Assembly: GCA_008363075.1 (NCBI GenBank)
Contig: RHKK01000005.1
Location: 1-64,000, forward strand
Source of the DNA: Candidatus Uhrbacteria bacterium
Lineage (GTDB): Bacteria > Patescibacteriota > Patescibacteriia > 2-12-FULL-60-25
Reading direction: 5' to 3'
DNA length: 64,000 nucleotides
Below, piece after piece: positions 1 through 64,000 of this stretch. The notes under the pieces are model-generated. The model saw only the letters and a program-made list of their open reading frames with translations, ran no database searches and was not told the DNA's origin. The stretch's first letter is position 1. The number at the start of each line of letters is the position of its first letter. Position numbers and translations under genes: made by a program.

Positions 1-18
1 TAAGTCCAATTGGACTTA
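1..18. terminator. Perfect 18-bp palindrome, possible terminator
   Basis: The first 18 bases read the same on both strands and would fold as a 7-bp stem with an AATT loop. It lies 16 bp past the stop of the glutaredoxin gene, so it may end that transcript. There is no clear T-run, and the window edge hides the other side, so an operator or part of a longer repeat is equally possible. Confidence 0.35.
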
Positions 19-34
19 TGGAACCTATTTTGTT

Positions 35-286
35 TTAGGCGACCGCCTTTTTCTTTGAGCCTGCCAGCGCTTCTTCCAGCAGGTTCTTGTTCCATCCAAC
101 GATCACGTGGCCGTCCACGTCGATGACGGGCACGCCCATCTGGCCGGAGAGCTTCACCATCTCTTGCGCGGCCTGCGAATCCGCGGACACGTCGATGTCT
201 TCAAACTCGACTCCCTTTTCTTTCAGGTAGTCTTTGGTGAGTTTGCAGTACGGACACGTCGGCGTTGAATACACTTTCACATTCAT
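35..286 (-). CDS. Glutaredoxin-like thiol oxidoreductase (NrdH/Grx type)
   Basis: This 83-residue protein has the size and order of a single-domain glutaredoxin: a first strand, the CPYC redox motif at residues 11-14, and a conserved GVPVIDVDG cis-proline segment near residue 51. Such proteins reduce cytosolic disulfides and may donate electrons to ribonucleotide reductase. The reading frame stays open upstream, but the ATG at 286 gives exactly the family N-terminus (MNVKVYSTPTC), so the longer frame was discarded. It is followed at 26 bp by the aminopeptidase gene on the same strand, which lies upstream in transcription. The basic tail (GSKKKAVA) is not part of the fold. Confidence 0.9.
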   Translation of the reverse strand: MNVKVYSTPTCPYCKLTKDYLKEKGVEFEDIDVSADSQAAQEMVKLSGQMGVPVIDVDGHVIVGWNKNLLEEALAGSKKKAVA

Positions 287-312
287 ACGTGAACAAGTGT
301 ACCACATCGCGA

Positions 313-1854
313 TCAAAGCCCCTGTAGATATCTTGCCAGCAGACGCACGCCAAAGCCGGATGCGCCGGGCGGTTGGTCGGGTCGCGTCTCGCGTTCGGTG
401 TACGACGGACCGGCGATATCGAGATGCGCCCACGGAATTTCCGGCGGAACGAAATGCTTGAGGAACATCGCGCCTGCGATCGCACCGGCCTGGCCTTTCG
501 CGCCCGTGTTTTTGATGTCCGCAATTTTGGATTTCACGTGATCCTCGTACGAGGCGGGCATCGGAAGCTCCCACACGGCCTCGCCCGCCGCTTCCGCCGC
601 AAGCTTGAGACGGTCGAGCAGTTTGCGATCCGTACCCATAAGGCCCGCAATCTCCTCGCCGAGCGCGACGACGCACGCGCCGGTCAGCGTCGCGAGGTCC
701 ACGATCGCGTCCGGCTTGAGCGTCGCGGCGTACGAGAGCGCGTCCGCGAGTACGACGCGGCCCTCGGCATCCGTGTTCAGGATTTCGATCGTCGTGCCGT
801 TCATCGCGCGCACCACATCGCCGGGACGATACGCCTTGCCGGACGGCATATTTTCCACGGCGAGGAAGATCCCGTGTACCTCGACGTTAGGCGCGAGTTC
901 CGGCAAGGCCTTGAACAACCCGAGCACGCTCGCGGCGCCCGCCATATCGATCTTCATCGTCGTCATCCCGTCCGCCGGCTTCAGCGAAAGCCCTCCCGAA
1001 TCAAACGTCACCGCCTTCCCGACAACCGCGATACGTTTGACTCCTCTCCCCCTTTTCAAGGGAGAACCGGAGGGGGTCTGCGGCTTATACGTCAAATGCA
1101 CTCCCACCGGCTCATACTCCGATCCGCGCGCAACCGCAAGCGCCGCGTGCATCTTCATCCGTTCCATGCGGTCACGATCGAACAACTTGACGGAAAGCCG
1201 TTTCGACGACGCGGCGAGCTCCCTCGCGACGTCGGCCATGGCCGCGGGCGTCATGTCCTGCGACGGCGTGTTCACGAGATCGCGCGCGAGACAGGTCGCC
1301 TCGGCAAGCATGGCCGCTTCCGCAAAACCGCGTTCGATCGCCGCCACGGACGTCGCGGACGGCTCATAGACGGTGAGCGTCTGAAGTTTCGTTTTCGCAT
1401 GACGATCCGCATTCCGCTTGTGATACGCATGAAATCCGTACGCGGCGAGATGCGCCCCCTCCACGAACGCGGCGCCTGCCTCACGCGCGGACAACCCTGA
1501 TGACGGAAGCGCGGACCATGACATCGCGACCGACTTCAGCTTGAGCTCGCGCGCCTTTTTGACGCAGAGCGCGCCAAGCCGCCGGTACGTATCCGCCGTG
1601 ATCGACCCGCGCTCCCCCGCCCCGAGAAACGCGACGAACTTCGCTTTCAGCGTTCCATACGTCGGCAGGATAAGCACGTCCCCGAGCCCTCCTTCAAACT
1701 GCCGGCGCTCGGCATGCGCGACCAGTCCATCGTCCAAGAGCTTCCTGAAACCGGCCGCCTGTCCCGAAAACAGGCTTTTCCCCTTGGGAATCGGCAGGAC
1801 GACGAGATCCGCCACCTGATCAAACGGGTTTCCTTGCAATACGCGTACTTCCAT
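313..1854 (-). CDS. pepA: Leucyl aminopeptidase, M17 family
   Basis: This cytosolic two-zinc aminopeptidase removes N-terminal residues from peptides. The 513-residue protein has the variable N-terminal domain and the catalytic C-terminal domain. The metal and catalytic residues are visible: GKAVTFDSGG around 279-288 (Lys280, Asp285), KIDMAGA (Asp303) and NTDAEGR at 360-366. The ATG at 1854 was chosen because the family homology begins there; nine extra in-frame residues upstream look spurious. Residues 258-272 (QTPSGSPLKRGRGVK) have no counterpart expected in the family and coincide with a G/C-rich palindromic repeat (1041-1078) inserted in frame just before the metal-binding strand. It probably shares a transcript with the glutaredoxin gene. 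Confidence 0.95.
   Translation of the reverse strand: MEVRVLQGNPFDQVADLVVLPIPKGKSLFSGQAAGFRKLLDDGLVAHAERRQFEGGLGDVLILPTYGTLKAKFVAFLGAGERGSITADTYRRLGALCVKKARELKLKSVAMSWSALPSSGLSAREAGAAFVEGAHLAAYGFHAYHKRNADRHAKTKLQTLTVYEPSATSVAAIERGFAEAAMLAEATCLARDLVNTPSQDMTPAAMADVARELAASSKRLSVKLFDRDRMERMKMHAALAVARGSEYEPVGVHLTYKPQTPSGSPLKRGRGVKRIAVVGKAVTFDSGGLSLKPADGMTTMKIDMAGAASVLGLFKALPELAPNVEVHGIFLAVENMPSGKAYRPGDVVRAMNGTTIEILNTDAEGRVVLADALSYAATLKPDAIVDLATLTGACVVALGEEIAGLMGTDRKLLDRLKLAAEAAGEAVWELPMPASYEDHVKSKIADIKNTGAKGQAGAIAGAMFLKHFVPPEIPWAHLDIAGPSYTERETRPDQPPGASGFGVRLLARYLQGL
1041..1078. repeat. Family B palindromic repeat, copy 1 (inside pepA)
   Basis: A CTCTCCCCC-type arm and a GGAGGGGGT-type arm flank a TTCAAGGGAG centre. 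Closely related copies occur at 3768-3806 and 55711-55750. It is read in frame on the minus strand as part of PepA residues 258-272. Confidence 0.75.
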
Positions 1855-1947
1855 AGACCACGACCTTATCCACAGGAACAAGATGATGCAACCCGTGGCC
1901 GGATACGAAAAAGACCCGCCTGTCCGGTCGGATGACCGGAGGAAGGG

Positions 1948-2766
1948 TCAGAGGAGCTTCACACGAACGCCTACGGATGTGAGAGCCTCCATCAGCCTGG
2001 TCCGAATGAACCACGGAAGCGTCTCGTTGAATGATCCTTGCGTGGCCGCGAGATACACGACCCGACGCTCGATCACGAGGGCCGTTCCCCTCCCGTTCAT
2101 CCTCGGACGTTCGAAATGCCGCAGCAGTCGCTCGTCCGGGTTCATGAGGATCGGATGCTCGACAAGCTCGAGCATCGACGCATCTCCCATCGTGTCCCCG
2201 ATCGCGATGGAATCCTCCCACGTAAAGCCTTCGCGATCGACGATGCGCTTCAGCGCGCCGCCCTTTTGCTCGGCGTGGATGGTGACGCGGTCGCGTGTGC
2301 CATAGTACGCGCCGTTCTCGTCGAGCTCGTATTCCGACCCGAGCACGAACTCGAACCCCCACGAACGCGCGAACGGCTCCACGACGCCGTAGAACGAACC
2401 GCTGATCGCGATCGGGGCGTAATCGAACTCACGCGCCGTCCGCAAAAGCTCCCGCGGAAAGACATGCGTCCGTTCGCGCTCGCGATGAGCGACCTCTTCC
2501 GCGATGGCGCATACCGCGCGCGCATCGAGCCCGGAAAAGAAGCCGTCCTCGAGCACGCGGCAGAATTCCGCGTTGTAGGCGTTGAACGACTCGCGCCTTC
2601 GATCGTAGGCCTGACGCAAACGGTCGGCCTTCCGCATCACGTGGCCGGAAACGAGTCCGCGCCGGACACACTCACGCGCCACGCACTCGCCCAGCGACTC
2701 CCCGGAACGGGTGCCGCGGTGGAACGTGGCATCAATGTCGTAACAAATGAATTTCCGCTGCCCCAC
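1948..2766 (-). CDS. HAD-superfamily (HAD-IB, SerB-like) phosphatase
   Basis: The 272-residue protein carries the three HAD motifs. Motif I is YDIDAT at residues 9-14, with nucleophile Asp10 and acid/base Asp12. Motif II is the serine of AISGSFYG. Motif III/IV is GDTMGDASML near residue 190. The helical cap between motifs I and II fits the subclass IB phosphatases that include phosphoserine and phosphatidylglycerophosphate phosphatases; the substrate cannot be told. It is the first gene of a minus-strand group, 93 bp upstream of pepA. The intervening sequence has no obvious strong promoter. Confidence 0.8.
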   Translation of the reverse strand: MGQRKFICYDIDATFHRGTRSGESLGECVARECVRRGLVSGHVMRKADRLRQAYDRRRESFNAYNAEFCRVLEDGFFSGLDARAVCAIAEEVAHRERERTHVFPRELLRTAREFDYAPIAISGSFYGVVEPFARSWGFEFVLGSEYELDENGAYYGTRDRVTIHAEQKGGALKRIVDREGFTWEDSIAIGDTMGDASMLELVEHPILMNPDERLLRHFERPRMNGRGTALVIERRVVYLAATQGSFNETLPWFIRTRLMEALTSVGVRVKLL

Positions 2767-2807
2767 GGCTCACCTCCGTTTTCGAAGAGCGATGCGAGCC
2801 TTGCAAA

Positions 2808-3356
2808 TTATTTCAACCTGGTCAAGACGAGGAACAGGAACGCGGCAAGCGGCGCGTAGGCAATGAACATGAGTAGGTACCAGCGCAGCTCGCGGAAGGC
2901 GGACATGGATCGATGCTCCTCTTTGACATCGTAGATGGCCATGCCCGCGATGACGAAGGCGCACACGGACGACGCAAGACACCAGAGGCAATACGCCTTG
3001 ATCGCAAAGGCTTGCAACAGGATGAGATAGACCGATTCAAACGCGCCGATCGCCGCCAAAACCTTGGTGAGCTGCCGTAACCGGTCGGCGTATTTGTCCG
3101 TCGCTGCCCGGATGCACAGGAGGACGAAGAACGGTGCGAAAAACGCGAGGCCGAGCGCCGGACGCGGAATCACGCCGAACACGTAGGCCCACTCCGACGC
3201 GCGTACGGCGTCGCACCCGCCGGGGCCGTTGAGTCCGCAGACGATCGGCGCGTTGCGTACGTACACGTCGAGCAGGTACGCGGATACGAAGGCGCCGACG
3301 AGGGCGGCGCCAGCCATGATGAGTCTCGCCTGCGGCGGTTTGATCAGTTTTCGCAT
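2808..3356 (-). CDS. VKOR-family thiol oxidoreductase
   Basis: This polytopic membrane protein of 182 residues has about five hydrophobic segments and the vitamin K epoxide reductase cysteine pattern: a loop pair at Cys40 and Cys48 (VCGLNGPGGCDAV) and the active-site CLWC at 123-126. Bacterial VKOR re-oxidises a DsbA-like partner and passes electrons to quinone, so it supports disulfide formation outside the membrane. No fused thioredoxin domain is present and no DsbA lies beside it. The ATG at 3356 sits inside the end of the upstream nuclease gene (13-bp overlap), so the two are probably co-translated. Confidence 0.85.
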   Translation of the reverse strand: MRKLIKPPQARLIMAGAALVGAFVSAYLLDVYVRNAPIVCGLNGPGGCDAVRASEWAYVFGVIPRPALGLAFFAPFFVLLCIRAATDKYADRLRQLTKVLAAIGAFESVYLILLQAFAIKAYCLWCLASSVCAFVIAGMAIYDVKEEHRSMSAFRELRWYLLMFIAYAPLAAFLFLVLTRLK

Positions 3357-3946
3357 ACTCCCTCGGCCCACAACCCGCGACCGTGGTCGCGCGCGTCTTC
3401 TTCCAGTCTCTTCAGCTCCGCTTTTCTCGTCTTCTCCTGCGGAAAGTCCACGTACGCATAGGCGTAGCCCTCCCGGACCAGCGCCGCATTGAAGTCCGTG
3501 CCGTCTTCCAGAAAGACATTACGCAACAACCGGCCGTATTTGTCCACCTCGTCCGCCTGCGGATCGGCTTCGAGGCGGATGCGTTTCCCGTCCGTCATCG
3601 ACTTCGTAAACGCCGAAGCCTCCTTCCCGAAACACTCGACGGGCCGGCGCGGATCCACCGTTTCCGGCGTGTTCACGCCGAGCAGCCGCACGCTCGCTTC
3701 CGTTTCGTCATCCAGCCGGACATGGAGCGTGTCCCCGTCCACCGCGCGGATGACAAGCGCGTTGGTCTCCCCTCTCCCCCTTACCAAGGAGGAGTCGGAG
3801 GGGGTATTGAGAGGAAGGGCGGGGGCGGTGCGCGGTAGATCGATCTCGCCCGGCGCCGCGTTGACCCGTGACAGGATGACCAAAAGCGTCGCCGCGACGA
3901 TTCCCGCGATCAACCGCTCCCAACGCTTCCTCGACATGCGGGACAT
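3344..3946 (-). CDS. Membrane-anchored or secreted thermonuclease (SNase domain)
   Basis: A hydrophobic N-terminal segment (about residues 10-30) is followed by a linker and a staphylococcal-nuclease fold. Active-site elements are VDGDTLHV (from residue 69), VRLLGVNTPE (Arg87, Glu95) and DKYGRLLRNV. It should degrade nucleic acid outside the cytoplasm, which in this kind of organism may feed nucleotide uptake (inference). The linker (residues about 47-60, NTPSDSSLVRGRG) is encoded by a family B repeat. Two in-frame ATGs (3946 and 3937) are possible starts and neither has a clear Shine-Dalgarno site. It overlaps the VKOR gene by 13 bp. Confidence 0.85.
   Translation of the reverse strand: MSRMSRKRWERLIAGIVAATLLVILSRVNAAPGEIDLPRTAPALPLNTPSDSSLVRGRGETNALVIRAVDGDTLHVRLDDETEASVRLLGVNTPETVDPRRPVECFGKEASAFTKSMTDGKRIRLEADPQADEVDKYGRLLRNVFLEDGTDFNAALVREGYAYAYVDFPQEKTRKAELKRLEEDARDHGRGLWAEGVCEN
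3768..3806. repeat. Family B palindromic repeat, copy 2 (inside nuclease gene)
   Basis: It has the same layout as the copy in pepA: a CTCCCCTCTCCCCC arm, a TTACCAAGGAGG centre and a GGAGGGGGT arm. On the minus strand it encodes the linker between the membrane anchor and the nuclease domain. Confidence 0.75.
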
Positions 3947-3977
3947 GCTAGCATGGTCGCCGCGCCTTGACATCCGC

Positions 3978-3983
3978 TATAAT
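3978..3983 (+). promoter_or_regulatory. Likely -10 box (TATAAT) for the Smr gene
   Basis: A perfect TATAAT lies 36 bp before the ATG at 4020, and AAAGGAGG at about 4008-4015 is a strong ribosome-binding site. No convincing -35 box is seen at the right spacing. Confidence 0.5.
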
Positions 3984-4019
3984 CTAATGTATCCCTACAC
4001 GTGTCCGAAAGGAGGCTCC

Positions 4020-4322
4020 ATGAGAGGAAGAGGCAAATCCATCCGCACCGGGAACTTCTTCACCCGGGGGCGCTCGAGGGCCGTGGCGGCAGCGATCCCG
4101 ACCGTGGATCTCCACGGGTTGCGCCACCACATCGGCGAGCAACGTGTTGCGAACTTCATGCGCGAGCAGATCAACGCGGGCGCGCGCTCGGTCAGGATCG
4201 TCCATGGTAATGGCCAGGGCGTGATGCGCGACGTGGCCTACGCATGGATCGAGAAGAATCGGCACCGGGTCCTCGAACACAAGGACGTCGGCCCCGCCGT
4301 CATCGTCTACCTGCGCCGCTGA
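4020..4322 (+). CDS. Smr-domain protein
   Basis: The 100-residue protein is essentially one Smr domain. The signature VDLHGL comes near residue 34 and the HGNGQG motif near residue 67, followed by the usual conserved C-terminal strand (GPAVIVYL). Smr domains are nicking nucleases or act on collided ribosomes and branched DNA; stand-alone copies lack the MutS2 body. The start is fixed by an AAAGGAGG site five bases upstream. It is monocistronic between a -10 box and a terminator. Confidence 0.88.
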   Translation: MRGRGKSIRTGNFFTRGRSRAVAAAIPTVDLHGLRHHIGEQRVANFMREQINAGARSVRIVHGNGQGVMRDVAYAWIEKNRHRVLEHKDVGPAVIVYLRR

Positions 4323-4323
4323 T

Positions 4324-4343
4324 CCGCCCAAGGCGGGTTTTTT
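4324..4343 (+). terminator. Rho-independent terminator after Smr gene
   Basis: A CCGCC/GGCGG stem with a 3-nt loop is followed by GTTTTTT. Confidence 0.8.
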
Positions 4344-4376
4344 GATTTTCACGCGCGTGACGTATGCTTGGGCTGT

Positions 4377-5306
4377 ATGAAACGCATCTTTCTTCTCACC
4401 GCCCTCGCCCTCCTCGGCGCGGGCTGCCTAAGACCCGCCGACCTGCCCGGCACCGACGACGCACCGCCCGCGGACGCGTCGCCAAGCGTCTCGGTTCCCG
4501 AACGACCGCATGCCGCGCTCGGCATGAGGACGGTCTTCCGGGCCTGGAACGACGGCGGCAACGACCGCTGCATGTTCCAAATCGTCTATCCCCAATTCCA
4601 ACCTAATGTCCGCGGTGAGGACGCGCCCGACCGGCGCTGGGATGCCGCGAACCGCGAATTGGAACGCGCCGCGCTCATCGGATACGTCCCGACCTCCACC
4701 GACGGGACGTTCGATATCGAGCGCGGAGCGGATGCCTATATCGAACAATGCCGCACCGAGCTGGAGGAACTCGCCGCCGCGCTCGGCAATGACGAGACGA
4801 GTTACATGCAGTACGTGCAATCCGTCGGCTATGACGTCGAGTTGCTCCAAGACGGCCTCGCGAGCATCGTCATGGAAAGCTATGCCTATAGCGGCGGCGC
4901 GCACGGTCTCCCGTGGATGCACGGCGTATCGCTGACGATCCCCGAAGGCCGTCGTCTCCTGCTCGGCGACTTCATCAGGGACGAGCAACTCAAGCCGTTG
5001 ATGCAGATGGTTCGCCGCCAGCTCGTGGACACGTACGAGGCCGCACTCATCCCCGAAGCCGCCGCGGCCTTCTCGGCGTATGTCGAAGACGCGAACCCCG
5101 CGACGGACGAGGAGCGACACGAGCTTGCCGCCTACGAGGACTTCTATCTCACGCCGAACGGATTCGTCTTTTACTGGAACGTCTACGATGTCGCGCCGTA
5201 TGCCGCCGGGCAGCTCAACGTGACGATTCCCTACCGCACGGTGCGTGACTGGCTCAAGCCGGACGCGCCCGTCACGGCGCTTTTCCGTTCTTCGTCTTCT
5301 CGGTGA
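4377..5306 (+). CDS. Lipoprotein with DUF4163/DUF3298-type domain
   Basis: The protein starts with a lipoprotein signal peptide (MKRIFLLTALALLGAGC, lipobox LGAGC at residues 13-17). It continues into a domain resembling the PdaC/RsiV-type DUF4163-DUF3298 module: a YAYSGGAHG segment in the middle and EDFYLTPNGFVFYWNVYDVAPYA near the end. The domain is found in secreted anti-sigma and wall-hydrolase proteins and probably binds a ligand or wall component; no enzymatic residues are obvious. The ATG at 4377 was preferred over an upstream in-frame TTG because it begins the signal peptide. Its last 35 bp overlap the convergent transporter gene. Confidence 0.75.
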   Translation: MKRIFLLTALALLGAGCLRPADLPGTDDAPPADASPSVSVPERPHAALGMRTVFRAWNDGGNDRCMFQIVYPQFQPNVRGEDAPDRRWDAANRELERAALIGYVPTSTDGTFDIERGADAYIEQCRTELEELAAALGNDETSYMQYVQSVGYDVELLQDGLASIVMESYAYSGGAHGLPWMHGVSLTIPEGRRLLLGDFIRDEQLKPLMQMVRRQLVDTYEAALIPEAAAAFSAYVEDANPATDEERHELAAYEDFYLTPNGFVFYWNVYDVAPYAAGQLNVTIPYRTVRDWLKPDAPVTALFRSSSSR

Positions 5307-6333
5307 GAATCGGATGTTCTTTCAGGACGAGGATGCGATAGATATCGAGCAGGGCGAACAATAAACTGATGGTGAGCGGGCCGAGCAGGAAGCCGAGCGG
5401 TCCGTACAACACGAGACCGCCGAGCACCGCGAACAAGATGAACAGCGGGTGGATCTTCGCGCCTTTGCCGATGAGCGTCGGGCCGAGCAGGTTGTCGATA
5501 AGACCGACGGCAAGCGCGCCCCACGCGAGGAGCCCCGCGCCCTGCCAGAGCTGCCCCGTCGCGAAAAGAAAGATGATGCCCGGCACGAGTACGAGGCTGG
5601 TCCCGACGCCGGGGATGAGCGCCGATATGGCGGCGATGCTGCCCCACAGGGCCGGGTTCGGAATGCCGAACATCCAGAAACCGAGTCCCGTGAGGAACCC
5701 CTGAATGAGCGCCACGAGAAGCTGCCCGCGCACCATCGAGTTGATGGACAGCGCCATGCGATCGAGCACGTCCCGGTCGTAGCGGTCGGAGAGCGGACTC
5801 AACGCCACAAAGGAGTGCACGAAGCGCGGTCCGTCTTTCAGTAAATAGTAAAATGCGATCGTAAAGAGGAAAATGCCGGCGACGACTTCGACCGTGCCGG
5901 AAAAGATGCGGCCCAGGTTCGACGTAAGCACCGAGAGCCCCTGACGGACATACGCCTCGGTTTCGATCTGGAAGCCCGGAACCGCCTCGCGCAGCGGCCC
6001 GAAGAAAATACGCTCGAGAGTATCGAGATAGACGTCCCGCTGCGCCGAGATCGCGGCGAGGAGATCCGCGGATTCGGTGAACACCTGATACCCGAGGAAC
6101 GCGACGGGGATAAAAATGAGCATGCCCGCGATCAGAACGGTGAGAAACGAGGATGGCCCGTCGTTGAGACGCGTGACCTGCTTGACGCGATCCTTGAGCG
6201 GGTGCGCGACCACCGCCGCCATCGCCGCAACGGCCAGCACGCCGAGGAACGGACGGAACAACACGAACCCGACGAACAACGCGAGGCCGAGCATCGCGAT
6301 GAGAAACGAATACTGCAGACGTTGCGTGCGCAT
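5272..6333 (-). CDS. AI-2E family transporter (PerM/YdiK-like permease)
   Basis: This 353-residue polytopic protein has the family layout: two N-terminal helices, a large soluble loop (about residues 60-150), then the conserved membrane block with LVALIQGFLTGLGFWMFGIPNP and the IPGVGTSLVLVPG segment. The family exports small molecules or exchanges ions; the name does not prove autoinducer transport. It converges with the lipoprotein gene and overlaps it by 35 bp. An intergenic region upstream carries the promoter of the divergent helicase gene. Confidence 0.85.
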   Translation of the reverse strand: MRTQRLQYSFLIAMLGLALFVGFVLFRPFLGVLAVAAMAAVVAHPLKDRVKQVTRLNDGPSSFLTVLIAGMLIFIPVAFLGYQVFTESADLLAAISAQRDVYLDTLERIFFGPLREAVPGFQIETEAYVRQGLSVLTSNLGRIFSGTVEVVAGIFLFTIAFYYLLKDGPRFVHSFVALSPLSDRYDRDVLDRMALSINSMVRGQLLVALIQGFLTGLGFWMFGIPNPALWGSIAAISALIPGVGTSLVLVPGIIFLFATGQLWQGAGLLAWGALAVGLIDNLLGPTLIGKGAKIHPLFILFAVLGGLVLYGPLGFLLGPLTISLLFALLDIYRILVLKEHPILTEKTKNGKAP

Positions 6334-6351
6334 GCCGGAAGTATATCACGA

Positions 6352-6378
6352 TTGACAATTCCATCCATTTAATATAGT
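6352..6378 (+). promoter_or_regulatory. Sigma-70-type promoter of the DEAD-box gene
   Basis: TTGACA (6352-6357) is followed by TATAGT (6373-6378) at 15 bp, or TAGTAT (6375-6380) at 17 bp. A leader of roughly 100 nt follows, with a TCCCGC-CAA-GCGGGA hairpin at 6404-6418. Long structured leaders are common on cold-induced helicase mRNAs, but the role here is inference. Confidence 0.6.
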
Positions 6379-6482
6379 ATGTAGGCCTAATAACGTTAGC
6401 CGATCCCGCCAAGCGGGACGGACGACTCGTGACCGGCATGCGGAGGACCGCACTGGCTGTCAGGGAACGGGTCTTCAACCAC

Positions 6483-7829
6483 ATGCCAACCAACAACCAA
6501 CCTTCGGGTTTTTACGGTCTCGGAATCGCGCCCAAGCTGCTTGAGGCGCTCGACAAGAACAAATTCACCAACCCCACGCCGATCCAGGCGCAGTCCATTC
6601 CCGTCGCGCTCAAGGGCGAGGACGTGATCGGTATCGCGCAAACCGGCACCGGGAAGACGCTCGCCTTTGGCGTGCCGATGATCCAGCGCCTCGCCGTCGT
6701 CAAGGGACGCGGTCTGGTGATCTTGCCGACGCGCGAACTCGCGCTCCAGGTGGACGAGACCTTCCAGAAAATCGGGCGCCACATCAACCTGCGCACCGCC
6801 GTGCTGATCGGCGGCGCGTCCATGCATCGCCAAAAGCAGGACCTCGCGAAGAAGCCGCATATCATCGTCGCGACGCCGGGTCGTCTCATCGACCACCTCG
6901 AGCAGAAGACGGTGGATCTTTCGAATGTGCGCGAGCTCGTGCTTGACGAGGCTGATCGCATGCTCGACATGGGTTTCGAGCCGCAGATCCGCCGCATCCT
7001 GCAAGCCGTGCCCAAGGAACGCCAAACGATGCTCTTCTCCGCGACCATGCCGGTGGAAATCGTGAACATCGCGAACCGGTACATGAAGCAGCCGACGCGG
7101 GTGGAAATCGCGCGCGCCGGCACGGCGGCCGAAAAGGTCACGCAGGAAGTGTACTTCCTCTCGCGTGATGAAAAGCCGATGCTGCTCGAACAGCTGCTCG
7201 GCAAGTACGAAGGCACGGTGCTCGTCTTCACGCGCACCAAGCACGGCGCGAGCAAGCTGACACGCATCCTGAAACGCGCCGGCCATCGCGCCGCGGAGAT
7301 CCACTCCGACCGTTCGCTTTCCCAGCGCCGTCGCGCGCTCGAGGGTTTCAAGACCGGTGAGTTCCGCGTGCTCATCGCGACGGACATCGCCGCGCGCGGC
7401 ATCGACGTGAAAGACATCGAACTCGTCGTGAACTACGACCTGCCGGACAACCCTGACGATTACGTACACCGTATCGGCCGCACAGGCCGCGCGGGCAAGG
7501 CGGGGCACGCCATCTCCTTTGCGACGCCGGACCAAAAGACGGACGTCAAGACGATCGAAAAGCTGATCCGCACGCAAATCCCCGTGTCCGTACCGAAGGA
7601 TTTGCCGCGGCCGACGTTCAAACCGCCGGAACGATTCACGCCGGGCGGCGTCCCGGGAGGACCGAAGCGCTTTGACGAGCGCCGCATCCAGGATCAATCC
7701 GACAAAAAGCGTCGGTTCCAGCCCAAGGGCGGATACAGCCGCGGCAAAGGCCGCGCCAACGACCGTCGCTGGAGCGAACCGCCGAAGGACATGCCGAAAG
7801 GCGGCCGCACGGTGCGGATTCACTCCTAA
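6483..7829 (+). CDS. DEAD-box RNA helicase (RhlE/CsdA-like)
   Basis: The 448-residue protein has a full SF2 DEAD core: a Q-motif region (FYGLGIAPKLLEAL, PTPIQAQSIP), Walker A AQTGTGKT, PTRELALQ, DEAD (in VLDEADRMLDMGF), SAT, and the helicase C motifs ARGIDV and HRIGRTGRAGKAG. A basic, arginine- and glycine-rich tail (GGYSRGKGRANDRRW) should bind RNA nonspecifically. It likely remodels ribosomal or messenger RNA. The ATG at 6483 starts the family N-terminus; upstream in-frame starts exist but no site has a strong Shine-Dalgarno sequence. The gene ends 4 bp inside the convergent protease gene. Confidence 0.92.
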   Translation: MPTNNQPSGFYGLGIAPKLLEALDKNKFTNPTPIQAQSIPVALKGEDVIGIAQTGTGKTLAFGVPMIQRLAVVKGRGLVILPTRELALQVDETFQKIGRHINLRTAVLIGGASMHRQKQDLAKKPHIIVATPGRLIDHLEQKTVDLSNVRELVLDEADRMLDMGFEPQIRRILQAVPKERQTMLFSATMPVEIVNIANRYMKQPTRVEIARAGTAAEKVTQEVYFLSRDEKPMLLEQLLGKYEGTVLVFTRTKHGASKLTRILKRAGHRAAEIHSDRSLSQRRRALEGFKTGEFRVLIATDIAARGIDVKDIELVVNYDLPDNPDDYVHRIGRTGRAGKAGHAISFATPDQKTDVKTIEKLIRTQIPVSVPKDLPRPTFKPPERFTPGGVPGGPKRFDERRIQDQSDKKRRFQPKGGYSRGKGRANDRRWSEPPKDMPKGGRTVRIHS

Positions 7830-8368
7830 AGCGGGTCCTCCGTCTCCGTTCCGTATCGCCGCAATTTCGAACGCCGTTCCCGCCAGTCGGGAACGGTTTT
7901 TGAAACCAACGACCAGTATCTCGCCGAATGATTCATCTCTTTGAGATGACACAACTCGTGCACGATGACGTAATCCGCAAGCGCAGGCGGAAGCAGTACG
8001 ATTTTGTAATTGAAATTGAGGTTCCCAGAACGCGAGCAGCTTCCCCACTGACTGCGTTGATCCTTGATGGAAATGCGGTTCCAACGAAAACCGTAGACTT
8101 GGTTGAAATATTCGAGACGCGACCGCGCAAGCTCGCGCGCCTCCTCTTTTTTCGCCAGATACTCCGCACGATCGCGTCGCGCGAGCAGTCCCGGCTTCAA
8201 TTTCGCCATGCGCGCCTGCGCGCGTTCGATCCACGCCGCGTTCTCGCGCACGAACGCCTCGATCATCCGCTGCGGCGCCGACAACCCCGCGCTCACGGTC
8301 ACGCGTCCGTCCGTGTGGACGCACAGGCGGATGTTGCGCTGGCCGCGACGGCGTCTGATCTGAACCAT
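7826..8368 (-). CDS. YgjP-like (M48-related) metallopeptidase
   Basis: The 180-residue protein matches the YgjP/DUF45 family. An N-terminal strand segment (VQIRRRRGQRNIRLCV) is followed by a helical region, the RSQWGSCSRSGNLNFN motif and the zinc-binding HELCHL with a downstream Asn-His (EMNHSARYW). It is a probable small zinc peptidase; the substrate is not known. The ATG at 8368 is the natural start: the frame continues upstream only by reading through a dispersed repeat (8381-8443). Confidence 0.85.
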   Translation of the reverse strand: MVQIRRRRGQRNIRLCVHTDGRVTVSAGLSAPQRMIEAFVRENAAWIERAQARMAKLKPGLLARRDRAEYLAKKEEARELARSRLEYFNQVYGFRWNRISIKDQRSQWGSCSRSGNLNFNYKIVLLPPALADYVIVHELCHLKEMNHSARYWSLVSKTVPDWRERRSKLRRYGTETEDPL

Positions 8369-8380
8369 ACAAGTTCCTTT

Positions 8381-8443
8381 GTCATCCTGAACAAAGTGAA
8401 GGATCTCACTCGGAGTGGGATGCTTCGCGATGCTCAGCATGAC
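8381..8443. repeat. Family A palindromic repeat, copy 1
   Basis: It starts GTCATCCTGAAC and ends CAGCATGAC, with an AAGGATCTC and a GGGATGCTTCG arm inside. It fills the gap between the metallopeptidase start and the ABC permease stop, whose TGA begins 2 bp after it. Confidence 0.8.
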
Positions 8444-8444
8444 G

Positions 8445-9209
8445 TCAGCCCTTCAAGTTCTTCTTTGTGATCCATTGCATCGGGAAAAAAACCGCGACCG
8501 CCAGCACAGCCATCACGGCAAGCGAGGTCATCGGATCTGAATCGGCAAATCCGGCGATGGAGTATCGCATGAGATTCACGGCGTGGTGCATCGGATTGAA
8601 CAGCGAGACCGTGTGCCAGATGCCGGGCAATTCCGAAATCGGATAGAACGTGCCGGCAAGAAAGATCATCGGCTGGATGACGAACGTCATCACAAAGGTC
8701 AGCGCCTCGAAATTCTTGGCGTACATCCCGAAGATGACGCCGAACATGCCGAACGCGAGGCCGATGAGCAGCGCGGCAAGCGCCGCGAGAAACGGATGCG
8801 CGATGCCGGTGACAGGCACGAACCAGATCGTCGCAAGCGCGGCGATGAGCGCGGTGAGAAGCGCGCGGATCGTCGCGGCGGCTGCGTAGGCGAGTCCGAC
8901 GCCCCACGCCGGCACGGGCGTGATCTGTAAATCGAGGAACGTGCCGACGTTTTTGGAGATGACGAGCGCGAATGCGGGATTCGAGAAGCTCGCATTCACC
9001 ATCGTCATCGTGAGAAGACCGGTGTACACGAACGCGAGATATGCGATCCCTTCGATCTGCCGCCCCGCCGTCACGAGCCCGAACACGGCCAAAAAGAGCA
9101 CCATCGACATGATGGGACTCATCACCGTATCGAGCCAGATTTTTTGGAAGCGCTTCACTTCGCGCGCGACAAGCGCGATCACCGGCGTCAAATTCGTTGC
9201 CATATTCAT
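8445..9209 (-). CDS. ABC-2 type transporter permease
   Basis: The 254-residue permease has six predicted membrane segments and the ABC-2 layout, including the conserved region near QPMIFLAGTFYPISELPG in the C-terminal half. Together with the ATPase gene just upstream (26-bp gap) it forms a two-gene exporter, probably for a drug, lipid or polysaccharide; the substrate is unknown. The start could be 9209 or the next ATG at 9203. Its stop codon touches a family A repeat. Confidence 0.85.
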   Translation of the reverse strand: MNMATNLTPVIALVAREVKRFQKIWLDTVMSPIMSMVLFLAVFGLVTAGRQIEGIAYLAFVYTGLLTMTMVNASFSNPAFALVISKNVGTFLDLQITPVPAWGVGLAYAAAATIRALLTALIAALATIWFVPVTGIAHPFLAALAALLIGLAFGMFGVIFGMYAKNFEALTFVMTFVIQPMIFLAGTFYPISELPGIWHTVSLFNPMHHAVNLMRYSIAGFADSDPMTSLAVMAVLAVAVFFPMQWITKKNLKG

Positions 9210-9235
9210 GATTCTTGATTCGTGATTTTCGCCGC

Positions 9236-10141
9236 CTACTCCTTCGTCAATGTCAAAAAGATCTGCTCAAGCGACGCGGCTTCGGTTTTCATCGCCTTCA
9301 AGTTGCCATTGTAGTGCCGCGCGATGGCGTGCACGTCGGATTCAAGCTCGCGCATCGGGAAATGGAATTCCGAACCTTCAGCGACCACGCCAGGCAAATG
9401 CGCGACATCCCGATCGAACAATTCGAAGCTGATCACGTTTTTCGAGAACTCCTTCTGGATATCCTTGAGGACGCCTTCTTTCACGATGCGGCCATGATTG
9501 ATCACCGTGATGCGATCACACAACTGTTCCGCTTCCTCCAAATAATGCGTCGTGAAGAGAATGGTTGTGCCCTCATCGCGCAATCGACGTACGAGCTCCC
9601 AGATCTTTTGACGGAGCGCTACGTCCACACCGGCCGTCGGTTCATCAAGAATCAGGAGCTTCGGCTTGTGGATCAGAGCCTTGGCGATCATGAGGCGCCG
9701 CTTCATCCCACCGGACAATCCGCGGGCGCGCTCATCGGCCTTGTCCGCAAGCGCGAGATCATCCAGTACTTTGTCGATGCGCGGATGGCGCTCGGCCATC
9801 GGTACGCCGTACATGCCCGAAAAATAATATAAGACCTCGCGGACGGTGAACGCCATTTCATAGACGCCTTCCTGCGGGACGACGCCCTCGAGAAGCTTCG
9901 CCCGCTCGGTGTCCTTGGCGACGTCCGTGCCGAACACCTCGATCACACCCTCGTCGGCACGGTTGATCCCGGCGATCAGGCTGATCAGGGTCGATTTTCC
10001 CGCGCCGTTCGGCCCGAGCAAGCCATGGATCTCGCCCGGTTTCACTGCAAGGCTGACGCGATCAAGCGCTTTCACCATCGGCGCGTCTTTTTTATTTGGT
10101 TGGTACGTCTTTGAAACATCTTGGACCGCAAGCGCATGCAT
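9236..10141 (-). CDS. ABC transporter ATP-binding protein
   Basis: This 301-residue nucleotide-binding subunit has Walker A GPNGAGKST, the Q-loop, signature LSGGMKRRL, Walker B LLILDEPTAGVD and the switch His (FTTHYLEEAEQLCD). About 80 C-terminal residues follow the ATPase, as in DrrA/NatA-type exporters. It pairs with the downstream ABC-2 permease. The 26-bp gap between them holds a short repeated phrase (ATGATTCTTGATTCGTGATT), one of the many small phrase repeats in this window. Confidence 0.9.
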   Translation of the reverse strand: MHALAVQDVSKTYQPNKKDAPMVKALDRVSLAVKPGEIHGLLGPNGAGKSTLISLIAGINRADEGVIEVFGTDVAKDTERAKLLEGVVPQEGVYEMAFTVREVLYYFSGMYGVPMAERHPRIDKVLDDLALADKADERARGLSGGMKRRLMIAKALIHKPKLLILDEPTAGVDVALRQKIWELVRRLRDEGTTILFTTHYLEEAEQLCDRITVINHGRIVKEGVLKDIQKEFSKNVISFELFDRDVAHLPGVVAEGSEFHFPMRELESDVHAIARHYNGNLKAMKTEAASLEQIFLTLTKE

Positions 10142-10209
10142 AGGGACTCCAGCCTATCGATCCGGAGAAAAAGAATCAAGCGCACGTATCACTTTTCGTC
10201 GATCTTCGG

Positions 10210-10215
10210 TATGAT
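10210..10215 (+). promoter_or_regulatory. Probable -10 box (TATGAT) of the surface-protein gene
   Basis: TATGAT is 14 bp before the ATG at 10230, so the transcript would start about 7-8 nt before the start codon with no room for a Shine-Dalgarno site. Confidence 0.4.
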
Positions 10216-10229
10216 ATTCACATCATCCT

Positions 10230-11996
10230 ATGAAACCCCTCTTCATTCGCGTCGCCGCGATGCTCTCCCCTCTCTTCGCCGCGATGCTGCTCGCCATGCC
10301 GGCCCACGCCGCGCCGTTCACCGTCTATCCGCCCGAGCCGAATCAGACGTTCGTGAACAAGGACACGACATTTCATGCCGATCTGATGGACGGTGGCGCC
10401 GTGATCGACCACTGCAATCTCTCCGTGGACGGCGTGTCACACGGAGCCATGACCGTCTTTACGGGCCCGGGAGGCAAATCCGCCTTTCTGGAAACAAGCA
10501 TCTCCACGCCGGGCAGCCGGATAGTACGCGTAACCTGTTACGACGCGAGCGAGAGCAACAGCGGCTACAACGAGACCACGGTCACGGTGTTCGACGACAC
10601 GACCGCGCCCGGCGTCAGCGCTTTTACCCTCACGCCGACGTCGCCCGTGGCCGGAACCCCGGTGACCATCCAAACCAACTACGACGACACCGATTTCGGT
10701 TCGGGGATCGACAACTGCTCACTCTACGTCGACGGCGCATTCATCAGCCTGATGAGCCTCTCCGGCGGATCCGGATCCACGGCGGGCAGCGCGAGCCGCA
10801 CCTACACCTTTCCGTCGGCGGGATCGTACGCCGTCGAAGTAAAATGCACGGATTTTTCCGGGAATGTCGGCACGCGCACCGAAACCGTGTCCGTGGCCGC
10901 GCCGCCGGACACGGTCAATCCCGTTGTGAGCGCCATCGCGCCGTCTTCCGCCACCGTCGGCGTGGCCGTGAACATCCAGGCGGCGATTTCCGATAACGTC
11001 GGCGTGACGTCCTGCGAACTGGAGGTGAACGGCGTGAGTCAAGGCGGCATGACCGTCGCGTCCGGGCTTGCGACCAAGGCCTTGAGCTTTACGATCGTCG
11101 GCGATAATGCGGTCAAAGTGACCTGTCTCGATGCAGCCGGCAACTCCGGCACACGATCCGCGCTGATCAACGTCGCCTCCGCTTCCTCGACCGATACGAC
11201 GGCGCCGACCGTCGGCCCGGTTTCGCCGACCAGCGTGCCGCAAGGTTCGCCGACCACGTTCATGGCAAGTTACGCGGATGCGGGATCCGGCGTCGATCGT
11301 TGCGTCATCAAACTCTCCACCTATCCCGGTAGCATGGCCGAGCTTTTGAGCACGCGCGACGCCTCGACGGCCGCCGGCTATGTCCGCGCCTCTCACGCCT
11401 TTGCGACAACGCTTCCGCCCTCGAGCGTAACCATGTGGGCGGAATGCCGCGACGCCGCGGGCAATCTCGGTGTCGGGCCGAGCGTCACCGTCAGCTATTA
11501 TCCGCCCTCGCCCGCGACGACCATGTATGCAAACCGACTCGTGAAACTGGCATGCCCTGCCGGCGCCGCGGACGTCAACCACCCGTGCAAGGCCGTGTAC
11601 TACGTCGGCGGCGACGGGAAACGACACGCATTCCCCAACGAACGCGTCTATTTCACTTGGTATTCGAACTTTGACGCCGTCAATGAACTGGATGCCGCCA
11701 CCCTGTCATCCATTCCGCTCGGCAGCAACGTGAATTATCGACCGGGCATGCGCATGGTGAAATTCACCACCGTGAACAAGGTGTACGCCGTCGGACGCTA
11801 CGGACAGCTGCGCTGGGTGACGAGCGAAGACATCGCGCGTGCGCTGTACGGCACGGACTGGAACCGCAAAATCGACGATATCAACGACGCGTTCTTCACG
11901 GACTACACCTTCGGGGCGGACATCACCTCGGCCTCTTCCTACAACCCGACCGTCGAGGCCGCGACGGCGACGAATATCGACGCGAACCTGCGTTGA
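10230..11996 (+). CDS. Secreted surface protein with repeated Ig-like domains and a conserved C-terminal module
   Basis: A classical signal peptide (about 28 residues, ending PAHAAP) is followed by four repeated Ig-like domains of about 95-110 residues. Each contains a C-x-L-x-V-[DN]-G motif and a V-[TK]-C-x-D near its end, so each can form one intradomain disulfide. Domains are joined by DTTAPxV-type linkers. The last 160 residues form a separate module beginning NRLVKLACPAGA, then CKAVYYVGGDGKRHAFPNE and RMVKFTTVNKVYAVG. From memory this module recurs at the C-terminus of secreted CPR proteins, but its function is unknown. It probably decorates the cell surface or mediates attachment. The downstream YbhB-like gene starts 1 bp after the stop. 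Confidence 0.75.
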   Translation: MKPLFIRVAAMLSPLFAAMLLAMPAHAAPFTVYPPEPNQTFVNKDTTFHADLMDGGAVIDHCNLSVDGVSHGAMTVFTGPGGKSAFLETSISTPGSRIVRVTCYDASESNSGYNETTVTVFDDTTAPGVSAFTLTPTSPVAGTPVTIQTNYDDTDFGSGIDNCSLYVDGAFISLMSLSGGSGSTAGSASRTYTFPSAGSYAVEVKCTDFSGNVGTRTETVSVAAPPDTVNPVVSAIAPSSATVGVAVNIQAAISDNVGVTSCELEVNGVSQGGMTVASGLATKALSFTIVGDNAVKVTCLDAAGNSGTRSALINVASASSTDTTAPTVGPVSPTSVPQGSPTTFMASYADAGSGVDRCVIKLSTYPGSMAELLSTRDASTAAGYVRASHAFATTLPPSSVTMWAECRDAAGNLGVGPSVTVSYYPPSPATTMYANRLVKLACPAGAADVNHPCKAVYYVGGDGKRHAFPNERVYFTWYSNFDAVNELDAATLSSIPLGSNVNYRPGMRMVKFTTVNKVYAVGRYGQLRWVTSEDIARALYGTDWNRKIDDINDAFFTDYTFGADITSASSYNPTVEAATATNIDANLR

Positions 11997-11997
11997 T

Positions 11998-12441
11998 ATG
12001 CGGCTCTCCTCTCCCGCGTTCGTCGCCGACAACTCCATTCCGAGCAAATATACGTGTGACGGCGACGATCTTGTCCCTCCGCTGACCATCGATGACACCC
12101 CGGCGGAAGCCGCGAGCTTCGTCATGGTCGTGGACGATCCGGACTCCCCGTCCGGCGATTGGCTCCATTGGCTCGCCTACGATATCCCCGGTTCGACTCG
12201 CGAGATTCTCGAAGGGCAGGAGGTTGGAACGCAAGGGCTAAATTCCTGGAACCGCACGGGCTACGGCGGCCCCTGCCCCGGTCAAGGCGAACATCGCTAC
12301 GTCTTCCGCCTCTATGCGCTCGACAAAATGCTCGACCTCCCGCCCGGCGCACGTCTCCCCGATGTCGAGCGTGCCATGACCGGCGCCGTTCTCGCGGAAG
12401 CGAACTTGATGGGGAAGTATATAAAAATGGAGAATCGGTAA
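11998..12441 (+). CDS. YbhB/YbcL family (PEBP-like) protein
   Basis: The 147-residue protein is a complete bacterial PEBP fold. The ligand-pocket motifs are YTCDGDDLVPPL near residue 19, the DDPDSPSGDWLHW block and YGGPCPGQGEHRYVFRLYAL. These proteins bind phospholipid head groups or small anions; no enzymatic role is established. Its start lies 1 bp after the stop of the surface-protein gene, so it is almost certainly translated from the same mRNA. It has no signal peptide. Confidence 0.9.
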   Translation: MRLSSPAFVADNSIPSKYTCDGDDLVPPLTIDDTPAEAASFVMVVDDPDSPSGDWLHWLAYDIPGSTREILEGQEVGTQGLNSWNRTGYGGPCPGQGEHRYVFRLYALDKMLDLPPGARLPDVERAMTGAVLAEANLMGKYIKMENR

Positions 12442-12447
12442 CTGTTT

Positions 12448-12777
12448 TCAATACCTGCCTTTTATCAGGTTTTTTCGATCGTTATACATCACGAGACCCA
12501 GAGCAAGAAAAACGGAATACAATATCGCAGCCACCCAAGGAACGAGGCGCCAAAATCCGGCAAGCGGGAAGAAAAGCCAAGCGGTCAGCATAAACAAAGG
12601 CCACAATAAAATAAAACCAATACCTACAAAAAAGCTCGCAGTCGGTATATGACCCATGATGGATTCATACGGGGTCTCATCCAAACGAAACATAAAAACT
12701 GCAAACGAAGTCACTGCAAGCACAAAAAGAAAAAATAACACGATGATCGCCCAATCTTTTTTCGATAAGTGCTTCAT
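12448..12777 (-). CDS. Small membrane protein of unknown function
   Basis: The 109-residue protein has three hydrophobic segments (about residues 10-30, 47-70 and 75-98) and a basic C-terminus (NDRKNLIKGRY). No family is recognised. The gene is clearly more AT-rich than its neighbours. It is followed upstream on the same strand, after 12 bp, by another three-helix protein (12790-13107), so the two may form a small membrane operon. Confidence 0.6.
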   Translation of the reverse strand: MKHLSKKDWAIIVLFFLFVLAVTSFAVFMFRLDETPYESIMGHIPTASFFVGIGFILLWPLFMLTAWLFFPLAGFWRLVPWVAAILYSVFLALGLVMYNDRKNLIKGRY

Positions 12778-12789
12778 AATGAACCCTGA

Positions 12790-13107
12790 CTACATCACCG
12801 CAAGCGAGAGAAACACGAGGAGCGTCAACAGCGTAAGCCATCCGAGCGTGTAGCCGAGAAACATCACCGCCTCGCGCTTTTTGCCATCGAGATACATGAG
12901 GATCGGCCGCCCGAAGACCAACGTACCCATGACCGCCGCGGACAATACGAGGAGCATGAGAACCGCGACGGGGGTGAAAAACGTGTCTTCTTCTCCAAAG
13001 AGTTTGCTACCATTGCTCATGACCCATGCGACGCATGTGATGTAAAAAAGCACCACCAGCCCATGTCCCAAGCTCTGCCAGTGTGGCGCGATCTGTTTCG
13101 TTTTCAT
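12790..13107 (-). CDS. Small membrane protein of unknown function
   Basis: The 105-residue protein has three predicted membrane helices: about residues 14-33, 45-65 and 80-103. There is a short acidic loop (FGEEDTF) after the first helix and a GRPILMYLDGKKRE loop between the second and third. No conserved family is recognised, although proteins of this size and shape are common in CPR genomes. It lies 12 bp upstream of the second small membrane gene. Confidence 0.6.
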   Translation of the reverse strand: MKTKQIAPHWQSLGHGLVVLFYITCVAWVMSNGSKLFGEEDTFFTPVAVLMLLVLSAAVMGTLVFGRPILMYLDGKKREAVMFLGYTLGWLTLLTLLVFLSLAVM

Positions 13108-13145
13108 ACGAATATAACGGTACCACGTCTCGCCTCATGACAAAA

Positions 13146-13170
13146 ACGCTCGCCGATAGGCGAGCGTTTT
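13146..13170. terminator. Bidirectional terminator
   Basis: An ACGCTCGCC/GGCGAGCGT stem with a GATA loop is flanked by A-run and T-run, between the membrane gene and the zinc-ribbon gene; it can serve the minus-strand zinc-ribbon gene ending at 13175. Confidence 0.8.
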
Positions 13171-13174
13171 GTAT

Positions 13175-13531
13175 TTAGACGTCCAGCGAACGCATGATCG
13201 CGTCCAGCTTGCCGTTGATCTCCTTGAGCTGGTCGCTCAGACCGTTCGTGTCTCCGGACGGGCGATCGCCTCGCGGACGGTCGAAACGCTTTGTCGAAGC
13301 GCCGCCTTCGTTCCCAAAACAGTTGCTGCAAAGCACCGGCTTACGGCCGTTCGGACGAAACGGAACCTGGCAATCGGCCCCGCACGTGGCGCAGGTCGCG
13401 TCATGCATCGGCTTCCAGTCGCGACCGCCGCCAAAGCTCTTGCCACCGCGCTTGTCTCCAAAAGACGATCCGCCGCGAGAACCGTATCCGCCGGACTTCT
13501 TGTTATTGCCTCGAAAAGGTTTGTTGTACAT
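13175..13531 (-). CDS. Small zinc-ribbon protein with Gly/Arg-rich N-terminus
   Basis: The 118-residue protein has three parts. A disordered Gly/Ser/Arg/Lys-rich N-terminus (GGYGSRGGSSFGDKRGG) of about 40 residues is followed by a zinc knuckle pair, CATCGADC ... PVLCSNCF (about residues 47-73). A short helix (LKEINGKLDAIMRSL) ends the protein and could mediate oligomerisation. The pattern CxxCG-x-xCxVPFRPxGxxPVxCxxCF is familiar from CPR genomes. A nucleic-acid or ribosome role is plausible but unproven. The ATG at 13531 opens the family N-terminus. Confidence 0.75.
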   Translation of the reverse strand: MYNKPFRGNNKKSGGYGSRGGSSFGDKRGGKSFGGGRDWKPMHDATCATCGADCQVPFRPNGRKPVLCSNCFGNEGGASTKRFDRPRGDRPSGDTNGLSDQLKEINGKLDAIMRSLDV

Positions 13532-13591
13532 ATGGGTAAATCCGGCGAAGCATACACGAGAATGAAATATTTGGCAAGCCTCGTGGTTGTG

Positions 13592-13695
13592 CCACGTAAA
13601 CCGCGCCGAGACGCGTTGGCCACGTAAAGATCTCCGCCATGCGAATCTCCACGTGGCACACGTAAAAACCACGCGATTGGCGTGGTTTTTACGTG
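13592..13695 (-). repeat. tRNA-Gln trailer with repeated CACGTAAA boxes and terminator hairpin
   Basis: Directly after the tRNA CCA end (minus strand) comes a perfect 15-bp hairpin (13659-13673 pairing with 13681-13695), GTTTTTACGTG, then GCCACGTG (13650-13657), TTTACGTGGCC (13619-13627) and TTTACGTGGCA (13591-13600). The boxes are separated by about 21 and 17 unrelated bases. The tRNA-Val locus at 32166-32267 has the same order and nearly the same spacing. The first hairpin can act as a terminator. Confidence 0.65.
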
Positions 13696-13767
13696 GCTCG
13701 GGGACTTGGATTCGAACCAAGATAGCCGCCTCCAAAGGGCGGAGTCCTACCATTAGACGATCCCCGA
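13694..13767 (-). tRNA. tRNA-Gln (anticodon UUG)
   Basis: A 7-bp acceptor stem (TCGGGGA/TCCCCGA), the D-arm with AATGGTAGGAC, a CCGCC/GGCGG anticodon stem with loop CTTTGGA, and a TTCGAATC T-loop are all present. The CCA end is encoded (GCCA at 13694-13697). Confidence 0.95.
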
Positions 13768-13881
13768 ACGTAAAGGCGCTACGCGCCCACGTTCCGGAGA
13801 CGTGGACTATTTATTAGTCTCTACGTCTCGGAATGCGCGCAGAGCATACGCGAAAAATCGCGCGCCGTCAATCCGCACAAC

Positions 13882-14385
13882 CTACCAATTCCGCGACTCG
13901 GCGGCGCCGATGATGAGCCAGCGGTCACCGATCTTGTCCACCGTGAACTCGACGCGGCTCCGTCCCGCCTCCCCTCCCTGGGTCTCCTCGACGCCGGTCA
14001 TTTGTATGATCTCGCCAAATACGGCGTACCGCGTGGGCGTTCCTATAATGACACGCGTGATCTCGATGCGCCCCGGCCACGGACTCGACGCGTATCGACC
14101 GATCGCCAGATGCGGCTGGCTTGCCCACTCCTCGAGCAACTCCGGCGAAAGATAGCTCGCGTACTCCCTACGGATGGCTTCGATCGAGGCCTCGCGCGAC
14201 TCGTTCAGCGAAACCTTTTGCAAAGCGTCACCGAACTCCGTGACAACCTCGCGCACGGCAGCTTCATCCGTGGACATGGCCGGCGCGGACGGCTCGGCTG
14301 ACGGCGCTCCACGGAACACAAACCATCCCGCGGCAAATAACACGATGACGGTCAATCCGGCCCAAAACACTGTCTGTTTTTTCAT
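13882..14385 (-). CDS. Membrane-anchored protein of unknown function after atpC
   Basis: The 167-residue protein has one N-terminal membrane helix (about residues 7-24), a Ser/Pro/Ala linker and an extracytoplasmic domain of about 125 residues. The domain has an NTF2/Mce-associated-like look: a helical start (AVREVVTEFGDALQKV) and a strand-rich end (RVEFTVDKIGDRWLIIGA). The final VDKIGDRWLI is a typical last strand of such cone folds, but this is a resemblance only. It starts 9 bp after atpC and is probably the last gene of the atp transcript. Confidence 0.55.
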   Translation of the reverse strand: MKKQTVFWAGLTVIVLFAAGWFVFRGAPSAEPSAPAMSTDEAAVREVVTEFGDALQKVSLNESREASIEAIRREYASYLSPELLEEWASQPHLAIGRYASSPWPGRIEITRVIIGTPTRYAVFGEIIQMTGVEETQGGEAGRSRVEFTVDKIGDRWLIIGAAESRNW

Positions 14386-14394
14386 AGACGGCGA

Positions 14395-14793
14395 TTACTC
14401 CTCAAATTGCTTCTCCAGCGCGAGCTTCTGCCCTTCGAGAAAGGTCAGCTGATATTTATTCAGCTCATCCGGTTTATCGAGCTTGGCGAGGATAAATTCA
14501 AGATACTCTTTGGCCGACACCTCGTTCAATTCCTCCGTCTTCTCGATCGTCATACCAAGCACGCGCACGTCATTCGTCTCCCGCTCGACAAAGAGAAATC
14601 CGTGGCGCAAGACGAAATCTTGGTGATTCGCCTCGTTCTGCAGGCGAATCGCGCTGTAGGTAATCGATCCGAGCATGGACACGTGCCCCGGTAACACCTG
14701 CATCTCACCCATATCAGTGGACAACGTCAAAAGATCCGCGGGACCGTTGTAGATCTCGCGATCGGGCGTTTGGATGAGGAGATTGAAAGACAT
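14395..14793 (-). CDS. atpC: F1Fo ATP synthase epsilon subunit
   Basis: The 132-residue protein has the epsilon beta-sandwich (LLIQTPDREIYNGPADLLTLS then MGEMQVLPGHVSMLGSI) and a C-terminal helical hairpin that can inhibit ATP hydrolysis. It is separated from its usual neighbour atpD by an inserted four-helix-bundle gene with repeated flanks. The start is the ATG at 14793, four bases after the left repeat block. Confidence 0.9.
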   Translation of the reverse strand: MSFNLLIQTPDREIYNGPADLLTLSTDMGEMQVLPGHVSMLGSITYSAIRLQNEANHQDFVLRHGFLFVERETNDVRVLGMTIEKTEELNEVSAKEYLEFILAKLDKPDELNKYQLTFLEGQKLALEKQFEE

Positions 14794-14796
14794 AGG

Positions 14797-14825
14797 GTGT
14801 CAGGTGCCAGGTTTCAGGTGTCAGC
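14797..14825. repeat. Left flank of four-helix gene: CAGGTGTCAGGT-type phrase repeat
   Basis: It contains GTGTCAGGTGCCAGG then TTTCAGGTGTCAG and is the inverted counterpart of the block at 15176-15207. It encodes the last residues (ADT) and the stop codon of the four-helix gene. Confidence 0.75.
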
Positions 14826-15170
14826 TTTGAGCTTTGAGATTAGCCCACTAAGCATACGACCTACTTCCTGTAGGGATTCTATTAGATGATCGTGTTTAAT
14901 TTCGTATAAATCCTCTGAGAGGAGCAACTGGGTCTCAAGCTCCGCCAAAGATCCATCTGCGATGCGTAAGAACTGCGTGAAGTCTTTTCTTGTTCCTCGT
15001 TTGCGTCCTTCAGCAATATTGGACGGGATCGAGACAGCGGCGCGACGCATCTGGCTCTTGAGTCCAAACTCTTCATTTTTGGGAAGTGATTCTGTGAGTT
15101 GATACACAAGCTTCGCCAAGTCCATGGCTTTTTGCCACACGATCAAATCTTTAAAGCTTTGTATCACCAT
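14814..15170 (-). CDS. Four-helix-bundle protein (S23/IVP family) inserted in the atp operon
   Basis: The 118-residue protein has all landmarks of the family named after 23S rRNA intervening-sequence proteins: FKDLIVWQKAMDLAKLVY at the start, FGLKSQMRRAAVSIPSNIAEG in the middle and FLRIADGSLAELETQLLLS afterwards. The family forms pentameric helical bundles, probably RNA-associated, and is scattered across genomes. Here it lies between atpD and atpC, where no ATP synthase subunit belongs. It is bracketed by inverted CAGGTGTCAGG-type repeats, and its last codons come from the repeat. The ATG at 15170 fits the family start. Confidence 0.9.
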   Translation of the reverse strand: MVIQSFKDLIVWQKAMDLAKLVYQLTESLPKNEEFGLKSQMRRAAVSIPSNIAEGRKRGTRKDFTQFLRIADGSLAELETQLLLSEDLYEIKHDHLIESLQEVGRMLSGLISKLKADT

Positions 15171-15175
15171 ATAGC

Positions 15176-16695
<1,520 letters not shown>

Positions 16696-16718
16696 GGTCA
16701 TGAAATGGTGTCAGTTTG

Positions 16719-17603
16719 TTACCCCTCCATCGCGGCACCGGCGCCCGCAAGCTCCGCGATCTCTTGAGTGATGGCCGCCTGGCGCGCCTTGTTGAATTCC
16801 CGCGTCAGCGCCTTGATCATGTCGCCGGCCGCTTCGGTCGCATTCTTCATCGCCACCATGCGACTCGAGTATTCCGACGCTTTGAGCTCGTAAAAGGCGT
16901 GGGAGAACAGCGCTTCGAGCAGCTGGTTCGAGAGCTTCTCGACAAGCGTGTCGCGGTCCGGCTCGATCACCGACGTCGGCGCGCGATCGATCGGCGTTTC
17001 GTCTTCGCCGATATGCGATGCGACCATCTCGTCGCCGAACGGGAGATACGTCTTGACGAGCGCGCGCGACGTGAACGCGTTCACGTACTCCGGCGCGACG
17101 AAACGGACTTCCCGGATCTCTCCCCGCTCCCAGCGTTCCGCGATTTCGTTGACCACGACCAGCGCGTCGAGCGAGGTCAGGTCTTCTTTCAAACCGTCAT
17201 ACCGTTTTTCGATCGGGACGCCGCGGGCGTTCAACGCGTCAAAACTCTTGCGACCGATCGTGAACAGGAGTTTTTGGTCGGAAGAAAGCGCGTTCCATTT
17301 CTCATCTCGCAACAATGCACGAATCAGCTGTTGGTTTAACGATCCGCACAGACCCTTGTCCGACGTGACGATCACAAACAATACTTTTCCTTCTTCGCGC
17401 ACGGCCGCGAACGGGAGCTCGCCCCACTCCGCCTTGGCCTGGCGCAACCCGCCGACAAGAGAACGCGCATAGCCGCGCGAAGCCAGCGCCTTTCGCTGGA
17501 AAGACTTCATGCGGCTGGCCGCCACCAATTCCATGGCCTGCGTGATTTTTCGCGTGCCTTGGACCGATTGGATCTTCTTCTTGATGTCGATGAGAAACGC
17601 CAT
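16719..17603 (-). CDS. atpG: F1 ATP synthase gamma subunit
   Basis: The 294-residue rotor-shaft subunit has the two long terminal helices that form the coiled coil (KKKIQSVQGTRKITQAMELVAASRM at the start; ASEYSSRMVAMKNATEAAGDMI and AITQEIAELAGAGAA near the end). The Rossmann-like middle includes TSDKGLCGSLN. Length is usual for the family. It is flanked by repeats on both sides. Confidence 0.95.
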   Translation of the reverse strand: MAFLIDIKKKIQSVQGTRKITQAMELVAASRMKSFQRKALASRGYARSLVGGLRQAKAEWGELPFAAVREEGKVLFVIVTSDKGLCGSLNQQLIRALLRDEKWNALSSDQKLLFTIGRKSFDALNARGVPIEKRYDGLKEDLTSLDALVVVNEIAERWERGEIREVRFVAPEYVNAFTSRALVKTYLPFGDEMVASHIGEDETPIDRAPTSVIEPDRDTLVEKLSNQLLEALFSHAFYELKASEYSSRMVAMKNATEAAGDMIKALTREFNKARQAAITQEIAELAGAGAAMEG

Positions 17604-17608
17604 GGGGG

Positions 17609-17641
17609 AAGTGAGTAGAAAGTAGGAAGTAGTGAGTAGCC
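17609..17641. repeat. Phrase repeat (GTGAGTAG/GAAGTAG units) at atpA-atpG junction
   Basis: Imperfect 7-8 bp units of the type AGTGAGTAG and AAGTAGGAAGTAG fill nearly the whole gap between atpG and atpA. Confidence 0.6.
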
Positions 17642-19143
17642 TAGCGTTTCAGAAGCGTTTTACAGGCTTTGTCCAGCTCGGATTTGACGTCATCCGTCAA
17701 TTCCTTGTCTTTCTCGATGATGTCGATGAGCGACGGGAACCGGGCCTCGAACGCTGCAAGATATTCCTCGATCGCCTTCACGGCGTCGGCTTTCGGCACC
17801 TCGTCGAGATACCCCTTGGTCGCCGCCCACAACACCGCGACTTCCTGCCACAACGCGAGCGGGTGGTTCGCCTTTTGCTTGAGCGCCTCCACGACGCGTT
17901 CGCCGCGTACGAGCTGTTTCTTGGTCGCCGCGTCGAGTTCGGACGCGAATTGCGAGAACGCCGCCAGCTCGTAGTACTGCGCAAGATCGAGCTTGGCCGT
18001 TCCGGACGCTTTTTTCATGATGTGCGTCTGCGCCGCGCCACCGACGCGCGACACGGAAATGCCGACGTTGATGGCCGGACGGATGCCTCGGTAGAACAGC
18101 GAAGATTCGAGGAAGATCTGCCCGTCGGTGATGGAGATCACGTTCGTCGGGATGTACGCCGAGATGTCGCCGGCCTGCGTTTCGATGATCGGAAGCGCCG
18201 TGAGCGAACCGCCGCCGTTTTCCGGCGAAAATTTTGCGGCGCGCTCAAGCAGGCGCGAATGGAGATAAAACACGTCGCCCGGATAGGCCTCGCGTCCCGG
18301 CGGTTTGCGCAGGAGCAACGAGACTTCGCGATACGCCACGGCATGTTTGGACAAATCGTCGTACACGACAAGCGCGTGCTTGCCCTTGTTCATGAAATGC
18401 TCGCCGATCGCGGCTCCGGCATACGGCGCAAGATACTGCATGACGGCCGGCGACGACGCTGACGCGTCCACGACGATCGTGTAATCGAGCGCGCCGCGAT
18501 CCTTGAGCGTCTGGACGACCTGCGCCGTGCGCGCCTCGCGTTGTCCGATCGCGACGTACACGCACACCATATCCTTCCCCTTCTGGTTCAAAATCGTGTC
18601 GAGTGCGACGGTCGTCTTGCCGGTTTGGCGGTCGCCGATGATGAGTTCGCGCTGGCCGCGGCCGATCGGGATGAGCGCATCGATCGCGACGATACCCGTC
18701 TGGAGCGGCTCACTCACCGGCGCGCGCGCCATCACGTCCGGTGCGGCGGATTCGATCGGGACGTCCGTCGTTTTCTTGAGCGCACCGAGTCCGTCCACGG
18801 TTTGACCGAGCGAATTCACGACGCGGCCGACCAACGAGTCGCCGACGCCGATCGTCAAAAATCGGCCGTCCGATTTCGCCGCAAGCCCTTCGCGCACGCG
18901 CTCCGACGGCTGCAACACAACCGCGAGCGCGCCGTCGCGGTCCACCTCCATCACAAGCGCGTCGGCGTCCGCATCTTCGATGCGAAGCACCTCGCCCATG
19001 CGCAACCCCGGCAAGCCGGACACGCGCACGACGCCGTCGCGGACGCTCTCAACCAGGCCCACGCGATCGCGGCCGGCCTCTTCCGGAACGGATTTCAACG
19101 CTTCATCCAGCGCCGACAAAAACGATTTCAATGATTCGGACAT
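17641..19143 (-). CDS. atpA: F1 ATP synthase alpha subunit
   Basis: The 500-residue non-catalytic nucleotide-binding subunit has its P-loop GDRQTGKT at 170-177. The arginine-finger region ISVSRVGGAAQ follows the conserved FYRGIRPAINVG stretch, and the C-terminal helical domain is complete. The normal length and motifs indicate a working subunit. A phrase repeat separates it from atpH upstream and another from atpG downstream. Confidence 0.97.
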   Translation of the reverse strand: MSESLKSFLSALDEALKSVPEEAGRDRVGLVESVRDGVVRVSGLPGLRMGEVLRIEDADADALVMEVDRDGALAVVLQPSERVREGLAAKSDGRFLTIGVGDSLVGRVVNSLGQTVDGLGALKKTTDVPIESAAPDVMARAPVSEPLQTGIVAIDALIPIGRGQRELIIGDRQTGKTTVALDTILNQKGKDMVCVYVAIGQREARTAQVVQTLKDRGALDYTIVVDASASSPAVMQYLAPYAGAAIGEHFMNKGKHALVVYDDLSKHAVAYREVSLLLRKPPGREAYPGDVFYLHSRLLERAAKFSPENGGGSLTALPIIETQAGDISAYIPTNVISITDGQIFLESSLFYRGIRPAINVGISVSRVGGAAQTHIMKKASGTAKLDLAQYYELAAFSQFASELDAATKKQLVRGERVVEALKQKANHPLALWQEVAVLWAATKGYLDEVPKADAVKAIEEYLAAFEARFPSLIDIIEKDKELTDDVKSELDKACKTLLKR

Positions 19144-19147
19144 AAGG

Positions 19148-19182
19148 GCAGTTACCAGTAATCAGTTGACAGTTGACAGTTT
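19148..19182. repeat. Phrase repeat (CAGTTGACAGTTGACAGTT) at atpH-atpA junction
   Basis: Tandem GTTGACA-type units occupy the gap and run into the atpH reading frame, where they encode the final STVN and the stop codon. Confidence 0.65.
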
Positions 19183-19554
19183 CTGGAGCACGCCTCGCAC
19201 CTTTGAGCGCCAGCTCGCGTCTTGCAGCGTACCGTTGCGGAAGAGGCGCAAACCGCCGAGAAGGCCGCACTCGACGCGAACGCGCACGAGCGTATCCGGT
19301 TCGGACGAAACGACCTGGGCGATCGCGGCGGCGGTCTTCGCGTCGGGCTCGGCCGCGACCTGGACCGTGACCACGTTCGCCTCGCCGGAACGTGCAAGAA
19401 AGTCGCGGGCGAGCGGCGTGTCCTCGGGTGAGGCACGACGCACGACCTCGGCGCGCACGGCTTTCAGAAATGCACCGGGCTTTGACACCGACTCGCCGCG
19501 ACGCACACGCGCAAGCTGTCGAAGATCCTCCTTAGACGGAACCGGGAGCTTCAT
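19162..19554 (-). CDS. atpH: F1Fo ATP synthase delta subunit, short form
   Basis: Position in the operon and the C-terminal segment VRVECGLLGGLRLFRNG...DASWRSKVRGVLQKL identify delta (OSCP), which couples F1 to the peripheral stalk. At 130 residues it is about 50 shorter than usual: the N-terminal helical domain that binds alpha is reduced. The start is fixed by an ATGA overlap with atpF (19551-19554). The last four residues and the stop codon come from a tandem phrase repeat, so the original C-terminus may have been replaced. Confidence 0.8.
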   Translation of the reverse strand: MKLPVPSKEDLRQLARVRRGESVSKPGAFLKAVRAEVVRRASPEDTPLARDFLARSGEANVVTVQVAAEPDAKTAAAIAQVVSSEPDTLVRVRVECGLLGGLRLFRNGTLQDASWRSKVRGVLQKLSTVN

Positions 19555-20054
19555 ACGGTTTCGGACACGGAATCCCACGACTCCTTGACGCTGTCACGAA
19601 CGACCCCGGCCGGCACCTTATCGCGCAGGACGGTCATGGCGATGGTTTCGATGCGCGCGAGCAGCTCCTGCTCGACCTCCGCGACCATCATGCGCTTGCG
19701 ACGCGAGATCTCCTCGACGGTCTCGGCAAGCATTTGCTCGCGCTTCTTCTCGGCGTCGGCAAGTACCTCGCGCGCCTTGGCCTCGGCATCCGCGCGCGCC
19801 GCCGCAAGTTGCTTGGCCGCGTCGGCGGAGATCAACCGCGCTTCGGCCTCGCGCTTTTCGCGCTCTTCGGCCAGCGTCTTGCGCAACTCCTCGGCCTCGT
19901 CGAGATTCTTTTTCACCGTCTCGCGGCGCTTGTCGAGCGTGCGTAGCAACGGCTTGTAAAGAAACTTCGTCAACACCGCGGCCAGCAGGCCGAAGTTGAC
20001 GAGATACAGCACCAAACTCCAAAGATCGATGCCGAGGTTCTGAAGCGCGCTCAT
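19551..20054 (-). CDS. atpF: ATP synthase Fo b subunit
   Basis: The 167-residue protein has one N-terminal membrane helix (LWSLVLYLVNFGLLAAVLTKFLY) followed by a long, charged, alanine-rich coiled coil (residues about 35-140), the expected peripheral stalk. It overlaps atpH by ATGA, so the two subunits that contact each other are translationally coupled. Confidence 0.95.
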   Translation of the reverse strand: MSALQNLGIDLWSLVLYLVNFGLLAAVLTKFLYKPLLRTLDKRRETVKKNLDEAEELRKTLAEEREKREAEARLISADAAKQLAAARADAEAKAREVLADAEKKREQMLAETVEEISRRKRMMVAEVEQELLARIETIAMTVLRDKVPAGVVRDSVKESWDSVSETV

Positions 20055-20076
20055 ATCAAACGTCGAACGCGCGGCG

Positions 20077-20307
20077 TTAGATCACGAACAGGATGATCAG
20101 CGCGAGCACGAGCGAATAGATGGCCGTGGATTCGCAGATAGCCATCGCGACGAGCATGTTCGTGAAGATCTTGTTCGCCACGGCCGGATTGCGCCCCATG
20201 GCTTCGAGCGCCTTCGAGGCGGCGATGCCTTCGCCGATACCCGGACCGATGGCGCCGAGACCCATACAGAGGCCGGCGGCCAACACTTTTGCTGCTTCAA
20301 GTTCCAT
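20077..20307 (-). CDS. atpE: ATP synthase Fo c subunit, two-carboxylate (Na+-type) signature
   Basis: The 76-residue hairpin has two membrane helices joined by the polar loop GRNPA (38-42). The ion-binding carboxylate is Glu59 in CESTAIYSL, followed by Ser60, Thr61 and Tyr64. The first helix carries Glu26 in GPGIGEG, exactly 33 residues before Glu59, at the place occupied by Gln32 in the Ilyobacter tartaricus Na+ ring. Glu at that site together with the E-S-T-x-x-Y set is the pattern of two-carboxylate Na+ rings such as that of Fusobacterium nucleatum. Ion specificity is inferred, not shown. The ATG at 20307 was chosen over an in-frame upstream start that would add a non-family leader. Confidence 0.95.
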   Translation of the reverse strand: MELEAAKVLAAGLCMGLGAIGPGIGEGIAASKALEAMGRNPAVANKIFTNMLVAMAICESTAIYSLVLALIILFVI

Positions 20308-20367
20308 ACAATGAGGAAAAAATGAGAAAAAAGGCCACAAGAGTATAAGGTGATCTTGGCAAAAAAA

Positions 20368-21162
20368 TCAAGAATGAGATAAAACCGCCTCTTTCCTGGA
20401 TTCCAGTGCCGAATTCACCGACCCGGCGATGAATTGTGTGGATAAGAGCACGAATACGAATGCCTGGATCAATCCCGAGAACATCGCGAGGAAGATGAAC
20501 GGGATCGGCGCGAGGAATTGCGTGTAAACGGACAGCCCGGCGATCACTGCCACCATGACCTCGCCGGCAAAGATGTTGCCGAACAAACGCCCGGACAACG
20601 AGAGGACCTTGGCGAACTCCGAGATGATATCGAGCAGGCCGAGCAGGAAATCGAAGAGCGCGCGGCCGAATTGCGCCAACGACCGCGCCTTCAGGATCGG
20701 TACGATGCGGATGAAGCTGCCGATGTGATGCAACGGCGCGATCGAAAGCGCGAGCACGTTGGCGAGCACGACGACAAAGAGCGCGAGCGCGAGCGTCATC
20801 GCCAGATCGGACGTCGGCGACCGCAGGGCGGGCACGTCCCCCGCGACGATGCTCGATACGAGCGGAATCAACGAGAATTGGTTGGCGATAAGAATGAAAA
20901 GCAGTGCGGTCATCATCAACGGAAAAAACTTCTTCGCGCGATCACGATCCTGGAACGCGTTTTCCAGCTGATCCATCAGGAACTCGGTGATAAGCTCGAG
21001 GGCGGTCTGGATCCGTCCCGGTACAAGCTTGATCCTTCCGGAAAACCAGAGCGCGAACAACGAAAACGCGAGCGTCATCAAAAACGCCGCGACATGCCCG
21101 TTGCGCACGGGTACGGGCCCGATCATGAATAAAATGTCCGCCGGCAATCGAATATCGATCAT
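20368..21162 (-). CDS. atpB: ATP synthase Fo a subunit
   Basis: The 264-residue polytopic stator subunit forms the ion half-channels. The essential arginine is Arg192 in LSLSGRLFGNIFAGE, and the last helices (LIQAFVFVLLSTQFIAG) are typical. It precedes atpE with a 60-bp gap and follows the small atpZ/I-like gene after 6 bp. Confidence 0.95.
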   Translation of the reverse strand: MIDIRLPADILFMIGPVPVRNGHVAAFLMTLAFSLFALWFSGRIKLVPGRIQTALELITEFLMDQLENAFQDRDRAKKFFPLMMTALLFILIANQFSLIPLVSSIVAGDVPALRSPTSDLAMTLALALFVVVLANVLALSIAPLHHIGSFIRIVPILKARSLAQFGRALFDFLLGLLDIISEFAKVLSLSGRLFGNIFAGEVMVAVIAGLSVYTQFLAPIPFIFLAMFSGLIQAFVFVLLSTQFIAGSVNSALESRKEAVLSHS

Positions 21163-21168
21163 ATTGTT

Positions 21169-21399
21169 TTATTCTTGATTCTTGGAATCCTCGTCCGGCA
21201 CGTCCGTGAAATCCTGCTTGAGCAAACGCACCATGGAAAATTGCGCCACGGGAAACGAGAGGAAGAACAGGATGATCAGCGCGACGGGTGAAGAATCAAG
21301 AACGCGATCGATACCCCACCCGATCCCGGCGAACACGGCGATCGAAAGCAGCGTCACGCCGACGACGATCCCCGCTCTCCGCCACGTAAACAAATCCAT
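21169..21399 (-). CDS. AtpZ/AtpI-like membrane protein heading the atp operon
   Basis: The 76-residue protein has two membrane helices (about 11-32 and 39-58), the second within PVALIILFFLSFPVAQFSMVRL, then an acidic tail (DVPDEDSKNQE). Position first in the atp operon, size and topology fit AtpZ/AtpI, which help assemble the c ring and may conduct Mg2+ or Ca2+. Sequence identity alone would not prove it. The ATG at 21399 is about 4 nt downstream of the predicted transcription start, so the message may be leaderless. Confidence 0.7.
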   Translation of the reverse strand: MDLFTWRRAGIVVGVTLLSIAVFAGIGWGIDRVLDSSPVALIILFFLSFPVAQFSMVRLLKQDFTDVPDEDSKNQE

Positions 21400-21409
21400 A
21401 AGCGGCGGG

Positions 21410-21438
21410 ATTCTGCCATTTTTGCACGAAAAAGTCAA
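21410..21438 (-). promoter_or_regulatory. Promoter of the atp operon
   Basis: On the minus strand TTGACT (21433-21438) and CAGAAT (21410-21415) are separated by 17 bp. The expected start point near 21403 leaves about 4 nt before the ATG at 21399. Confidence 0.55.
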
Positions 21439-21440
21439 AA

Positions 21441-21965
21441 TCAAGGCGCGAACGGCTGGGCGAGGTGTTTGCCCATGCGCGATTTGATCTTTTCGATCGC
21501 GATCCGCGTCTTCTCGCGCTCGCGATGCCACGCCTGCTCGGCCTCGTCGAGACAGGACTTCCATTCGGCGAGCGTTTCGGGCGGAGAGAGGCGGATCGCG
21601 AGCAGGATCGCGAACCGTTCCGAACGGGACAACGGCAGTCGCGCAAGCGATTCCCACAGCGACAACAGCCGATCCGGAACCTCCACGGGGCAATAACCGC
21701 GCTGCATGGCCCACGCTTCTAGTGCCTTTTGGAACGCAACATCACGCGGCTGGACATACTGAAAATACGTGGCGACTTCGCGTGCACCGTCAGGCTGCAC
21801 CGTTTCGATCGAATGCGTCACCGGTATACCGCGTGTCTGCCAATGTGACACGTGCGGACCGAGCAGCCGCTCTCCGGCACCGGTCAGTACGACTTGGCGC
21901 AACGCGCCGTCGCGGAGACCGATCTCGGCGAGGAGCGTGCGCTCCGTATCGAACAAAAAGATCAT
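21441..21965 (-). CDS. Conserved-looking protein of unknown function
   Basis: The 174-residue soluble protein begins MIFLFDTERTLLAEIGLRDG, has a strand-rich first half and ends in a long charged helix (WHREREKTRIAIEKIKSRMGKHLA). No known family or catalytic motif is recognised. It is coupled to the upstream gene by ATGA (21962-21965) and lies between ftsEX and the atp promoter. This could make it a CPR-specific partner of the division or wall machinery (inference). Confidence 0.6.
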   Translation of the reverse strand: MIFLFDTERTLLAEIGLRDGALRQVVLTGAGERLLGPHVSHWQTRGIPVTHSIETVQPDGAREVATYFQYVQPRDVAFQKALEAWAMQRGYCPVEVPDRLLSLWESLARLPLSRSERFAILLAIRLSPPETLAEWKSCLDEAEQAWHREREKTRIAIEKIKSRMGKHLAQPFAP

Positions 21966-22600
21966 ACGGCTTCCATGCGCTCGCGATGCAACGCGATGAG
22001 ATCGTTCACGATCAGACCCGCGCGACGCACCGCCTCTTCCGGATCCAGACCCGGATCGGCCGCGAGCAACGCTTCGGCGGCGCGCCAAAGCCACTCCTTC
22101 GGTTTGCGATGATGGTGATGCGCGACCAGCGCCGCCTGTTCGGGCGAAACGCCCTGTGCCTGCCAGTTCCGCATGACGGACAAGCCGTGCAGCATCGCGG
22201 CACGCAAGTCCTCTTTTTCCGGATACGCGCCATGCCCGTCCGGACGCGCGACCGAATGATCGCCCACGCGCTCCGTCACGACATACTCCATCATGCCGAT
22301 ACGCCGCGTCTCCGTACGAAATTCCGGATGTCCGGCCAGCTCCTCGAGATCAAAACCCTCGATGGTTTTCGCGGGCACGCGCGCGGCATCGCTTTCGATC
22401 TCAAGCGCGATTTCCCCGTCTTCTTCCTCCAGCTCGATATTCGATCCCTTTAACAAACGATTGGCCCGCTTGAGAAGATCGACGCGCAGCCGGTCGCGCT
22501 CCTTAATATCGCGTGACTCGCGAACGGCTCGAATTTCGCGCTCCGCGCTCTTTGCATCCCCGCTCTTCATCGCGCGCTCCGCGCCGGGCCTCTCTCGCAT
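21962..22600 (-). CDS. Protein of unknown function coupled to ftsX
   Basis: The 212-residue, mostly charged and probably helical protein has a basic N-terminal half (AKSAEREIRAVRESRDIKERDRLRVD), an acidic stretch (ELEEEDGEIALEIESD) and a His-rich segment (ALVAHHHHRKPKEW) near residue 160. No family is recognised. It starts 2 bp after the ftsX stop and overlaps the next gene by ATGA, so ftsE-ftsX-this gene-21441 gene form one translationally coupled unit. The start could be internal (second ATG ten codons in). Confidence 0.6.
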   Translation of the reverse strand: MRERPGAERAMKSGDAKSAEREIRAVRESRDIKERDRLRVDLLKRANRLLKGSNIELEEEDGEIALEIESDAARVPAKTIEGFDLEELAGHPEFRTETRRIGMMEYVVTERVGDHSVARPDGHGAYPEKEDLRAAMLHGLSVMRNWQAQGVSPEQAALVAHHHHRKPKEWLWRAAEALLAADPGLDPEEAVRRAGLIVNDLIALHRERMEAV

Positions 22601-22602
22601 AT

Positions 22603-23517
22603 CTATCTTTTAATATAACGGCCGACGGCGATCCAGGAAACCAGCGCCGACAACGTCCCCATGACGCCGAATTGCGTCAGAACGAGCATCGGCCAGTTGG
22701 CGACGTAAAAAGCCGCGATTCCCGGATCCGAGCCCGCGAACATCGACTGGAGCCGCGGTTCGCCGAACACGACGCCCGCCCAGACGATCCCCGCGGTCGC
22801 CGCACAGGCCAGCGCCGCGAGCCACACGCCCTCGAGCACGAACGGTAGGCGGATGAACGCGGACGACGCGCCGACCAGGCGCATGATGGCGATTTCCTCC
22901 CGCTGCGTGTAAATCGCGACGCGGATCGCGTTGAACGCCGCGAGCAGCCCGAACAACGCGAAGACCGCGACGAGCCCGGAACCGAAGAGACGCACGGATC
23001 GCGCCGCGTTCTGGATCGAGGAAATCGCCTCACGATGGTCGTCGTACGAGGAGGACCGGATGAACGGCTCGAATTGGGGGTTGCGCACGGCCGACAACAG
23101 GAACGGATAATCCTTGGTCTCTTTGGCCTTGATCACGAGCTGTGCGCCGAGCGGGTTGGTGGAAAGTTCGGAAATCGCCTCGAGGATTTTCGGGTTGGAT
23201 TTGTACCGCTCCTTGAACGCCTCGTACGCCTCCTGCGGCGTCACGAGACGCGCGGACTCGGTTTGCGGGAAGGATTGCACGTAAAACCGCGCCTGCGTGA
23301 GCAATGCTTCCGGCGTGCCGGGCTGGAAGGTCACCGTCACGTCGATCTTCTCCTCGAAATACGCGACGGTCCGCTCGAGCATGACGTTTGTGGCGATGAG
23401 CACGTTCACGGAAAGCAACGCGACCGTAAACACAAAGACGGTCGCGAGCCCGATCCAGAGATTGCGGGCAAAGTGCTTCCATGATGCCGCGAAGATGCGC
23501 CAGGCATTCGTCATCAT
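22603..23517 (-). CDS. ftsX: Cell division permease-like protein
   Basis: The 304-residue protein has FtsX topology: one N-terminal membrane helix (LWIGLATVFVFTVALLSVNVL), a large extracytoplasmic loop (residues about 50-170) and three C-terminal helices. The EEIAIMRLVGASSAFIRLPFVLEG motif is the family signature that contacts FtsE. FtsEX activates periplasmic wall hydrolases during division; no hydrolase gene lies next to it here. It overlaps ftsE by 4 bp. Confidence 0.93.
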   Translation of the reverse strand: MMTNAWRIFAASWKHFARNLWIGLATVFVFTVALLSVNVLIATNVMLERTVAYFEEKIDVTVTFQPGTPEALLTQARFYVQSFPQTESARLVTPQEAYEAFKERYKSNPKILEAISELSTNPLGAQLVIKAKETKDYPFLLSAVRNPQFEPFIRSSSYDDHREAISSIQNAARSVRLFGSGLVAVFALFGLLAAFNAIRVAIYTQREEIAIMRLVGASSAFIRLPFVLEGVWLAALACAATAGIVWAGVVFGEPRLQSMFAGSDPGIAAFYVANWPMLVLTQFGVMGTLSALVSWIAVGRYIKR

Positions 23518-24200
23518 ACCGTGAGCATGTACTTGCCGTGCGCGACGTCAGACACGACCTTACCGTCTCTCAGTGTAATCACGCGGCGCTTGAGCGCGTT
23601 CACGACTTCGCGATTATGCGTGACGAGCACGACGGTGGTACCGAACGCGTTGATCTTCACGAGCAGGTCCATGATGTCCTGCGTGTTCATCGTGTCGAGG
23701 TTACCCGTCGGTTCGTCGGCCAGCAGGACCTTGGGGCGATGCACGAGCGAACGGGCGATCACGACGCGTTGCTGTTCGCCGCCGGAGAGCTGCATGGGGA
23801 ACCGGTGCGCGCGGTCCTCCAATCCGACGATCTTGAGCACTTGCGGCACGACCTCGCGCACGTGTCTCGTGTTCGCGCCCGCGACTTCAAGTGCGAACGA
23901 GACGTTTTCAAACACCGTCTTTTTGGGCAGAAGTTTGTAGTCCTGGAAAATCACGCCGATCTGGCGGCGCAGCTCCGGGATTTCACGGGCGCGGATACGG
24001 GTAATGTCCCATCCGCCGATCTCGATGCGCCCCGTGGACGGTTGTTCCTCGGCCATGAGCAGCTTTGCGAGCGTGGTCTTGCCCGCGCCGCTTTGGCCGA
24101 CGATAGAGACGAATTCCCCGGCCTTGATGCGTAATGACACGTCGTCCAGGCCGACCGAATGCGGATGATACGTCTTAGAGACGCGTTCGAGGACGATCAT
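23514..24200 (-). CDS. ftsE: Cell division ATP-binding protein
   Basis: The 228-residue ABC ATPase has Walker A GQSGAGKTT, Q-loop IFQDYKLLPKKTVFENV (the FtsE-typical version), signature LSGGEQQRV and Walker B VLLADEPTGNLD. With FtsX it forms the type VII ABC complex that couples ATP hydrolysis to wall cleavage at the septum. It ends in an ATGA overlap with ftsX. Confidence 0.95.
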   Translation of the reverse strand: MIVLERVSKTYHPHSVGLDDVSLRIKAGEFVSIVGQSGAGKTTLAKLLMAEEQPSTGRIEIGGWDITRIRAREIPELRRQIGVIFQDYKLLPKKTVFENVSFALEVAGANTRHVREVVPQVLKIVGLEDRAHRFPMQLSGGEQQRVVIARSLVHRPKVLLADEPTGNLDTMNTQDIMDLLVKINAFGTTVVLVTHNREVVNALKRRVITLRDGKVVSDVAHGKYMLTV

Positions 24201-24250
24201 GCGATGAGTGTAGCATTTTCGATGTCTGATGCCGAGTGGATCCTCTGCTC

Positions 24251-24340
24251 GTCATCATCCCGACCGAGGAGCGAAGCGACGAGCGGAGGGATCGCTTCGA
24301 AGGGATCCCTCGACTTCACTATCGTTTCGCTCGGGATGAC
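24251..24340. repeat. Family A palindromic repeat, copy 3
   Basis: It starts GTCATCATCCCGACCG and ends TTTCGCTCGGGATGAC. Its first 57-base core (24256-24312) is identical to the copy inside prmC (33125-33181). It ends 1 bp before the malic-enzyme stop codon. Confidence 0.9.
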
Positions 24341-24341
24341 A

Positions 24342-25481
24342 TCATAAGGACACGCTCTTGGCGACGAGCTCGTGCAGTCCCGGCTCAAAAATGGATGGAA
24401 TGATCTTACCCGCGGTCGGGGTAGCGACCGCCGCCGCGAGGGCGCGGGCGGCCCGCAACTTGATCTCGTCGGTGACACGTTTCACGCCCGAGTCGAGCAT
24501 CCCGCGAAAGAGCCCCGGATAGCACAGGGCGTTGTTCACCTGGTTCGGAAAATCGCTGCGTCCGGTCGCAAGCACCGCAACGCCCGCCGCTTTCGCGACG
24601 TCTGGCAGGATCTCGGGCACCGGATTCGCGAGCGCGAAGACGACCGGGTCGCGCGCCATCGACCGCACGATCTCCGGCGTGAACGCGCCTGCCGCGGACA
24701 CGCCGATAAGCACGTCCGCGCCAATGGCGATTTCCGCAAGCGAGCCGGCGCGCTTCTCCCGGTTCGTGAATCCCGCGACGAGCGCTTTCTCCTCGTTCAA
24801 TCCCTCGCGGCCTTCGTACACCGCGCCGCGCCGGTCGCAGACCACGAGTTCCCTGACGCCGGCCGTCACGAGGAGCTTCGCGGCCGCGATCCCGGCCGCG
24901 CCCGCGCCGTTCATCACGACACGGATCTCCCCGATCTCCTTGCGTACGACCCGGAGCGCGTTGATCAGTCCGGCGAGGATTACGATCGCCGTGCCGTGCT
25001 GGTCGTCGTGCATCACCGGCATCTCGAGACGCTCCATGAGACGGCGTTCGATCTCGAAACAGCGCGGCGCGGAAATATCTTCGAGCTGAATCGCGCCGAA
25101 GCTCGGCGCGACATGCACGATCGTCTCCACGATCGCATCCACGTCCTTCGTGTCTAAAATCAACGGCACCGCGTCGATGCCGGAGAAGCGCTTGAAGATC
25201 GCGCATTTGCCTTCCAGTACGGGTAACGCCGTGAGCGGTCCGATGTCGCCGAGGCCAAGCACGGCCGTCCCGTCGGAAAAAATCGCGACGGCGTTCTTGC
25301 GCCACGTTAGATCGTCCACGCGGGCCGGATTCCGGGCGATCTCTTCCGACACGGCGCCGACGCCCGGCGAATACACGAGCGTCAGGTCCCTGACCGTTTC
25401 AATTTCGCAGGTCGCCTCGATCCGGATCTTCCCGCGAAGCTTGGTATGAAGGTCCAGTGATTCTTGCTTGATGTCTGTCAT
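24342..25481 (-). CDS. NAD(P)-dependent malic enzyme
   Basis: The 379-residue protein is a short bacterial malic enzyme that converts malate to pyruvate and CO2. It has the substrate loop LVYSPGVGAVS, GDIGPLTALPVLEGK, the metal-site IQLEDISAPRCFEIE and HDDQHGTAIV, the Rossmann motif VVMNGAGAAGIA, and ATGRSDFPNQVNN near the end. In an organism with few carbon pathways it may be a link to pyruvate or NAD(P)H. It is divergently transcribed from the DUF5671 gene across 33 bp. Its stop abuts a family A repeat. Confidence 0.93.
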   Translation of the reverse strand: MTDIKQESLDLHTKLRGKIRIEATCEIETVRDLTLVYSPGVGAVSEEIARNPARVDDLTWRKNAVAIFSDGTAVLGLGDIGPLTALPVLEGKCAIFKRFSGIDAVPLILDTKDVDAIVETIVHVAPSFGAIQLEDISAPRCFEIERRLMERLEMPVMHDDQHGTAIVILAGLINALRVVRKEIGEIRVVMNGAGAAGIAAAKLLVTAGVRELVVCDRRGAVYEGREGLNEEKALVAGFTNREKRAGSLAEIAIGADVLIGVSAAGAFTPEIVRSMARDPVVFALANPVPEILPDVAKAAGVAVLATGRSDFPNQVNNALCYPGLFRGMLDSGVKRVTDEIKLRAARALAAAVATPTAGKIIPSIFEPGLHELVAKSVSL

Positions 25482-25496
25482 AAAAAGCTCTACAGT
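25468..25496 (+). promoter_or_regulatory. Promoter of the DUF5671 operon
   Basis: TTGATG (25468-25473) and TACAGT (25491-25496) are 17 bp apart. The -35 lies inside the first codons of the divergent malic-enzyme gene. Confidence 0.45.
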
Positions 25497-25514
25497 AGGC
25501 TTAAGCATGAACCT

Positions 25515-26159
25515 ATGACCAACGAACTGCAAGCATTCGTAAAAGAAGGCCTTTCCAAGGGCTTGAGTCGCGAAAAAATGAAAACGGTGCTGCTCGGCGC
25601 GGGCTGGCAGGACGACGAGGTCCGCCAGGCACTCGATCAGTACGCGGACATCGACTTTCCGATCCCCGTCCCCAAGCGCAAGCCCTACCTATCGGCGCGC
25701 GAGGCATTCATGTACCTCGTGATGTTCCTCACGCTGTACGTCACCGCATTTAGCGTCGGCACGATCCTGTTCCAGATCATCAACCTTTGGCTGCCGGACG
25801 CCGCACAGCTCGCTTTCGGATACGCATCAGACTACTCCACAAGCCTCATCCGTTCCTCGACGGCCGCCATTATCATCACCTTCCCGCTCTTCCTGTTCAT
25901 GGCGCGGTTGCTGCAGCGCGCCATCAAGCGAGACCCGTCCAAGCGCTCCAGCCTCATCCGTAAGTGGCTGACCTACATCACGCTCTACATCGCTACGGGC
26001 ATTATCGTGGGCGACCTGATCACGCTCGTCACCTATGTCCTGAACGGCGACCTGACCCTGCGGTTTGTCCTGAAGGTGCTCGTCGTCCTCGTCATCGCGG
26101 GCAGCGTCTTTGGATATTATCTTTGGGATCTTCGCACCGAAGAAAAAGAAACCCTATGA
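25515..26159 (+). CDS. DUF5671-domain membrane protein
   Basis: The 214-residue protein starts with a cytosolic segment that resembles a UBA/SHOCT-like helical motif (LQAFVKEGLSKGLSREKMKTVLLGAGWQ). Four membrane helices follow, beginning with SAREAFMYLVMFLTLYVTAFSVG, a typical DUF5671 start. DUF5671 is frequent in Patescibacteria; its function is unknown. It overlaps the next gene by ATGA. Confidence 0.75.
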   Translation: MTNELQAFVKEGLSKGLSREKMKTVLLGAGWQDDEVRQALDQYADIDFPIPVPKRKPYLSAREAFMYLVMFLTLYVTAFSVGTILFQIINLWLPDAAQLAFGYASDYSTSLIRSSTAAIIITFPLFLFMARLLQRAIKRDPSKRSSLIRKWLTYITLYIATGIIVGDLITLVTYVLNGDLTLRFVLKVLVVLVIAGSVFGYYLWDLRTEEKETL

Positions 26160-26644
26160 AAAGACAAGCCGTAAAATCGGAAATCTCGAAATACGATTCC
26201 GTCGGATTCCGCGTCTTCGTCGGCGCGGTGATCGTTGCGGTGCTCGCCGTACTCGTCGCGGGCCTGTGGCTCGGCGGATCGCCCGCGCAGGAGCGCGCGC
26301 GGCGGCTCGACTCGGCGCGCGTTTCGGATTTGCAAAACGTCTCCAACGCGATCGACCAATATTACAATACGAACAACGCTCTACCGCCCGACCTCGACAC
26401 GCTCGCCCGTGCACGCGAGACGTATTTCATCGGGAACGTCGCCGACCCGGAAAGCGGCGAACCGTACGAATACGTGATCCGCGGGGCGAACACTTACGAT
26501 CTGTGCGCGACGTTCGCGACCGACAACCGCGATGAAGACTCGGTCCGCCCGCGCGAACCTTATCCGAGCTGGGAAGGCCGCTTTTGGCGGCACGGTCCGG
26601 AACGCACGTGCTTCACGATCACCGCCCGGACCTTCCCGAAATAA
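26156..26644 (+). CDS. Membrane-anchored pilin-like protein of unknown function
   Basis: The 162-residue protein has one N-terminal membrane helix (VFVGAVIVAVLAVLVAGLWL). An extracytoplasmic region follows that begins like a pseudopilin: RVSDLQNVSNAIDQYYNTNNALPPDLDTL, a pattern of helix, Y-x-x-N and proline seen after the transmembrane helix of type II/IV pilins. No GFxxxE cleavage motif is present, so it is not a classical pilin. It is coupled to the DUF5671 gene (ATGA). Confidence 0.6.
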   Translation: MKRQAVKSEISKYDSVGFRVFVGAVIVAVLAVLVAGLWLGGSPAQERARRLDSARVSDLQNVSNAIDQYYNTNNALPPDLDTLARARETYFIGNVADPESGEPYEYVIRGANTYDLCATFATDNRDEDSVRPREPYPSWEGRFWRHGPERTCFTITARTFPK

Positions 26645-26647
26645 CGT

Positions 26648-27094
26648 ATGAACGTCGATTACGCTTCCATCACCCTACCGAAGAAGGACCTGGAGGAACT
26701 GTACCGCGGTTTGGCGTTGCGCCATCTGATGGAAAACGAGATCCGGCGCGAAGAGGGATTGGAGGAGATCGAGGAACCCAGGGTCCTGCACGCGCTCGAA
26801 ACGGCGCTCAATCTCACCGACGCGGAAGCGGACGGGCTCTATCACCGAGCCGAAGACGAGCTTTGGGATTACGCCTGGTACGCGTACACCGACGAGTGGG
26901 CGTGGTTCCGCGCGCGGCAGGAGGTGCTCGACGAGCTCGGATCCAAACGGACGGGATTGACGCAAGAGGCGCTGGATCGCAAGACGGAAGACCGCTATCG
27001 CGAAAAGTTCGACGCGTACGTCGCGGAGATCGACATGCGCGAACCGGCGGCGGGTTCCAAAAAGAAGAAAGAGAAGAAGCGGGCACAGAAATGA
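26648..27094 (+). CDS. Charged protein of unknown function
   Basis: The 148-residue soluble protein is very acidic and helical in its core (LMENEIRREEGLEEIEEP; TDAEADGLYHRAEDELWDYAWY) with a lysine-rich tail (SKKKKEKKRAQK). It is tryptophan- and tyrosine-rich around residue 78. No family is recognised. It starts 3 bp after the preceding gene and is the last of the three-gene DUF5671 operon; a phrase repeat follows its stop. Confidence 0.6.
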   Translation: MNVDYASITLPKKDLEELYRGLALRHLMENEIRREEGLEEIEEPRVLHALETALNLTDAEADGLYHRAEDELWDYAWYAYTDEWAWFRARQEVLDELGSKRTGLTQEALDRKTEDRYREKFDAYVAEIDMREPAAGSKKKKEKKRAQK

Positions 27095-27164
27095 AGTGAA
27101 GTGTGAAACGTGAAGAGTGAAAGGTCTGACGCTTCACTCTACACTCTTCACTCTACACTTTTCT
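27095..27164. repeat. Phrase repeat (GAAGTGTGAA / TTCACTCTACACT units)
   Basis: Units such as GTGAAGAGTGAAAGG on the left and CACTCTACACTCTTCACTC on the right form an imperfect inverted repeat of short tandem phrases. The block ends just before an extended -10 box of the next gene. Confidence 0.65.
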
Positions 27165-27173
27165 TGTTATACT
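27165..27173 (+). promoter_or_regulatory. Extended -10 promoter of the GT28-like gene
   Basis: TGTTATACT (27165-27173) is an extended -10 element. The start point would fall at about 27180, immediately before the ATG at 27181, implying a leaderless mRNA. Confidence 0.5.
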
Positions 27174-27180
27174 TTTCCCG

Positions 27181-28521
27181 ATGGACTCGCACCGCCACCA
27201 AAATGCGTGGATCATTTCGGTCAACATGGGCTATGGCCATGCGCGTGCCGCGTATGGCTTGGAAGACCTTGCGCGTGGCGGCATCATCACCGCGAACGAC
27301 TATCCGGGCATCCCCTCCCGCGACCGAGAGTTATGGCGCAAATCCCGCGATGCGTACGAATTCATCTCACGACTACAACCGCTGCCCGGCATCGGCAAGA
27401 TTGCGTTCGGCGTGCTTGATTATCTCCAGAGCATTCCGGATTTTTACCCGCGACGCGACTTGAGCCAACCGACGCTCCAGCTAAAATACGTGTATCATCT
27501 CATCCGCCGGAAAAATCTCGGAAAGCATCTCATCGAAAAGCTTGCCAAGAAGCCGCTGCCCCTCGTGTCAACCTTTTTTAACGTCGGGTTCGCGGCCGAG
27601 GAACACGGCTATCCGGGAGACATCTATCTTGTGACGACGGATGCGGACGTCAGCCGCGCCTGGGTGCCGCTTGATCCGAAACGCAGCCGCATCAAGTACT
27701 TCGCCTCCAACGGCCGCGTGGTGGAACGCCTCAAACTCTACGGCGTACGGGTAGAAAACATCTTCCTGACGGGATTCCCACTCCCGAAAAAACTGATCGG
27801 CGGGCCGGAGGCGACGATCGTGAAGCGTGATCTCGCCGCTCGGATTTGCAACCTCGATCCGAACGGCATCTTCATCAAGAAGTACGAGAAAGTCCTGCTC
27901 GACGAGCTCGGACCGGAACTGTGCGAATTCAAAAAAAAGCATCCGCTCACGCTCACCTTCGCGGTCGGCGGCGCGGGGGCGCAGCGTGAACTCGGCATCG
28001 AGATCATCAAGGGCCTGCGATACCGCATCATGCAGGGCGCGATCCAGGTGAATCTCGAGGCCGGTATCCGTCCCGAAGTCGCGGCGTATTTCGAACGCGA
28101 GGTCCGGAAGCTTCGGCTGGGGAAGGCGCTCGGGAAAGGGATCCACATCCACGCGTATCCCGACCGCGGCAAATACTTCCGCGCATTGAACGACACGCTG
28201 CGCAAAACCGACATCCTGTGGACCAAGCCGAGCGAAATGTCCTTCTATTGCGGCATCGGCCTCCCGATCATCATGGCGCCGACGATCGGCTCGCAGGAGG
28301 ATTTTAACAAATTATGGCTCGAATCGGCCGTGAACGCGGGCACGTCGCAGCTTGACCCCGCTTACTGCGGCGAATGGTTGTTTGACTGGATCAACTCCGG
28401 CGGTCTCGCGAAATACGCCTGGAACGGCTACATCGAGGCGCCCACGCACGGCACCTATCGCATCGAAAGCGTCCTCACCGGCGAAAAGATGCCGGTCGCG
28501 GAATTGCCGCTCATTGTGTAG
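27181..28521 (+). CDS. MurG/MGDG-synthase-like (GT28-type) glycosyltransferase
   Basis: The 446-residue protein begins AWIISVNMGYGHARAA, which resembles the N-terminal glycine-loop of GT-B diacylglycerol glucosyl/galactosyl transferases. It has a second Rossmann region at LTFAVGGAGAQRELG and a late acceptor/donor segment WTKPSEMSFYCGIGLPIIMAPTIGSQEDFN. This is like the donor-site GG...P motif of the family but longer. A membrane glycolipid or wall-precursor role is plausible; the exact reaction is unknown. It has its own promoter and probably a leaderless message. Confidence 0.6.
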   Translation: MDSHRHQNAWIISVNMGYGHARAAYGLEDLARGGIITANDYPGIPSRDRELWRKSRDAYEFISRLQPLPGIGKIAFGVLDYLQSIPDFYPRRDLSQPTLQLKYVYHLIRRKNLGKHLIEKLAKKPLPLVSTFFNVGFAAEEHGYPGDIYLVTTDADVSRAWVPLDPKRSRIKYFASNGRVVERLKLYGVRVENIFLTGFPLPKKLIGGPEATIVKRDLAARICNLDPNGIFIKKYEKVLLDELGPELCEFKKKHPLTLTFAVGGAGAQRELGIEIIKGLRYRIMQGAIQVNLEAGIRPEVAAYFEREVRKLRLGKALGKGIHIHAYPDRGKYFRALNDTLRKTDILWTKPSEMSFYCGIGLPIIMAPTIGSQEDFNKLWLESAVNAGTSQLDPAYCGEWLFDWINSGGLAKYAWNGYIEAPTHGTYRIESVLTGEKMPVAELPLIV

Positions 28522-28537
28522 TGACCAGTTACTTGCC

Positions 28538-28798
28538 CTATTTTCCGTACAGCGGAAGTTCTGATTCCGCGGATGCGCCGTTATTAACCCACGCACTTAC
28601 GAGGCCGCTGACGTTCGACGTGCCCGTCAAATCCGGCATGAGCCAACCGAGCAAAAAGGCGGACGCGATGAACAGCACGATAAATCCACCGACGATACCG
28701 AAAAACACCTCATCGGCTTCGGCGATTTCAAAAATAAGCGTGTAGATGAGAATCGCAACCACCAAAAGCGCGATGGCGATAATCAATGCCAAAATCAT
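28538..28798 (-). CDS. Small two-helix membrane protein
   Basis: The 86-residue protein has two membrane helices (residues 2-25 and 33-55), with EIAEADE between them and a Gly/Ser/Asn-rich C-terminal end. No family is recognised. It stands alone on the minus strand between the glycosyltransferase gene and a 34-bp palindrome. Confidence 0.6.
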   Translation of the reverse strand: MILALIIAIALLVVAILIYTLIFEIAEADEVFFGIVGGFIVLFIASAFLLGWLMPDLTGTSNVSGLVSAWVNNGASAESELPLYGK

Positions 28799-28850
28799 AG
28801 GGAATCAACGGTTTCTCGATCGTAAGATCGAAATAAAGAAATGTCAACCT

Positions 28851-28884
28851 GTCGTAGGGGCAAGGCGCGCCTTGCCCCTACGAC
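28851..28884. repeat. Family C perfect palindrome, copy 1
   Basis: GTCGTAGGGGCAAGGCG and its exact reverse complement form a 34-bp perfect palindrome. The right arm carries the TAG stop codon of the M29-like gene. Confidence 0.9.
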
Positions 28885-29951
28885 ATCAAAAATCGTCCGT
28901 CTTCATATACCGTCTTCCCATCCGCCGTGATCCGATCCACGGCCGGAAAGATGTCGATATGATACTTGGTGTGATGCGGGATGAACCCCGGTTTTTTGTA
29001 CACGCCATGCTTTTCGCCGAGCGAAAGGTGCAGGCCGTACACGCGTTCGAATGCCGTGATGTCGTTGAGCGGTTTCTCGCGCGAGATGGCGCGGTTCAAT
29101 CCGAGACCGAATTCGCGCACAAGCGGTCGCTCGTCCGCCTTGATCTTTGCGATGACGTCGACGAAGGCCTGCGGCGCATCCGGACCGGGCGCAATGAGGC
29201 CGTCACGGACAATGGCCGTGAACGGCGGGTCGTAAAAACGGACGAGAAAATCGTCGTCGGCAAAGGCGTAGATTTTCAGCTCGCCGTTCACCTTTGACAA
29301 ATCACGCGCCTCGGTAAACACCTCGCCGATCGGAAACGTGCCGCCGACATTTTCCATGCCCGTATAGTCGCCGATATTGAGCTTGGCCGGCTCCATCCCG
29401 CCTTCCCACGTGAGGACGGAATCGCCGCATTCGACGCGCACAGTCGAAACTTCATCAAGCATCCATTTCAACGCGCGGCCCGTCTCCCCGTCCGCGTCCG
29501 GATCGAAGGCGAGCGCGTCGATCCAGGTCGCCCATTGCGCTTCCGGCATCCGCGCGAGATGCACGTGTTCGATCGTCTTAAGCTTGCGCGCGAATAGTTC
29601 GAGGCGGATGCGGAACTCGTTCAGACGAAAGCTAGTCGATTGGACAAGCGCGACCACGTCGCCGGGCTTGAGCGCGTCGATGTTTGCCAGGGTGAAGGGC
29701 TGATCGGATGCATCGAAGTCGATGAATACCGCGTCTGGCGCGGCTTCGCGATACGCGTCCGCCATGACCGACGCGAGGCCGGACTGCCGGTCATACACGA
29801 CCAACACGCGCGCGTCCGGCACACGCTTGATGGAATTCGTGAGGATGCGGCGGATGTGTCCGGCCGCGATGGAAACCAATGGATTCACGGCCGCAAGATC
29901 GCATGTTTTGGGGAAAAAGAAAAGACCCAGATGGGTCAGGCCGTCAGACAC
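28878..29951 (-). CDS. M29-like aminopeptidase-family protein
   Basis: The 357-residue protein resembles M29 (AmpS/aminopeptidase T) metallopeptidases. The family metal ligands have likely equivalents: Glu in FPIGEVFTEA, Glu in VREFGLGLN, His in LHLSLGEKHG and the HxD pair in KYHIDIF. The fold is shared with 2,5-dihydroxypyridine dioxygenases, so peptidase activity is probable but not certain. Its 5' end overlaps pyrF by 16 bp. Its last two residues (Met-Ser) and the stop codon lie in a family C palindrome. Confidence 0.65.
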   Translation of the reverse strand: MSDGLTHLGLFFFPKTCDLAAVNPLVSIAAGHIRRILTNSIKRVPDARVLVVYDRQSGLASVMADAYREAAPDAVFIDFDASDQPFTLANIDALKPGDVVALVQSTSFRLNEFRIRLELFARKLKTIEHVHLARMPEAQWATWIDALAFDPDADGETGRALKWMLDEVSTVRVECGDSVLTWEGGMEPAKLNIGDYTGMENVGGTFPIGEVFTEARDLSKVNGELKIYAFADDDFLVRFYDPPFTAIVRDGLIAPGPDAPQAFVDVIAKIKADERPLVREFGLGLNRAISREKPLNDITAFERVYGLHLSLGEKHGVYKKPGFIPHHTKYHIDIFPAVDRITADGKTVYEDGRFLMS

Positions 29952-30796
29952 GCCGTGATCTGGTCGTGCAGCTTCTGCGTCTCGCGGCGGGCGGCCTCGG
30001 CGAAGTCCTCGCCGCTCGAGGCGTAGAGGATGCCGCGCGACGAGTTGATGATCATGCCGCGACCTTGGGAGTCGCGGCCGGCCTTCACGGCCGCCTCGAG
30101 ATCGCCGCCCTGCGCCCCGATGCCGGGGATCAGGATCGGCATGTCGCCGACGATCCGGCGAACCTCAGCGAGCTCGGACGGGTAGGTCGCACCGACCACG
30201 ACCGCGCAATTACCCTTCGTGTTCCACGCTCGCGCGACCTGTCGCGCTACATACACGTAGAGTGGTCCATCGCGAGTGGTCAGCATGTCCTGGAACTCCC
30301 CCGCGCCGGGATTCGACGTGCGGCAGAGCACGATCACGCCCTTGTCGGCGCGATCGAGGAACGGCTTCATCGCCTCGGCGCCGAGATACGGATGCACCGT
30401 GATCGCATCGGCCTGCAGGTCGTCGAAGGCGCTCTTCGCGTAGCCTGCGTTGGTGTTCCCGATGTCCGCGCGCTTTGCGTCGTAGATCACGGGCACGTCC
30501 GGCGCGTAGTGACGGATGTGGTACAACGTCCACGCGAGCGCCTCGATCCCGGCCGCGCCGTACGCCTCGTAGAACGCGGCGTTCGGCTTGTACGCGCAGA
30601 CGAGGTCCTTAGTCATGTCCACGATCGCGATGTTGAACGCGGCGATCGTGGCGGTTCTCTCGTCGATGTCCCTCGAACGCAGGTGCGTCGGGATCGTCAC
30701 GGACTTCGGGAGCTTCTCCAGCACCGGATCGAGCCCCACGCACACGAACTTGCCCTCGGCCCACTTGGCCTCGAGCATCTGCATGAAATGTCTCAA
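29936..30796 (-). CDS. pyrF: Orotidine 5'-phosphate decarboxylase (type 2)
   Basis: It catalyses OMP to UMP, the last step of pyrimidine synthesis. The 286-residue protein has the type 2 signature VIYDAKRADIGNT and the downstream PGIGAQGGD and NSSRGILYAS phosphate-binding segments. The start is most likely the TTG at 30796: AGGAGG is spaced six bases before it, and this leader is nearly the same as that of the phosphatase gene at 43519. The ATG at 30784 is the alternative. No other pyrimidine gene is in the window. Confidence 0.92.
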   Translation of the reverse strand: MRHFMQMLEAKWAEGKFVCVGLDPVLEKLPKSVTIPTHLRSRDIDERTATIAAFNIAIVDMTKDLVCAYKPNAAFYEAYGAAGIEALAWTLYHIRHYAPDVPVIYDAKRADIGNTNAGYAKSAFDDLQADAITVHPYLGAEAMKPFLDRADKGVIVLCRTSNPGAGEFQDMLTTRDGPLYVYVARQVARAWNTKGNCAVVVGATYPSELAEVRRIVGDMPILIPGIGAQGGDLEAAVKAGRDSQGRGMIINSSRGILYASSGEDFAEAARRETQKLHDQITACLTA

Positions 30797-30851
30797 AGAG
30801 CACCTCCTTATGTGCGGAGGCAACCTTTACAGAATACGCCTTTTTTATCAA
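30797..30851 (-). promoter_or_regulatory. pyrF leader: possible promoter and strong SD before TTG
   Basis: TTGATA (30846-30851) overlaps the stop codon of the upstream gene. A weak TAAAGG (30824-30829) follows at 16 bp, then CCGCACATAAGGAGGTGC just before the TTG start. Similar blocks in the same order occur at 43464-43518. Confidence 0.45.
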
Positions 30852-32107
30852 GGCGCCGGAGGCATAATGCGATACACAAGCCCCGCCTTGTCATCCGTCA
30901 CGTACAACGCGCCATCAGAACCGAAGGTCAGGTCCGCCGGACGTCCGAGCACACCTTGGTCGGACAACCAACCGGAGACGAAGTCTTCATCACGCACGAC
31001 GTTCCCATTCTCACCCAGCACGAACCGGCGAATCACATATCCGGTCGGCTCGGAACGATTCCACGAACCGTGATACGCAACGAGCAGGTTCCCGACGTAC
31101 TCCTCCGGCCACCCTGCATCCTTCGGGACAAAGGCGAGTCCAAGCGGCGCGCTATGCGCCGGCAGGTCGATATGGCTCGGCGTCTCAAACGGCTCCATGC
31201 ACGGATTGCGGATATACGTGTTCTTGTCGAAGACCGTGTCGTGGACGTTCTTACCGTAACAAATCGGCCACCCGTAATTCTTCCCCTCTTCGATGATGTT
31301 GATCTCGTCCGGCGGCAAATCGTCACCGAGAAAATCGCGTCCCATTTCCGTCGCCCAGATTTCGCCGTCCGGCGCGACTTCGAGGAAAACGGAGTTGCGC
31401 AAACCCGTCGCGTACGGCTGCATGTCGGTGCCGTCCGTCAGCACGGATTGGATGGAACCGCGGCGCGCATCCTCTTCGCGGCACACGTCGCACGATGAAC
31501 CGATGCTGATGAGGATACGCTCTTCCTCTTTGCCGGCACGCGCGAACTCGATACTCTTCGTGGTATGGCGCCCGCCGGTCGGCAGGACCGTCATCACGCG
31601 ATGCGAGTCCGCGCGGGTCAGGTCCTCATTCAGACGCATCCGGCTCAAGGCATCCGTCTCGGCCACGAGCAGGTCGTACCCGTCCCTCGGATAGAACAGG
31701 AAATCGTGCGGCCGGTTCAGGTTCGATGCAACCGTGACGCGCTCCTCGGACACGCCGTCACCGTCGGCATCCGGCAAGAGCGAGATCCGACCCGCGTTCG
31801 GCTCGGCCACCATCACGCTCCCGTTCGGCGCGATGCGAATCGAGCGCGGCGATTCTAGGTTCTTCGCAAACAGGTTGATGGAAAATCCGCGCGGCAACAC
31901 GAGCGGCATCCCCGTCTCGTTTTTGCCGAGCGGCGTTCCTCCGTCTCCCGTTGAGGTGACCGGTTGCTCGGGAATCACCTTCGAGAGGTCGATCGACGGT
32001 TGGCTCAAAATGGGGATAAATCCTCGATACGGCCATGCGATGATGAGAAGTCCGAGGATGATCGCCAGCACGAGCCCGGCGATGATCCCGTAGCGACGAG
32101 TGTTCAT
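30848..32107 (-). CDS. Membrane-anchored PQQ-type sugar/sorbosone dehydrogenase-like beta-propeller
   Basis: The 419-residue protein has an N-terminal membrane helix (YGIIAGLVLAIILGLLIIAWPY), then a six-bladed propeller like soluble glucose or sorbosone dehydrogenases. Landmarks are GFSINLFAKNLESPRSIRIAPNGSV, the His-containing GGRHTTKSIEFA, NSVFLEVAPDGEIWATEMGRD, YHGSWNRSEPTGY and GRPADLTFGSDGALYVTDD. It should act outside the membrane on a sugar or aldehyde, but PQQ supply is unknown in such small genomes, so it may be a binding protein. Its stop codon lies within the possible -35 of pyrF. Confidence 0.75.
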   Translation of the reverse strand: MNTRRYGIIAGLVLAIILGLLIIAWPYRGFIPILSQPSIDLSKVIPEQPVTSTGDGGTPLGKNETGMPLVLPRGFSINLFAKNLESPRSIRIAPNGSVMVAEPNAGRISLLPDADGDGVSEERVTVASNLNRPHDFLFYPRDGYDLLVAETDALSRMRLNEDLTRADSHRVMTVLPTGGRHTTKSIEFARAGKEEERILISIGSSCDVCREEDARRGSIQSVLTDGTDMQPYATGLRNSVFLEVAPDGEIWATEMGRDFLGDDLPPDEINIIEEGKNYGWPICYGKNVHDTVFDKNTYIRNPCMEPFETPSHIDLPAHSAPLGLAFVPKDAGWPEEYVGNLLVAYHGSWNRSEPTGYVIRRFVLGENGNVVRDEDFVSGWLSDQGVLGRPADLTFGSDGALYVTDDKAGLVYRIMPPAP

Positions 32108-32128
32108 ACGGATACATCGTAGCAACGC

Positions 32129-32157
32129 AAAACCCCGCCGAAAAGGCGGGGGTTTTT
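32129..32157. terminator. Bidirectional terminator
   Basis: A CCCCGCC/GGCGGGG stem is flanked by AAAA and TTTTT; it can stop minus-strand transcription coming from tRNA-Val. Confidence 0.8.
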
Positions 32158-32165
32158 GAGGCCCT

Positions 32166-32267
32166 GCCACGTGAACGACAGCGGTACGGGGGCCACGTAA
32201 AATCCTCGCTGCTGCTCGGATCACGTGGCACGTAAAAACGACAGCGCTAGGCTGTCGTTTTTACGTG
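32166..32267 (-). repeat. tRNA-Val trailer with repeated CACGTAAA boxes and hairpin
   Basis: After the CCA end comes a perfect 17-bp hairpin (32229-32245 with 32251-32267) containing GTTTTTACGTG. Then come GCCACGTG, TTTACGTGGCC and TTCACGTGGCA boxes spaced by about 20 and 15 bases. Order and spacing match the tRNA-Gln trailer at 13591-13695, while the spacer sequences differ. Confidence 0.65.
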
Positions 32268-32342
32268 GTGGACGTTGCAGGATTCGAACCTGCGACCTCA
32301 CCGATGTGAACGGTGCGCTCTAACCAACTGAGCTAAACGTCC
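32266..32342 (-). tRNA. tRNA-Val (anticodon CAC)
   Basis: The acceptor stem is GGACGTT/AACGTCC, the D-arm is AGCTCAGTTGGTTAGAGC, the anticodon stem CACCG/CGGTG has loop TTCACAT, the T-loop is TTCGAAT, and the CCA is encoded. Confidence 0.95.
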
Positions 32343-32386
32343 AAAGTGGTCTGATAGTATGGAATAACCTACAATTTGGCAAGGCT

Positions 32387-33367
32387 ATGGGCAAAACCCT
32401 CGGCATGTGGATTTCCGGCGCCGCGCAGGCGCTGGAAGCGATAGCGGAAGACCGCGAACAGGCCTGGATCGAAGCTAGGCGCCTCGCGGCATTCGGTTTG
32501 AAAAAACCCGAATCCTGGCTGGTCGCGCATGCCGACCAAGTCCTGATGGCAAACCGGCTCAAAGCGCTGGACGCCTTGCTCAAACGTCGGCTCAAACGCG
32601 AGCCTATGGAATATCTCCTCGGTTCGGCCGTTTTCTTCGGCCGGGAATTCGCCGTCGACAAGCGCGTCCTGATTCCGCGCCCGGAGACCGAGGATCTTGT
32701 CGTCGAAGCGTTGAAGGATATCCGGCCGGGCGATCTCGTTGTGGAGATCGGAACCGGGTCGGGCGCGATTGCCGTGAGCGTCGCGACCGAGCGCCCGGAC
32801 GTCACGGTGTTCGCAAGCGATACCGACGCGGCCGCGCTCTCGGTCGCAAGAAAAAACGCGCGGCGCCTCGCGCCGGGACGCATCCGCTTCTTCCACGGAT
32901 CGCTGTTCCATCCCGCACTGATCCGTGCGATGCGCACCGTAGGGGCAAGGCGCGCCTTGCCCCTACGCATCCACATCCTCGCCAATCTTCCTTATCTCCC
33001 CGCTTCCGACCGCAAAACCATGCCCGCTTCGGTCATCAGATACGAACCCGCCAAAGCGCTCTTCGCGAAAGATGATGGGATGGAACTGAATAAGAGACTG
33101 TTGGAGCAAGTCGCCTCATTGATCCATCCCGACCGAGGAGCGAAGCGACGAGCGGAGGGATCGCTTCGAAGGGATCCCTCGGCTCCGCTCGGGATGACAT
33201 GCGCGGTTCTATTGGAATTCGATCCGCCGCAATCCAAAAAGCTCTCCGCGTTTGCGAAGAGCCTGATACCGGATGCCGACGTTTCGATCATCCGCGACCG
33301 CTGCGGCCGCGAACGCCTCTTGCGTGTCAGCCTTCAAACCCGCCGAAAATCGCGTCATGCGTCGTGA
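32387..33367 (+). CDS. prmC: Peptide chain release factor methyltransferase with two in-frame repeat insertions
   Basis: PrmC (HemK) methylates the Gln of the GGQ motif in release factors. The 326-residue protein has the helical N-terminal domain, the PRPETEDLV segment (98-106), SAM motif VVEIGTGSGAIAV (118-130) and the catalytic motif as NLPY (200-203), where NPPY is usual. Two stretches are foreign: residues about 185-194 (VGARRALPLR) are encoded by a family C palindrome, and about 246-270 by a family A repeat. Both keep the frame. The first lies directly before the catalytic strand, so activity should be tested. It converges with the DUF3048 gene and overlaps it by 41 bp. Confidence 0.9.
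   Translation: MGKTLGMWISGAAQALEAIAEDREQAWIEARRLAAFGLKKPESWLVAHADQVLMANRLKALDALLKRRLKREPMEYLLGSAVFFGREFAVDKRVLIPRPETEDLVVEALKDIRPGDLVVEIGTGSGAIAVSVATERPDVTVFASDTDAAALSVARKNARRLAPGRIRFFHGSLFHPALIRAMRTVGARRALPLRIHILANLPYLPASDRKTMPASVIRYEPAKALFAKDDGMELNKRLLEQVASLIHPDRGAKRRAEGSLRRDPSAPLGMTCAVLLEFDPPQSKKLSAFAKSLIPDADVSIIRDRCGRERLLRVSLQTRRKSRHAS
32938..32967. repeat. Family C perfect palindrome, copy 2 (inside prmC)
   Basis: This 30-bp perfect palindrome (CGTAGGGGCAAGGCG plus its complement) is identical to the core of 28851-28884. Its length is exactly ten codons. Confidence 0.9.
33123..33198. repeat. Family A palindromic repeat, copy 4 (inside prmC)
   Basis: It shares 57 identical bases with the copy at 24256-24312 and ends CGCTCGGGATGAC. 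It is translated in frame as PrmC residues about 246-270. Confidence 0.9.
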
Positions 33368-34421
33368 CGTGGATCCACGTCCGACCGCGCGTGAACAGAA
33401 ATTCGGACCCGTCGCCGGCTTCGAATTTCACTGGTTTGCCCGGCGCGCGGCTCCAGCGCAGGATGAACTTTTTTCCGTCGCGATAGGCCACCGCCTCGCC
33501 GCTGCCGGTCGTTCGAATGCGCAACCGGCCGACCTCGTCGAGCACCTGCTCTTCCGTTTTGATGACGATCACGTTTTCGGATTCGATCGGCAAGCCGTCA
33601 CGATCAAGCTGCGGACGCCCGGCCTGGCTGCGGACATAGACGCCACGAACGCGGTCGTACGCCCACGAAACGCTGAACGAACCGCCGTACGGCACGCTGA
33701 TGGAATCGACGTCGCCGCGGTCCGTGGATGAAGCCGCATCGATAAAATGCCACGCCTCGACCGCACGCGTCGTGGTCGCGTTCTTACGCTCGAGTACCGC
33801 GTCCATGCGCTCCTTGTCCGTGTAGGTGTTGTGCGGGGCCGCGCGGCGGCGGTCGCGCCAAAACGAGGCGCCATACGCGAATTCGTTCACGTCCACGAAC
33901 CCGTCGAGCGACTTGATCAGGTCGAGCGCTTCCGGACTGCCGCCGACGTGAAACAGCGACGCGTTCCAGCCGCGCGCCCATTCCACGTAATACGGACGCG
34001 CGCTGCGAACGGGGCCCACCTCATCGAGCGTCGTCGTCGCGTCATAGAACGCGAGGAAACGCGTGATCCCTCCTTCCACCGGCGCCTCGATCACGAGGCT
34101 CGCGGCCGCGAGGCCGGAGACCGGGCGCGCGTCCGGATGGTTCTCGACGATCACGGCGCGCGGCGCGTACGCCTCCTCCCCGGCAGGTACGAACACGCCG
34201 TCCAAATAGCGCGGCACGAGGTCGCCCACGACGACCTCCCGCTTTTCCTCGTCCGGCCCGTTAGCCACCGCCGGCGTGGAACGCAGGCCGCCCGCGATCA
34301 CATACCAAAAGAGGCCGATGGAAACCGCAAGCAACAAAACGGCTCCGCCGACGAGCGGCCAGCGGAACCGTTTGGCGTGAGACATGACGAGTGCCTGCGC
34401 CTTGGCAAGCCAAGTTTGCAT
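33327..34421 (-). CDS. DUF3048 (YerB-like) membrane-anchored protein
   Basis: The 364-residue protein has an N-terminal membrane helix (about residues 22-43) and a large outer domain of the DUF3048 family: RAVIVENHPDARPVSGLAAASLVIEAPVEGGITRFLAFY, then VGPVRSARPYYVEWA and FWRDRRRAAPHNTYTD. The function of the family is unknown; members occur on Gram-positive and CPR surfaces. The C-terminal RGRTWIHVT strand is usual. Its 3' end overlaps prmC. Confidence 0.85.
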   Translation of the reverse strand: MQTWLAKAQALVMSHAKRFRWPLVGGAVLLLAVSIGLFWYVIAGGLRSTPAVANGPDEEKREVVVGDLVPRYLDGVFVPAGEEAYAPRAVIVENHPDARPVSGLAAASLVIEAPVEGGITRFLAFYDATTTLDEVGPVRSARPYYVEWARGWNASLFHVGGSPEALDLIKSLDGFVDVNEFAYGASFWRDRRRAAPHNTYTDKERMDAVLERKNATTTRAVEAWHFIDAASSTDRGDVDSISVPYGGSFSVSWAYDRVRGVYVRSQAGRPQLDRDGLPIESENVIVIKTEEQVLDEVGRLRIRTTGSGEAVAYRDGKKFILRWSRAPGKPVKFEAGDGSEFLFTRGRTWIHVTTHDAIFGGFEG

Positions 34422-34436
34422 GACTCCAGTGTACTC

Positions 34437-35135
34437 TTATGCGGCTTCCTTCGCACCACCCTCCGCGGCGCCCTCGGCAGCCTCTTCCGCAGCCTCGGCG
34501 GCTTTCTTCTCTTCCGCCTCGGTCTTGATCGCAGAGACGTCGCCGACCTGGCTCTCTTCAAGCGCCTTGAGTTCCTCTTCCGTCAGCGGGCGCGCCACCG
34601 TGGCGATCGTGAGTTCCGGTTCATCCACGAATTCGACGCCCTTGGGCGCCATCAGCGAACCGATCGTAATCGCATCCTCGAACGTCGCGAGCGCGCCAAG
34701 ATCGACCTGGATCTCGTGCGGCAAGTCGCCCGGCAGACAACGCACGGTGACCTCGTCCATCGACTTCACGAGCGTACCGCCTTCGTTCTTGACGGCCGCC
34801 GATTCACCGGTGAACGCGAGCGGAATATCCGCCTCGATCTCCTGGTCCATGCGCACCTGATGGAAATCCACGTGGATCGGATCCATCGTGATCGGATTCA
34901 TCTGCAGCTCCTTGATCAGCACTTTGACCGGCGCCTCGGAACCGACGGTCACGTCGATCAACGCCGATTGGCCGGCGGTATTGTAAAGCTTGATGAACTC
35001 GCTGCGTCCGATGGAAATCGGCTTCGGTTCCACGCCCGCGCCGTACATCACGGCAGGAATGCGCATCTCCTTCAACTCATCTTTGGCGCGTCGTCCGAGC
35101 TTGATGCGCGGCTGCGCGGTAATGGCGTATGGCAT
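34437..35135 (-). CDS. rplY: Ribosomal protein bL25 (Ctc form)
   Basis: The 232-residue protein has the 5S rRNA-binding L25 domain (first about 90 residues, including IPAVMYGAGVEPKPISI) and the TL5/CTC C-terminal domain (VDFHQVRMDQEIEADIPLAF). It ends in a low-complexity Glu/Ala tail (EEKKAAEAAEEAAEGAAEGG) of about 40 residues. The ATG at 35135 starts the L25 fold; an upstream in-frame codon adds a non-family leader. Confidence 0.93.
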   Translation of the reverse strand: MPYAITAQPRIKLGRRAKDELKEMRIPAVMYGAGVEPKPISIGRSEFIKLYNTAGQSALIDVTVGSEAPVKVLIKELQMNPITMDPIHVDFHQVRMDQEIEADIPLAFTGESAAVKNEGGTLVKSMDEVTVRCLPGDLPHEIQVDLGALATFEDAITIGSLMAPKGVEFVDEPELTIATVARPLTEEELKALEESQVGDVSAIKTEAEEKKAAEAAEEAAEGAAEGGAKEAA

Positions 35136-35245
35136 ACGAAAATCGAAAAAGTGTCGATACATTACACGAAAACCCGGAGGACGTCAAGCGACCGACTCAT
35201 CAGGCAAGCCCGTGAAAAAACGGCGAATTTAAAGCTATTTTGGCG

Positions 35246-35569
35246 TTAACCGGCGCTTGATAAACGCTCAATCAAGTCCCGGCTCTGCTCCTCCAGCAGG
35301 ACATGCGCTCCGATACACTCGTCCGACGAAATCGGGGGGCGTTCCGTGAGACGTACGGCATCCACGACGGTCTGATCCGTCACCAGCCCGATGGTGCTCA
35401 CGTAGCCCGTATTCTCCCGCATCAAGGCCATCATTGAACGTCCGCAAAAACCGCAAGAACAATGGAATAGCTTTCCCGCCTCCGTCTCTCCCAGCGCCTT
35501 CACTGCGTCTTCCGGATACGAGGCGTGACACAACGGACATTCAACGATCAAACGTGACGGCAAACTCAT
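35246..35569 (-). CDS. Small zinc-binding protein of unknown function
   Basis: The 107-residue protein has five cysteines in an N-terminal cluster: CPLC at 11-14 and CSCGFC about 24 residues later. A predicted helical and strand tail (MALMRENTGYVSTIGLVTDQTVVDAVRL) follows. It looks like a zinc ribbon with a regulatory or RNA-linked role; no family name is certain. It lies between rplY and gyrB, separated from the latter by a phrase repeat. Confidence 0.6.
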   Translation of the reverse strand: MSLPSRLIVECPLCHASYPEDAVKALGETEAGKLFHCSCGFCGRSMMALMRENTGYVSTIGLVTDQTVVDAVRLTERPPISSDECIGAHVLLEEQSRDLIERLSSAG

Positions 35570-35580
35570 ACAAGAAAAGC

Positions 35581-35667
35581 ATAACAGATATACAAGAATT
35601 AGGAATGAGGCCTAAAGGATTAGGGTGGGGAAAACCCTTATCCCTCATTCCTTAGGCCTAATCCTTA
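35581..35667. repeat. Phrase repeat, inverted (GGAATGAGG ... CCTCATTCC)
   Basis: Units of AGGCCTAA, GGATTAGG and GGAATGAGG are arranged as an imperfect inverted repeat that fills the gap between gyrB and the zinc-binding gene. Confidence 0.65.
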
Positions 35668-35671
35668 CAAA

Positions 35672-37747
<2,076 letters not shown>

Positions 37748-37800
37748 TCAAATCGGCCCCGAAATCCAGGCATGAGTCAAGGGCATGTTACAATGGCCCC

Positions 37801-38679
37801 ATGGCGGACAATCATGTCATCGGCTCCGGGCTGACCGAGCAGGAATTGAAGCTCGCGTCGTTTTGGGTACGGAACCGGCCGTTGCTGCGCCGGATCGGGT
37901 ACGGGAGCCTGATCGCCGTCTCGAGCGTCCTGTGGTTGTTCGTGTTGTGGTCGCTGCTTGATGCGTACGCGATTTCGTATCCGCGCGAATCGCGCATCCA
38001 TCGCGTCGTCGTACAGAACCAGCTCGCCATCGACGGACTCCGTGCCTCAGCGCCGCGACCGATCGAACCGAGCCAGACGTCCGTGTTCGACGCAACCGAC
38101 GGCCGGCAGGATGTGCTTGTCGAAATCCTGAACCCGAACGCGACGTGGTGGGCGGAATTCGATTATCAATTCGAACTCTCCGGCGAGCGTACGCCGATGC
38201 GCAAGGGATATGTCCTGCCCAACGGCCGCCGCTACCTCACCGAGCTAGGCTTTACGCCGGAAACCCGCGGACGCACCGCGCGTCTCGTCGTGGAAAACGT
38301 ACGTTGGATGCGCGTCGATCCGTCGGCGGTCGGTGGCAATTACGCAGCGTTCGCCGACGCGCGTCTCCAGTTCCGCACGGAGAATCCGACGTACACGCGC
38401 GATCTCACGATCGGCACGACGCCGGTCGGCCAAAGCACGTTCCAGCTCGTGAACGACAGCGCGTTCGGATACTGGAATCCAAGCGTCACGGTCGTACTGT
38501 ACCGCGGTACGACGCCGGTCGGCGTGACCACCGTTCAGCCGCCGCTCATCCGCCCGGGCGAAACCGTCCCCATGACCATCAACTGGTTCGAAAGCCTCGC
38601 GGGCGTGAGCCGAACCGACGTGCAGGTGAACGTGAACATCCTGGATCGTGGCGCCTATTTGCCGACAAGCGGGATTTAA
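37801..38679 (+). CDS. Membrane-anchored protein of unknown function upstream of rodA
   Basis: The 292-residue protein has one membrane helix at about 38-60 (YGSLIAVSSVLWLFVLWSLLDAY) and an outer region with two beta-rich halves. The second half holds PTYTRDLTIGTTPVGQSTFQLVNDSAFGYWNP, which has an immunoglobulin-like look. No family name is recognised. It precedes rodA and is separated from it by a family A repeat, so a wall- or shape-related role is only a context guess. Confidence 0.55.
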   Translation: MADNHVIGSGLTEQELKLASFWVRNRPLLRRIGYGSLIAVSSVLWLFVLWSLLDAYAISYPRESRIHRVVVQNQLAIDGLRASAPRPIEPSQTSVFDATDGRQDVLVEILNPNATWWAEFDYQFELSGERTPMRKGYVLPNGRRYLTELGFTPETRGRTARLVVENVRWMRVDPSAVGGNYAAFADARLQFRTENPTYTRDLTIGTTPVGQSTFQLVNDSAFGYWNPSVTVVLYRGTTPVGVTTVQPPLIRPGETVPMTINWFESLAGVSRTDVQVNVNILDRGAYLPTSGI

Positions 38680-38682
38680 ATT

Positions 38683-38753
38683 TCATTCCGAGCAACGCCG
38701 AGGAATCCCTTCGAAGAGATCCCTCGGCTTCATTTCATTTTGCTCGGGATGAC
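38683..38753. repeat. Family A palindromic repeat, copy 5
   Basis: It starts TCATTCCGAGC and ends TTGCTCGGGATGAC, 3 bp after the stop of the preceding gene. A phrase repeat (GTTAACTGTTATCTGTAAACTGT, 38770-38792) follows before rodA. Confidence 0.85.
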
Positions 38754-38801
38754 AGACGGGCTCTGCTCTGTTAACTGTTATCTGTAAACTGTCTTCTTCC
38801 C

Positions 38802-39956
38802 ATGACCCGCATCCTCGAACTCTTCCAGCGCATCGACTGGATGATGCTCACGGTGGCGCTGACCCTCACCTCGATCGGTCTCGTGGCGATTTACGGCATC
38901 GGCGTCTCGCAGGAACCGGCCAATCTCTTTCTTTTTCAGAAACAATTCGTCACCGCCCTCATCGGCCTCGCGCTGATCCTGTTGCTCACCCTGTTCGACT
39001 ACCGTCATTTGCGCGCATACGGATTCTACCTGTACCTCGCGGGTGCCGCGGTCCTCGCGGGCGTGCTATTCTTCGGCGTCGAGGTCAACGGCACGCAGGG
39101 CTGGTTCCGCGTCGGCGCGCTTTCCTTCCAGCCGATCGAAGTCGCGAAAGTGACGCTCGCGATCTATCTCGCCGCGCTGTACGCCAAACGCGGCCGCGGC
39201 CGGCTCACGTGGACGACGTTTCTTATGGGTGGCGTCGCGACCGGGCTGTACACCGCGCTCGCCTTCCTGCAACCGGACTTCGGTTCCGGCATGGTGCTCG
39301 TGCTGATCTGGGGCGGGATCTCGGCGTTCGCGGGCCTGCCGAAACGCGCCTGGATTATCCTGCCGCTTTTGCTTATCACGACGGGGACGCTCGTTTGGAG
39401 CTATGCCCTCAAGCCCTACCAACGCGCGCGCATCGAATCCTTCCTCGATCCGACGACGGATCCGCGCGGCTCGGGATATAACGCGATCCAGGCGCGCATC
39501 GCCATCGGTTCCGGCGGCCTCTTCGGCAAAGGCATCGGCGAAGGATCGCAAGCGCGTCTGCGCTTTCTCCCTGCGGCGTCCACGGACTTCATCTTTGCCG
39601 TGGTCGGCGAGGAAATGGGCCTGGTCGGCGTGGTCTTCGTCTTCATCATGTTCTTCTTGCTCCTGTCGCGCTTCCTGCGCCTCGGCGACGAATCGGAAGA
39701 CGATTTCGCGGCGTATCTCCTTGTCGGCATCGGCTCCATGTATCTCATTCACTTGAGCGTGAACGCCGGCATGAACCTCGGTCTTTTGCCCATCACCGGC
39801 ATTCCGATGCCCTTTCTCTCCGCCGCCGCATCGAACCTGCTCGTGATTTACGCCTGTATCGGCCTTGCGCAATCCGTGGCCGTGCGTCGCCGTTGGACAC
39901 TCGAACGCGGTACCGGCGTGATGTTGTTCGAGTCCGAGCCTACGACGTCAGCGTAA
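38802..39956 (+). CDS. rodA: SEDS-family peptidoglycan polymerase
   Basis: The 384-residue, ten-helix protein is of the RodA/FtsW type, which polymerises lipid II into glycan strands. Landmarks are GWFRVGALSFQPIEVAKV, LQPDFGSGMVLVLIWGG, the catalytic-loop region GSGGLFGKGIGEGSQARLRFLPAASTDFIFAVVGEEMG and LLPITGIPMPFLSAAASNLLV. It is probably RodA (elongation) rather than FtsW, because it lacks FtsW's long tails. The 3' end overlaps the convergent dinB by 17 bp. Confidence 0.93.
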   Translation: MTRILELFQRIDWMMLTVALTLTSIGLVAIYGIGVSQEPANLFLFQKQFVTALIGLALILLLTLFDYRHLRAYGFYLYLAGAAVLAGVLFFGVEVNGTQGWFRVGALSFQPIEVAKVTLAIYLAALYAKRGRGRLTWTTFLMGGVATGLYTALAFLQPDFGSGMVLVLIWGGISAFAGLPKRAWIILPLLLITTGTLVWSYALKPYQRARIESFLDPTTDPRGSGYNAIQARIAIGSGGLFGKGIGEGSQARLRFLPAASTDFIFAVVGEEMGLVGVVFVFIMFFLLLSRFLRLGDESEDDFAAYLLVGIGSMYLIHLSVNAGMNLGLLPITGIPMPFLSAAASNLLVIYACIGLAQSVAVRRRWTLERGTGVMLFESEPTTSA

Positions 39957-41268
39957 CGTCCACGCCTTCCGTTTTTCGGAAACCGATGCGATCCGGCGCC
40001 TCATCGCCCAACGTCAGCATCTTGCCGAGCACGAGCGCATTCAACCCATACCGATCACGGACGGCATCCATCGCTTTGGACACGGCCTGCCGACGCTCCG
40101 GTACCATTTCCTCGCGCAACCCTTTGACCTTGAGATCGAACCGTCCCTGATACGTCGGTACGGTGAGATCGATCAACGTCACGGCGAGAAAATTGACGCG
40201 CTGACCGCTCCACAGCTCGCGCAGGAGATCGAGCGCGGTTCCGACGATCGTGAACGAATCGTCACAAGGCTCGGCAAACCACGCGTGAAGCGATCCGCCC
40301 GGCCCGTCGGATCCGGGCGTCCAAAACGGGCCCTGCGGACGCGGGCCGTCGGGCGTTTTTAGGCCGACGGACACGGAGATCCCGTTCGCGAGCAATCCGA
40401 GCCCGCGCATGCGCCGACCCGCGCGTTCGGTAAGCCGCATAAGCGTCGCCTCGACCTTTTTCTCGCGGTTCACGCGATCCGGCACGCAATACGAATGTCC
40501 GACGGATTTCGGCGGCGCCTCCGTCATCTCGCCGTCGGCGGCCACGTCCTCGATATCCGCGCCCTGTAAGCGTGCCTGGAGATAAAATCCGTTCACGCCG
40601 AACGCGCGGATGAGATTTTCCGTCGAAGCGTACTTCACGTCGAGCAGCGTGTGGTAACCGAGTCGCTCGAGGCGCCGACGCATGCGCGGCCCGATCCCGC
40701 ACACGTCCTCGAGATCGAGCCGCGAAAGCACGTCATCAATATTTTCATGCGTGATGATGGTGAGACCGTCCGGTTTTTGGAGATCGGATGCAGTCTTCGC
40801 CAGGAAGCGCGTCGGCGCAATGCCGACCGAGCAGCGCAGCCAGTCGCCGACCTCCTCCGTGATACGACGCTTGACGGTGGAAAGCGCGAACGCCGCCTCG
40901 GCCGCGTCACGATACCAGCCCGTGAGATCGAGGAACGCCTCGTCAATGGAGTAATGCTCCATGCGGTCGGTCAGCTCGTGCAGGATCGAGAAGATACGCG
41001 AAGTCACCGCGCGGTACTTGGGCGGATCATTTTGGACGAAGACCGCGTTCGGCACGGCTTGCCTGGCTTCGGTCATGCTCATGCCGACCTTGATGCCGAG
41101 CTTTTTTGCTTCGACCGAGGCCGCGATCACGCAGCCATGCGGATGCAAATAAGCGCAAACGCCAAGCGGCTTACCGCGCAGGGTCGGATTGGCCTGCTGC
41201 TCCACGGACGCGAAATACGAGTTCATGTCCACATGCGCAATCAGCTTTTCCGAACGCGGAAAATGCAT
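39940..41268 (-). CDS. dinB: DNA polymerase IV (Y-family)
   Basis: The 442-residue translesion polymerase has catalytic motifs HVDMNSYFASVE (first Asp) and YSIDEAFLDLT (Asp-Glu), the thumb helix-hairpin-helix region (DVCGIGPRMRRRLERLGYHTL) and the little-finger domain. Y-family enzymes copy past damaged bases with low fidelity. Residues PQGPFWTPGSDGPGGSLHAWF in the little finger form an unusual Gly/Pro-rich loop. The ATG at 41268 is a reasonable start. No LexA-type operator was seen. Confidence 0.92.
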   Translation of the reverse strand: MHFPRSEKLIAHVDMNSYFASVEQQANPTLRGKPLGVCAYLHPHGCVIAASVEAKKLGIKVGMSMTEARQAVPNAVFVQNDPPKYRAVTSRIFSILHELTDRMEHYSIDEAFLDLTGWYRDAAEAAFALSTVKRRITEEVGDWLRCSVGIAPTRFLAKTASDLQKPDGLTIITHENIDDVLSRLDLEDVCGIGPRMRRRLERLGYHTLLDVKYASTENLIRAFGVNGFYLQARLQGADIEDVAADGEMTEAPPKSVGHSYCVPDRVNREKKVEATLMRLTERAGRRMRGLGLLANGISVSVGLKTPDGPRPQGPFWTPGSDGPGGSLHAWFAEPCDDSFTIVGTALDLLRELWSGQRVNFLAVTLIDLTVPTYQGRFDLKVKGLREEMVPERRQAVSKAMDAVRDRYGLNALVLGKMLTLGDEAPDRIGFRKTEGVDVTLTS

Positions 41269-41331
41269 ACCCACTCGGTATAGAACAAAAACAGAACGAT
41301 GTCGAGAAACAGATAACGAATATGGATCCCC

Positions 41332-41377
41332 TGTCGTTGCGAGGCATGGTCACGACGAAGCAATCTCATTGCCGACA
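41332..41377. repeat. Family E degenerate palindrome
   Basis: TGTCGTTGCGAGGC and CGACGAAGCAATCTCATTGC resemble the widespread GTCATTGCGAGG ... GCAATCTC element. Only one copy occurs here, in the 175-bp gap between dinB and the following gene. The rest of the gap shows nothing convincing. Confidence 0.4.
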
Positions 41378-41443
41378 GGTTGACGGAAGACCCGGATTTA
41401 TGAATTACTTATGACGCACTATTGACAAACATTGGAGGGTCGG

Positions 41444-41944
41444 ATGACAGACGATGGCGTGTGCTTTGTGCGCGTTCCAAATGTTCATTCTTCATCTGAA
41501 CTGATGGAGCTCGCGCGGATCGAGCTAAGACAAGAGTACTTTGCTCGAGGGTGGGAGAGAGTCGAGTTCTTAGGCAACGATGCCGGCAAGACGTTCGAGG
41601 TCATGGTCTGGCGTCCCGGACAAAAACTGGGTCCTGATGAAGTCAGGGGACACTTCTCCAAGTGGGGCTTCGCGGGTAACGCCTCGGCATTTATCACCTG
41701 GAGCGTCTTCTGTGATGAAAAGGGCATGTTCATCACGGTTCTTCCACAAGAGGTGGACCCTTTCCCCGGATTCGCGCCCGAATTCAGACGATATGACAAC
41801 AGCCGACATCTCGGCTTGGACACCGTTCGCTTTGGCTGGGGCGACCTCTTCAAGTTCGTCGCGTTCCGCGAAGTCAAGTCCCGTCGGTTAGGATGTCCTG
41901 CGCCACGACTGGAACAAACGCTGCATTTTCGCGGGCTCCCCTAG
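41444..41944 (+). CDS. Protein of unknown function
   Basis: The 166-residue soluble protein starts MTDDGVCFVRVPNVHSSSELMELARIELR. Middle segments (KTFEVMVWRPGQKLGPDEVRGHFSKWGFAGNASAFITW) are followed by a strand-rich region and a short basic end. No family is recognised. GGAGG at 41434-41438 with five-base spacing fixes the ATG at 41444. A terminator follows the stop by about 40 bp, so it is a single-gene unit. Confidence 0.6.
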   Translation: MTDDGVCFVRVPNVHSSSELMELARIELRQEYFARGWERVEFLGNDAGKTFEVMVWRPGQKLGPDEVRGHFSKWGFAGNASAFITWSVFCDEKGMFITVLPQEVDPFPGFAPEFRRYDNSRHLGLDTVRFGWGDLFKFVAFREVKSRRLGCPAPRLEQTLHFRGLP

Positions 41945-41982
41945 ATCCGACGAATCGGAAGTCTGTGCTATTTGCTGATTCT

Positions 41983-42002
41983 CCCGCCGAACGGCGGGTT
42001 TT
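41983..42002 (+). terminator. Rho-independent terminator
   Basis: A CCCGCC-GAAC-GGCGGG stem-loop is followed by TTTTA; it also overlaps the end of the convergent PEP-utilising gene. Confidence 0.8.
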
Positions 42003-43419
42003 ATGTTTTCAGCAACCTCACGATCCCCTTCTTCGCATCCACCTCGACTTCGTCTCCGTCATTCAACGTCCGCATGGCTTTCAGGCACCCGACGATGCAA
42101 GGAATATTCAATTCGCGAGAGATGATCGCGGCATGGGACGTGATCCCGCCTTCATCGGTCACAATGGCCCCGGCGCGTTTGGCGATCACCATCATGTTCG
42201 GTTGTGTCATGGATGTGACCAATACTTCTCCCGGCTGAAACGCATTGATGGCATCGGTCAGCATGTCCAAATCCCCGGCCACGACCTTTCGCACCTTTCC
42301 GCGATACGAACCGACGCACGCTACCTGCCCTTTGAGCTCCGTAGCATCCGGCTCCTCGTCCGACTGAATGAGTTCCTTGAATTTTGCCCGGGCATCATCA
42401 CCGGCCAGCATAATGATCTCACCACCTTTTTCATATTGGATCGCATATGTGCGGCGACGCGTCTCCAAGAGCTTGGCGACGTCACCTATCGCTTCTCCCC
42501 GCAACAACCGATCCACCTCCGGAGGCGTCACGTACTTCAAAAGATCATCGAGATCGATGTTGAGATGTAAAGCCAGGCGCAACCAAAAACGACGGGCGAG
42601 GAAATAACAACCGGCCCAGTATGCCTTGATATCCATCCGTCGCAGCCCTTGGGACTGCAGGAATCGACTCAAGTATTCCGCCTCTTGTCGCTCGGAACCG
42701 AGACGGTCCAAAATTTCCCGCTGCTCCCGGACAAGATCGCGCGCGACCGGTGCCGCATGGTCGGCCGGTTCATGCAAACGATCGCGTAAAAACGCCAGGA
42801 CGCCCTTATCCGTGAATTGCCCAAACACGAGCCAAGGATATCGCGACGCATGCGCGAGTAATGCCGCATCCGTTGGAGACGAACCCTTCAAGATATCCCA
42901 TGCCCGGGATTCCAGTTGCACGTCGTCCGGCGCGGGTGATGTCGCGAGCGTCGTAAACGCCGCGGACCAGTTCTCCTCGTACGCGCCTCGCAAGATCTCC
43001 TCCAATCGACGCTCGGCGGCGTGCGTAAATTCCGGACGCGTGCTTCCGAAAAAACAGATCGCGTCGCGCATATTCAGGAGGAATTGCCGGTGATCGGCGG
43101 ACAGTTCCTCCGATGTCGCTCGTTCGTAATCCTTCCCTTCAATGTGACGGATCCAATCCCACCAGTCCCGCTTTTCACGCTCATATTGCGCTTCGTATTC
43201 GGCAAAATACGTCGGGTCAAGGTAGTTCACGCTCTGTTCCGTGCGAAACCGATCCAACTGGTCCGCGACCATGTAGGCCGTAATCACGGAGCCGTCATAA
43301 TATTGAAAAATATCCGCCTGAGGAAAGTAATCATGCCGATCATGGAAAACCATGGGGGTCGCCCAATAATTCGGCATGGTAGGCACCGAGCTCCACATGA
43401 AAACGTATTCCTTTTTCAT
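42001..43419 (-). CDS. PEP-utilising swivel-domain protein without ATP-grasp domain
   Basis: The 472-residue protein ends in a PEP-utiliser mobile (phosphohistidine) domain with the conserved GGITSHAAIISRELNIPCIVG, where the His is the phosphocarrier. Its first 370 residues are helical and unlike the nucleotide-binding domain of PEP synthase: they contain HRQFLLNMRDAICFFGSTRP and LARRFWLRLALHLNIDLDDLLKYVTPPEVDRLLRG. It is probably the central helical plus swivel part of a rifampin-phosphotransferase/PEP-synthase-like enzyme. Its phosphate donor may be the product of the nearby 43967-46063 gene. The ATG at 43419 is the best start, since the frame upstream runs antisense into the phosphatase gene. 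Confidence 0.75.
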   Translation of the reverse strand: MKKEYVFMWSSVPTMPNYWATPMVFHDRHDYFPQADIFQYYDGSVITAYMVADQLDRFRTEQSVNYLDPTYFAEYEAQYEREKRDWWDWIRHIEGKDYERATSEELSADHRQFLLNMRDAICFFGSTRPEFTHAAERRLEEILRGAYEENWSAAFTTLATSPAPDDVQLESRAWDILKGSSPTDAALLAHASRYPWLVFGQFTDKGVLAFLRDRLHEPADHAAPVARDLVREQREILDRLGSERQEAEYLSRFLQSQGLRRMDIKAYWAGCYFLARRFWLRLALHLNIDLDDLLKYVTPPEVDRLLRGEAIGDVAKLLETRRRTYAIQYEKGGEIIMLAGDDARAKFKELIQSDEEPDATELKGQVACVGSYRGKVRKVVAGDLDMLTDAINAFQPGEVLVTSMTQPNMMVIAKRAGAIVTDEGGITSHAAIISRELNIPCIVGCLKAMRTLNDGDEVEVDAKKGIVRLLKT

Positions 43420-43464
43420 GCAGACATTGAACGGGATTTTCCCATCTCTGGCAAATAAAAACCC

Positions 43465-43518
43465 TTGACAAAAAGGCGTTTTTCGGCTACAGAAGGCTTG
43501 CGCACAAGGAGGTGCACA
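43465..43518 (+). promoter_or_regulatory. Promoter and leader of the phosphatase gene
   Basis: TTGACA (43465-43470) is followed at 17 bp by a weak TACAGA (43488-43493), then GCGCACAAGGAGGTGCACA and a TTG start. It shares CCTTGAYAAAAA, GGCGT and AAGGAGGTGC with the pyrF leader at the same relative order. Confidence 0.5.
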
Positions 43519-43953
43519 TTGACCAAAAAGATCCTCGTGGTTTGCTACGGCAACCGTTGCCGAAGCCCCATGTTCGAGGCGCTTCTGCGGCGCGAGCTCC
43601 GGATCGCAGGCATGGACATAACCGTCGAGAGCGCGGGCATGATGGAGCAATCCGGCCTGTCGGCCAGCGAATACGCGCAGCAGTGCATGCACGAGCGCGG
43701 GCTCGACCTCTCGGAACACGTCAGCCGTCGCGCGGTCGACGTGCGCGTCGAGGCCTTCGACCGCGTGTACGTGGTCGAGGACAGGTTCATCACGCCGCTC
43801 GTGGGACTCGGTGCCCGTTCAGTCATGCTGCTCAACCGCGAAGGCGGCGGCATCCCGAATCCCTGGGAGCAGGGCATCGACGCCTACCGCGCATGTGCGA
43901 GGCTCCTGCAAGTTCTCGCGATCCAGACCGTGAACGACCTGGCCGTCGGATGA
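43519..43953 (+). CDS. Low-molecular-weight protein tyrosine phosphatase-like protein, Asn in place of general acid
   Basis: The 144-residue protein has the P-loop CYGNRCRSP (Cys9, Arg15, Ser16), the CX5RS signature of LMW-PTPs, and the family fold throughout. The usual DP general-acid motif is IPNPWEQG here, with Asn114 where Asp is expected; slow or altered catalysis is likely, or a binding role. The TTG at 43519 is the start, set by AGGAGG six bases upstream. It lies between two PEP-utilising genes that point the other way. Confidence 0.8.
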   Translation: MTKKILVVCYGNRCRSPMFEALLRRELRIAGMDITVESAGMMEQSGLSASEYAQQCMHERGLDLSEHVSRRAVDVRVEAFDRVYVVEDRFITPLVGLGARSVMLLNREGGGIPNPWEQGIDAYRACARLLQVLAIQTVNDLAVG

Positions 43954-43966
43954 TTCCGACGGCTCT

Positions 43967-46063
43967 TTATTTTTCAATAATCCTCACGATCCCCCGTTCG
44001 GCGTCCACTTCCACTTCGTCACCGGTCTTGATGACCGTCGTGGCGAATCGCGTACCCACGACGCACGGAATGCCCATCTCGCGACTGACGATCGCGGCAT
44101 GGGAAACCATACCCCCTTGATTGGTCACGATCGCGGCCGCTTTCCTACAAGCCGGCATCAAATCCGGAGACGTCGTTTCGGAAATGAGAATTTCTCCCTG
44201 CCGCATCTCATCGAACAGCCGATACAATTTCTGGAAATCGTCATAATCGGCGGTGATCACCTTTGCCGTCCCACGAGCCGTGCCCGACGATGCGCAGACG
44301 CCTCGTATGGTTTTCGTTTTTTGTGAATCCTCTTCATAAACGAGACGATCAAACAACGCCTCCGCTTCCTTGCCGCGGAGATAGACGATCGTTCCATCAT
44401 TGTTGAAAAGAATAGAGGCTTGAAGACGCTCGGTGATGATACCGTCTTCAATGCGTGTCCCGTTCTTCAAGAGATTTAACACTTCGTCCGAGGTATATTC
44501 CTTCAATGCGGCGACCGCGATGCCCGTTTGATCTCCGATCTTCCGCAATAATCGTTCGAGCGCGGACGTGTCCTTGACGAGAAGATCGTTGAGATAGTCC
44601 CGCATGTCGTTCTTGAATCGACCAAGCTCCTCCATGCGCGCGAGCATCGGGGCATCTTCCCTGGCTCGTTCATACGCACCGTCGGAAAAATGAAAATCCG
44701 TGTATTTATAAAAATCCATCGACCGAACGCAGCGATCGAAAAATGCCTTCATGTCTTCATCCGTCACCTTAGACGTCAACAAGATCGCTTCGGCGAGGTC
44801 GAGAGTGGATCGTGCGAGATCCTTGAACGCGACCAAATACTGCGAGAAGGCATCTTCCGAACCCACGGGATCCGCGCCTTCGCGGTGACAGCGCTCCAAT
44901 CCCTCTTTGGTGATATAGCTGACGTAATCCCCGTTCTTGATGGTGATCAGGAAGGGATAGCCGGAATAAATACGAATATATAAATCGTTCACGAGAAGCC
45001 TCACGCCTCTTAAACGGAAAAGTCGGATCAATCCCTGAAACGTGCCGAGGCGTCGCTCAATGAGGCGATACGCGTCACTATACTCCATCTCCGTCGTCTC
45101 ATCTTGGGGCGTTGCGGGGAAACGCAAGGTCGTAATCGGTCGGCTTTGGAGGATATAAAACGCACCGTCCACGAACGCCCATTCGATGTCGCAGGGAAAT
45201 CCGTAATGCCTTTCAATACGGATCACGAGGCCGGCAAACTCGAGGATGCGATCGTTCGGCAACACTTGCGCGATGCCTCGTTCCTTGGGAATCGGGCACC
45301 ATTCGTTCCCGCCAGATGCGGAGCGGTACAACCCACGCTCTTGCTCGAAGACGTTCACGTCCGCGATGCGGCGTGGCTCCTTCTCGACGACGTAGCTGTC
45401 CGGAGTCACCTGCCCCGACACGATTGCCTCGCCGAGACCGTAGCTCGCTTCGATGATCAATTGATTACGGTCTTCCGTCACCGGGTGCACGGAAAACGCG
45501 ACGCCCGATATCTCGCTCTCCACCATCTTCTGCACCACGACCGCGACGGAAATGGGCTTGCCATGCAACCCTTTTTCAAAACGATAGAACACAGCCCGTG
45601 GCGTGAACAGGGATGCCCAACACGCCTGAACGTTCTCGAGAAGCCGGTCTTCGGTCGTGTTGAGATAGCTCTCCAGCTGACCCGCCCATGCCGCGTCGGC
45701 GCTGTCCTCCGACGTGGCGCTGGAACGAACCGCGACGTATTCCGAACCGAGCCCCTGGAACGCCGCAAGAACGGCATCGACGATATCGCGCGGCATTGTG
45801 GTAGACATGATTAATGCACGAATCTTTTCAGACGCATCCTCCACGGTATGCATCTGTTCATGTTTGACCGCATGCAAAGCGGAGTCGATCTCGACCCTCA
45901 AATCCGTTTCGTCCAAAAAACGGTCGAACGCTTGCGACAATACGACGAATCCCGGCGGTACCGGGATCCCCGCCCGCGTCATCTCTCCAAGCGACGCTCC
46001 CTTGCCGCCTGCAATGGCAACATCGGTCTTTTCCAAATTCTCAAATCGACGAATCAGCTCCAT
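43967..46063 (-). CDS. PEP synthase/rifampin-phosphotransferase-like dikinase (ATP-grasp plus swivel His)
   Basis: The 698-residue protein has an N-terminal pyruvate-phosphate-dikinase ATP-grasp domain: AGGKGASLGEMTRAGIPVPPGF, VAVRSSATSEDSADAAWAGQLESYLN, EASYGLGEAIVSGQVTPDSY and the IEWAFVDGAFYILQSRPITT segment. A helical middle and the phosphohistidine swivel domain with GGMVSHAAIVSREMGIPCVVG follow. The C-terminal PEP/pyruvate TIM barrel of PpsA is absent. That order (ATP domain, middle, His domain) is that of rifampin phosphotransferases; what it phosphorylates here is unknown. Confidence 0.85.
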   Translation of the reverse strand: MELIRRFENLEKTDVAIAGGKGASLGEMTRAGIPVPPGFVVLSQAFDRFLDETDLRVEIDSALHAVKHEQMHTVEDASEKIRALIMSTTMPRDIVDAVLAAFQGLGSEYVAVRSSATSEDSADAAWAGQLESYLNTTEDRLLENVQACWASLFTPRAVFYRFEKGLHGKPISVAVVVQKMVESEISGVAFSVHPVTEDRNQLIIEASYGLGEAIVSGQVTPDSYVVEKEPRRIADVNVFEQERGLYRSASGGNEWCPIPKERGIAQVLPNDRILEFAGLVIRIERHYGFPCDIEWAFVDGAFYILQSRPITTLRFPATPQDETTEMEYSDAYRLIERRLGTFQGLIRLFRLRGVRLLVNDLYIRIYSGYPFLITIKNGDYVSYITKEGLERCHREGADPVGSEDAFSQYLVAFKDLARSTLDLAEAILLTSKVTDEDMKAFFDRCVRSMDFYKYTDFHFSDGAYERAREDAPMLARMEELGRFKNDMRDYLNDLLVKDTSALERLLRKIGDQTGIAVAALKEYTSDEVLNLLKNGTRIEDGIITERLQASILFNNDGTIVYLRGKEAEALFDRLVYEEDSQKTKTIRGVCASSGTARGTAKVITADYDDFQKLYRLFDEMRQGEILISETTSPDLMPACRKAAAIVTNQGGMVSHAAIVSREMGIPCVVGTRFATTVIKTGDEVEVDAERGIVRIIEK

Positions 46064-46089
46064 ACGTATGGAGCAAGCTAATCAAATTC

Positions 46090-46281
46090 TCACAATTTCT
46101 GCCAATAATCCACATGCGCCTCCGTGTAGCCCTCCGGACCCTCATCCGTTCCGGCTAAGCAGACTTTGCAGACGGGAAATAGGTCACCGGCCCTGAACTC
46201 ATCCGCAAATCCGCACGGGACACACAAATACCAGCCGTCTTCCGGTACCCGATCCCCTACTTTGTACAAAGATTCAGCCAT
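46090..46281 (-). CDS. Small rubredoxin-like zinc-ribbon protein
   Basis: The 63-residue protein has two knuckles, YLCVPCGF (residues about 18-25) and PVCKVCLAG (36-44), in the layout VGDRVPEDGWYLCVPCG...GDLFPVCKVC seen in short zinc-ribbon proteins. It probably binds one Zn2+ or Fe. There is no clear partner. It ends 27 bp downstream, in transcription sense, before the PEP-utilising gene on the same strand. Confidence 0.7.
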   Translation of the reverse strand: MAESLYKVGDRVPEDGWYLCVPCGFADEFRAGDLFPVCKVCLAGTDEGPEGYTEAHVDYWQKL

Positions 46282-46294
46282 GCTTTGGACAACG

Positions 46295-46320
46295 AAAAAA
46301 CCTCCGTCGAATGACGAAGG
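46295..46320 (-). terminator. Terminator after tRNA-Thr
   Basis: On the minus strand a CCTTCGTC-ATTC-GACGGAGG stem (one G-U pair) is followed by TTTTTT. Confidence 0.8.
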
Positions 46321-46328
46321 CTTTTCCG

Positions 46329-46404
46329 TGGAGCCGATGGCCGGATTTGAACCGGCGACCTCTGCTTTACGAAAGCATTGCTCTACCAGCTGAGCTACAT
46401 CGGC
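46329..46404 (-). tRNA. tRNA-Thr (anticodon CGU)
   Basis: The acceptor is GCCGATG/CATCGGC, the D-arm is TAGCTCAGCTGGTAGAGC, the anticodon loop is TTCGTAA, the T-loop is TTCAAAT, and the CCA is encoded. Confidence 0.95.
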
Positions 46405-46405
46405 C

Positions 46406-46480
46406 TGGAGCGGGTAACGGGAATCGAACCCGTCTCTAATGCTTGGGAAGCATTCATAATAGCCACTATACGATACCCGC
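46406..46480 (-). tRNA. tRNA-Gly (anticodon CCC)
   Basis: The acceptor is GCGGGTA/TACCCGC, the anticodon stem AATGC/GCATT has loop TTCCCAA, the T-loop is TTCGATT, and the CCA is encoded. One base separates it from tRNA-Thr, so the pair is processed from one transcript. Confidence 0.95.
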
Positions 46481-46574
46481 GTGGCTCTCTTCCCTCACGA
46501 AACCTCCGATTCCAAGCGCGGACGATCCTACCAATATCCGATGGCGTTGGCAAGACGTCCCGATCCGCCAAAAC

Positions 46575-47204
46575 CTACTGAAAACGTAGATAATACACGA
46601 CGTCCTCACGCTTCAGGCGCTCTTCCAGTTCACGATCGAATGCCGTGGCGTCACCGGTTTCGCGTGTGCGTTTGGCGCGCAACGCGTCTTCGAGCAAGGC
46701 GGGACGGATCACGTAACGCTTGAAATCGGATTCGTTCCAGCCGAATTGGTCGCGGAGAAAATCTTGCAACTCCCCCGGCGTGGTGGACGTTCCCGCCTGC
46801 GCGACGAGCCCGTCATACGCGCGTTCGACGTCGAGCGGCGTGGCGGTGAGCTCCGCAGCCGCGGCCATCTCGTCGATCGCGGCGATGCGGATGGCGCGAT
46901 CGAGCGCCGATCGCCTTTGCTCCGGACCGATCGTTCCTCCCAGCCCCTGCGCCGCGGCCAACGGTCCTTCCAAAAACAGGCGCAGCGATCCGAGATGCGC
47001 AAGGTATTCGTCGTATGTCACGACGCGCGACCCGAGGCGCGCGGCGGGAACCCGGAACCAGCCGGACAACGAGCGGGTCAGCGCGTCTTCGCGTTGGAAG
47101 ACATACACCGATGTGACGAGACCGGCTCCGGAAAGAGCGACGACCGAGAGGAATGCGGCGCCGATGATGACGGCGCGACGATTGAGCTGAAGGGTGGAAT
47201 TCAT
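46575..47204 (-). CDS. Membrane-anchored SurA-N-like protein
   Basis: The 209-residue protein has one N-terminal membrane helix (AVIIGAAFLSVVALSGAGLVTSVYVF). An outer helical domain follows that resembles the chaperone part of SurA/PrsA: GSRVVTYDEYLAHLGSLRLFL, then RRSALDRAIRIAAIDEMAAAAEL and LQDFLRDQFGWNESDFKRYVIRPALLEDAL. No PPIase (parvulin) domain follows, so it may be a foldase without isomerase activity. It is the last gene of the FtsB/PH/MurE group. Confidence 0.7.
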   Translation of the reverse strand: MNSTLQLNRRAVIIGAAFLSVVALSGAGLVTSVYVFQREDALTRSLSGWFRVPAARLGSRVVTYDEYLAHLGSLRLFLEGPLAAAQGLGGTIGPEQRRSALDRAIRIAAIDEMAAAAELTATPLDVERAYDGLVAQAGTSTTPGELQDFLRDQFGWNESDFKRYVIRPALLEDALRAKRTRETGDATAFDRELEERLKREDVVYYLRFQ

Positions 47205-47243
47205 ACGGGGAGTCATGCGTAACGCGCGACGTGTTACGTGCGC

Positions 47244-47672
47244 TTACGGTCTAGGAAAAAAATAGTCGAGCCAGCGCTCCGGATTCGTCCGATCGTCCGC
47301 GGTTTCGGCCGCTTCCTCCGAGGCAGCCTCGCCGTCGTCCTGCCATGTGGCCGGATCCTCGGCTCCACGCAGGATAATGACCCGTTCGCCGGGCTTGCGC
47401 AATCCGAGCCGTGTACGTGCCTCCTTGTCCATCGCGTCCGGCGAATCGAGACGCTGAATCAGTTCGGCGAGCGTCAGCTTGCGCCCTTCGAGCCGCTCGA
47501 TCTCGGCCTGCATCTGGCGGATTTCCTGATCGATCTTCCATTCGCGATAGGACTCGCGCACGGTCGATACGCCCGCGACGAGAAACAGGGCGCCGCTCGC
47601 GGCAAACACGAGAGGCCAGCGCAATTTCAGACGCCGCTCCCGGCGGGGCGCGAATCGCGAATCACGAGGCAT
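47244..47672 (-). CDS. FtsB/DivIC-like septum protein
   Basis: The 142-residue protein has a basic cytosolic N-terminus, one membrane helix (WPLVFAASGALFLVAGVSTV), a coiled coil (residues about 46-75, KIDQEIRQMQAEIERLEGRKLTLAEL) and the DivIC/FtsB-type segment MDKEARTRLGLRKPGERVIILRG. In other bacteria such proteins form a complex with FtsL and FtsQ that activates septal wall synthesis. An acidic tail is extra. The frame upstream and the neighbours are consistent with a division cluster. Confidence 0.85.
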   Translation of the reverse strand: MPRDSRFAPRRERRLKLRWPLVFAASGALFLVAGVSTVRESYREWKIDQEIRQMQAEIERLEGRKLTLAELIQRLDSPDAMDKEARTRLGLRKPGERVIILRGAEDPATWQDDGEAASEEAAETADDRTNPERWLDYFFPRP

Positions 47673-47690
47673 ACCGTCGCGAGTATAGCA

Positions 47691-48206
47691 TCAAAGGGAG
47701 CGGACCTTGAATCCGGCCGTATGCGCGTCGCGAAGGCCGTGAAGCGTGCGCGCGACGGCTTCTGGGGCGGGCATGTCGGTCAGCGTCAGCGGCGCGGCAA
47801 GGCCTTGACCGCTTAAGACGAGTTCACCCTTGCGCAACAGAAGATCAAGGAAGGACCGTTGCCCGGGCGCCGCCTGGGCGCCTACGATCGAGGACTCAAA
47901 TACCTGTCGACTCCACAGTCCGCCTTGACATACCACGACGAACCGACGATCGGTCAACACGAGTACGTTCGTATCCCAAAGCAGGACATGCTTGAGCGCG
48001 AGGTAGATGCCGAGCGCGAGCGACGCACAGATCAGCGCGGCGCCCACAAAGCCGAGACGGATGAGCGGGAAGAGAAAAAAGAACGGCAAAACGATGAAGA
48101 GCGCGGAAAGCGCGAGCCCCGGCACGGCGGTCCACAGGCTCCGGCGCAACACCCGAACGATGCGCTCACCCTCCTGCAACGCAATGATTTCACGAAGATG
48201 CAACAT
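47691..48206 (-). CDS. Bacterial PH-domain (bPH2/YdbS-like) membrane protein
   Basis: The 171-residue protein has two membrane helices (about 26-47 and 52-72), then a bPH2-type strand-rich domain beginning VLLWDTNVLVLTDRRFVVVCQGGLWSRQVFESSI. The function is unknown; bPH proteins often localise to membranes as assemblies. It lies 18 bp from the FtsB-like gene. Confidence 0.75.
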   Translation of the reverse strand: MLHLREIIALQEGERIVRVLRRSLWTAVPGLALSALFIVLPFFFLFPLIRLGFVGAALICASLALGIYLALKHVLLWDTNVLVLTDRRFVVVCQGGLWSRQVFESSIVGAQAAPGQRSFLDLLLRKGELVLSGQGLAAPLTLTDMPAPEAVARTLHGLRDAHTAGFKVRSL

Positions 48207-48210
48207 GCAA

Positions 48211-48278
48211 AAAGAAGTCAGAAGTCAGATGCTACGAATTGTACCCGAGCTACTAGCTACTCGCTACTAGCTGCCAGC
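48211..48278. repeat. Phrase repeat (AGCTACTAGCTACTCGCTACTAG) at murE 3' end
   Basis: Tandem CTACTAG/CTACTCG units supply the last residues (AASSE) and the TAG stop of murE, preceded by GAAGTCAGAAGTCAGA units. Confidence 0.7.
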
Positions 48279-49534
48279 TGCTTTTGAATCGCTTCGCGTG
48301 CGACCGCGGCTTCGTCCCACGGCATCTTGCGGCCGTTCGAGAGACACATCCACGGTTCGCACCCCTTTCCGGTCAACACGACGAGATCACCCGGGCCGGC
48401 GAGCGCCATCGCCTTCTCGATCGCCTCGCGACGGTCGAGGATGCGGAACAGCGTCTCGCCGTCGCGCTTGCCGGCCGCGACCGCGCCTTCCGCCACCTGG
48501 TCGATGATGAGCTGCGGGTCGTCGTCATACGGATCCTCGTTCGTCACGATCACAACGTCGGCGCGCTCCCCGGCCAGGCGCCCGAGAACCGGCCGGCGCG
48601 AAACGTCGCGGCCGCCGCCGCAGGAGCCGAGGACATGGATGACGCGCTGCTTTTCGATCAGGGACAGCGCTTCGTAAAAACGCTTGAACGACTCGGGTTC
48701 GTACGCGTAGTCAATGATGACCGTCCACGGCTGTCCGGCCTCGATGCGATCAAAGCGGCCCGGGACGCGCTCGATCGAGGACAGCCGACGCGCGGCGGCC
48801 GCGAGATCGACGCCGAGTTCCCGGCATACGGCAAGCGCCGCGAGCGCGTTGTAAATATTATATTCTCCCGGCAATCGAAGATCGACGTTCGCGCCGTCGG
48901 CGACGAACCGCGAGCCGTCCGCGCGGAGCTCGACATTCTCGGCGTGCAACCCCTTGTCGGAACGCAGGCCGTACCACGCGATGCGGGAAAGTCCGGGCGT
49001 CTCGGCGTAATACGCGGCATGCTCGCTATCCGCGTTGATCACCGCCGTTTTCACGTGTTCAAAGAGCAGGCGTTTGGCCTTTTTGTAATTCTCGAAGCCG
49101 CCATGCGCTTCGATATGTTCCGGCGTCAGGTTCGTGAACACCCCGATCCGATAGTTGATGCCGATGTGTCGATGCTGGACCAAGCCTTGGGACGACGTTT
49201 CAATCACGGCGTATTTACATCCGACATTCACCATGTCACGCAGCGTCTTTTGCAAAAAGAATCTCCCCGGCATCGTCATCTTTGTTTTATTGATCCACTC
49301 CCTGTCCCCGATTTTCATCACCGCGGTCGTCGTGCATCCGGTTTTGAACCCGGACGCTTCCAACGCCTTGGCGAGAAAATACGCGGTCGTCGTCTTGCCG
49401 TTCGTCCCCGTCACGCCGATCACGATCAGATGCTTCGACGGATTCCCGTACGCAAACTGCGCCAACCGCGCGAGGATATAATGATACGCGCTCACGATCG
49501 GCTCCGGCACGAGTTTTTTCAGCTGGTTCAGCAT
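48257..49534 (-). CDS. murE: Mur ligase, MurE-like, lacking the N-terminal UDP-binding domain
   Basis: MurE adds the third amino acid to UDP-MurNAc-Ala-Glu. The 425-residue protein has the ATP loop VTGTNGKTTT (about 41-50), FTNLTPEHIEAHG, GEYNIYNALAALAVC, the VIIDYAYEPESF motif and TGKGCEPW. The N-terminal domain that binds UDP-MurNAc in full MurE (about 90 residues) is missing: the P-loop comes almost at once. The acceptor motif DNPR of meso-DAP enzymes is replaced by NEDPYDDDP, so Lys or another residue may be added. The C-terminus AASSE comes from a phrase repeat. Confidence 0.8.
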   Translation of the reverse strand: MLNQLKKLVPEPIVSAYHYILARLAQFAYGNPSKHLIVIGVTGTNGKTTTAYFLAKALEASGFKTGCTTTAVMKIGDREWINKTKMTMPGRFFLQKTLRDMVNVGCKYAVIETSSQGLVQHRHIGINYRIGVFTNLTPEHIEAHGGFENYKKAKRLLFEHVKTAVINADSEHAAYYAETPGLSRIAWYGLRSDKGLHAENVELRADGSRFVADGANVDLRLPGEYNIYNALAALAVCRELGVDLAAAARRLSSIERVPGRFDRIEAGQPWTVIIDYAYEPESFKRFYEALSLIEKQRVIHVLGSCGGGRDVSRRPVLGRLAGERADVVIVTNEDPYDDDPQLIIDQVAEGAVAAGKRDGETLFRILDRREAIEKAMALAGPGDLVVLTGKGCEPWMCLSNGRKMPWDEAAVAREAIQKQLAASSE

Positions 49535-49539
49535 AGGTT

Positions 49540-49622
49540 TGCGGTTTGCGGATACGTACGATATTCGTTTTTACATTTTACGTTTTGCGGTTTGACATTT
49601 CACTCTTCACTCTTCACGGTTC
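49540..49622. repeat. Phrase repeat (GTTTTACATTTTACG / CACTCTTCACTCTTCAC) between murE and pgsA-like gene
   Basis: Three kinds of tandem phrase lie side by side: TTTGCGGTTTGCGG, TTTACATTTTACG and CACTCTTCACTCTTCAC. Confidence 0.6.
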
Positions 49623-50202
49623 ACGACGAATACGTCAGCAGCGAAATAACGGCAAACGCGATCGCGAGTGACAACGTCCCGACCGCAAACGGCACGGCCA
49701 GCGGCAACCCCGCGAGTTTGGCCAGCAGCAGGAGCGAGACACCGAGGATTTGCAGGAACATCTTGATTTTTCCGTAGCCGTTGGCGGACGCGTATCGGCC
49801 CTGGCGTCGACGGTACAGCGCCCCCGCGACGATGAGAAGCTCCATCGATATAATGACGATGGCGAACAGGAAATTCACTTCTTTCGCGACGAACAGCACG
49901 ACGACGGAACCGATGAGCAACTTGTCCGCGACGGGATCCGCCATCGTGCCCCACAAGGTGATTTGCTTTCGCAACCGCGCCTGTGCGCCATCCCACGCGT
50001 CCGTCATCGCGGCAAATAAGAATAGTCCAAACGCCCACGGCCATTGCTCGATCCAGAGCAGCCACAACACGGTGGGCGTAAGCAGCATCCGTAACACCGT
50101 GAGATGATTAGGCCTAAGCCATTGCGGAAAAAAGCGGACAAACACCGCTCCGAGCAGCTTGTCGAACGGCGCGAGAACGATGTTCTCGTTCGTCATGAGC
50201 AT
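49621..50202 (-). CDS. CDP-alcohol phosphatidyltransferase (PgsA-like)
   Basis: The 193-residue, four- to six-helix protein has the full CDP-alcohol signature DG-x2-AR-x8-G-x3-D-x3-D (within DAWDGAQARLRKQITLWGTMADPVADK). PgsA-type members make phosphatidylglycerol phosphate from CDP-diacylglycerol. The start was placed at the ATG 50202, five bases after GGGGAT; 50217 and 50196 are alternatives. A phrase repeat (CACTCTTCACTCTTCAC) touches its 3' end. Confidence 0.85.
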   Translation of the reverse strand: MLMTNENIVLAPFDKLLGAVFVRFFPQWLRPNHLTVLRMLLTPTVLWLLWIEQWPWAFGLFLFAAMTDAWDGAQARLRKQITLWGTMADPVADKLLIGSVVVLFVAKEVNFLFAIVIISMELLIVAGALYRRRQGRYASANGYGKIKMFLQILGVSLLLLAKLAGLPLAVPFAVGTLSLAIAFAVISLLTYSS

Positions 50203-50272
50203 AACGATCCCCAGCATACGCGACGCGACGATTCATGGCCAACTCAAGGGCATTTTGTTAGGCTTCCACCAT

Positions 50273-50857
50273 ATGAATATCGAAACTCGCTGCTTCGAGG
50301 GCGTCCGGAACCCCGTGCGATTCAAAGAGGCGCCGACGCCGTCGGAAACCGCGGAAGACACGGCTCCGCGGCAAGCGCCCGCGTTTCAGTGGCAACGGTT
50401 TGATCCGCAAAATCCCGCCGACCGGGCCCCGCTCCTGGCAAATGCCGTGACGATTCTGGAAGACGGCCGACAAAGCCCCTCCGAAAAACAGCGGGCGATC
50501 GAGGCGCTGAGGAGTATCGGATACGGCTGGGATCGGACACTGGAACCGGGCGAAAACCTGACGGTGCTTCGCGCCGCGGTGCAACACGAAAAACAGCGAG
50601 AACGCCAGCGGCAAGAACAGATGGCGAATACGGAAGCCTTCCAAAAATACTATCGAGAGAATATCGCGCAACACGTCCAGCCGAGTGAAACGCCGGCGGC
50701 GAACGCGAGCCGCCGAGCCGACGGACCCGCGACCTATCGCGAAGCGCCGCGAGCCGCCGAGCCTCCTTCCAACGAATCACGCACATCGAGCCGCGGATGG
50801 CGCGGGCTGATGAGCAAGGCTTCGACGGGCCTGCGGTCGCTGTTCGGTCGGAAGTAG
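50273..50857 (+). CDS. Protein of unknown function, disordered
   Basis: The 194-residue protein has a low-complexity Pro/Ala/Glu/Arg composition and no membrane segment. A possible coiled coil (VLRAAVQHEKQRERQRQEQMANTEAFQKYYREN) occupies about 105-137, and a basic Ser/Arg/Gly end (SSRGWRGLMSKASTGLRSLFGRK) forms the C-terminus. No family is recognised. It starts a plus-strand group with the membrane transferase, whose start is 5 bp after its stop. Confidence 0.5.
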   Translation: MNIETRCFEGVRNPVRFKEAPTPSETAEDTAPRQAPAFQWQRFDPQNPADRAPLLANAVTILEDGRQSPSEKQRAIEALRSIGYGWDRTLEPGENLTVLRAAVQHEKQRERQRQEQMANTEAFQKYYRENIAQHVQPSETPAANASRRADGPATYREAPRAAEPPSNESRTSSRGWRGLMSKASTGLRSLFGRK

Positions 50858-50861
50858 GCGT

Positions 50862-52937
50862 ATGTCTGCGCGTGCGCTTGGCTGGCTTGTCGTCGTCCTC
50901 ACTTCCGGAGCCGTGCTTGCGAATGCCGCGTTTGGCGCGCCGACGATCTGGTCCGCCGCCGCCATCGTCTTCACGCTCCTGTATCATGCCGTCGTCTTCG
51001 GCGCGAAGCTCGTGCGGCGCAGGGAAGGGATCGGCCCGTTCCTGCTCGGGCTCGCCTGCCTCCTGGCCGCGCAAAGCGTCTTCCAGGTATTATTTTATTA
51101 TCTCGGCCTACGATTGGGCGCCTGGACCGACGCGCTCTCCCTCACGCTCACGCTCGTCACGTTCCAGCTTGTTTTACCCGTATCCGACGAAGCCGCAGCC
51201 ACTGCCGACGATACTCGATACTCGATACTCGATACTCGGAACCTCTGGCTTGCCGCCGCCCTCATCCCCGCCCTGATCGCTTTCGGCTACGTCCTACGCG
51301 GCGCCGTCACCCAGGCGACGGACGTCTCGATCCGCACGCCCTGGCCGCTGCTTCCGCCGGGGACGTTGCTCGCGCTCGCGATCATTCCGCTCTGCGCCTG
51401 GCTCGCCGCATGGAAATCGAACCGGCGTTGGGTGACGGCCGTGATCGTGTCGCTCGCGCTGGTTTCCGTCGCCGTGATCGCTCCCCTCCTGTATCGCCTC
51501 GGCTACGGGTTTGACGGTTTTCTCCATGTCGCGACGGAACGGATCGTATTCGACACGGGGACGCTCGAACCAAAACCGCTTTACTACATGGGCCAGTACG
51601 TGTTCGTGACATGGCTTGCGCGGCTTGCGGCGCTCCCGATCGAGGCGGCGGACCGTTTTCTTGTCCCGGTCGCCATCGCGTTCCTGCCGCTCTTCTTTCT
51701 GTACGGACGTCGCGCGGCGACTCGCTGGGAAGACGCGGCGTTACTCCTCTTTTTGCCGCTCGCGCCCTTCGTCGCGACCACGCCGCAAAGCTTCGCGTAC
51801 GTGCTCGGATTCGGAGCGGTTGTGATCTCGCTCAACGGGAAGACACATCCGGCCGCCGGCCTTTCGCTCGCCGCGTGGTCGCTCGCGGTCCATCCGCTCG
51901 CTGGATTGCCGCTGGCCGGCGCCACGCTCGCGCTCCAGTGGACGGACATGCGCGGATCGCGCGCGCTCCGATCACCGATCACATGGCTGCTCGCGCTTGC
52001 CGCCGCCGCCGCGGTTCCGTTTGCGTTTCTCGTCATTAGCCGCGGCGCATCCACGGGTATCGAGTGGGATGCCTCGCGCATCTTTGACGTTCGGACGTGG
52101 GTCGGGTCGTTCACCGCACTGGTACCGCCGCGGAACCGCGTCGCGCTGTGGCCCGACTGGACCGCGCTCGTTCTCTTTCTCGCGCCGGTCGTGGCGATCA
52201 CGACCGCGATCATGGCCGTCTTGCGCGACGCGGAATCACGAAGCCGCTGGATCGCGCTGATCGCGATCGGTGCCGGCACGACGTTCGGCGGCTTCGTGAT
52301 GCGCGCCGCCGGCGAATTCGCCTTTCTCATCGACTACGAGCGCGGCAATTACGCCGACCGCCTGTTCCTCGTGGGATTCCTGCTCCTTGTTCCGCCGGCG
52401 GCGGCCGGCGCGGCTCGTTGGCTCGCCAAACTCGAAACCGCGCCCGCCCTCCCGGTCGCGGCGCTCCTCCTCGGTCTCGCGGCCTGGCACGGCGCGCAGG
52501 CGCACGCCGCTCTGCCTCGCCACGATGCCGCCGCCGCGAGCTACGGCTGGAGCGTCGGTCGCGGCGACGTGGAAGCCGTACGCTGGATCGATTCGGACAG
52601 CCAAGGCGCGACGTACGCCGTGCTCGCCAATCAAAGCGTCAGTGCCGCGGCCGTACGCGAATTCGGCTTCAAGCGCTATCACGACGACGTATTTTATTAT
52701 CCGATCCCCACCGGCGGCGCGTTGTATCAACATTTCCTCGAAGCCGTCGGGCGCGAGCAGACGCTCGAGCCGATCCGCGAAGCCGCGCTGCTCACGGCGT
52801 CGGACATCATCTATGTCGTCGTGAACGAATACTGGTGGGATGCGAAACGCGTCGCCGAAGAGCTATCAGCCCTCGCGGACAAAGAGACGACGACCTCCGA
52901 CGGCCGCGTGCGCGTCTTCCGGTTCGATGTGAAATAA
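50862..52937 (+). CDS. Multispanning (GT-C-like) membrane glycosyltransferase or polymerase
   Basis: The 691-residue protein has at least twelve membrane helices and an outer C-terminal domain of about 150 residues (from HDAAAASYGWSVGRGDVEAVRW). An early loop contains GYGFDGFLHVATERIV, a D-x-H-like acidic loop as in GT-C glycosyltransferases. An unusual stretch (residues 116-126, DDTRYSILDTR) is encoded by the phrase repeat CGATACTCGATACTCGATACT, inserted in an outer loop in frame. The family is not certain; it may add sugars to lipid-linked acceptors. Confidence 0.6.
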   Translation: MSARALGWLVVVLTSGAVLANAAFGAPTIWSAAAIVFTLLYHAVVFGAKLVRRREGIGPFLLGLACLLAAQSVFQVLFYYLGLRLGAWTDALSLTLTLVTFQLVLPVSDEAAATADDTRYSILDTRNLWLAAALIPALIAFGYVLRGAVTQATDVSIRTPWPLLPPGTLLALAIIPLCAWLAAWKSNRRWVTAVIVSLALVSVAVIAPLLYRLGYGFDGFLHVATERIVFDTGTLEPKPLYYMGQYVFVTWLARLAALPIEAADRFLVPVAIAFLPLFFLYGRRAATRWEDAALLLFLPLAPFVATTPQSFAYVLGFGAVVISLNGKTHPAAGLSLAAWSLAVHPLAGLPLAGATLALQWTDMRGSRALRSPITWLLALAAAAAVPFAFLVISRGASTGIEWDASRIFDVRTWVGSFTALVPPRNRVALWPDWTALVLFLAPVVAITTAIMAVLRDAESRSRWIALIAIGAGTTFGGFVMRAAGEFAFLIDYERGNYADRLFLVGFLLLVPPAAAGAARWLAKLETAPALPVAALLLGLAAWHGAQAHAALPRHDAAAASYGWSVGRGDVEAVRWIDSDSQGATYAVLANQSVSAAAVREFGFKRYHDDVFYYPIPTGGALYQHFLEAVGREQTLEPIREAALLTASDIIYVVVNEYWWDAKRVAEELSALADKETTTSDGRVRVFRFDVK
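51211..51240. repeat. Phrase repeat (ACTCGAT units) inside the membrane transferase gene
   Basis: Three near-perfect GATACTC units are translated as DDTRYSILDTR. Confidence 0.65.
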
Positions 52938-52938
52938 T

Positions 52939-53448
52939 ATGATCGTACTTCTTACGGGGTTGCCCGGCACAGGAAAAACAACCGTGCTTAAACACTTCCT
53001 CAGACACTACGACAAAGATTGTTTTTGGATCCTCTCCGAAGAGCTGCGTAACGAGGCGAATGAACGCGTCGGTTTTGAAGCCCACTTGTCCGACGGTCGT
53101 ACGGGTCTTTTTGCCCATAAGAGTCACGTGGAGTCCGAATTCCGAATCGGGGACTATCACGTGGATCGAGAAATGATAGACCAGCTCTTCACCGAACCAG
53201 TCCTTCAATCTATAAAATATCCCGATCGGCTCCTGGTCTTGGACGAGATCGGTCGCATGCAAATACTCTCAAAAGATTTCGAGAATGCGATAGATCTCCT
53301 TTTTCAAAGTCAAACTCCCGTTCTTGCGACGATCCGACATGGTGATGAGTGGGCTGAAAGATATAAGAAATATCCAGGCGTAATAGTGATTGCAGTTGAT
53401 GAAATAAATAGGAATCAATTACATCAAAAACTGTTACGTCTCTTCTAA
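52939..53448 (+). CDS. NTPase of the THEP1/DUF265 type
   Basis: The 169-residue P-loop NTPase has Walker A GLPGTGKTT (7-15) and Walker B LLVLDEIGRMQILS, as in nucleoside-triphosphatases THEP1. The 3' third of the gene is strikingly AT-rich (many A/T codons such as AGATATAAGAAATATCC) compared with the GC-rich neighbours, which suggests recent acquisition. It starts 1 bp after the upstream transferase gene. Its biological role is unknown. Confidence 0.8.
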   Translation: MIVLLTGLPGTGKTTVLKHFLRHYDKDCFWILSEELRNEANERVGFEAHLSDGRTGLFAHKSHVESEFRIGDYHVDREMIDQLFTEPVLQSIKYPDRLLVLDEIGRMQILSKDFENAIDLLFQSQTPVLATIRHGDEWAERYKKYPGVIVIAVDEINRNQLHQKLLRLF

Positions 53449-53473
53449 TTGAGTAAGCCCGGATCGTTGCTTC

Positions 53474-53533
53474 GTCATTCTGAGCACAGCGAAGAATCCC
53501 ACTTCGGAGATCCTTCACTCCGTTCAGGATGAC
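53474..53533. repeat. Family A palindromic repeat, copy 6
   Basis: It starts GTCATTCTGAGCAC and ends GTTCAGGATGAC, with the stop of the GT4 gene 3 bp beyond. Confidence 0.8.
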
Positions 53534-53535
53534 GT

Positions 53536-54576
53536 TTATCCTGCGATGAATCTCAAAAAACGTTCCGCATACGCTTCCGGATCATGCCGCTTCGCCAACT
53601 CATACATCATCGTCGATTGTTCGCGATACGTTTCCGGATCTTGCAACGACTCGATCGCCCTGATCCACGCCTCGTCACTGTCGCGCGGAACAATGAGACC
53701 CGCATCGCCGAGCGTTTCGCGCACGCCGCCGACGTCGGATGCAATGACCGGCAATCCGACCGACATCGCCTCCAAGATCACGGTCGGCTGGTTCTCTTCG
53801 ATTTGGGACGGCACAAGCAGGACATCCGCCTCGCGCATCGCATTCAGGACCTGTGCATGAGATACGGTTTCAAGAATCGTGACCGAGAGCGCGTAGCGCA
53901 TCTCAAGATCGCTCATCAGCTCCGCCCCTTTTTCTTTCGTTCCACCGACGGACAAAAGCCGCAACGGATCGCTCGGCGCACGTAAGGCGAACGAAACCGG
54001 CGGGGCAGGATTCGGTAAGACCTCCGTCCGCACACCCTCGAACCACCCGCGGCGCAGATGCTGGTCGAGAAGCCATTTCGTGGGCGAGATGACAAGATCG
54101 GGTGTGCCGAAAAAGAATTGCCGCATCGCGGTCCACGTCTTCTGCCAACGCGTGACCGGTCCCGCGTCTTTCAATCGCCCAGACGGTTCAAAGAGTTGTA
54201 CGTCGTGCAAAACATGTATCCACGCAACATTTCGAAGGGATCCCTCCGCTTCGGTCGGGATGACGAACTTTTGACTTTTGACTTTTGACTTTTGACTTAC
54301 TGCGGAAGGCGTCCCAAACCCGCAACCTGTCAAATTGTGCGTCAGCAAGACATCCGGATGCCAGGCGATGATCTTGTCCGTCATCTCACGATGCGAAAAG
54401 AGATCCGCAAGATGCCGCAACAAGCGGATCGGCGCGGGCCAGCGAAGCCAACCGGTGTCCGGACGAAAGACGCGAACTTCATGTCCGGCATCTTTCAGGA
54501 TGCCGACTTGCATCTCGGCGATGCGACCCGCGCCACCCGGCGGACCGAACGCGTTCGTAAGGAGAGCGATCTTCAT
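53536..54576 (-). CDS. Glycosyltransferase family 4 with two repeat-derived segments
   Basis: The 346-residue GT-B enzyme has N-terminal GGAGRIAEMQVGIL and a C-terminal donor site, VPSQIEENQPTVILEAMSVGLPVIASDVGGVRE with the conserved ExxxxG...E pattern. It probably adds a sugar to a surface glycan. Residues 93-117 (SQKSKVKSQKF followed by VIPTEAEGSLRNV) match nothing in the family: the first part is a phrase repeat and the second a partial family A element, joined end to end and in frame before the VAWIHVLHD strand. The start overlaps the next GT4 gene by ATGA. Confidence 0.85.
   Translation of the reverse strand: MKIALLTNAFGPPGGAGRIAEMQVGILKDAGHEVRVFRPDTGWLRWPAPIRLLRHLADLFSHREMTDKIIAWHPDVLLTHNLTGCGFGTPSAVSQKSKVKSQKFVIPTEAEGSLRNVAWIHVLHDVQLFEPSGRLKDAGPVTRWQKTWTAMRQFFFGTPDLVISPTKWLLDQHLRRGWFEGVRTEVLPNPAPPVSFALRAPSDPLRLLSVGGTKEKGAELMSDLEMRYALSVTILETVSHAQVLNAMREADVLLVPSQIEENQPTVILEAMSVGLPVIASDVGGVRETLGDAGLIVPRDSDEAWIRAIESLQDPETYREQSTMMYELAKRHDPEAYAERFLRFIAG
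54231..54264. repeat. Family A partial repeat, copy 7 (inside GT4 gene)
   Basis: A half element, TTTCGAAGGGATCCCTCCG then GGTCGGGATGACG, is read on the minus strand as VIPTEAEGSLRN. Confidence 0.8.
54265..54300. repeat. Phrase repeat (ACTTTTG units) inside GT4 gene
   Basis: Four to five tandem ACTTTTG units, read as SQKSKVKSQKF on the minus strand, directly abut the family A half element. Confidence 0.8.
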
Positions 54577-55706
54577 GCAAGTTCACGATACACTTTTTGC
54601 AACCCGTCGAGATGCGCATCCCAGGAAAACGCTTGCGCATGCGCGACGGTCTTATCGGCCAGGCGCGAGCGGAACGCGCCATCGGACAGCACGCGATACA
54701 GCGCCGACGCGAGCTCTTCGACCGAACCCGGTTTCACGAGCAGCCCCGTTTCGTTTTGACGCACGACCGTACGCAATCCCGGCAAATCGGACGCGACCAC
54801 GGGAACGCCGCACGCCTGCGCCTCGAGCGCGACGAGGCCGAACGCCTCCGCCGCGTTTGTCGATGGGAACGCGAATACGTCGGCGCTGCGAAAGGCGGCC
54901 ACAAGCGACGCGTCGTCCAGTCGTCCGAGAAAATGCGTGCGTCGGTTGATGCCCAGTTTCCGTGTCTGTTCTTCATATTCGGGACGAAGGTCGCCTTCTC
55001 CGGCGATGAGAAGACGGGTCTTTGCGTCGAGTTGAGCAACCGCTTGCAACAAGTTTCCGATTCCTTTGAACGCATGCGCGCGATCCAAGCCGCCGACAAA
55101 GAGCACGATAGGGGCATCCTCCGGAAGCGAAAATCGCGCACGCGACGCAGGCCCGGGCGAAAAAAGATCCGTGTCCACGCCGAACGGAAGCTCGACGAAT
55201 TTCGACGGATCGCGTCGTAGCATCCCGCGCACGGACGACGACGCGGCATAGTCAAACGATGAAACGATAATTTTTTCCGCGCGGGACAGTAAGAGCGGCT
55301 GAAGCAGCACGCGCTCGAGCGCGATCGGAACCGCTTCGAGTCCTTGCGCTTTAGCATCCATGTGAAACGTCAACACGATGGGAGGAAGGTTGCGGGGCGA
55401 AAACAGCAACCGGTCCACGGTACCAAAATACGGCCAATGAAAGTGCACGAGATCAAACCCGCGCAGGATTGAACGAATCCCCTTCAACCACGACGAATTA
55501 CCGATACGCCATGCCGCCGGCACGCGCTGCACGAATAATGGGTCACTCTTCACTCTTCGCTCTTCGCTCTTCACTCTTCTTGGTTCCGGCGCAAACAGCG
55601 TCGCTTCGACGCCGCGCGCACGCAGACCCGCGACCTCGCGCAATGCGACGCTCCCGATCCCGCCGATATCCGGCGGCGCGACGCAAGAGAGATGCGCGAT
55701 CTTCAT
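54573..55706 (-). CDS. Glycosyltransferase family 4
   Basis: The 377-residue GT-B enzyme has GGIGSVALREVAGL at residues 15-28 and, near the end, SADVFAFPSTNAAEAFGLVALEAQACGVPVVASDLPGL with the conserved E-A-F-G-x2-x-x-E motif. It is likely part of a surface glycan pathway with its neighbours. Residues about 43-56 (RRVKSEERRVKSDP) are the translation of a CACTCTTCGCTCTTCGC-type phrase repeat (55547-55582). ATGA overlaps bind it to both neighbours. Confidence 0.88.
   Translation of the reverse strand: MKIAHLSCVAPPDIGGIGSVALREVAGLRARGVEATLFAPEPRRVKSEERRVKSDPLFVQRVPAAWRIGNSSWLKGIRSILRGFDLVHFHWPYFGTVDRLLFSPRNLPPIVLTFHMDAKAQGLEAVPIALERVLLQPLLLSRAEKIIVSSFDYAASSSVRGMLRRDPSKFVELPFGVDTDLFSPGPASRARFSLPEDAPIVLFVGGLDRAHAFKGIGNLLQAVAQLDAKTRLLIAGEGDLRPEYEEQTRKLGINRRTHFLGRLDDASLVAAFRSADVFAFPSTNAAEAFGLVALEAQACGVPVVASDLPGLRTVVRQNETGLLVKPGSVEELASALYRVLSDGAFRSRLADKTVAHAQAFSWDAHLDGLQKVYRELA
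55547..55582. repeat. Phrase repeat (CACTCTTCGCTCTTC units) inside GT4 gene
   Basis: Tandem 7-8 bp units are read in frame as RRVKSEERRVKSD. Confidence 0.7.
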
Positions 55707-56065
55707 ACTAGCCCTCCCCCCTCCTTATCAAGGAGGGGCCGGGGGAGGTCTCTCAGCGCTTCCTTCCTGACCAATTCCGTCATTTCACGCTGCAATCGAT
55801 GATGTTGCACGTACAAATTGAATATGAGCACGAGAATAAGCACGAGTGACAGATAGACGATCAGGTCCGCTCCTCGGCCGATGCCGACGGTGCTCGCGAC
55901 AAACGAAGCGACTTCCGGCCGTGCCACGACAACCCCGGCGAGGATCCAAAGCAAACTCCATGCGACGGCTTCGCGCCGACTGATCGCTTCTTGTCTCGCA
56001 CGTTTCCACGTCAGCAACAACGCAAGCAGGAGACCGAGTAAGAGAAAGACTTGAATGATGGTCAT
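55703..56065 (-). CDS. DUF2304-family membrane protein
   Basis: The 120-residue protein has three membrane segments: about 4-20, 36-56 and 70-88. A helix (IFNLYVQHHRLQREMTELVRKEAL) then runs out of the membrane. DUF2304 proteins accompany dolichol-phosphate-mannose-like glycosyltransferases in surface-sugar operons, as here beside a GT2 gene. The C-terminal PLLDKEGGGLV is encoded by a family B repeat and provides the stop. Confidence 0.8.
   Translation of the reverse strand: MTIIQVFLLLGLLLALLLTWKRARQEAISRREAVAWSLLWILAGVVVARPEVASFVASTVGIGRGADLIVYLSLVLILVLIFNLYVQHHRLQREMTELVRKEALRDLPRPLLDKEGGGLV
55711..55750. repeat. Family B palindromic repeat, copy 3 (3' end of DUF2304 gene)
   Basis: CCCTCCCCCCTCC and GGAGGGGCCGGGGGAGG arms flank TTATCAA. 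Translated on the minus strand it gives the last residues of the DUF2304 protein. Confidence 0.7.
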
Positions 56066-56068
56066 ACG

Positions 56069-56758
56069 TTATGAAAATGCGCCGACGAATAATTCCCAAG
56101 CGATCTTAAACGCCGCGACCGGCGCGGAAAGACCCGCTTGTCCTTTTGCCAACGTGTCCTCCGTGTACAAGACAAGCACGGGCACTTCCATCCATCGCAG
56201 ATCCGATCGAGTGACCAAACGCATGATCTCGGAACAGTGCGCCATGCGATCCTGACGGAAGTCGATGCGCCGCGCGGCCGCAGCCGTCATGGCACGCAGA
56301 CCGCTTTGCGGATCCGTCACGCGATGCGGGATCCCGAGCGCGAAGGTATTAAACCGTTTTGCAGCCAATAATACAATACGACGTGCAAACGGCATGCCCT
56401 GCGACTCGACACCAAGAAAACGTGAACCGAACACGACGTCCGCCTTTCCTGCTTTAATCGGTTCGAGCAACGCCGGAATGGAATCCGGATCGTGCTGCCC
56501 GTCGGCGTCGACGTGTAACACGATATCCGCGCCGAGTTTCAAAGCGGCTTCCGTCCCGGTCCGTAGCGCCGCGCCTTGTCCGCGGTTCAATCCGTGACGC
56601 AGCACGACGGCGCCTGCCTCTTTCGCCCGCTCGGCCGTTGCGTCACCGGACCCGTCATCCACGACCACAATCACATCCACCAGCGGCCGGATACCCGAAA
56701 TCGCCGCGGCAATGCGGTTCTCCTCGCGAAACGCGGGCATGACGGCGATCACGTTCAT
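56069..56758 (-). CDS. Family 2 glycosyltransferase (DPM1/polyprenyl-phosphate type)
   Basis: The 229-residue soluble GT-A enzyme has MNVIAVMPAFREENRIAAAI, VVVDDGSGDAT, the HVDADGQHDP divalent-metal DxD region (about residues 83-92) and FGSRFLG. It lacks membrane helices, so it likely works with a membrane partner, here probably the DUF2304 protein 3 bp away. Such enzymes charge polyprenyl phosphate with a sugar. Confidence 0.85.
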   Translation of the reverse strand: MNVIAVMPAFREENRIAAAISGIRPLVDVIVVVDDGSGDATAERAKEAGAVVLRHGLNRGQGAALRTGTEAALKLGADIVLHVDADGQHDPDSIPALLEPIKAGKADVVFGSRFLGVESQGMPFARRIVLLAAKRFNTFALGIPHRVTDPQSGLRAMTAAAARRIDFRQDRMAHCSEIMRLVTRSDLRWMEVPVLVLYTEDTLAKGQAGLSAPVAAFKIAWELFVGAFS

Positions 56759-56794
56759 CAGGCGAACTTTAGCCTGAAATAAGGTTTTTGGACA

Positions 56795-56822
56795 AGAAAA
56801 AACTCCATCACCGATGGAGTCA
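56795..56822 (-). terminator. Terminator overlapping the helicase-sigma stop
   Basis: On the minus strand an ACTCCATC-GGT-GATGGAGT stem is followed by TTTTTTC. The stem starts within the stop codon of the fusion gene. Confidence 0.85.
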
Positions 56823-59180
56823 GGAACGAACGAGTCGCCGGAGAACGAGGGACGGATGATGCACGATCACAAAGAGCCGTCCCTCATGCGCCCATATCTC
56901 GCTGATTCCCCCAAAGAGACGGCTGAAATCCGTCTGTTTCCAGGACAGCCAGAACGGGGCGCCGCCGGCGGGATGACCCCAAGCCTTGAGCGCCGGATAG
57001 CGTTCGTGCGCCTGCGCAAGAGAGAGGCTCTCCGCGCACTCGGGAAGTCGCCAATCGTCCTGATCGACTGCTTCCCATCCGGTGACGGGCGCCGGACACA
57101 TCTCTCGCGCAGGTTCGGGATCAGGGGCCTGCGGACGGCGATGCGACCCCGGGCTCTTTTCCTGCCGTAGAAGCCGTTCCCGCAGCTTGGCCAGACTTCG
57201 ATCCTGAATCTGACGGATACGATCCCGGCTGAGGTTGAGCTTATCGCCGGCCTCCTGAAGAGTCAGCGCATCCTCACCGTTGAGACCAAAGCGCCAATGG
57301 AGGATATTGACCTCTCGAGGGGAAAGAATACCGAGCAGCCGCTCTAGTCTCTTTGCCCACTCGCGCTCAGCGGAGAGGTCGTCCGGAGCACGCGTTTCCT
57401 CGGATCCGCGACAGAGCGGCCACACGCCGTCCGAAGGCACGTCCAGAAGCAGCCCGGCCGGACGCTCCAGCTCGTGCAACCACTCCTTGTCCGCATACGC
57501 GGTCTGGGTGGGGATGAACTCCTCGCGCTCGCGCGCATCCAGGAGAGAAAGCGCCGCCTTGCGCCGGCCCGCAAGAGAGACGACGAATGCCGCTCCTTCG
57601 TGTCCGTGCGCGGCAAGCAGCCGGTCGGCCGCCACCTTGGGGAAATAACGTTCGAGGAACCGATGAAAACCAGCCGTCGTCGAGCCTCTCCCGCGACCCG
57701 TGCAGCCCAGGAAGCGCAGGAGCTGCGCGCCGCTCACGACGACCTCGTCGATGCGGAAACGCGTCCGCATGAACCGGCCCATCGTGACCATAGACGTGTC
57801 CTCGAAACGTCCGAACTGTTCACGCACGAGACGGCGAACCGTTTGCACGCCCTTGCGGACGTTGACTCGGTCGATCAGCATATCCTCGATGACCTGCGTA
57901 TGCGCTTCGATCGAGCGGACGGTGACGCCCGCTTCGCGCAAGCGCGTCCATGCGGACGGCCGACGCGTGTCGGATACCCCGTTCCGGGGCGGACGAGGCG
58001 CGGGGGCGGGAGCATCAAGGTCATCCGCGGCGGGACCGAACACGTCGAGCGGCAACACGGGAAGATACCGCAACCCCGACGGAATGAGCATAACGATACG
58101 CGCCTCTTCGTCGCCGTCTTTGGTCATCGGCCGCGTGAATTTCTGCGCGGCACGAACCATGGAAAGCGACGGCGCCGCGTCGATCAGCAGCTTGCACCGG
58201 ACCGAGCTCCATCCTTCGATGAGCACGCCGACCGTGATGAGCGTATCAAGCACGCCGTTCTCAAAGTGGCGCAGATACGCTTCCCGCATCTCGTTGCTGA
58301 TGTCACCGAGCACGGGCGCGGGACACGGCGTGCCTTCGGGTCGATGCTCCGCCAGATACTCGAAGACCGCCATGGCTTGCGCGCGGGTCGCGCACGCGAT
58401 CAACGCGGGCCGGGGCGCATTCTCTTCGTCGTAGCGGAACGATTCGATCGCCTTGAGGAGAGGCGCGCGCGACATGACGAGCCCGATGTCGGCCCGGTCG
58501 TAATCGCCCGCCACGAGACGAACGTGCGAGCGACCCGCGTCCACCTCGACGGCGGTCGCGCGCACGGGCGCAAGCAGCTTCATCTGCACGCCCTCGTAGA
58601 TCGTCATCTCGTGGATGAGATCCGGAAAATGGCGCGCGAGTACGCGCTCTTCGTCATAATCCGGCGTCGCGGTGAGCGCGATGCGCACCGCGTCGTCGCA
58701 GAAAGCGACGCGCAGCACCTCCTGACGCATCTCCGTCATGGCGTGATGCGCCTCATCGGCGAACACGACGGTCGAGCGTCGAACCAACGCCGGAAATTCG
58801 CCGGACTTAGCAAGCGCCTGCAACGACTGGTACGTCGCGACCGCGATGCCGTCCTCACCGAGCACGGGCGAGCCGCTGTACAGCGTCCACACGGACACGC
58901 CGGGCAGGCGCTCGCGGAATTCCGCCGCCGCTTGATCCACGAGCACCTTCGTCGGTGCGAGGAACGTCGCGCATCCGCGCACCTCCTGCATGATCTTTGC
59001 CGCGATCACGGTCTTGCCCGTGCGCGGCGGCATCACAATCCGCCCGAAGGCCGGCTGAGCCGCTTCGCGCTTGGCGCGAACATATGCGACCGCCGCTTCG
59101 ACGACGCCGATCTGATCCTCGCGGAGGACCCAGTCCGTCTCCTCGAGCGGGGGGATATCCTCGCTGACTTCGATGGTCAT
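56820..59180 (-). CDS. SF2 helicase fused to a sigma-70 region 4 domain
   Basis: The 786-residue protein opens with an SF2 helicase: Walker A MPPRTGKT (50-57), LAPTKVLVDQA, DEAH box VFADEAHHAM (140-148), LTATPDYD, then the helicase C part with ITVGVLIEGWSSVRC and RAAQKFTRPM. A middle of about 200 residues matches nothing known. Residues 619-671 (LSPREVNILHWRFGLNGEDA then TLQEAGDKLNLSRDRIRQIQ) form a textbook sigma-70 region 4 helix-turn-helix, normally the -35 reader. About 115 further residues end the protein, with conserved-looking tryptophans. There is no sigma region 2. GGAGGA and a clear promoter fix the ATG at 59180. It could be a DNA translocase that contacts RNA polymerase or promoters. 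Confidence 0.85.
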   Translation of the reverse strand: MTIEVSEDIPPLEETDWVLREDQIGVVEAAVAYVRAKREAAQPAFGRIVMPPRTGKTVIAAKIMQEVRGCATFLAPTKVLVDQAAAEFRERLPGVSVWTLYSGSPVLGEDGIAVATYQSLQALAKSGEFPALVRRSTVVFADEAHHAMTEMRQEVLRVAFCDDAVRIALTATPDYDEERVLARHFPDLIHEMTIYEGVQMKLLAPVRATAVEVDAGRSHVRLVAGDYDRADIGLVMSRAPLLKAIESFRYDEENAPRPALIACATRAQAMAVFEYLAEHRPEGTPCPAPVLGDISNEMREAYLRHFENGVLDTLITVGVLIEGWSSVRCKLLIDAAPSLSMVRAAQKFTRPMTKDGDEEARIVMLIPSGLRYLPVLPLDVFGPAADDLDAPAPAPRPPRNGVSDTRRPSAWTRLREAGVTVRSIEAHTQVIEDMLIDRVNVRKGVQTVRRLVREQFGRFEDTSMVTMGRFMRTRFRIDEVVVSGAQLLRFLGCTGRGRGSTTAGFHRFLERYFPKVAADRLLAAHGHEGAAFVVSLAGRRKAALSLLDAREREEFIPTQTAYADKEWLHELERPAGLLLDVPSDGVWPLCRGSEETRAPDDLSAEREWAKRLERLLGILSPREVNILHWRFGLNGEDALTLQEAGDKLNLSRDRIRQIQDRSLAKLRERLLRQEKSPGSHRRPQAPDPEPAREMCPAPVTGWEAVDQDDWRLPECAESLSLAQAHERYPALKAWGHPAGGAPFWLSWKQTDFSRLFGGISEIWAHEGRLFVIVHHPSLVLRRLVRS

Positions 59181-59186
59181 GACTCT

Positions 59187-59210
59187 TCCTCCAACAACCG
59201 ATTCGGTTGT
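59187..59210 (-). promoter_or_regulatory. Hairpin against the SD site of the helicase-sigma gene
   Basis: A perfect ACAACCG-AAT-CGGTTGT hairpin (59194-59210, minus strand) ends one base before the GGAGGA Shine-Dalgarno site (59187-59192), seven bases from the ATG. It could modulate translation. Confidence 0.5.
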
Positions 59211-59244
59211 CAAACGTCCGCGCCGGCCGAATGGCCGACATATT

Positions 59245-59273
59245 TCCATAGCAAAAAAATCACGTTTCGTCAA
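59245..59273 (-). promoter_or_regulatory. Promoter of the helicase-sigma gene
   Basis: On the minus strand TTGACG (59268-59273) and TATGGA (59245-59250) are separated by 17 bp; the leader is about 58 nt. A CGGCC-ATT-CGGCCG inverted repeat lies near the predicted start point. Confidence 0.6.
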
Positions 59274-59290
59274 GGAAAAAACCGCCTCCC

Positions 59291-60325
59291 CTACTCCCCA
59301 AAACTCCGGAACCCGGTCAGCAGCGTCTTGTTCGCGATGGTGTAGTCAATGGTCTTTTTCAGCCCCTCGTCGAGCGTAATGAGCGGGATCCAGCCGAGTT
59401 TTTCCTTGGCTTTCACGATCTCCGGCAACCCGAGCTGCGAAAGGAACAGGAGCGACTCCTTGAAAATAATCTTCGACGTCGAGCCGGTCATTTCGATGAT
59501 GCGGTTCGCAACGTCCACGATCGGCACGTCAAGGTCGCTGCCAATGTTGACCGGCCCGATGTCCTGCGGCAGCGCCATGAGCTTCATCATGCCGTCCGCC
59601 ACATCGGTGACATAGACGAGCGAGGTCTTGAACGACGCGTCGCCGAAAATTTCCAGATCGACGCCGTCGAGCGCATTCGTGATGAAATCCGGGATCATGT
59701 GGCCCTCGAAGAGCGGCATGCGCGGACCGTAGGTACGAAAGATACGCGCGATGCGGATGTCGAGCCCGTGGACCTGGGTGTACGTCGCGCAGCAGGTCTC
59801 GGCGAAGCGTTTTCCCTCGTCGTAACAGGCGCGCGGCCCGAGGGTATCGGTCGAGCCTTGTTCCTCCTCCTTGAACAGGTGTCCGTCCGCCGGGCGCGGG
59901 CCGTATACCACCGACGTCGACGCGTGCACCACACGCGATTTGTAGCGTACGGCGAGATCAAGCGCGTTTTTCATGCCGAGTGAATTCGCATACAGGGTCT
60001 GCATACGATGCTGCTCGAAACGCTTGGGGCTCGTCGGACACGCCAAATGGTAGATTTCCTGGATCCCCTGGAACTTCACCTTGAAGCGCGCAAGCTCCGG
60101 GAACGCCTCCGGGTCGAACGGCGCGTTGACGTCATGCCGGATGAATTCGAAATCCGGATGTCGCAACAGGTGGTCGATGTTCGCCTCCTGGCTGGTGGAA
60201 AAGTTGTCGAGACAGACCACATGCGCGTCCCCCCTGGCGAGTAGCGCCTCGCACAGATGCGACCCGATGAATCCCGCCCCGCCGGTGACGAGGACGATCT
60301 TTTTTTCAAATACGGTGTCCGCCAT
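59291..60325 (-). CDS. UDP-glucuronate decarboxylase-like SDR epimerase, copy 1
   Basis: The 344-residue extended SDR has a Rossmann VTGGAGFIGSHLCE, the active-site Tyr and Lys in CYDEGKRFAE, FRTYGPRM and a long C-terminal substrate part. The pattern LDNFSTS and YHLACPTSP is that of UXS-type enzymes, which convert UDP-glucuronate to UDP-xylose. The neighbouring paralog starts 5 bp upstream. The ATG at 60325 begins the fold; the frame upstream is not family sequence. Confidence 0.85.
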   Translation of the reverse strand: MADTVFEKKIVLVTGGAGFIGSHLCEALLARGDAHVVCLDNFSTSQEANIDHLLRHPDFEFIRHDVNAPFDPEAFPELARFKVKFQGIQEIYHLACPTSPKRFEQHRMQTLYANSLGMKNALDLAVRYKSRVVHASTSVVYGPRPADGHLFKEEEQGSTDTLGPRACYDEGKRFAETCCATYTQVHGLDIRIARIFRTYGPRMPLFEGHMIPDFITNALDGVDLEIFGDASFKTSLVYVTDVADGMMKLMALPQDIGPVNIGSDLDVPIVDVANRIIEMTGSTSKIIFKESLLFLSQLGLPEIVKAKEKLGWIPLITLDEGLKKTIDYTIANKTLLTGFRSFGE

Positions 60326-60329
60326 AAGG

Positions 60330-61358
60330 TTAGTGCTGCCCGAAATGCGGCGCGAGCTGTCGCTGGGCACGGGAATAATCGATCATGCGGCGCAAGCCGT
60401 CTTCGAGGCGCACGAGCGGCAACCAACCGAGGACTTGCCGCGCCTTGCCGATGTCGGGAAGTCCCGCCTCCGGCATCCGGCCCGACGCCGGTTCAAAGCG
60501 CACGCGCGACGCGCTGTCCGTAAGCCTGATGATTTGCGCCGCGACCGAGGAAAGCAGGTGATCCTGGTCCGATCCGAGATTGACGACCGTGACGTCGATC
60601 GGCGAATTCATGTGCCGGATCATGCCGTCCACGATGTCGGATACGTACGTGAGCCCGATGCGCGCGTCTTCCGGATACGGCAACTCGATATCCTTGCCCT
60701 CCAACGCGTTGTTGATCATATCCGGAAGCAGGTTTCCGTCGAAGAGCTTCATGCGCGGGCCGTACGTGCGGAACAGACGGGAGATCTTCACGTCAAGTCC
60801 GTACACGTCCTGATACGTGTACATGATCGCCTCGCTGAAACGTTTACCCTCGTCGTAGGCGCCGCGCGACGTGAGATGGTCGAGCACGCACGGGTCCGTT
60901 TCCGATACATGCGGCCGCTCGGACGTGCGCGGGCCGTACAGCACCGAGGAAGACGCATAGAGGATCTTCGACTGGTTGGCGACGGCGATGTCGAGCACGT
61001 TCTTCACGCCGATGGAGTTGGTGAGCACGGTCGCGATCTTGAAGTCCTCGAAGTGTCGCTTCGAGATCGGGCAGGCGAGGTGGTAGATCTCCTGTACGCC
61101 TTGGAACTTCACCTTGAAACGGTCGAGTTCGTCGAATTCGTTCAAATCAAACGGCTGAACGATATCATGATTGATGAATTCGAAATTCGGATTCTGCAAC
61201 AGATGCTCGATGTTCGCGACGGTACTCGTCGAAAAGTTGTCGACGCAGATCACGTGATGATCCTTTACCAACGCGTCACACAGGTGCGAACCGATAAAGC
61301 CGGCCCCGCCGGTCACGAGAATGTTCTTGCGCGAAAAAACGGGCTTCTTCGGAGACAT
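60330..61358 (-). CDS. UDP-glucuronate decarboxylase-like SDR epimerase, copy 2
   Basis: The 342-residue paralog has VTGGAGFIGSHLCD, LACPIS, AYDEGKRFSE and FRTYGPRMKLFDG. It is aligned over its whole length with copy 1 but diverged (roughly half identical by eye), so the substrate may differ. The two lie back to back with 4 bp between them. They probably supply UDP-pentoses or related sugars to the glycan genes around them. Confidence 0.85.
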   Translation of the reverse strand: MSPKKPVFSRKNILVTGGAGFIGSHLCDALVKDHHVICVDNFSTSTVANIEHLLQNPNFEFINHDIVQPFDLNEFDELDRFKVKFQGVQEIYHLACPISKRHFEDFKIATVLTNSIGVKNVLDIAVANQSKILYASSSVLYGPRTSERPHVSETDPCVLDHLTSRGAYDEGKRFSEAIMYTYQDVYGLDVKISRLFRTYGPRMKLFDGNLLPDMINNALEGKDIELPYPEDARIGLTYVSDIVDGMIRHMNSPIDVTVVNLGSDQDHLLSSVAAQIIRLTDSASRVRFEPASGRMPEAGLPDIGKARQVLGWLPLVRLEDGLRRMIDYSRAQRQLAPHFGQH

Positions 61359-61419
61359 GTCGAGAGTATATCACGTAACCCGCGGTCCGTAACCCGAACC
61401 GTTGAGTTGTAACGACGAG

Positions 61420-61857
61420 TTATGAGGTACGAGCCGCGAGTTTCTTGAACGTAAAATATTTGTGCATCAAGAACGTATAACAGGCGCACAGCCCTCCGAC
61501 CACGATGATGACGAAAAAGTCGTACAAGCCAAGGACGACGTGCCCCACCCAAAACAGGAAGGATTGCAGAAACGTGACCGAGGCGACGACGAATGCGTAC
61601 CAAGCGATCTGCCGCATCGACGTCTCCTTGGCGCGGTATGTCCAAAACCGGTGCGCCACGTAGTTGAACAGAACGGAAATGCACGTCGCCCCGAGGTTCA
61701 TGAGCACGCGCGCATAGTCGGTGGCTCCGGGGAACAACACGCGCGATTGGATGGTATACGCGGAAAAATACACGAGGAACGACGCGCCGCCGACGAGGAC
61801 GAAGCGGACGATGGTTCCGGCCTCGCGTGTCGCGAAGGCATAGGCGCGTCGGATCAT
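61420..61857 (-). CDS. GtrA-family membrane protein
   Basis: The 145-residue protein has four membrane helices and the GtrA signature (VRFVLVGGASFLVYF at 18-32; LFNYVAHRFWTY later). GtrA-type proteins help move lipid-linked sugars across the membrane. The C-terminal AARTS and the stop come from a tandem ACGAG/CCGCGAG phrase region. It is divergent from the sugar transferase, 45 bp away. Confidence 0.8.
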   Translation of the reverse strand: MIRRAYAFATREAGTIVRFVLVGGASFLVYFSAYTIQSRVLFPGATDYARVLMNLGATCISVLFNYVAHRFWTYRAKETSMRQIAWYAFVVASVTFLQSFLFWVGHVVLGLYDFFVIIVVGGLCACYTFLMHKYFTFKKLAARTS

Positions 61858-61902
61858 GACTAGACAGGCGAACAGACGCATTCTACACTCGGCCCGAACG
61901 GC

Positions 61903-63306
61903 ATGCCACCCCCTATGTTGCGAACTGGGCCGTCCGTAAAGCGAATCCTGCTGCTGCTCGGAGACCTTGCCGCGCTGCAAATCGCCCTCCTCCTGACGAT
62001 CGTCATACGGTACGGCGGTTTTGATGCCGACCGATGGCGCGTCAACTGGTACGCGTTCACGACCCTGTCGCTCATCTGGGTGATCGGCCTGTATGTGGCC
62101 GGACTGTACGAACTGAACCTCGTGCGCGAACCGCTCAAGCTCTTCCGCACGTATCTGGAGGGCATGATCGCGAATCTCGCACTCGCGCTCGCCTTCTTCT
62201 ATCTCATCCCCATCTTCGGTCTCGCGCCGCGCACGATTCTCTTCCTGTTCTTCGCCATGAGCCTGCTCGTCGGGTATTTCTGGCGCCTCATGGCCAATCG
62301 TCTCATCCAGTCGACGTTTTCCAAGCGGCGCATCCTCTTTGTCGGGCCTGCCGAGGAGCTACGAAAGCTGGACGAGCTCCTTCGCGACAGCCCGCTCGGC
62401 ATCGAGGTCGCGGCCGCGATCGCGACGTCGGGGGAATCGTACCGGCATCACGACGTGAAATGGTATCCGAACATCGGCGCGTTCTCGCAGGCATTGAAGG
62501 ACGAGCAGATCGCGGCCGTGGTGCTGGGCGTCGGACCCGACGAAATCCCGGAACTGCGCGACGAGCTCTACCGCTCGCTCATCACCCGTGTGGACATCCT
62601 TGACCGCGCGGAAATCGAGGAGGAAGCGACGGGACGCATCCCCCTCTCGCATGTGTCGCAAACCTGGTTCCTGCACAACCTCAAAGAGAGCCGGAAGGCA
62701 TGGTTCGAGTCCTCCAAACGCGTCGTGGACGTCCTGTTGGCGATCCCGGTCGGGATCGCGACGCTGGTCATCCTGCCGTTCGTCGCGCTGGGGATCAAGC
62801 TCGCGTCACCGGGACCCGCGTTCATCAAACAGACGCGCGTGGGCAAGGGCGGCAGACCGTTCACGCTGATCAAATTCCGCACCATGAAAGCGGCCGGCGA
62901 GGACGGGTTGAATGAGCCGAAAGGTCCGCAATTCACGACGGATGCCAAGACCGATCCGCGTCTGTTCGCGTTCGGACGATTCCTCCGCCGCACGCGTCTC
63001 GACGAGTTCCCGCAAGTATGGAACGTTCTCAAGGGCGACTTGTCGTTCGTCGGCCCGCGTCCCGAGCGCCCGGAATTCGTCGAACCGTTGCTCGAACGCA
63101 TGCCGTATTACGGTCTACGCCATCTCACAAGACCCGGTCTCACCGGATGGGCGCAGGTAAAGTTTCTGACACCGACGGCGAGCCTCGACGATAACTTGAA
63201 AAAACTCCAGTACGACTTGTTCTATATCAAAAACCGTTCATTGGTCCTCGACGCGCTCATCCTGCTCAAAACCGTCGGCGTGATGCTCCGCCGGCAGGGG
63301 ACATAA
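61903..63306 (+). CDS. Polyprenyl-phosphate sugar-1-phosphate transferase (WbaP/PglC type)
   Basis: The 467-residue protein has four or five N-terminal membrane helices, a CoA-binding-like cytoplasmic domain (FSKRRILFVGPAEELRKL region) and the bacterial sugar transferase domain: KRVVDVLLAIPVGIATLVI, FIKQTRVGKGGRPFTLIKFRTM and SFVGPRPERPEFV. It starts surface-glycan synthesis by loading the first sugar phosphate onto undecaprenyl phosphate. The alternative ATG at 61915 would remove four residues. It is the only plus-strand glycan gene and is followed by a terminator. Confidence 0.92.
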   Translation: MPPPMLRTGPSVKRILLLLGDLAALQIALLLTIVIRYGGFDADRWRVNWYAFTTLSLIWVIGLYVAGLYELNLVREPLKLFRTYLEGMIANLALALAFFYLIPIFGLAPRTILFLFFAMSLLVGYFWRLMANRLIQSTFSKRRILFVGPAEELRKLDELLRDSPLGIEVAAAIATSGESYRHHDVKWYPNIGAFSQALKDEQIAAVVLGVGPDEIPELRDELYRSLITRVDILDRAEIEEEATGRIPLSHVSQTWFLHNLKESRKAWFESSKRVVDVLLAIPVGIATLVILPFVALGIKLASPGPAFIKQTRVGKGGRPFTLIKFRTMKAAGEDGLNEPKGPQFTTDAKTDPRLFAFGRFLRRTRLDEFPQVWNVLKGDLSFVGPRPERPEFVEPLLERMPYYGLRHLTRPGLTGWAQVKFLTPTASLDDNLKKLQYDLFYIKNRSLVLDALILLKTVGVMLRRQGT

Positions 63307-63328
63307 AGACCGCCTCACGGCGGTCTTT
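63305..63328 (+). terminator. Terminator after sugar transferase
   Basis: An AAAGACCGCC-TCAC-GGCGGTCTTT stem-loop overlaps the stop codon, followed at once by the family C palindrome. Confidence 0.8.
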
Positions 63329-63359
63329 CGTAGGGGCGTATTGCAATACGCCCCTACGA
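63328..63359. repeat. Family C perfect palindrome, copy 3
   Basis: TCGTAGGGGCGTATTG plus its reverse complement is a 32-bp perfect palindrome. The arms match copies 1 and 2, but the centre is different. It supplies the TAG stop of the epimerase gene. Confidence 0.9.
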
Positions 63360-64000
63360 CATTTCATCCAAAACCATCTTTAATCCCTCCGGAAACCGGA
63401 TCTCCGGCTTCCATCCAAGTTTTTCCGTGGTGAGCGACGGGTCGGCCTTCGTGTGACGGGCTTCTCCCTTGCGGCCCTCGACATGTTCGACGGGTCCGCC
63501 AAATTGTTCGGCGATGTAGTTAATCGACCAATTCTCCCCCGCTCCGACATTGAGTACCTCGCCCACTCCCACGTTGGGTGATTCCATCGCCAACATATTG
63601 GCGCGAACGACGTCGAACACATGCGTGAAATCGCGCGTCTGCTCCCCGTCGCCGTGGATTATGAGCGGCTTCCCCTCCTTCTTCTGCCGTTTGAAATGCG
63701 AAATGACGGTCACATACGCCCCTTCATCGGCCATACGCGGGCCGTACACATTAAAATATCGAAGCGACACGGTCTCCATTCCGTAAAATCGATGGAACTG
63801 TTCCGCGATCTTTTCGCCAATGTATTTGTGCAGCGCGTACGGATTCAAGGGATTTGCCGGCATGTCGGGTCGAAGCGGCAATTCTTCCTGCGCGCCGTAC
63901 GCGGAAGACGACGCGCTGTACACGACACGCTTCACGCCCGCGTCACGCGCCGCGACCAAGACGTTCAGCGTTCCCATCACGTTCGCCTCGGCGGCCGGAA
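63354..64000 (-). CDS. NAD-dependent epimerase/dehydratase, N-terminus beyond window
   Basis: This is the C-terminal 215 residues of an extended SDR: AANVMGTLNVLVAARDAGV at the start, YSASSSAYG, the catalytic YALHKYIGEK, FNVYGPRM, then DFTHVFDVVRANM. The frame is open to the window edge, so about 100 residues with the Rossmann motif are missing. UDP-glucose 4-epimerase or WbpP-like are both possible. The last residues are MS with the stop codon in a family C palindrome. Confidence 0.85.
   Translation of the reverse strand, partial: PAAEANVMGTLNVLVAARDAGVKRVVYSASSSAYGAQEELPLRPDMPANPLNPYALHKYIGEKIAEQFHRFYGMETVSLRYFNVYGPRMADEGAYVTVISHFKRQKKEGKPLIIHGDGEQTRDFTHVFDVVRANMLAMESPNVGVGEVLNVGAGENWSINYIAEQFGGPVEHVEGRKGEARHTKADPSLTTEKLGWKPEIRFPEGLKMVLDEMS

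Follow-up and report, generated by a model that had tools for sequence, protein, structure and literature searches.

In-frame palindromes of probable REP type in two predicted surface loops encoded by a bacterial release-factor methyltransferase gene, prmC

What enables a core translation gene to carry two different repeats within its reading frame, and of what kind are these repeats? The question is raised by prmC (32387-33367, + strand), a single ORF of 326 amino acids located in the window, i.e. the whole stretch of 64,000 nucleotides from a Candidatus Uhrbacteria bacterium which was analysed. Profile matches and an AlphaFold model assign its product to release-factor N5-glutamine methyltransferase. 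In hmmscan the protein scores 168.2 bits with hemK_fam, which is above the cut-off, and 197.9 bits with RF_mod_PrmC (TIGR03534), which is marginally below the cut-off of 199.1 bits. It displays the N-terminal PrmC domain, the SAM-binding GTGSG, the N-[PL]-P-Y catalytic motif and the HemK fold, all of which characterise PrmC/HemK proteins. The residues Pro73, Gly122, Gly124, Asn200, Pro202, Tyr203 and Glu277 are, together with further columns, invariant across 66 PrmC sequences of the class and present in this PrmC. Leu201 occurs in at least 90% of this alignment. We had also considered that NLPY in place of NPPY might result from the insert at site 1, a notion which was rejected as NLPY is the norm throughout the class. 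The AlphaFold model exhibits a confident PrmC fold (mean pLDDT 93.6) whose closest solved structure is that of E. coli PrmC in complex with RF1 (2b3t). No frameshift is present in prmC, as its single frame is open and every motif is in place. Hence, as originally predicted, both inserts preserve the frame; the conserved fold is retained in the model, and, judged by these features, the product is apparently functional despite them. The genome, a draft of 1.10 Mb with an estimated completeness of 99.9%, is the sole representative of its genus in the compared set, in which the family comprises 41 genomes from 21 genera; the genomes of family and phylum mostly range from 0.5 Mb to 1.6 Mb, sizes which point to a Patescibacteria-like lineage. 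It contains one prmC, with no second full-length match. Misassembly or decay of prmC might also account for its unusual composition, given that the draft consists of 25 contigs and that short repeats may mislead assemblers. In view of the open frame, the single copy, the intact motifs and the confident fold, and since comparable in-frame repeats arise independently in many other assemblies, we consider such an artefact extremely improbable.

The first of the two sites is occupied by a perfect palindrome of 28 bp, GTAGGGGCAAGGCGCGCCTTGCCCCTAC, at 32939-32966 (codons 185-194), which belongs to a GTAG-REP-type family designated C. If the flanking C/G pair is included the palindrome extends to the 30 bp initially described (32938-32967), and in the frame of prmC it reads VGARRALPLR (residues 185-194). 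The loop at this site comprises 26 amino acids compared to 19 in the nearest relative. This net gain of only seven residues implies that the palindrome replaced some codons or that the loop had been variable beforehand; its length ranges from 7 to 43 residues in 112 PrmC sequences. In the AlphaFold model the insert is defined with a pLDDT of about 91 and makes up the end of the helix formed by residues 176 to 187 as well as the loop preceding the strand formed by residues 194 to 199. The Asn200-Tyr203 motif follows directly, which agrees with the proposed location of the insert just ahead of the catalytic strand.

The pattern GTAGGGGC...GCCCCTAC defining family C is found in 17 exact copies throughout the genome while the reversed pattern, used as a control, yields none, so that its abundance is not due to chance. 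Altogether, about 20 copies are present, three of them degenerate. On both strands GTAG constitutes the 5' foot of the element and is paired with CTAC. The inner six bases vary from copy to copy, yet almost always remain self-complementary: within the stem, 98.9% of the cells of 13 distinct variants are paired, and 29 compensating double changes are observed vs 8.9 upon shuffling. Three copies detected by the pattern search are doublets of 48 bp to 49 bp (C18:5902-5950, C21:21838-21885 and C24:48610-48657) in which two REPs face each other in opposite orientation with GTAG outermost, which corresponds to the layout of a REPIN. Eight of the approximately 20 copies reside in frame within recognisable genes, namely three in pheT and one each in prmC, rsmA, pfkB, radA (a doublet) and a RAYT gene. 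Seven of these are read as VGA....PL and one (rsmA) as GRG....APT, while the third frame, which contains TAG, is used by none. At least six other copies are situated at gene ends where they provide the TAG stop codon (L067:2043-2070, 28854-28881 and 63330-63357 of the window, and copies in L077, L078 and L079). One copy, placed between the convergent TatD and HhH-GPD genes, serves as stop for both. Within the window, the copy at 28850-28885, whose core is identical to that of the prmC copy, terminates the ORF at 28881-29951 (- strand), and the copy at 63328-63359, bearing another self-complementary core (GTATTG), terminates a NAD-dependent epimerase gene (- strand). No shared motif is seen in the flanks of the family C copies, and literature searches for the GTAGGGGC palindrome or for “VGATHASP” led to no paper.

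By its sequence, the family C element belongs to the GTAG superfamily of REPs, an assignment which goes beyond the original prediction. RAYT-associated REPs have GTAG as their hallmark, and the tetranucleotide plays a part when they are recognised or cleaved (PMC3733652, PMC8266576); RAYT activity depends on it to a varying degree (PMC8266576). With the GTAG-REP/RAYT systems described as REPtrons or REPINs (Di Nocera 2013, PMC3733652; Bertels and Rainey 2011, PMC3116915; Corneloup 2021, PMC8266576) family C shares the dispersed short palindrome with a GTAG foot, the variable self-complementary core, head-to-head doublets, associated Y1/HUH transposase genes and intragenic copies, sometimes two per gene, including those in truB and in tRNA synthetase genes. 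It differs from described REPs in that GTAG is paired with CTAC and all 28 bp form one palindrome, while GTAG is unpaired in the former (PMC3733652). In addition, about 40% of its copies lie inside recognisable genes, and the RAYT gene holds an in-frame copy of its own.

The second site (about 33125-33199, codons ~247-271) harbours an imperfect palindrome of about 75 bp which belongs to a further family, A, and which is, as predicted, read in frame. For this copy, 18 further matches, full or partial, are found across the genome. The loop at this site amounts to 37 amino acids vs 13 in the nearest relative. Database alignments of PrmC relatives stop at residue ~248 and restart at residues ~270-274, and the columns of the insert are empty or almost empty in 30 homologues. 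The AlphaFold model depicts the insert as a low-confidence loop (pLDDT 54 to 58). Further in-frame copies of family A occur in truB, in two glycosyltransferase genes and at the end of radA; one of these is the partial copy at 54231-54264, which encodes residues ~105-116 of the glycosyltransferase gene at 53539-54576 (- strand). The copy at 24256-24315, 98% identical to the prmC copy across 60 bp, and the partial copy at 38683-38729 lie outside any supported gene, and the copy at 16618-16675 is not covered by any ORF of 90 amino acids. By inspection, some copies start with YGTC-ATCCC or YGTC-ATTCC, followed by an imperfect stem which exceeds the 8 bp to 9 bp typical of CGTC-REPs, where the stem encloses a short loop. 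Family A seems to represent a longer element whose ends resemble those of CGTC/TGTC-type REPs. Its nearest match are the CGTC-REPs, including dRS3 of Neisseria (PMC3733652), and for neither of the two is a dedicated transposase known. Unlike CGTC-REPs, however, family A forms an imperfect palindrome of greater length (about 75 bp to 90 bp), and the tag is confined to some of its copies.

To judge whether the inserts are peculiar to this PrmC, both sites were aligned with 30 homologues, 29 of which come from the same family. Both inserts turn out to be extra relative to the nearest relatives and are, hence, not conserved among PrmC homologues. The nearest PrmC in our data is about 50% identical; as a close relative with an empty site is not among them, the insertion event itself is not visible at base level. 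A search for related loci retrieved one distant PrmC only (Coriobacteriia). According to the model, the inserts sit in surface loops. Two repeat types, each dispersed in the genome, are involved, and the proposal of two independent insertions into a core gene is supported. We therefore consider it very likely that prmC has independently acquired two non-autonomous REP-type repeats which are accommodated in frame in permissive loops and translated into near-neutral extensions of the protein. Family C would move as single-stranded hairpin DNA, probably by means of a RAYT, i.e. a Y1/HUH transposase. Insertions breaking the frame, carrying a stop codon or disrupting the protein core would be purged by selection, while in-frame insertions in variable loops would persist as short extra peptides. 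We propose that the survivors are found in frame in variable loops because selection has removed the damaging ones.

The original prediction had further suggested that the elements tolerate or even favour being translated. Only the former part stands. In-frame position, loop location and an apparently functional gene speak for tolerance. Bacterial genomes are mostly coding, yet only about eight of 20 family C copies reside in recognisable genes and at least six supply TAG stops. Moreover, the palindrome can in any case be read without a stop codon in two of its three frames, so that selective loss of out-of-frame insertions suffices as an explanation. In addition, the sequences lack conservation from one genus to another, and the majority of copies either lie outside any gene or mark the end of one. 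The elements are, hence, tolerated in the PrmC loops, and a benefit from them is not indicated. A functional, selected role might nevertheless be envisaged, for instance a delay of translation between segments of PrmC caused by an mRNA hairpin, or an adjustment of release-factor binding by the peptide loop. Indeed, a strong hairpin is predicted for the mRNA at site 1 (-33.1 kcal/mol, z -5.3). The inserts, moreover, lie near the catalytic strand with NLPY and are flanked by two core strands, and Di Nocera et al. speculate on an altered activity of REP-tagged proteins (PMC3733652). At site 2, however, the RNA is not exceptionally stable compared to the surrounding region (z -1.1). Copies of one palindrome are found in unrelated genes as well as in intergenic stretches, and neither sequence nor presence of the inserts is conserved, each genus showing a different repeat or none in the PrmC loops. 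A functional role thus appears improbable to us.

Beyond the original prediction, the very loops which hold the two inserts are reused by other repeats in other genera. In the prmC loops of G035 a CCCCTCTC hairpin and an A-like element are found, and those of G038 and G012 contain TGTCATTCC-type REPs, which begin with this sequence, have a short hairpin and in this respect resemble CGTC-REPs. Within the respective genomes, further copies are detected of the A-like insert (G035) as well as of the REPs of G038 and G012, and many recurrences of the A-like element are present in G031. In further genera the loops are filled by heptamer arrays (residues ~107-118, 180-195 and 243-272, e.g. in L028, L032, L164, L202, L204 and L214). 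A survey of the class (112 PrmC sequences) locates 19 out of 23 heptamer arrays, of which codon shuffling leads to the expectation of none, in these three loops, together with 8 of 15 strong hairpins, the loops making up 12% of the residues; as they were chosen after inspection, the p-values of this test are descriptive only. The gene pheT, split over two contig ends (L058:529-1773 and L066:1382-2563), harbours its three family C palindromes in frame. At residue ~157 of PheT the present genome encodes VGAKHASPLR, G014 VGAIHELPLR and G016 VGAHGMRPG, while G011 and G025 possess REPIN-like doublets; at residue ~223 many other repeats are observed across the family. Likewise, loops of RsmA and TruB hold different repeats in different genera, and in G040 an almost identical translated doublet, GRGEPMRSPS.RPEGRHMGLPL, is present in frame in both rsmA (L235) and truB (L274), two different genes of tRNA/rRNA modification. 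GTAG palindromes, TGTC-type REPs, other hairpins and heptamer arrays thus share the loops of PrmC, PheT, RsmA and TruB. In related genera other repeats occupy the corresponding loops of prmC and of further core translation genes, and these loops thus give the impression of sites at which mobile palindromes settle time and again. The reuse by several repeat types, together with the cleavage of specific dinucleotides by RAYTs (PMC8266576), could also be taken to indicate targeting at the DNA level, with the loops having already held repeats or a transposase-preferred sequence, so that insertion preference rather than protein tolerance would be responsible. Yet, unrelated repeat classes including heptamer arrays, which are not known to transpose, occupy common loops, which points to protein tolerance, and a flanking motif common to the family C copies is not apparent. 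DNA-level targeting is accordingly rated as highly improbable. Under the preferred reading of in-frame insertion into permissive loops, we propose that different repeats settle there repeatedly as the permissive nature of a given loop is common to all genera.

With respect to the putative mobiliser of family C, the genome contains one intact-looking RAYT gene (L068:1722-2240, - strand). It yielded no match in a PF01797 search at E ≤ 0.001 and was recovered by hmmscan of the ORF (25.6 bits, cut-off 23). An HVH motif and a QRNYYE.VIR region align with 29 homologues and characterise the product as a predicted Y1/HUH transposase. Among 287 genomes of the phylum a RAYT homologue is present in 12 of the 18 which contain the palindrome and in 21 of the 269 without it (Fisher p 8e-9); this co-occurrence is a correlation, and the test ignores the relatedness of the genomes. 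In six palindrome-bearing genomes no RAYT homologue was detected. The L068 gene itself carries a family C palindrome in frame, and in-frame palindromes of the GTAG type, or close remnants of such, are present in 18 of the 30 RAYT ORFs which were read in the phylum. The palindrome is invariably placed in one fixed loop directly after the HUH strand (L068, L083-L111), its sequence differing by genus (GTAGGGGC..., GTAGAGACG..., GTAGGGACAGG...), and in some cases the in-frame palindrome is also present in the flanks of the gene. In the papers searched no description of RAYT genes with an internal palindrome was found, and one may well exist elsewhere. The feature is not universal as a related RAYT from a Leptolinea plasmid lacks it and in that from a Spirosoma plasmid a palindrome overlaps with the gene solely at its 3' end. 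Speculatively, and with a rather low probability, the RAYTs of this phylum may carry the REP as a fixed, translated part which renders the gene a permanent REP donor or self-binding, the elements in prmC, pheT, rsmA and truB being offspring preselected for translatability. Self-binding would mean that the RAYT protein binds its own gene or mRNA through the embedded hairpin, and REPs would have undergone selection for translatability inside the transposase before reaching prmC, pheT, rsmA and truB.

REPs are named as extragenic elements, and intragenic copies are regarded as exceptions. Intragenic GTAG- and CGTC-REPs have been published, with uvrA of O. terrae hit twice and with hits in truB (PMC3733652); as even two REPs per gene are on record, the prmC case belongs to a known phenomenon. 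In-frame palindromic elements of Rickettsia (RPE-1 to RPE-10) have been described as well (PMC10969869), of which RPE-4 and RPE-6 are CGTC-type REPs (PMC3733652). The analogy to them, drawn in the original prediction, appears apt as regards in-frame insertion tolerated in loops: there as here, dispersed palindromes of a small genome are found in frame in core genes and are presumably translated into surface loops. The likeness is one of working principle; compared by description, the RPEs appear unrelated in sequence, and elements of the RPE-1 type measure about 150 bp, while the main element here is 28 bp long, GTAG-tagged and RAYT-linked. With heptanucleotide tandem arrays of bacterial genomes (PMC4692102, PMC4679880) the heptamer arrays share units of 7 bp and short arrays, but unlike those they lie in coding sequence, in loops which palindromes occupy in other genera. 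The reuse of loops by different repeats across genera distinguishes the present case from GTAG-REP systems, for which the published hint consists in different REPs at about the same recB site of two Xanthomonas species (PMC3733652). Three aspects appear to be new, namely how extensively core translation genes of different genera show this reuse, the sharing of loops by repeat types which are unrelated to each other, and the RAYT genes with an internal palindrome. Throughout an entire bacterial family, short repeats of different kinds have repeatedly come to lie in the same loops of PrmC, PheT, RsmA and TruB, which supplies a natural map of peptide-accepting sites in core enzymes and allows one to test whether loop diversity routinely originates from mobile DNA. 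RAYT genes with an in-frame palindrome, in turn, provide an entry point for studying the spread of REPs.

We would like to mention some further features of the window. At 27095-27163 heptamer-like repeats are arranged as an imperfect inverted repeat (GAAGTGTGAAACGTGAAGAGTG / CACTCTTCACTCTACACTTTTC). In an Rfam scan of 24000-40000 a tRNA alone reached the curated threshold. A perfect stem-loop at 32229-32267, CACGTAAAAACGACAGC..GCTGTCGTTTTTACGTG, adjoins a tRNA gene, and another one, CACGTAAAAACCACGC..GCGTGGTTTTTACGTG, is located at 13659-13695; both possibly act as terminators.
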